Below are positions 1-22,659 of a DNA stretch of 22,659 nucleotides, one piece after another. The number at the start of each line of letters is the position of its first letter. The first letter of the stretch is position 1. Made by a program: the position numbers and the translations under genes. The notes under the pieces are model-generated. The model was not told where the DNA came from and did not search any database. It was given only the letters and a program-made list of their open reading frames with translations. Source of the DNA: Gemmatimonadota bacterium (GTDB lineage: Bacteria > JBHIER01 > G020348925). The stretch lies in NCBI GenBank assembly GCA_020348925.1, contig CP070758.1:4660465-4683123 (forward strand), written 5' to 3'.

Positions 1-2047
1 CATCGCCGTTCACATCCCCCCTGTCTCCCCCCCGGCAACCGGATACTCCCCCGCCACAGATACGAACATCATCCACGAACCACCCGTCATCGTTCACGGA
101 GCCGTCGGTCAGCAGCCGAAAACGGATTCTGACATCGTCCGCCAGGCCGCAATATTCCCTCAAGGAGAAGAACTCATGAATCCATTCACGGCGGTACCCG
201 TGAAAGTCCCTCGACAACACCTCCCACTCAAAGCCGCCGTCGGTCGAAATCTCCACGAAGGCCGAATCGTTGTCCGGTTCAAAGTAGGCGTAATGCCAGA
301 AATCGACGGCTGCCGACCCGTACGAGGTCAGATCAATCCCCCGGACCATGGCTGCCCAGGTATCTCCTCCGTTGGTATAATACCCGGAGGGACTGTCTGT
401 CAGAGACAAAGAGACTGAATGATAGCGGGAACCGGAGGTGCCCCAGCTGCTCCCTTCACCCCCGGGGTTCCACTGGTAGATTCTACCCTCAAAATGATCA
501 TGAAAGAGCGTCTCGGCCTGGCACAACTCGAGGCTGAACGTGGTATCATCGGAGAGGTAAAATGATTCCACGTGGGCCACATAATTGTCAGCTGTAATAA
601 TCACTCTGTAGGTGCCCTCCGACAAGGTTACATCAAAATCACCTGTGGAGAAATTCGAACAGACCGTATCCACTGTCGGACCCTCGAAGAACAGGGACGC
701 TCCCACCGGCTCCCCTGTTTGAAAGTCGGTGAGGGACCCTGCGCAATTCCATCTCGGCAAAGGCGTCAGTTCGACGTCCACCACAGTGGGACTGCTCGGA
801 TTGACCACCACATCCGAGAATCGTTTCCCTCTGTAACCGGGATGCGTCACCTCCAGCGTATAGACACCGGGCACAAGAATTCTGCGGTACCGCCCGTACA
901 TGCGATCACAGAGACGCGGAGATACGATACCACCACTTGCTTCCAGCACCCTCACTTCAGCTTCCAGCGGTTCACCACTGATCCCGTCCGTCACGCGGCC
1001 CGTGATTCCCCCGGCCATAACCCTGTCCAAAAGGTAGTACGCGCCCACCATGTTTCGGGCGCATATACCGTCGACCATTTCGCCGGGCGGCTGAATGGTG
1101 CTCCCGACCTCGATAAGAATGGGTATCGTCCCCACTTTGACGTAAAACCAATCCCGGGCGAAGGGGGCCCGCAGAGAACTGCACCAGGGAGAATATGAGA
1201 ACCTCCCGTCGTCCGTCGTGATCAACTGCGCCACTTCCTCCGCCGTATACTGGATAACGGGGAAATCCGGGGGACGCTTCTCCTCCCAGCACCAGGGATA
1301 GTAGATCACCTCTTTTGTCCCTGTTCTGGCGCTGTGATACAGAAGGGCAAACACAAATTTCTGTTCCAGGGCGAGATCACGCAGGGCCCGGTTTTCGGAC
1401 TCGGAAAAAGGGGCAGGTCCCCGATAGTTATCACTGGCCCAGCTCGTGTCGCCGCGCTCCCAATTGAAATCGTAGTTTCTGTTCGGATCAACCCCATCGA
1501 TATCCCCCCCTATCTCAGGTATGAAATCGAAAACACCGTTTCCATTGTTGTCCCGCTTCGTCTTCCGGAACGTCACATCAAGGCCATCCGTCACCACCTT
1601 ATGCCCCTCAGGATTGAGCAGTGGGACAAACCATATTTCTATATTGTTGATCCACCAGGTGACTTGAGAATTTGCTCCGTATCGATCGACCAACTCACCG
1701 ATCATATCCAGACATATCTCCAGACCGAGGGCTTCCTCGGCATGATGCACGCCATTATACAGAACAGCCGGCTCATCCTCCTCCACATCGACGTTGTCGG
1801 AAATTTTGACCGCCCAAACGATCATACTGTCCTGGGTTGACACCCCGATGCTGTCCACTCGCATAATATCCGAGTGGACGTCAGCCATGGAATCCAGCTC
1901 AGCCACCATCTCTTCGTAGGTGTGATATCGAGCATCAAGTTGAGCCTCTATATGTGTTGCGGTCAAAGACAACAGGGTGAAGACAACCGCCAGTGGACGC
2001 ATCTTCAACATTCCCATCATGGGCATTTCCCTTCCTACTCTTTTCAT
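1..2047 (-). CDS. Secreted M14 zinc carboxypeptidase with C-terminal beta domains and dockerin (3' end outside window)
   Basis: The frame is open without a stop from ATG at 2047 to the left edge (682 codons), so the gene is intact but cut by the window. A basic start and a hydrophobic stretch ending near I-E-A (about residue 35) form a signal peptide. The peptidase domain spans about residues 36-345. His101 and Glu104 (H-x-x-E) and His238 match the three zinc ligands of the M14 family, Asn189-Arg190 in D-P-N-R-N match the substrate-carboxylate-binding pair, and Glu313 in L-I-E-V-G matches the catalytic glutamate. This predicts an active metallo-carboxypeptidase removing C-terminal residues from extracellular peptides. 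Two carboxypeptidase-regulatory or PEGA-like beta domains follow (from about residues 348 and 435), then a MAM or immune-inhibitor-A-like beta sandwich (about 509-670). The last codons read G-D-V-N-G-D, the start of a dockerin. Met8 to Met13 are possible later starts. It is the last visible gene of the series. Confidence 0.92.
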   Translation of the reverse strand, partial: MKRVGREMPMMGMLKMRPLAVVFTLLSLTATHIEAQLDARYHTYEEMVAELDSMADVHSDIMRVDSIGVSTQDSMIVWAVKISDNVDVEEDEPAVLYNGVHHAEEALGLEICLDMIGELVDRYGANSQVTWWINNIEIWFVPLLNPEGHKVVTDGLDVTFRKTKRDNNGNGVFDFIPEIGGDIDGVDPNRNYDFNWERGDTSWASDNYRGPAPFSESENRALRDLALEQKFVFALLYHSARTGTKEVIYYPWCWEEKRPPDFPVIQYTAEEVAQLITTDDGRFSYSPWCSSLRAPFARDWFYVKVGTIPILIEVGSTIQPPGEMVDGICARNMVGAYYLLDRVMAGGITGRVTDGISGEPLEAEVRVLEASGGIVSPRLCDRMYGRYRRILVPGVYTLEVTHPGYRGKRFSDVVVNPSSPTVVDVELTPLPRWNCAGSLTDFQTGEPVGASLFFEGPTVDTVCSNFSTGDFDVTLSEGTYRVIITADNYVAHVESFYLSDDTTFSLELCQAETLFHDHFEGRIYQWNPGGEGSSWGTSGSRYHSVSLSLTDSPSGYYTNGGDTWAAMVRGIDLTSYGSAAVDFWHYAYFEPDNDSAFVEISTDGGFEWEVLSRDFHGYRREWIHEFFSLREYCGLADDVRIRFRLLTDGSVNDDGWFVDDVRICGGGVSGCRGGDRGDVNGD

Positions 2048-2115
2048 GCTCAGGTCCTCACGGAACACCTCAACTATGTGCGGGACGCACTGACTGCCCC
2101 TTCAGAAAGATAGTA
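2048..2115 (-). other. Short intergenic gap before the M14 gene
   Basis: These 68 bases separate the stop of the repeat-protein gene from the M14 start. They hold the ribosome binding site and a small perfect hairpin at 2078-2090 (5-base stem, 3-base loop) with no T run. I see no terminator and no convincing promoter, which fits cotranscription of the two genes. Confidence 0.5.
2056..2059 (-). promoter_or_regulatory. Ribosome binding site of the M14 gene
   Basis: On the minus strand GAGG lies 8 bases upstream of the ATG at 2047. This supports that start over the several in-frame ATGs just inside the gene, although a purine-rich stretch before the second ATG could also serve. Confidence 0.55.
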
Positions 2116-5067
2116 TCACGGGGCACACGTGCCAACACCCAAGATGACGTTCACGATTCCGAGAACGTCCAAAACGTCAATATCAGCATCGCCGTTACAA
2201 TTGGCCAGCCACAGGGCATCGCCTTCCAATGCTTGAATCCCCAAAATATGGTTCACCGTTGCCAGGACGTCCAAGACGTCGACACCCCCGTCCCCGTTGA
2301 CGTCGCCTCTCTCCCGAGAACCGAGACCGCTCAGTCGCTGGGCGTAAATATCGTGGGTATCCGCCTTCCCTTTACTGCGCATATCCTCCCATACAATGAA
2401 AGCGCCCCCTTGACCGTCCCCAACAATCTTTGGGAGCGTCTGTTTTTGAGCATACAAGCACACACACGTTCCATTATGTTCCCATTGGACGTTGCCTGAT
2501 TCATCCATCTTTTGAGCAAAGATATCCAACATGGACTCACTCGATCGATAATCCTCCCAGGCCACAAGAGCTCCGTCATCGATTCCGCCCAAAAGAACCG
2601 GGGACGATTGATCACCCTCAGCGGAGCATACATTGATGCCGTCCTCCGCCCACATTGGATCCCCGGTGCTGCTCAACCTCTGGCAGTAAATATCGTTCCC
2701 TCTCTCTATGTCGCGAAAATCATGCCAGGCGATGAAACAGTAAGAATCTTCACCAACAGCGACAGAGGGTGAAGATTGGTCGTTCTCGGCTCGACATACC
2801 GGAAGTCCGTTGAGAGAATCCTCTCCGCTCACTCTCCACAGTTTCATGCCACTGTTATTCACATTTTGGGCGTAAATATCCTTGGCCCCATGTCGCAGAT
2901 CCTCCCAGACACAAATCGCCCCTCCGCCTCCGTCGCTGACCAGCACCGGCTCGAGTTGGTTGCCGGGTGACACACACAGCGCCAATCCCCCCTCCGGCCA
3001 CTCAGAAGGGACGGTTCCCCCCCCATCAAGCCTCTGGATATACAGGTTCTTATCGTCCCACGATCCCCCTTGCCAGAGAATGATGCCACCCCCCTCACCA
3101 TCCTCCACAATGCCGTAGGCGTAATCATCATCCTCGCTTTGAGTGATCAACACGCTCTCAAGCCCCCACGCCACATCCCCCTGAGCATTCACTTTCTGGA
3201 CATATACATCGGAATCCCACCCCCCCCGAAAATCGCTCCACGCAATGAGTGCTCCACTGTTTCCGTCCGATGTGATGGAGGGATCATTTTGATCGCTTTC
3301 CGTCGGGCTGATCCGGACCGCATTCGGCCACTGAGGAATACCATCCCCATTGAGCCGCTGCGCGTATATCTGCATAATCCCATCTCTCCGATCCTCCCAG
3401 GCGATAAGCGAACCCCCACTTCCATCGCTGACGACAACAGGTGCGGTCTGGCTGCCATCTCCTGTCGTGTCGACGCCAATCCCATTGTCGCCCCAAGAAA
3501 CGAGGCCCTCACGATCGACCTTCTGGGCAAAGACATAGGTTCCCAGGGATCCTCGCCGACCATCCTCCCAGACGATGATGGCTCCATCGGTGTCACTCAT
3601 CACGTTCAGGTGGGAAGCATTGCCGCTAATACCGGCAATGACGACGAAGCCCGTTGTCTCCCATTGGACCGCCCCGGTGGGATCGAGCCGCTGGGCGTAA
3701 ATTTCGACACTGCCAGTGCGCTGATCACCCCAGAGAGCAAACACGCCCCCGGCGGCATCGTGTCGCAAGAGCGGGGAAAATTGGGAACCTGCAGCTTCGC
3801 AGATCGGCTCGCCGTCAACTGACCACTGCACGAGCCCATCGCCGTTCAGACGCTGGACATAAATATCTCCCAAAGGACTGCCTTCACTCCGTTGATCCAC
3901 CCACACAAGGCACACCTCCCCAACATCCACCCGTGTCAGCCTGACTTCAATCTGATCGCCAGCGGCTGTACAGACCGCGACACCATCACTCCCCCACAGC
4001 GTCATCCCTGTTGTATTGACCCGCTGGGCATAAATATCCCAGTCGTAGGGATTATTTCGATGGTCCTTCCAAGTACAGATTGCGCCGTCGGAGCCGTCGT
4101 TGACCAATCTCGGCTCCTCCTGATTCCCGTCGGCACCACAGAGAATGGCTCCGCCTGGAGTCCACTGCACCTGGCCGGATGCAGTGACTCGTTGAGCATA
4201 GATATCTGTGTAACTCCCATTTCGCCGATCCCTCCAGACAACGAAAACCCCATCGTTGCCGTCACCCCATAATTTTACCTGATCCTGATCTCCGGCTGAT
4301 CCGCACACGAGCAAGCCGCCATTCTCAAACTGGGCCAGACCATTGTTTGTCACTCGCTGAACATATATATCGTAATCCGTTCCCTTGCGTTTGTCCTTCC
4401 ACGTAATGAAAGCCCCACCGAACCCGTCCGCACCTATGCTCGTACCGCTCTGCTCGGCCGGCTGCGTACACACGGCCATTCCGTTTGAAGGCCAACCCGA
4501 AGCGATGCTCCCCTCCGAGGTCACCCGTATGGCATAGATATCGCCATCGACGGCATTTCTGGCATCTTTCCAGGTCACAATGGCACCACCATATCCGTCG
4601 GAAGTGATATTGACCGGTGAATAGGTGCTGATATTCTCATTCAAGATCACTCCTTCAGACGGCCAGAGCCTATTTCCCTCCGAATCAAGTCTTTGACAGT
4701 ATACTCGACACTTTGGATCGGCCACGACATCCACCCAGGCAATAACGGCACCGCCGGCACCATCGGCAATGATGACAGGATCCTCCTGACGACCCTCGGC
4801 TTCAATGACGTGAACGCCCTCGGCAGTCCACAGCGCGTTACCGTCGACATCATATTTTTGAGCATAGATATCGCGCGTTCCTGTGCGGCAATCCGACCAG
4901 GTCACATACATATAGCCAGCGGAATCACCGTCCGCACTACGGTACCATTCAATATGTTTCCCCTGTCGCAGTTGCACACCATCCTGATCCCACAGAATCT
5001 GAGCCCCTGGGGCCCTGAAGGACATAACCATCACAAAAATGATAAAACCAAAAAATCTTTTCCCCAT
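2116..5067 (-). CDS. Secreted protein of about 16 propeller-like repeats with C-terminal dockerin
   Basis: This 983-residue protein has a signal peptide (basic G-K-R, then a hydrophobic run to about residue 22). About 16 repeats of roughly 50-57 residues fill residues 24-915. The repeat consensus is D-I-Y-A-Q-R-[VL] near the start, a W or similar residue, often V-C then a G-D/N-Q turn, then D-G-x-G-G-A, and finally W-x-D-x-R. The W-D-R and D-I-Y pattern resembles TolB-like or BNR/sialidase-type beta-propeller blades, so one or two propellers are likely. This is an inference from pattern, and no enzymatic residues are recognised. A dockerin starts at about residue 921, with loops beginning D-V-N-G-D-G and N-C-N-G-D-A. 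I chose the ATG at 5067 because GGAGG sits 5 bases upstream; the in-frame GTG at 5079 overlaps that site. The role may be binding or scaffolding outside the cell. Confidence 0.85.
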   Translation of the reverse strand: MGKRFFGFIIFVMVMSFRAPGAQILWDQDGVQLRQGKHIEWYRSADGDSAGYMYVTWSDCRTGTRDIYAQKYDVDGNALWTAEGVHVIEAEGRQEDPVIIADGAGGAVIAWVDVVADPKCRVYCQRLDSEGNRLWPSEGVILNENISTYSPVNITSDGYGGAIVTWKDARNAVDGDIYAIRVTSEGSIASGWPSNGMAVCTQPAEQSGTSIGADGFGGAFITWKDKRKGTDYDIYVQRVTNNGLAQFENGGLLVCGSAGDQDQVKLWGDGNDGVFVVWRDRRNGSYTDIYAQRVTASGQVQWTPGGAILCGADGNQEEPRLVNDGSDGAICTWKDHRNNPYDWDIYAQRVNTTGMTLWGSDGVAVCTAAGDQIEVRLTRVDVGEVCLVWVDQRSEGSPLGDIYVQRLNGDGLVQWSVDGEPICEAAGSQFSPLLRHDAAGGVFALWGDQRTGSVEIYAQRLDPTGAVQWETTGFVVIAGISGNASHLNVMSDTDGAIIVWEDGRRGSLGTYVFAQKVDREGLVSWGDNGIGVDTTGDGSQTAPVVVSDGSGGSLIAWEDRRDGIMQIYAQRLNGDGIPQWPNAVRISPTESDQNDPSITSDGNSGALIAWSDFRGGWDSDVYVQKVNAQGDVAWGLESVLITQSEDDDYAYGIVEDGEGGGIILWQGGSWDDKNLYIQRLDGGGTVPSEWPEGGLALCVSPGNQLEPVLVSDGGGGAICVWEDLRHGAKDIYAQNVNNSGMKLWRVSGEDSLNGLPVCRAENDQSSPSVAVGEDSYCFIAWHDFRDIERGNDIYCQRLSSTGDPMWAEDGINVCSAEGDQSSPVLLGGIDDGALVAWEDYRSSESMLDIFAQKMDESGNVQWEHNGTCVCLYAQKQTLPKIVGDGQGGAFIVWEDMRSKGKADTHDIYAQRLSGLGSRERGDVNGDGGVDVLDVLATVNHILGIQALEGDALWLANCNGDADIDVLDVLGIVNVILGVGTCAP
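2320..5000 (-). repeat. Tandem coding repeats of the propeller-like protein (about 16 units)
   Basis: Units of about 150-170 bases each encode one D-I-Y-A-Q ... W-x-D-x-R module. On the plus strand they show as recurring 'gcgtaaatatc' and 'atcctccca' type words. They are diverged at the DNA level and conserved mainly as protein, so they are old internal duplications rather than a recent satellite. Confidence 0.8.
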
Positions 5068-5166
5068 TTCAACCTCCACTATGATATGTTACACAAAGAG
5101 CCTCACCCCGGAAGCCACAAAATTTCACGAACTCATACGGAGAGAGGTTCAATTCGAAAGGTTACC
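5068..5166 (-). other. Largest intergenic gap in the window
   Basis: These 99 bases separate the last C25-like gene from the repeat-protein gene. A strong ribosome binding site lies at its downstream end. The middle is fairly A+T-rich and could hold a promoter, but I see no convincing -35/-10 pair and no terminator hairpin. The genes either side could therefore be cotranscribed or form separate units. Confidence 0.4.
5073..5077 (-). promoter_or_regulatory. Ribosome binding site of the repeat-protein gene
   Basis: A perfect GGAGG on the minus strand is followed by 5 bases and the ATG at 5067. It decides the start in favour of that ATG over the upstream GTG at 5079. Confidence 0.75.
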
Positions 5167-8100
5167 CTAATAAGAACACGCGCCACTCCCTAAGATCACA
5201 TTAACAATCCCCACCACATCCAATATGTTCACCTGGCCGTCCCCCGTATAATCCGACGACCACAACTGGTATTCCGTCGGCCCTTCCCCACTCGCCAATA
5301 TGATATGAATCACCCAAACAACGTCCAAAATGTTCACCCTTCCAACCTCATTCACATCCCCAATCTGAGACTCAACCCCAAACCAATCCAATATTCGCCC
5401 CAACATCTCAGCGCGCATATGAGACACATTCGCCACATCATAAAACTCGATCAGCGACTCAAAGCCAACTGCAAAATATATAACCCTGTATCCACCCCTG
5501 TAACGAAGAGCCGCAGTTTCGCCGGAACCGTAATAGATGAGTATTGAGCTGGCGCCGTTGAGAGGTTCGATCACGTCCGGGCTGTCCTGATTGTCCGCGC
5601 CTAAGTCACCTGGACAGAGCGATAGCATATCGAGCTCACCGGTGATCGGATCCCCAGGCACGCTGTACAGCCATATGTCTTCACTCCGGTCGGCCAAAAA
5701 CCTTACATGCAAATAGTTCCTCAGAAAGGGTGACTCGCGAAGATCAGCCGCAATGTTTTGGCCTGTCATGAACAAACCCCCACCGTTGTCGAGAAAAGTT
5801 TTGAGCCATTCTTGATCGGATGGAGTGAGTGTAGAGTCACATTCGTTTCCCGTAAACCAGATCACTGCCTCATAATTATAAATCAAAGACGTATCCAACA
5901 TACCATCGCTCAACCTATCGTACAGATCACACCCGATACCCTCCATATCACAGGCCGCTTCGAAATATATTTCCAGAGAGTCCCCGCCATCGTCGTCAAC
6001 GAGCAGAAACGCCGACTGTCCCACGAGGACTTCGAACCGGAGAGTTGTACCGTAATAATCACCGTTTGAGAAGATGGAAAGGTGAAAGGATACATAATGA
6101 TACGGCGTTTCATTGCTCAGACGAAACACAAAAGGGTCGATCCAGTTTGTGCAGGAAGAGTCTGCCTCCACTTCAGGAAAATCCGCAGAATCACTGAGAA
6201 GTGAAAGATACTCATCTTCTGTCCTTAGCACTCCCCGTACATCGGTCGCTTGCCCACCACCAACATTCCGGAGCTGAATGCGCAGTTCCCACACCTCTCC
6301 TGCTTCGGGTCTGCCATCCCCATCACCCTCGACCTCGTTGAGAGTGCAAGTCTCATAGGTTATTATGGGTGCTACAACCTCAATGTTAAAAGCCGTCTTC
6401 GAACAGAACGATCCCCAAATTGCTGTCACAACCTCAAAAGGTATTTCGTATCCGTGCTCACAGTCTGGAGCAACAGCAACAACAAAGGGGCCTTCGCTCA
6501 CGGCCGTTTCTCTGGGAGGTAGGTCAGGAAAGGTTTGGATACTATCCTGGACACAAGCACTCGTATCGCTGCTTCTCAAAATCGCTGTCACGTCCTGAGC
6601 TGTACTCCCGCCAAGATTGAATAATCGGATGCTCAGCTCGATCACTTCGCCTATGTCGACGAGGCTATCCCCATCTCCGGTACTCAATCCAACAGAATCG
6701 TCGTCAAGAATCACTTCGCACAGATTGGTATGAGGATTCGAGGGGAATTCTGTGTTGGTTGTGAACTTTATCGCCGAGTGATCTGATAACTCTTGGGCCC
6801 CAGGAACGTATTGTCCGGCATAGGTGTACTCCAGACCGCCCTTCTTGTCCGGAGACTCAATCCCCACAGTGGCAAAATTCCCCGCATAATCACTGTTGCT
6901 CACCGCCCGATACTGAAACACGATCTCTCCATCCCCCGTTGGTGTCGGATAATACTCGGGATCATAGAGTACGACCTGAAATGTCTCTTCTGCATCATCA
7001 TAATCGTTGTAAATCCTGCTCCACTCCACAACAAATCTATGTTCCTGCTCATCATTGAAATATACGACACAACCATTCCCCATGTAGAGATCGTCCCAGA
7101 ATGGGGCCACGAGGCACGGCGGGTTGAGAACCGCCGGAATGGACCAATTCCTGAAATTTGTCATCCACGTTGCCCCAAAAGAAAGCCATCCATTCGAACA
7201 GACGGATACTTCATCGTAAGTATTCCCATAATAACGAAAGGCGAACGGCAAGGGCAATACTTCGGTATCCCCCTGAGGATAATTCTCCCCGGTATAATAC
7301 CCAGGCTCAATGTCATCGATGAGATTTAAAACAGCCCCAGCCCCCCCGTGGAGTGGATCGATTTCAATCCACTCATAATTGGGTCTGTCATAATAGCGCC
7401 AGTCGAAACTATCGTAAGCGAAATATCCGTAGGAATCGGGGCCGGAAGGATCGGATGGGGTGGCAAGCCCAACTGTTACCGGTAACATTACTACGTCCCT
7501 CATCTCAGAATTGCTCTCCACATACAGGGTGAAGTGCACTTGATGTCCGGGGAACATACTCTCATGGGCTGAGATGATGAAAGGATTTTCCGAATTATCA
7601 CCCTGGCTTTCCATCATGATGGTTCCAAAGTCCGCTCTCGAATCGATGAGAACGATATTTGGATCGGAAGTCCTGAGTGTTGCTCGAACGTTTTTACCGA
7701 CCTTTTTCCCCTCATTGGTTATCGTTACTACAAGGCTACCCGTTTCACCGGGATCGAGGCGGTTGGGAAGCAGTGTCTGGCTTGAATCTTCTATATGAAA
7801 AGAGTGCAGGGAGAAGTCAGGAGCCTCCACCGAGATATCCAAAAAGTCTTCCCAAAGAGTTCCACTCCCATCGACAATTTCTATGGTGCACGTTACTACA
7901 TGTCCATCCGGGCAATCCGGGGTAATCGAAATGACGTACTCTTCTTGACCCGCAACATCACTTCCAGGTGGAATATCCCCAAAATTCGCTATGCTTTGAT
8001 GCACAGCCCCGTATGAATCATCAACCGCTATCTCAGCAGAGACGGAGAAAGCCGTCCGGCTTACACCCGCATTCCTCAAAGAAAGTATCAATTCCATCGT

Positions 8101-10233
8101 TTCTCCCGGATTGACTTTTCCATCGCCATCGCCCGAGCTTTCACCCAATGAATCGTCATCGATATGATGGTTTGAGAGGGAGACACAGACCGGGACTTCC
8201 TGACCGAGTAAAATTGTCTGGTAGGGTTTGAAATTGTGTTTCGTAACAGTCACCAAAACGGAATCATTCTCTCCCACGGAGACAGGCAGGGTGATTCTCC
8301 CATCCGGTTCTGTATATCCTCCGGAGAGGATCCGTCCACCTGCGGTTAGACAGACATACGCACCATCGACGGGGAGATTGTCAGAATTTTCAACTGTCAT
8401 AAACAACTGGTTGGTCCCAACACCAATCACTGAGGGATGATCGACAAAAAGATTGTTGGGGATATCTGTCCACATCACCAGTCCCGGATCGCCGATCAAA
8501 GTGTATATATAAAAATAACACTCTACGGAATTCCAGGTGTTTCCCGGACCCCTGTTGTGCGGATATTGCATATACAGCTCCATTTTCGCTCGGGCAAAAG
8601 CCTGACCCACTGTAAACAGGGAATCGTCAAAGACACCGGCATAAAATCCAGCATCCAGGACATTATTATAATTTACAAAGGTAAACATCGATGTGGGACC
8701 GATGATAGCAACGGCTCCTCTCGGAAAAGAAACCGTTCCGGCACGCAACCACGCTTCTGCCGGACAATCCTCATTAAAATCAGCAGCATTGCAGACCATA
8801 TCTGTAACCACGGGCAGCATGAACCCATTATGCAGACCATAGATGTTGTCAAGGTCAGCAGGAGTTTGATATGCAGACGTCCATCCACCCCAGTCCATCC
8901 AACCACGATAGTTGACAAAGGCGACTCCCGAGTTCACGACAGCCGAAATATATCCCACATCACATTCATACCCTGGAAAAGTAAAGGACGTATCCACCTG
9001 TGTAAAACCATTATCCAGGAGTTTCTCTCTCACCCATAGTTTCAGTGTTCTCGTTGAAGCATTTCCTTCATAATTGCAGATCATGAGAGCTCTCTTGTAC
9101 CAGTTGGTCCGCCCCATGTATGGATTCCTCTCATACGAGACAATCTTATTCGCAACCGTTCGCATCTCGTTGACGGAAGACACTGACAATCGCCCCACAA
9201 AGACATCCGGGAAATAGTCCTCACCCTCCAGCATACAATAAGGATGGTCAGCAGCCACCCATTCCAATCCATCATCATAATAAAAGGTTGGCATTTCATC
9301 GACATCACCGACGAGAATGACATATTCAAGGGGAACGGAAGCAGACTCGTAATAATCCTGGATATAAATTCGTATCAGATTGTTACTCGGGTTCGAACCA
9401 ATCCGCGACAGCTTCACCATTTCTGTATGATGCCCCTTCTGTCGCTTCCACTCCACCAGTGGTTCCAACGCTTCATAATAGGCATCAGGTGTAATAATGA
9501 GATACCCTCCCCTTACAACCTCCTGAGATGACGGCAGGGCAGTATAGTTTACTATCGAACTTCTGTAGAGCTTTTCAAAAGCTTCCGGTCTTCCAAGGCT
9601 CCGGCGTTTTGGTGTGGCTGAATTTTCGGACCGCTTATATGTCAGCTTCACAGTAAGCCTTCGACACACTTTCACCTCTTCACGAACGGGATTGTACTGC
9701 ACAGGATGAAGAATAAGAGGAACAAGACAAAGGTCCCGAACCATCACCGCAGACCCAACCTCAGCAGCAGGTTCAGGATAGAACGCATCCTGGGCATAGA
9801 ACTCTCGGCTCATGAGAAAAGGGCGCTCGTCTCTTTTCTCGGTCCGTTCCTCCTGATGCGGCCACATCCGTATGTCGCTCAGGATCGAAGAGTCACGAAG
9901 GTCTACCTCAACATCCACGGAGACACCCGGCGGTACGGCCACCAACCTGGCCAGAACAGGCAGCTCCGGCCGACCGGCCTCGGTTCTCCACCCGGCCCGG
10001 GATAGGCGTACCTTCTGGTACTTCTCGCCTCCTTCAAAGATATCCTCAATGACCGGCTCGGGAATCTCAAGAGCTATTTCGGTCCCACTGTTGTCCGAAG
10101 CCAACACCCGAAACTCCGGAACATCTCGCTCCAATAAAAATTCGGCCCTAGAACCCGCACTGAGAAAAAAGACCGTCCCTATGCACACAAGAATAAAATG
10201 TCTTCTTCGAAAAATCTCCTTGACTGTGATCAT
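5167..10233 (-). CDS. C25 (gingipain)-like giant secreted protein, copy 1, dockerin-tagged
   Basis: The protein has 1688 residues. In order: signal peptide (about 1-30), gingipain-type propeptide (31-240), C25 fold (about 243-590, with D-H-P-Y and P-D-V-F-V-G-R-L motifs and an ending G-D-P-G-L at 582), Ig-like domain (about 595-685), CARDB-like modules from about 692 and 805, nidogen-like domain (about 935-1158), two more CARDB-like modules (from 1177 and about 1294), ThuA/GATase-like domain (1410-1618) and dockerin (1625-1688). Cys481 matches the catalytic cysteine of C25 peptidases and Cys490 a second conserved one. The position expected to be the catalytic histidine is Trp445 in N-Y-R-G-W-M-D-W-G-G-W, so ordinary gingipain activity is doubtful. 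The first dockerin loop has Val1630 where the other copies have Asp, and the second-loop Cys is Tyr. The start overlaps the previous stop as ATGA. Confidence 0.9.
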   Translation of the reverse strand: MITVKEIFRRRHFILVCIGTVFFLSAGSRAEFLLERDVPEFRVLASDNSGTEIALEIPEPVIEDIFEGGEKYQKVRLSRAGWRTEAGRPELPVLARLVAVPPGVSVDVEVDLRDSSILSDIRMWPHQEERTEKRDERPFLMSREFYAQDAFYPEPAAEVGSAVMVRDLCLVPLILHPVQYNPVREEVKVCRRLTVKLTYKRSENSATPKRRSLGRPEAFEKLYRSSIVNYTALPSSQEVVRGGYLIITPDAYYEALEPLVEWKRQKGHHTEMVKLSRIGSNPSNNLIRIYIQDYYESASVPLEYVILVGDVDEMPTFYYDDGLEWVAADHPYCMLEGEDYFPDVFVGRLSVSSVNEMRTVANKIVSYERNPYMGRTNWYKRALMICNYEGNASTRTLKLWVREKLLDNGFTQVDTSFTFPGYECDVGYISAVVNSGVAFVNYRGWMDWGGWTSAYQTPADLDNIYGLHNGFMLPVVTDMVCNAADFNEDCPAEAWLRAGTVSFPRGAVAIIGPTSMFTFVNYNNVLDAGFYAGVFDDSLFTVGQAFARAKMELYMQYPHNRGPGNTWNSVECYFYIYTLIGDPGLVMWTDIPNNLFVDHPSVIGVGTNQLFMTVENSDNLPVDGAYVCLTAGGRILSGGYTEPDGRITLPVSVGENDSVLVTVTKHNFKPYQTILLGQEVPVCVSLSNHHIDDDSLGESSGDGDGKVNPGETMELILSLRNAGVSRTAFSVSAEIAVDDSYGAVHQSIANFGDIPPGSDVAGQEEYVISITPDCPDGHVVTCTIEIVDGSGTLWEDFLDISVEAPDFSLHSFHIEDSSQTLLPNRLDPGETGSLVVTITNEGKKVGKNVRATLRTSDPNIVLIDSRADFGTIMMESQGDNSENPFIISAHESMFPGHQVHFTLYVESNSEMRDVVMLPVTVGLATPSDPSGPDSYGYFAYDSFDWRYYDRPNYEWIEIDPLHGGAGAVLNLIDDIEPGYYTGENYPQGDTEVLPLPFAFRYYGNTYDEVSVCSNGWLSFGATWMTNFRNWSIPAVLNPPCLVAPFWDDLYMGNGCVVYFNDEQEHRFVVEWSRIYNDYDDAEETFQVVLYDPEYYPTPTGDGEIVFQYRAVSNSDYAGNFATVGIESPDKKGGLEYTYAGQYVPGAQELSDHSAIKFTTNTEFPSNPHTNLCEVILDDDSVGLSTGDGDSLVDIGEVIELSIRLFNLGGSTAQDVTAILRSSDTSACVQDSIQTFPDLPPRETAVSEGPFVVAVAPDCEHGYEIPFEVVTAIWGSFCSKTAFNIEVVAPIITYETCTLNEVEGDGDGRPEAGEVWELRIQLRNVGGGQATDVRGVLRTEDEYLSLLSDSADFPEVEADSSCTNWIDPFVFRLSNETPYHYVSFHLSIFSNGDYYGTTLRFEVLVGQSAFLLVDDDGGDSLEIYFEAACDMEGIGCDLYDRLSDGMLDTSLIYNYEAVIWFTGNECDSTLTPSDQEWLKTFLDNGGGLFMTGQNIAADLRESPFLRNYLHVRFLADRSEDIWLYSVPGDPITGELDMLSLCPGDLGADNQDSPDVIEPLNGASSILIYYGSGETAALRYRGGYRVIYFAVGFESLIEFYDVANVSHMRAEMLGRILDWFGVESQIGDVNEVGRVNILDVVWVIHIILASGEGPTEYQLWSSDYTGDGQVNILDVVGIVNVILGSGACSY
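10230..10233 (-). other. ATGA stop-start overlap between copies 2 and 1
   Basis: The TGA of copy 2 and the ATG of copy 1 share bases. An AGGAG directly abuts the ATG, too close for a normal ribosome binding site, although a GGGGA lies slightly further upstream. Translation of copy 1 therefore probably depends on ribosomes finishing copy 2. This junction differs from the 13-base overlaps seen between the other copies. Confidence 0.75.
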
Positions 10234-13200
10234 CTCCTAATCCCCAGTATGACATTCACGATGCCCACCACATCCAGTATGTTCACCTGGCCGTCCCCGG
10301 TACAATCCGAGGCCCACACCTGATACTCCGTCGGATCACCCTCAATAGCCAGTATAATGTTGATCATCCTCACAATGTCCAAAATATTTACAGCCCCATC
10401 CTCATTCACATCGCCAATCCGAGGCTCAACTTCAAACCAATCCAATATGCGCCCCAACATTTCAGACCGCATCGCATACGCATTGGCGACATCATAAAAT
10501 TCTATCAGAGACTCAAATCCAACAGCATAGTACACAAGCCCGTACCCATTTCGATACCGAAGCGCCGCCGGGTTCTCAGTGCCGTAATATGTGAGAAGAG
10601 GATTTGCACCCCCGAGAGGCTCGATCTCGTCCGGACTGTCCTGATTGTCCGCACCGTAATTACCGGTGGCAAGAGAGAGCAGCCCCAGATCGCCTGTGAT
10701 CGGATTCCCCGCTACCCCCTCCACCCATATCACCCCGCTGCTGTCTGCCACAAGCTCGGCATGCATGTACTCCAACAAAAAGGATGAACCCGAAAGATCC
10801 GAAGCAATGTTCTGACCGCTCACAAACAGGTTTCCCCCCTCATCAAGATACGCCTCCAAACACTCCTGATCGAAAACTGTCAAGGTCGACTCCCGCTCAC
10901 TCCCCGTAAACCATATTATCGCCCAGTAATCTCGAAGCATTGATACCCCAGGCGCACCCTGAACCGACCTCTCATACACCTCATAACTCCTTCCCTGACG
11001 GTTCAACGCATCCAGATAATACACCTCACACCCATCCCCCCCATCATCATCGACAAGCAGAATGTCCGCCCGCTCTATCACGATCTCAAAGCTGAGAACG
11101 GTAGAGTAATGATTGCTATTCGAGGAGACAGACAAGTCGAAGGACCTGTTATGATACGGAGTCTCATCGTCGATACGAAAAAGAAACGGATCGTCCGAAT
11201 TTTCACATGCTGCCTGCGGCGGGATGTTTAAAAAAGAGACAGTATCATTGAGAAGAGTCACATACGCATCATCTATCGTTAAGACAGCACTGACCCCTGT
11301 TGCTTGATCACCACCAATATTTTGAAGATTGACATAGAACTCCCACGTTTCTCCTGATTCAATTCTGTCATCCTCATCGCCTTCGATAACATTCAGAGTG
11401 AAGGTTTCGTGGACGATGACCGGGGCAGCAACTTCAATGTCAAAATTCGTCAGTGAGCAGAACGATCCCCCCGTCCGTGTTTCCAATACAAAATCGATGG
11501 TGTGTCCGTCCTCACAAACAGTAGCAATTTCTATCACGAAAGGCCCTTCGCTTCGGGCCGTATCCCCGGGTGTGATATTGGGAAAGGACTTTAGGCTGTC
11601 TTGAACCGATACCTTGAGATCCGCACTCCGCAACAGAGCCGTAATTCCCTCGGCATTTTCCTGGCCGTGATTGATCACCCTGAGAGCCAGTTCAATCCTC
11701 TCCCCTGCGTCAACAATGCCATCTCCATCCCCGCTACTCCTCCCATAAGCATCGTCGTCCAAGTGGCAGCCATAATATCCGAGAGACGGACTTTCCGGTC
11801 GGTGTCTCCCCGTCTTAAACTTTATGGCCAGGCCATTGTGCAATTCCATCGCACCGGGGGCATATTGCCCGGCATAGGTATATCCCAAACCGCTCTGCTT
11901 GTCAGGCGACGCAATCCCAACCGTGGCAAAATTCCACGCATAATCACTATTGTTCACTGTATGGTATTGAAAAAGAATCTCGCCATCCCCGGTATCACTC
12001 CGGTAATATGCCGGATCGAACAGAAAAACTTGAAAGGTTTCAAGAGCATCGTCATAATCGTTATGCACCCCGCTCCACTCCACACAAAACCTGTGTTTCG
12101 GTGCATCATAATAATAAGTCACACTCCCATCCCCCACGTACAGATCATCCCAAAAGGGAGCGATAAGGCATGGTGGGTTGAGAACTGCCGGAATACCCCA
12201 GTTCCGAAAATTGGTCATCCAGGTTGATCCCATGGAAAGCCATCCGTTCGAACATACGGAGATGGTGTCGTAACTCTGGCCGTAATACCGAAACGTGAAG
12301 GGAAGAGGTAACACCTCGGTGTCTCCCTGAGGATGATCATAGAAGGTTGAATCCAGGCCCGGCTCATCGACAAAATTGAAAAGGGTACCTGAACCACCGA
12401 GGGAAGGATCGATTTCAAACCACTCGTAGAGGGGTTTTTCAAAATAGGACCAGTCGTTGGAATCAAAAGCGAAATAGCCGTAAGCATCAGGACCCACCGG
12501 ATCCGATGAGGAAATATTTCCAATTGAGATCGATAGGACAATCTCGTCCCTCATTCCAACATTACTTTCCAATACGAGCACGAATTGTGCCCGGTGTCCG
12601 GAAAAGGTCATCAGATCGGCTGAAATCAGGAAAGGATCATCGGAATTGGTCGCCTCAGTTCCTAAAGGCATATTTCCCCAGAAAGCTGTTGAATCGACGA
12701 GCGTGATATTTGAATCGATCGTTCTGAGCGTTGCCTCGACATTCTCTCCAGGTTTTCGTCCTTCATTGGCGATTGTCACCACAAGATGCGCCGTTTCACC
12801 GGGATCAAGTCGACCGTTCGGTAACACCTGATGTGCATCTTCAATCACTACTTCTTCAAGAGAAAACGCCGGGGCCGCCACACCTATTCTGAGAAAATCA
12901 TTCCACTCGTTCCCATTACTATCGGTTGCTTCTAAAGATAAAACGAGCTCATGACCGTCCGGACAATCATGCCTGACTGAGAATACATAGTCACCCTGAC
13001 CCCAAACAGAATCTCCGGGTGAGATTGCACCGAACTGTACAAATTCCTCAAGCACAGTAGCGTATCTATCGTCAATTGCGAATGTTGCAGAGACTGAAAA
13101 AGCAGTTTCCCCTATACCCGAATTTTTCAACGAAAGACTCAATTCAACGGTCTCTCCGGGATTGAGCCTCCCATCACCATCCCCCGAACTGCCATCTGAC

Positions 13201-15308
13201 GAATCGTCATCGATCCGATAATCCGCAATTGAAACCACAACCTCCGCCCCCTCACCGCCAAGGACCGTTTGATACGGCTTGAAATTATGTTTCGTGACGG
13301 TTATCCTGACAGAATCGCCGATCTCCACGGACTGAGGAAGCGCGATCCGACCATCACCCCCGGTAAATCCGCCGGAGAGTATCTCTCCGCCCCTCGTCAA
13401 ACTAACGTACGCATCGCTCACAGGACGATTCATCGAATCCTTGACTTTCAGGTCCAAAACATTCACCCCAGATTCGATAACCGACGGATGTTCAACTGTT
13501 AAGAGCCGGGGAATGTCGGTCCACATGTCAAGCCCGGGATCACCGATCAAGGTATACATATAAAAATAACACTCCACCGAGTTCCAGGCGTGACCTGGTC
13601 CTCGGTTCAACGGGTACTGGTTGTACAGCTCCGTCTTGGCCCGGGCTAAAGCCTGGCCCACAGTGAAGAGGGAGTCGTCGAAAACCCCGGAATAAAATCC
13701 ACCATCCAGGACATTATTAAAGTATACTTTCGTATTGCTCGCCGTAGGCCCGACAATGGCTATTCCCCCCTTAGGATTCAGGGGCGTTCCGGCCCGCAGC
13801 CACCCCTCAGCAACACAGTCGAACAGATAAAAAGATGCCTGAGTACACGTCATATCAGTAATGACAGGCAGCATGAATCCGTTCTGCAACCTGTAGATGT
13901 TATAAAGATCAACATAGGAAGCCCACCCCCCCCACATTGCAATGCCGCGGTAGTTCACAAAGGAAACCCCTGAATTCAACACGGTTGAGATAAACCCCAC
14001 ATCACATTCGGACACTGAATACGTAAACGATGTATCAACCTGAACAAAGCCATTATCGAAGAGCTTGTCCCTCACCCACAGTTTCGTTGTTCTCGACGAA
14101 GCGTTCCCCTCAAAGTTACACACCATGAGCGCTCTCTTGTACCAATCCGTTTGTCCCATGTATGGCTCCCTCTCGTAGGAGACAATCTTGTTGACGACCG
14201 TCCGCACTTCTTTCAGTGATGAGACCGAAAGCCGCCCCACGAAGACATCCGGAAAATAATCGTCTCCCTCGAGCAGACTGTAGGGATGATCCGTTGCATC
14301 CCATGGCCAGGAAGGAAACAGCATTCCCTCCATCTCGTCATAATACAAAAAGGTCGGCATGTCATCGTCACCCACCAGAATAACATACTCAAGCGGAACG
14401 GAAGAACGTGTATAATAGTCCTGGATATAACTGCGAATATGCTCGTTCGTGGGCAATGACCCTGTCGCTTGAAAGGATCCTATCTGTGACAGCATAACGA
14501 CCTCGGTGTGATAACCCTTCTGCCGTTTCCACTCCGCCAGAGGCTGCAATGCTTCAAAATAGTAATCAGGAGTTATGATGAGATATCCACCCCGCTCAAT
14601 TTCGTCTGCTGAAGACGAATCGTAATTCAATATTGAACTTCGAAACAGTTTTTCAAAAGCTTCGGATGTGCCAGGACTGTCATGATGTCTCCTCGAGCCA
14701 CCATTTCCCAGAGGTCTCAATACCACAGTAATATTCCGATACACCCTCAACTCCTCTCGAAGAGGATTGTACTGGACAGGATGTACGATAAGCGGCACGA
14801 CTTCAAGATCACGAATCCTTATCGGAGACCCGACCTCTACCACTGACTCCGGATAAAAAGAATCCCGGGTGTATATCTCCTCATCCAATGTGAAAGTATG
14901 TTTCCCCTTCCTTTCAAGCTCCTCCCCTCGACTCGGCCAAACTCGTATGTCACTTGCGGTCGAATAATCACCAGACCTAACCTCCACATCCACGGCTACG
15001 CCTCGCGGGACAGCCACCAACCTCGCCAGCACAGGCAATTCCGGACGACCGGCTTCAGTCCTCCAGCCAGTCCGGGATATGCGGACCTTCTGATAGATGT
15101 GTCCTTCCCCAACCACATCCTCAATGACCGGCTCAGGAATCTCAACCGAGATCTCAATCCCACCATTATCCGCGGCCAATACCCGAAACTCCGGAACATC
15201 GCTCTCCAATAAAAATCCGGCCCGAGAACCCGTACTGGGGATGAGGGCGAAAACTGCGCCCCACAGCCATACGCTCACCCCTCGGCAGACTCGCTTCAAT
15301 TCGAACAT
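10230..15308 (-). CDS. C25 (gingipain)-like giant secreted protein, copy 2, dockerin-tagged
   Basis: The protein has 1692 residues and the same plan as copy 1: signal peptide, propeptide, C25 fold (from about 240), Ig-like domain, CARDB-like modules, nidogen-like domain (from about 943), two CARDB-like modules (from 1184), ThuA-like domain (from about 1417) and dockerin (1632-1692). The C25 cysteine is Cys488, in D-M-T-C. The expected histidine is Ile456, in N-Y-R-G-I-A-M-W-G-G-W. The final residues are G-I-R-R, so the terminal G-x-C found in the other copies is missing. The reading frame is open up to 15392, but I start at ATG 15308: this places a typical signal peptide at the N-terminus, aligns with copy 3, and has GGGAG 7 bases upstream. 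It overlaps the end of copy 3 by 13 bases. The ThuA-like domain and dockerin resemble copy 4 most closely. Confidence 0.9.
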   Translation of the reverse strand: MFELKRVCRGVSVWLWGAVFALIPSTGSRAGFLLESDVPEFRVLAADNGGIEISVEIPEPVIEDVVGEGHIYQKVRISRTGWRTEAGRPELPVLARLVAVPRGVAVDVEVRSGDYSTASDIRVWPSRGEELERKGKHTFTLDEEIYTRDSFYPESVVEVGSPIRIRDLEVVPLIVHPVQYNPLREELRVYRNITVVLRPLGNGGSRRHHDSPGTSEAFEKLFRSSILNYDSSSADEIERGGYLIITPDYYFEALQPLAEWKRQKGYHTEVVMLSQIGSFQATGSLPTNEHIRSYIQDYYTRSSVPLEYVILVGDDDMPTFLYYDEMEGMLFPSWPWDATDHPYSLLEGDDYFPDVFVGRLSVSSLKEVRTVVNKIVSYEREPYMGQTDWYKRALMVCNFEGNASSRTTKLWVRDKLFDNGFVQVDTSFTYSVSECDVGFISTVLNSGVSFVNYRGIAMWGGWASYVDLYNIYRLQNGFMLPVITDMTCTQASFYLFDCVAEGWLRAGTPLNPKGGIAIVGPTASNTKVYFNNVLDGGFYSGVFDDSLFTVGQALARAKTELYNQYPLNRGPGHAWNSVECYFYMYTLIGDPGLDMWTDIPRLLTVEHPSVIESGVNVLDLKVKDSMNRPVSDAYVSLTRGGEILSGGFTGGDGRIALPQSVEIGDSVRITVTKHNFKPYQTVLGGEGAEVVVSIADYRIDDDSSDGSSGDGDGRLNPGETVELSLSLKNSGIGETAFSVSATFAIDDRYATVLEEFVQFGAISPGDSVWGQGDYVFSVRHDCPDGHELVLSLEATDSNGNEWNDFLRIGVAAPAFSLEEVVIEDAHQVLPNGRLDPGETAHLVVTIANEGRKPGENVEATLRTIDSNITLVDSTAFWGNMPLGTEATNSDDPFLISADLMTFSGHRAQFVLVLESNVGMRDEIVLSISIGNISSSDPVGPDAYGYFAFDSNDWSYFEKPLYEWFEIDPSLGGSGTLFNFVDEPGLDSTFYDHPQGDTEVLPLPFTFRYYGQSYDTISVCSNGWLSMGSTWMTNFRNWGIPAVLNPPCLIAPFWDDLYVGDGSVTYYYDAPKHRFCVEWSGVHNDYDDALETFQVFLFDPAYYRSDTGDGEILFQYHTVNNSDYAWNFATVGIASPDKQSGLGYTYAGQYAPGAMELHNGLAIKFKTGRHRPESPSLGYYGCHLDDDAYGRSSGDGDGIVDAGERIELALRVINHGQENAEGITALLRSADLKVSVQDSLKSFPNITPGDTARSEGPFVIEIATVCEDGHTIDFVLETRTGGSFCSLTNFDIEVAAPVIVHETFTLNVIEGDEDDRIESGETWEFYVNLQNIGGDQATGVSAVLTIDDAYVTLLNDTVSFLNIPPQAACENSDDPFLFRIDDETPYHNRSFDLSVSSNSNHYSTVLSFEIVIERADILLVDDDGGDGCEVYYLDALNRQGRSYEVYERSVQGAPGVSMLRDYWAIIWFTGSERESTLTVFDQECLEAYLDEGGNLFVSGQNIASDLSGSSFLLEYMHAELVADSSGVIWVEGVAGNPITGDLGLLSLATGNYGADNQDSPDEIEPLGGANPLLTYYGTENPAALRYRNGYGLVYYAVGFESLIEFYDVANAYAMRSEMLGRILDWFEVEPRIGDVNEDGAVNILDIVRMINIILAIEGDPTEYQVWASDCTGDGQVNILDVVGIVNVILGIRR

Positions 15309-18300
15309 GAGCCAACTCCCAAGATAACATTCACGATCCCCACCACATCCAATACATCCACACCACCATCCCCATTGCAATCCGATGCCCACATGTGATA
15401 TTCCGTCGGATTTGATTCAAGGGTCAAAATGATGTTGACCGTCTTTACGATATCCAAAATATTCACCGCACCATCCTCATTCACATCCCCCACCTGGGGC
15501 TCAAAACGAAACCAGTTGAGGATCCGCCGGAGCATATCGACCCTCAAGGCATCGCCGCCGGCCACATCGTAGAAATCGACGATCGATTCAAATCCCACGG
15601 CGAAATAGACTACCCTGTAGTCGTTGAGATATCGAAGAGCCGCGCTGTAGTCTGACTGGAAGTATTTGAAAATGGGGCATGCTCCTTCCAGAGGCTGAAC
15701 CGCATCAGGACTGTTCTGGTTGTTCGCACCATAGTCTCCGCTGGCCAGGGACAGCAGACCGTAGGTGCCTGTGATGGGATCTCCGGCCGCCCCATTCATC
15801 AAATTATTACCGCTGCTGTCAGCGACAAATTCGGCACGCACATAATCCCTCAGGAACGCCGACGCCCGTAAATCGGAAGCGATGTTTTGTCCGCTTAAAA
15901 AGAGGCTGCCGCCGTTGTCGAGAAAGAGACCGAGCCACAGCTGATCTGCGGGTGTGAGCGTTGAATCGCGCTGGTTCCCCGTAAACCAGATGACGGTCTC
16001 ATATTCGTCAACCAGCGAGGGATCGAGTGGACCCCCTCTCAACCTGTCATGATACCTGAAAATCGGGTCCAAGACATCCAGTGGATCCGTGTAGAATTGC
16101 TTGATGAATCCCCCACCGTCACTATTGACAAGCAGAATATTCTCCCTTCCGACTTCGAGCTCAAAGCGAACGACGGTTTCGTACCGGCCATTATTGGAGT
16201 CCAGGGACAGATCGAAGGAGGCATGATGGTACGGGGTCTCCTCGCTCAGGGTGAAGACAAAGGGTCCGGCTGCATTCGTGCAGACCGCATGGACCCCAGC
16301 TTCCGGGAAGAGGGCGGTATCCTCAATGAGGGTGATATGCACATCCTCTGTGGACAATACACCCCAAATATCCGTCGCCTCTTCATCACCTATATTCTGG
16401 AGGCTGATCTGCAACTCGCAGGTCTCCCCTGACTCGACCCTGCTATCCCCATCACCGAAACTTACCCCGACACTGTCATCGTCTGCGACACAACCGTAGA
16501 AATTAAGATACGGCCCTTGAGGAAGAGGCTTCCCGGTAGTAAACTTTATCGATAGGCCGTCCCTCAGGTCGCCCGCCCCAGGAGCGTTTTGCCCGGCATA
16601 GGTATACTCCACGCCGCTTTTTTTGCCCGGAGCCTCTATACCCACTGTGGCATAGTTAAAGGCATAATCACTATTCTTCACCGTATGATACTGAAAGAGG
16701 ATCTCGCCGTCACCGGAAACCGTTTGATGAAATGAAGGATCATAGAGGATGACCTGAAAGGTCTCAGGGGCATCGTCATAGTCATTGAACACCCTGCTCC
16801 ACTCCACAACAAACCTGTGCCCTGGCGCATCATAATAATAGGCCACATGCCCATCGCCCATATACAGATCATCCCAGAACGGAGCGATCAGACACGGCGG
16901 GCTGAGGGTCGCCGGAATGGACCAGTTCCGAAAGTTCGTCATCCATGTCGATCCCATGGAGAGCCAACCGTTCGAGCATACGGCGATCCGGTCGTACGTT
17001 CCGCCATAAAAGACAAAGGAGAAAGGCAGCGGCAGTACCTCCGTATCTCCCTGAGGATAGTAAGGGATATATCCCCACGGTGGTCCGGGTGGCGGTGCTG
17101 GTTCATCGACAAGACTCACAAGGGTTCCGGAACCACCGTAAGACGGATCGATTTCAACCCACTCGTATTGGGGGCTGTCGTAATAGCGCAGGTCGCTGTT
17201 ATCGTATGCGAAATATCCGTAGGAATCCGGTCCTGTGGGATCTGCTGATGTCTGGGTTCCCACGGTCAACGACAGGATTTCCGTATCCATCATCCCTGAA
17301 TTGCTCTCCAGATGCAGGGAAAATTGAGCCTGATGTCCGAAGAACATGATCGGATCGGCTGAGATGACGAAGGGGTCATTCGAATGATCAGCCTGACCTC
17401 CTCTGGGGATGAACCCGAAGTCGGCCGTTGAATCGAGCACGGCGATATCCGGGTCAGTTGCTCTGAGTGTTGCGTGCGTGTTATTTCCGGCTTTTCCTCC
17501 CTCGTTGTTGAGGGTCACGGTGAGTCGAACAGTCTCGCCAGGATCGAGCTGGCCATTGGGTAGTGCTTGGTCGGAATCCGCAATCATGAGGTTCCCGAGA
17601 GAAAAGTCCGGGGCTTCCACCAACACCTCCACAACGTCGCTCCAGAAAGAACCATCTCCATCAGTGATCTTTACGGAAAAAGCAAGCTCATGCCCGTCGG
17701 GACAATCCGGAGAGACTGCAAGAACAAACGCCTCCTGACCCCACACTGTCTGCGCCGGTGAAATGCTCCCAAAACTCGCCACGCCCTCACTAACAGCGAC
17801 ATAGGGATCATCGCTCGCGATCTCTGCAGTCACCGAGGAGGCCGTCTGGCTTGTGCCCACATTCCGGAGGGACAGAGCCAATTCAATTATCTCACCGGGG
17901 TTGACAGTACCATCACCGTCACCCAAACTTTGGTCGGACGAATCGTCATCGATGAGGCGGTCCGAGAGGGCAACACAAACCGGTGCTTGCTCGGCAGGGA
18001 TGAGGGCTTGATAGGGTTTGAAGTTATGCTTCGTAACGGTTGCGGTAACGATGTCGTCTGCCCCGACGGGGAGGGGCAGACGAACCTTCCCGTCCGATCC
18101 GGTGAACCCTCCGGAGAGAATGTGCCCCTCCCCGGTCAGACAGACATACGCACCACGAATGGGCTGTTGGCCACCATCTTCAACCGTTAGACTGATCTGA
18201 TTGGAGCCGACCGCAATTTTCGAGGGATGTTCCACATGAAAAGACTGAGGGCTATCCGTCCACATCTCAAGTCCGGGATCCCCCATCAAGGTGTACATGT

Positions 18301-20017
18301 AAAAGTAGCATTCCACTGAATTGTGGGCGTGACCAGGGCCTCTGTTGAGCGGGTACTGCATGTAGAGCTCCATTTTGGCCCGGGCCAGAGCCTGGCCCGG
18401 GGTAGAGAGGGAATCGTCAAAGACCCCAGCATAAAAGCCCCCATCCAGAGCGTTGTTGAAATACCCTTTCGTATTGATCGCCGTGGGGCCCATGACGGCC
18501 ACAGCCCCTCTCGGGCTGAGGACCGACCCGGCCCGCAGCCACGCCTCCGCCGGACAGTTGAAATAAAAGGCCGCAGACCGGCAGACAAAATCGGTGATCA
18601 CCGGAAGCATAAATCCGTTGTTGAGCGCGTCAATATTATTGTAGTTATCCGGTGAGGTCCATCCGCCCCAATCCAGCTCCCCACGATAATTGATATATGA
18701 CACCCCTGAATTTATTACAGAGGAAATGAACCCGACATCACAATCCAGCATATTGAATGTGAACGACGTATCAACCTGCGTGAAGCCGTTATCCAGCATC
18801 TTCTCCCCGATCCAGAGGTTTATCGTTCTGGCGGATGCAATGCCTCCATAGTTGCACACCAGGAGGGCGCTCTTATACCACTCTGTCTGTCCCACATACG
18901 GGTCCCGTTCATAGGATACGATTTTATTCACAACCGTGTGCATCTCGTTCACGGAGGAGACGGAGAGCCGTCCCACAAACACGTCCGGAAAATAATCATC
19001 CCCATCCAGCATGCTGTATGGATGATCGGCGGCATCCCACGGGCCGAGGGGGCTGTAGTTCTCTTCCATTTCATCGTAATAGAAAAAGGTCGGGAGTTCC
19101 GCAACATCGCCTACGAGAACCACGTACTCGAGGGGTACTGCAGATTGCGCGTAATAATTCATTATATAATTTCGAATTTCATCATTATCAGGATTCGCCC
19201 CTATCTGCGACAACCTCACCACTTCCGTATGATGCCCTTTCTGCCGCTTCCACTCAACGAGAGGCTGCAAAGCCTCATAATAGATGTCAGGCGTGACGAT
19301 GAGGTATCCTCCCCGGACGAGCTCCTGAGATGACGAGGGGGCATGATAATTCAAAACCGAACTCCGATAGAACTTCTCAAAGGCTTCCGGAATTGCTGTG
19401 TTCGAGACATGTCCTCCTTGAACGTGCACCTTGACTCTGAGACTCCTCACGATCTTCAACTCCCCCCGAACCGGGTTATACTGAACGGGATGAATGATGA
19501 GGGGAATGACACACAGATCCCGAATCCTGAACGGAGAGCCAACCTCTACAACCGAATCCGGATAAAAAGAATCCCGCCCGTATACTTCCTCGTTCATTAT
19601 GAAAGAACTCCCGATCCTCTTATCTACCCGCTCCTCTTGACAGGGCCACAACCGGATATCGCTCCGGACCGAGTATTCGCGCTCACGCACCTCGACATCC
19701 GCAGGGATTCCTCGCGGGACTGCCACCAGCCTGGCAAGAACAGGCAACTCCGGACAACCGGCCTCATTGCTCCAACCAGCCTCGGCTATGCGTATCTTTC
19801 GATAGGTTCGCCCGCCTTCAACGACATCCTCAATCAACGGTTCAGGAACCACAATCGATATCTCAGTCCCCGCACCCTCCGAAACCAGTACATGAAATTC
19901 CGGAACATCGCTCTCCCGAAACAATTCAGCCCAGGAACCCACACTGAGAAGAAATACCCCCACGACGCTGATAAGAATGCAATGCCTTTTCCGACAGACG
20001 CCCTTTAATCCGCACAT
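15296..20017 (-). CDS. C25 (gingipain)-like giant secreted protein, copy 3, one module short
   Basis: The protein has 1573 residues: signal peptide (about 1-31), gingipain-type propeptide, C25 fold (about 237-590), Ig-like domain, CARDB-like modules, nidogen-like domain (from about 933), a single CARDB-like module (from 1179), ThuA-like domain (from about 1295) and dockerin (1510-1573). The C25 cysteine is Cys479, in D-F-V-C. The expected histidine is Glu447, in N-Y-R-G-E-L-D-W-G-G-W. The acidic start of the CARDB module and the start of the ThuA-like domain are 117 residues apart, against 234 in copies 1, 2 and 4, so exactly one module is missing. The ThuA-like domain begins L-L-V-N-S-D rather than L-V-D-D-D. 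Both dockerin loops look complete, and both tail cysteines are present. The start overlaps copy 4 by 13 bases with GGGAG 7 bases upstream. Confidence 0.9.
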   Translation of the reverse strand: MCGLKGVCRKRHCILISVVGVFLLSVGSWAELFRESDVPEFHVLVSEGAGTEISIVVPEPLIEDVVEGGRTYRKIRIAEAGWSNEAGCPELPVLARLVAVPRGIPADVEVREREYSVRSDIRLWPCQEERVDKRIGSSFIMNEEVYGRDSFYPDSVVEVGSPFRIRDLCVIPLIIHPVQYNPVRGELKIVRSLRVKVHVQGGHVSNTAIPEAFEKFYRSSVLNYHAPSSSQELVRGGYLIVTPDIYYEALQPLVEWKRQKGHHTEVVRLSQIGANPDNDEIRNYIMNYYAQSAVPLEYVVLVGDVAELPTFFYYDEMEENYSPLGPWDAADHPYSMLDGDDYFPDVFVGRLSVSSVNEMHTVVNKIVSYERDPYVGQTEWYKSALLVCNYGGIASARTINLWIGEKMLDNGFTQVDTSFTFNMLDCDVGFISSVINSGVSYINYRGELDWGGWTSPDNYNNIDALNNGFMLPVITDFVCRSAAFYFNCPAEAWLRAGSVLSPRGAVAVMGPTAINTKGYFNNALDGGFYAGVFDDSLSTPGQALARAKMELYMQYPLNRGPGHAHNSVECYFYMYTLMGDPGLEMWTDSPQSFHVEHPSKIAVGSNQISLTVEDGGQQPIRGAYVCLTGEGHILSGGFTGSDGKVRLPLPVGADDIVTATVTKHNFKPYQALIPAEQAPVCVALSDRLIDDDSSDQSLGDGDGTVNPGEIIELALSLRNVGTSQTASSVTAEIASDDPYVAVSEGVASFGSISPAQTVWGQEAFVLAVSPDCPDGHELAFSVKITDGDGSFWSDVVEVLVEAPDFSLGNLMIADSDQALPNGQLDPGETVRLTVTLNNEGGKAGNNTHATLRATDPDIAVLDSTADFGFIPRGGQADHSNDPFVISADPIMFFGHQAQFSLHLESNSGMMDTEILSLTVGTQTSADPTGPDSYGYFAYDNSDLRYYDSPQYEWVEIDPSYGGSGTLVSLVDEPAPPPGPPWGYIPYYPQGDTEVLPLPFSFVFYGGTYDRIAVCSNGWLSMGSTWMTNFRNWSIPATLSPPCLIAPFWDDLYMGDGHVAYYYDAPGHRFVVEWSRVFNDYDDAPETFQVILYDPSFHQTVSGDGEILFQYHTVKNSDYAFNYATVGIEAPGKKSGVEYTYAGQNAPGAGDLRDGLSIKFTTGKPLPQGPYLNFYGCVADDDSVGVSFGDGDSRVESGETCELQISLQNIGDEEATDIWGVLSTEDVHITLIEDTALFPEAGVHAVCTNAAGPFVFTLSEETPYHHASFDLSLDSNNGRYETVVRFELEVGRENILLVNSDGGGFIKQFYTDPLDVLDPIFRYHDRLRGGPLDPSLVDEYETVIWFTGNQRDSTLTPADQLWLGLFLDNGGSLFLSGQNIASDLRASAFLRDYVRAEFVADSSGNNLMNGAAGDPITGTYGLLSLASGDYGANNQNSPDAVQPLEGACPIFKYFQSDYSAALRYLNDYRVVYFAVGFESIVDFYDVAGGDALRVDMLRRILNWFRFEPQVGDVNEDGAVNILDIVKTVNIILTLESNPTEYHMWASDCNGDGGVDVLDVVGIVNVILGVGSCSN
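15316..15320 (-). promoter_or_regulatory. Ribosome binding site of copy 2, inside the end of copy 3
   Basis: GGGAG on the minus strand lies 7 bases upstream of the ATG at 15308. It falls within the last codons of copy 3 (the L-G-V of its dockerin tail), so the same bases encode the tail and start the next gene. Confidence 0.75.
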
Positions 20018-22659
20018 GTACCAACTCCCAAGATAACATTCACAATACCCACGACATCCAGGATATTCACCTGACTATCCCCGGTGCAATCCGACGTCCA
20101 CACCTGATACTCCGTCGGATCCTCCTCAATAGCCAGTATGATGTTGATTACTCGCACGATGTCCAATATGTTTATCGCTCCGTCCTCATTCGCATCTCCA
20201 ATTTGAGGCTCAACTTCGAACCAATGCAATATCCGTCCCAACATCTCGGCACGCATGGCAAAGGCGTTGGCCACATTATAAAACTCGAGCACCGATTCAA
20301 ATCCAAACGCATAATAGACAACCCTGTACTCCCCTGTGTAGCGAAGAGCCGCGACATCACCGGTACCATAATACGTAAAGACAGGAGTCGATCCTGCCAC
20401 ACACACAACCTCATCCGGGCTATCCTGATTGTTCGCTCCGTAGTCCCCACTGGCCAATGACAGCAAATCATACCCTCCTGAGATCGGATCACCTGATACC
20501 CCTTCAACCCATATCACCTCACTGTTGTCGGCCCCAAACTCAGCATGCAAAAACTCCCCTAAAAACGATGTGCCCGTGAGATCAGAGGCGATGTTCTGAC
20601 CACTCACAAACAGGTTTCCGCCGGCATTACAATACTCCCTCAAACCCTCCTGATCAGAAACCGTCAACGTCGACTCTCGCTCAGCCCCCGTGAACCATAT
20701 CACCCCCCAGTAATCGCCAAGTACCGAAATACTCAGCTCGCCCTCAGCCAGCCTGTCGTATACCTCATAACTTCTCCCCTGACCATCCAAAGCACTCATA
20801 TAGTAAACCTCGCACCCTTCTCCACCGTCATCATCCACAAGCAACAGATCCGGGCGCCCAACCACAAGCTCACCACTGAGCACGGTGGTATAAAAATCAT
20901 TGTTGGCAAACAGAGACAGCTCGAGAGAAACGGGATGATACGACGCCCCGGCCCCGACACTGAACACAAAGGGACTCGACTCGTTGGTCCGTGCAGAATC
21001 GGCAGCCATGTCCGGAAAGTCCGCCGCCTCTTCAATGATGGTCAAATACTCATCATCCGTCGACACTATTCCCCACACATCGATCGCCTGACCGCCGCCG
21101 ACGTTCTCAAGGGTGACGACCAATTCCCACGTCTCCCCGGATTCAGGTCTGTCATCCCCGTCACCCTGAACCTCTGTGAGCGAACCGTCCGCAACGACGA
21201 GAGTGGGGGCAACCACTTCGAGATCGAGATAGGTGTACGCGGGAGGTACTCCAGATATGTGCGTCTCCAGCGCAAACTCGATGATGTGTCCATTCTCGCA
21301 ATCCCCAGCAATCGAAACAATATAAGGCTCTTCACCAAAAGCCGCATCCCCGGGGGCAATATTCGGAAAACTCCGCACACCGCTCTCAATCGTCACGCTG
21401 GCATCCGAAGTTCCCAATTCGGCCGTCACTCCCTGGGCCTCCTCCTCTCCAAAGTTGATCAATCGCAGGCGCAACGCAACCCGCTCGCCTGCATCCACCA
21501 ATCCATCACCATCACCGGAACTTCCGCCCATGCCATCATCGTTCATCTGCAAATCATAGTAGTTCAAATACGGTCCTTCCGGCAAGAGACGACCCGTCGT
21601 AAACCTGATCGCCGTACCATCCTCCAATTCCCTCGCCCCCGGTGAATACAAGCCAGTGTAAGTATATTCCACCCCTCCCCTTTTATCCGGCGACTCGATA
21701 CCCACAGTGGCAAAATTCCAGGCGTAATCACTGTTGCTCACTTCATGATACTGGAACAGGATCTCACCATCGCCGGTGACCGTCGGATAATGGGCAGGAT
21801 CGTGCAAGATCACCTCGAAGGTCTCCACCGCATCGTCATAATCGTTGTACACACGGCTCCACTCCACGACAAACCTGTGCCCGGACGCATCGTAATAAAA
21901 GGCCACGTTCCCGTCACCCATGTACAAATCATCCCAGAAAGGGGCAATAATGTTCGGCGGACTGAGCACCGCCGGCAGGGACCAGTTCCGAAAGTCCGTC
22001 ATCCACGTCGCCCCCATGGAGAGCCATCCGTTTGAACAGACGGAAATCTCATCGTAGGTACCTCCATAATAGCGAAAGGTGAAGGGCAAATCCAGCACCT
22101 CCGTATCACCTTGATAATAATCGGCCCAATCCCCTTGTTCAGGCAGCGGTTCATCAACGAAGCTCAATACGGTCCCGGAGCCACCATACTCAGGATCTAT
22201 CTCGAACCACGCGTAGGCAGGACGATCGTAGTAGCGCCAGTCCCCGTTATCGTACGCCATATATCCGTAGGAATCCGGCCCCGTGGGATCCGAGGGGGAT
22301 GGAACACCAACGGGCAGAGAAAAGGTCTGTGTATCCCGCATCCCCGAATCGCTCTCGAGATACAGGGTGAATTGAGCTTGATGTCCCGAATACGTTCTGA
22401 GATTTGCGGAGACGATAAAAGGATCATCCCCATTCGATCCGTGGGACCCGATGGAAATTGATCCGAAGTCCGCAGCGTGATCGATGAGATCAATATCTGG
22501 GTCGGACGTACTCAGGATCCCCCGGATATTTTCTCCATCCTTGTCCCCCTCATTCCGAAGAGTCATCACCAACTGAACTGTCTCACCGGGATCGAGCAGG
22601 CCGTTGGGGGACATCTGATCGGAATCTTCTATCTGAACGTCCGACTGAACAAAATCCGG
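20005..22659 (-). CDS. C25-like giant secreted protein, copy 4 (5' part outside window)
   Basis: The frame is open to the right edge (884 residues visible). The first visible residues, P-D-F-V-Q, match an internal CARDB-like module of copy 3, so the ATG at 22614 is an internal methionine and the signal peptide, propeptide and C25 domain are expected beyond the window. Visible, in order: the rest of a CARDB-like module, a nidogen-like domain (about 22270-21590, with C-S-N-G-W-L-S and P-F-W-D-D-L-Y), two CARDB-like modules (21543-20842), a ThuA-like domain (from 20850, motifs V-D-D-D-G-G and S-G-Q-N-I-A-S-D-L, no Cys at the GATase elbow), and a dockerin (from about 20199) with loops D-A-N-E-D-G and D-C-T-G-D-S. 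The C25 assignment for this copy rests on homology of the visible part. The stop overlaps copy 3 by 13 bases. Confidence 0.85.
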   Translation of the reverse strand, partial: PDFVQSDVQIEDSDQMSPNGLLDPGETVQLVMTLRNEGDKDGENIRGILSTSDPDIDLIDHAADFGSISIGSHGSNGDDPFIVSANLRTYSGHQAQFTLYLESDSGMRDTQTFSLPVGVPSPSDPTGPDSYGYMAYDNGDWRYYDRPAYAWFEIDPEYGGSGTVLSFVDEPLPEQGDWADYYQGDTEVLDLPFTFRYYGGTYDEISVCSNGWLSMGATWMTDFRNWSLPAVLSPPNIIAPFWDDLYMGDGNVAFYYDASGHRFVVEWSRVYNDYDDAVETFEVILHDPAHYPTVTGDGEILFQYHEVSNSDYAWNFATVGIESPDKRGGVEYTYTGLYSPGARELEDGTAIRFTTGRLLPEGPYLNYYDLQMNDDGMGGSSGDGDGLVDAGERVALRLRLINFGEEEAQGVTAELGTSDASVTIESGVRSFPNIAPGDAAFGEEPYIVSIAGDCENGHIIEFALETHISGVPPAYTYLDLEVVAPTLVVADGSLTEVQGDGDDRPESGETWELVVTLENVGGGQAIDVWGIVSTDDEYLTIIEEAADFPDMAADSARTNESSPFVFSVGAGASYHPVSLELSLFANNDFYTTVLSGELVVGRPDLLLVDDDGGEGCEVYYMSALDGQGRSYEVYDRLAEGELSISVLGDYWGVIWFTGAERESTLTVSDQEGLREYCNAGGNLFVSGQNIASDLTGTSFLGEFLHAEFGADNSEVIWVEGVSGDPISGGYDLLSLASGDYGANNQDSPDEVVCVAGSTPVFTYYGTGDVAALRYTGEYRVVYYAFGFESVLEFYNVANAFAMRAEMLGRILHWFEVEPQIGDANEDGAINILDIVRVINIILAIEEDPTEYQVWTSDCTGDSQVNILDVVGIVNVILGVGTCAD
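20025..20029 (-). promoter_or_regulatory. Ribosome binding site of copy 3, inside the end of copy 4
   Basis: GGGAG lies 7 bases upstream of the ATG at 20017 and within the dockerin-tail codons of copy 4. The arrangement matches the copy 3 to copy 2 junction, so the junction itself was duplicated along with the gene. Confidence 0.75.

Follow-up and report, generated by a model that had tools for sequence, protein, structure and literature searches.

The closest described relatives of the proteins considered here are the gingipains RgpB and Kgp of Porphyromonas gingivalis, with which they share a propeptide, a caspase-like catalytic domain of two subdomains, a nucleophile Cys and an Ig-like domain. 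PorU, the type IX sortase, is a member of the same C25 family. In the capsule locus of Bacillus, the polymer synthase genes adjoin the gene of a secreted enzyme, CapD or PgdS, by which the polymer is released or anchored; CapD is a gamma-glutamyl transpeptidase of the Ntn type and PgdS a hydrolase of the NlpC type, and C25 or M14 enzymes are not known from that locus. In Cloacimonadota, an anaerobic diderm candidate phylum, a poly-gamma-glutamate (PGA) operon of CapB, CapC and CapA has been described, and DAPI staining has indicated a PGA matrix around the cells (PMC13082233). The accessible portions of a report on Ca. Stygibacter (Cloacimonadota) place a dockerin-tagged gingipain-like peptidase, a tailed cohesin scaffoldin and PGA synthesis genes in one genome, and propose an arrangement in which the scaffold is held by its tail and the cargo by its dockerin (PMC8542988). 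In one estuary sediment, C25 made up 41-45% of all peptidase genes with a signal peptide, and this was taken as a sign of gingipain-like, arginine-directed proteolysis (PMC6752024).

The locus described here departs from each of these. Compared with RgpB and Kgp, the array proteins have lost His211 and Asp163, occur in five tandem copies, and carry a long middle region, a C-terminal dockerin and a neighbourhood of PGA genes. With PorU the array shares the family and the sorting-tail system, but its members are dockerin-tagged and lack the His, and the sixth C25 of the locus, where tested against the PorU model NF033707, scored 72.8 bits, far under the cut-off of 420. The Cloacimonadota operon has pgsB/pgsC-type genes in common with this locus, but its description mentions neither C25 nor gingipains (PMC13082233), and in the accessible portions of the Ca. 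Stygibacter report no tandem array, His loss or link between C25 and PGA genes is described (PMC8542988). A dockerin-tagged C25 in a PgsBC genome of Cloacimonadota is, from those same portions, already published (PMC8542988); what is new here is that C25 proteins of a clade whose active site has changed stand in tandem within a PGA locus, with dockerins in place of sorting tails.

The window, meaning the whole stretch of 22,659 nt that was analysed, is one complete contig of the source genome (G000:C1:4660465-4683123) with exactly 100 N on each side (G000:C1:4660365-4660464 and 4683124-4683223), so that its neighbours in the scaffold are not evidence of its context. At least three contig ends are misplaced in the scaffold, and the neighbours on the EF-Tu side and on the side of a 308-aa dockerin protein are untrustworthy. 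Three complete C25 (gingipain-family) paralogues and one cut by the edge are arranged head to tail along the minus strand. Gene A (5167..10233; 1688 aa, dockerin-tagged) has its C25 domain at 8476..9504 (PF01364, 202 bits) with the motifs NYRG[W]MDWGGW and TDMVC, and meets gene B in a 4-nt stop/start overlap, ATGA (10230..10233). Gene B (10230..15308; about 1692 aa) has its C25 domain at 13527..14585 (201 bits) with NYRG[I]AMWGGW and TDMTC; its reading frame extends from 10230 to 15392 and would give 1720 aa from a GTG at 15392, and the ATG at 15308 is the more plausible start. A 13-nt overlap (15296..15308) joins it to gene C (15296..20017; 1573 aa, dockerin-tagged), which has its C25 domain at 18266..19306 (204 bits) with NYRG[E]LDWGGW and TDFVC and is shorter than its siblings by one Ig/CARDB-like unit of the middle region. 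The homologous junction of genes D and C is again an overlap of 13 nt (20005..20017), and the 3' part of gene D (20005..22659; 884 aa), recognised from its reading frame and a contig overlap, runs to the contig end, which cuts off the rest. The preliminary description of three full and one partial tandem paralogues with overlapping ends and dockerin tags is thus borne out in coordinates, strand and sizes, the overlaps being of 4, 13 and 13 nt.

Genes A to C each encode, in Pfam terms, a Propeptide_C25 (PF08126), a Peptidase_C25 (PF01364, 6e-58 to 1e-58) and a Dockerin_1 domain, and in the visible part of gene D the dockerin alone was recognised. With PF01364, the propeptide and the C25 fold all present, the array is homologous to peptidase family C25. 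Between the C25 domain and the dockerin, genes A to C have a C25 Ig-like domain, several CARDB-like units, a conserved nidogen-like region and a domain starting LLVDDDGG; the predicted model of this last domain, which precedes the dockerin, is poor (pLDDT 51). The N-termini of the array are signal-peptide-like as judged by eye. The copies are 55-64% identical in amino acids and about 66-71% in nucleotides, and their conservation varies by region, from 72% in C25 and 71% in the nidogen-like region to 49-57% in the propeptide and others and 34% in the signal region. Assembly duplication as the source of the array, an artefact that the preliminary description had allowed for, was ruled out because the copies share only about 60% of their amino acids, some 40% being different.

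The AlphaFold model of the propeptide, C25 and Ig domains of gene C (pLDDT 87) matches RgpB with a Z of 45.5 and an rmsd of 1.8 over 404 residues at 24% identity, and the fold is therefore intact. At the active site, alignment places the gingipain R motif NYTGHGSETAW, which holds the catalytic His211, opposite NYRG[W/I/E/V/F]xxWGGW in the five array copies; in gene C the counterpart NYRGELDWGGW is encoded at 18659..18691 on the minus strand. The catalytic His is absent from all five copies and from the sixth C25. The nucleophile Cys (RgpB Cys244) is present as TDxxC in all five, and its equivalent in gene C is Cys479, with the codon at 18581..18583 (minus strand). Other C25 genes of the same genome keep the catalytic His. 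In a survey of 186 C25 domains, 30 had the RG motif without the His, and all 30 kept both the Cys and the Arg. The column of Asp163, which in RgpB lies in the S1 pocket and sets Arg specificity, was acidic in 0 of 33 RG-type domains as against 53 of 96 aligned His-keeping domains, the alignment being less certain here than at the His and Cys. The former His position, set in the otherwise constant motif NYRGxxxWGGW, is one of only 5 of the 349 C25 positions with a different residue in all five copies. Judged by these residues, the array proteins are probably not ordinary arginine-cutting proteases. Two other departures from the catalytic His were seen elsewhere in the family, YCG[D]G in an otherwise gingipain-like domain (L244, G098) and WAHRAAW, with a His preceding the Arg, in a subfamily of G007 (L055-L057, L219).

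The contig extends at both ends through overlaps with other contigs of the genome. The right end (21983..22659) dovetails with G000:C1:3735597-3736273 on the opposite strand over 677 bp with 7 mismatches (99%); both sides reach contig ends, and the next-best matches in the genome are at most 72%. Five of the seven differences in this overlap alter the protein, which is more than neutral strain variation predicts or else reflects contig-end sequencing error. The 5' part of gene D, with its C25 domain, lies at G000:C1:3733200-3736273, and the joined gene D would be sibling-like with 1683 aa; upstream of it on the right-joined contig is a fifth C25 gene, E (1687 aa). The left end (1..119) dovetails over 119 bp at 95% identity with G000:C1:93828-93946, its sole match in the genome besides itself and the end of a contig that bears a sixth C25 gene with pgsB and pgsC. 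Across this join the M14 reading frame of the window continues into a complete dockerin and a stop, and a single contig of genome G001 has its propeller, M14 and C25 genes in this very order, which independently supports the join. We infer both joins from the overlaps (the left one also from the reading frame and synteny) and not from reads. The full co-directional order would be dnaE, C25 genes E-D-C-B-A, propeller, M14, sixth C25, PgsB, PgsC, TIGR04332, two secreted proteins and LVIVD. The flanks, where further copies were to be sought, have thus contributed gene E and the sixth C25; the earlier count of at least four copies stands as a lower bound on a five-gene array with a sixth C25, and the number four itself was an effect of the contig edge.

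The genes around the array encode both secreted enzymes and PGA synthesis proteins. Next to gene A on the minus strand is a secreted propeller-like repeat protein with a C-terminal dockerin (2116..5079; TIGR04275 1.5e-12, Dockerin_1). In G001 its orthologue, at 45% identity over 923 aa, bears a type IX sorting tail where this protein has the dockerin. A GH43 identity was rejected for the propeller-like protein of the window, the match being under the cut-off and taken as propeller resemblance. An M14 zinc carboxypeptidase, carboxypeptidase T-like and cut at the contig end, follows at 2..2068 on the same strand (PF00246 1e-41), and its HxxE, NRNY and second His align with those of carboxypeptidase T. 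On the left-joined contig the order is sixth C25, PgsB, PgsC, a TIGR04332 protein, proteins of 303 and 488 aa and an LVIVD propeller. The sixth C25 (1252 aa) is RG-type, has W at the former His position and ends in a FlgD-like sorting tail. Downstream of it on that contig, PgsB matches TIGR04012 with 449.8 bits (cut-off 222.7), PgsC matches TIGR04011 with 135.6 bits (cut-off 96.45) and the PGA system protein matches TIGR04332 with 297.9 bits (cut-off 100). With partial coverage of the literature, nothing relevant was found on TIGR04332 or PgsW. The secreted proteins of 303 aa (L206:99-1010) and 488 aa (L205:15584-17050) are partly alike, have no match in Pfam or NCBIfam, and follow TIGR04332 in an order conserved in three lineages; they are candidate new parts of the PGA system.

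Dockerins are found on genes A to D and on the propeller protein by Dockerin_1, and the M14 dockerin is completed through the left join. They are also widespread in the genome (5.0 Mb), with at least 148 significant matches among 150 scored of 525 candidates, and therefore do not single out the array proteins as mutual partners; the suggestion that the copies themselves build one extracellular assembly gains no support from them. The genome has 81 cohesin matches, 73 of them over the cut-off; this is about the number in the most intricate cellulosome reported, that of B. cellulosolvens with 78 cohesins (PMC5590126). Cohesin proteins with sorting-type tails include one with four cohesins and FlgD_ig (L198) and one with three cohesins (L195). 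A true PorU (3287031-3291056, 737 bits) is directly followed by a PorV-family protein (L005, G000:C1:3287031-3292180), and the genome therefore has a type IX secretion system. The natural reading of these sequences is that the scaffold would be held by its sorting tail and the cargo by its dockerin. The orthologues of the C25, M14 and propeller proteins in relatives have type IX sorting-like tails at their ends. Dockerins thus replace type IX sorting tails on orthologous proteins, a clear example of exchange between two systems of surface attachment. An unusual mix was seen at another locus of the genome (L011, G000:C1:1203788-1210147), where each of two near-duplicate proteins combines a weakly C25-like region with a cohesin match and a dockerin at the C-terminus.

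The altered active site marks a clade. The 30 His-lacking RG domains group with 3 related AHR domains in a single clade (32 rows, SH-aLRT 99), with the long-branched L174 outside, and within the domain tree the five array C25 domains form a single subclade (SH-aLRT 100). The tight tandem family proposed earlier is thus real and is lineage-specific. PgsB was found above its cut-off in 17 of 192 genomes, and RG-type C25 genes were read in 13 of these 17 (G000, 001, 003, 007, 051, 068, 098, 101, 104, 140, 148, 151, 155). Among PgsB-negative genomes, none of the 48 read had an RG-type C25, and all 106 C25 domains sampled there keep the His. The association has a Fisher value of 5e-17 over all genomes and 1e-13 within C25-bearing genomes, figures that ignore kinship and unread genes and are descriptive. 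In a set of named genomes, the three with RG-type C25 (LCP-89 and two Cloacimonadota) are all PgsB-positive, and PgsB also occurs in 6 of 16 genomes with only His-keeping C25 among the loci read. The co-occurrence may partly reflect shared phyla in which PgsB is common. A C25 gene on a contig labelled Pacearchaeota (L035) is possibly from a misbinned bacterial contig.

Gene order provides stronger evidence for the PGA link than co-occurrence does. A C25 gene lies within about 7 kb of PgsB in 6 of the 13 RG-type genomes as against 0.85 expected, although the neighbours in G098, G101 and G148 were unread or not demonstrably RG-type and the read neighbour in G148 keeps its His. In the other 7 of the 13, no C25 was found at such a distance from pgsB, and some RG-type genes lie far away from it. 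The RG-type clade is syntenic with pgsBC in three unrelated lineages. One contiguous block of G068 reads PgsB-PgsC-TIGR04332-303-488-LVIVD-RG-type C25-M14, and one of G001 reads PgsB-PgsC-TIGR04332-303-488-LVIVD-C25-C25, with propeller-M14-C25 in a second block; both genomes are of other families, with a kinship to the source genome no closer than the domain. No paper was found, with partial coverage of the literature, on a C25 clade lacking the His or on an association of such a clade with pgsBC.

From the observed sequences, motifs, clade, synteny and PgsB co-occurrence, and with the contig joins, docking, residual catalysis and substrate as suppositions, an explanation can be put forward in which the window would be the middle of a long locus for a PGA surface matrix. 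PgsB and PgsC would make and export PGA, and the C25, M14 and propeller proteins would be exported and held through dockerins on cohesin proteins that bear type IX sorting tails; their counterparts in other lineages carry the sorting tail themselves. With a gingipain fold and propeptide, the Cys kept, the His and Asp lost and an invariant Arg (YRG), the RG-type C25 proteins would most likely be altered cysteine hydrolases or transpeptidases with a different pocket in each copy. Together with the M14 enzyme they would trim, release or fix the gamma-glutamyl polymer or its surface-protein holders. That modified C25 and M14 proteins, displayed together at the surface, process or organise a PGA matrix, releasing or fixing the polymer or its holders, is a reading we regard as about evenly poised between right and wrong. 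The C25 and M14 proteins look like ordinary protein hydrolases by family, which counts against it, and to our knowledge neither degradation nor linking of PGA has been ascribed to any C25 or to such an M14 type. A bolder form of the proposal, which we advance tentatively and expect to be wrong, is that the RG-type C25 proteins are a new class of cysteine enzyme built on the gingipain fold, with the Cys and an invariant Arg and without a dyad His. In diderm candidate phyla this class would cut gamma-glutamyl polymer or transfer it, in a CapD-like job, and tandem copies with different pockets would tune or diversify that activity.

The locus could instead serve cellulosome-like scavenging, in which secreted proteases, expanded in number and mounted on cohesin scaffolds, would digest detrital protein and the PGA genes would be a separate surface trait. 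The dockerin-tagged C25 and M14 peptidases and the many cohesins of the genome would suit this, as would the dominance of C25 among exported peptidases in estuary sediment (PMC6752024), and the accessible portions of the Ca. Stygibacter report read a dockerin-tagged gingipain-like peptidase and scaffoldin as polypeptide degradation (PMC8542988). Every array copy, however, lacks the catalytic His and the Asp of the Arg pocket while the other C25 proteins of the genome keep the His, and scavenging does not predict the pgsBC synteny or the all-or-none PgsB co-occurrence, which leaves it a serious but improbable competitor. Somewhat less probable still is that the RG-type C25 proteins are catalytically dead and act as binding modules for the polymer or surface partners. 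In favour of pseudoproteases, the whole clade lacks the dyad His, the position is taken by hydrophobic or other residues, and it is free to vary between copies. On the other side, 30 of 30 domains in the first survey keep the nucleophile Cys, which dead enzymes usually lose as well, and the propeptide has not been lost. A QM/MM study of RgpB has moreover found Cys244 to be activated by the substrate or ligand and not by another base of the enzyme (PMC10882967), and loss of the His therefore need not abolish the chemistry. A catalytic His relocated to a D-H-x-Y motif of the N-terminal subdomain would make these proteins normal cysteine peptidases. Over 183 domains, a His follows the conserved Asp in 24 of 30 His211-lacking and 8 of 153 His211-keeping domains, and one domain (L043) has both His, as expected of an intermediate; but His211 was lost in about one event, so that the correlation is not independent evidence, and the DHxY His is missing in Cys-keeping members of the clade (L013, L050, L161, L119, L157 and more). 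We consider this relocation very improbable. Should a large part of C25 prove to differ in its active site and to belong with polymer-matrix loci, inferences of proteolysis from C25 genes will need revision. For the release or holding of PGA in uncultured diderm bacteria, the locus offers a few conserved candidate genes that can be tested.

Tandem runs of RG-type C25 genes also occur elsewhere. Three consecutive genes are found in Cloacimonadota (L015), where they carry sorting tails and represent an independent tandem expansion in the same clade, and pairs are found in G001 and G051; Delongbacteria have a tandem C25 pair of the ordinary, His-keeping type. The possibility that related genomes would hold single scattered copies only has therefore not been borne out. 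The suggestion that the products are needed together gains support from the conserved multi-gene neighbourhood, but this neighbourhood includes PGA genes, which lay beyond the sequence open to the preliminary description. The suggested array of variants with different targets is modestly favoured by the former His position, which differs in all five copies (W/I/E/V/F). In G001, a secreted protein of 1152 aa lies between two RG-type C25 genes (L048:11057-14515).
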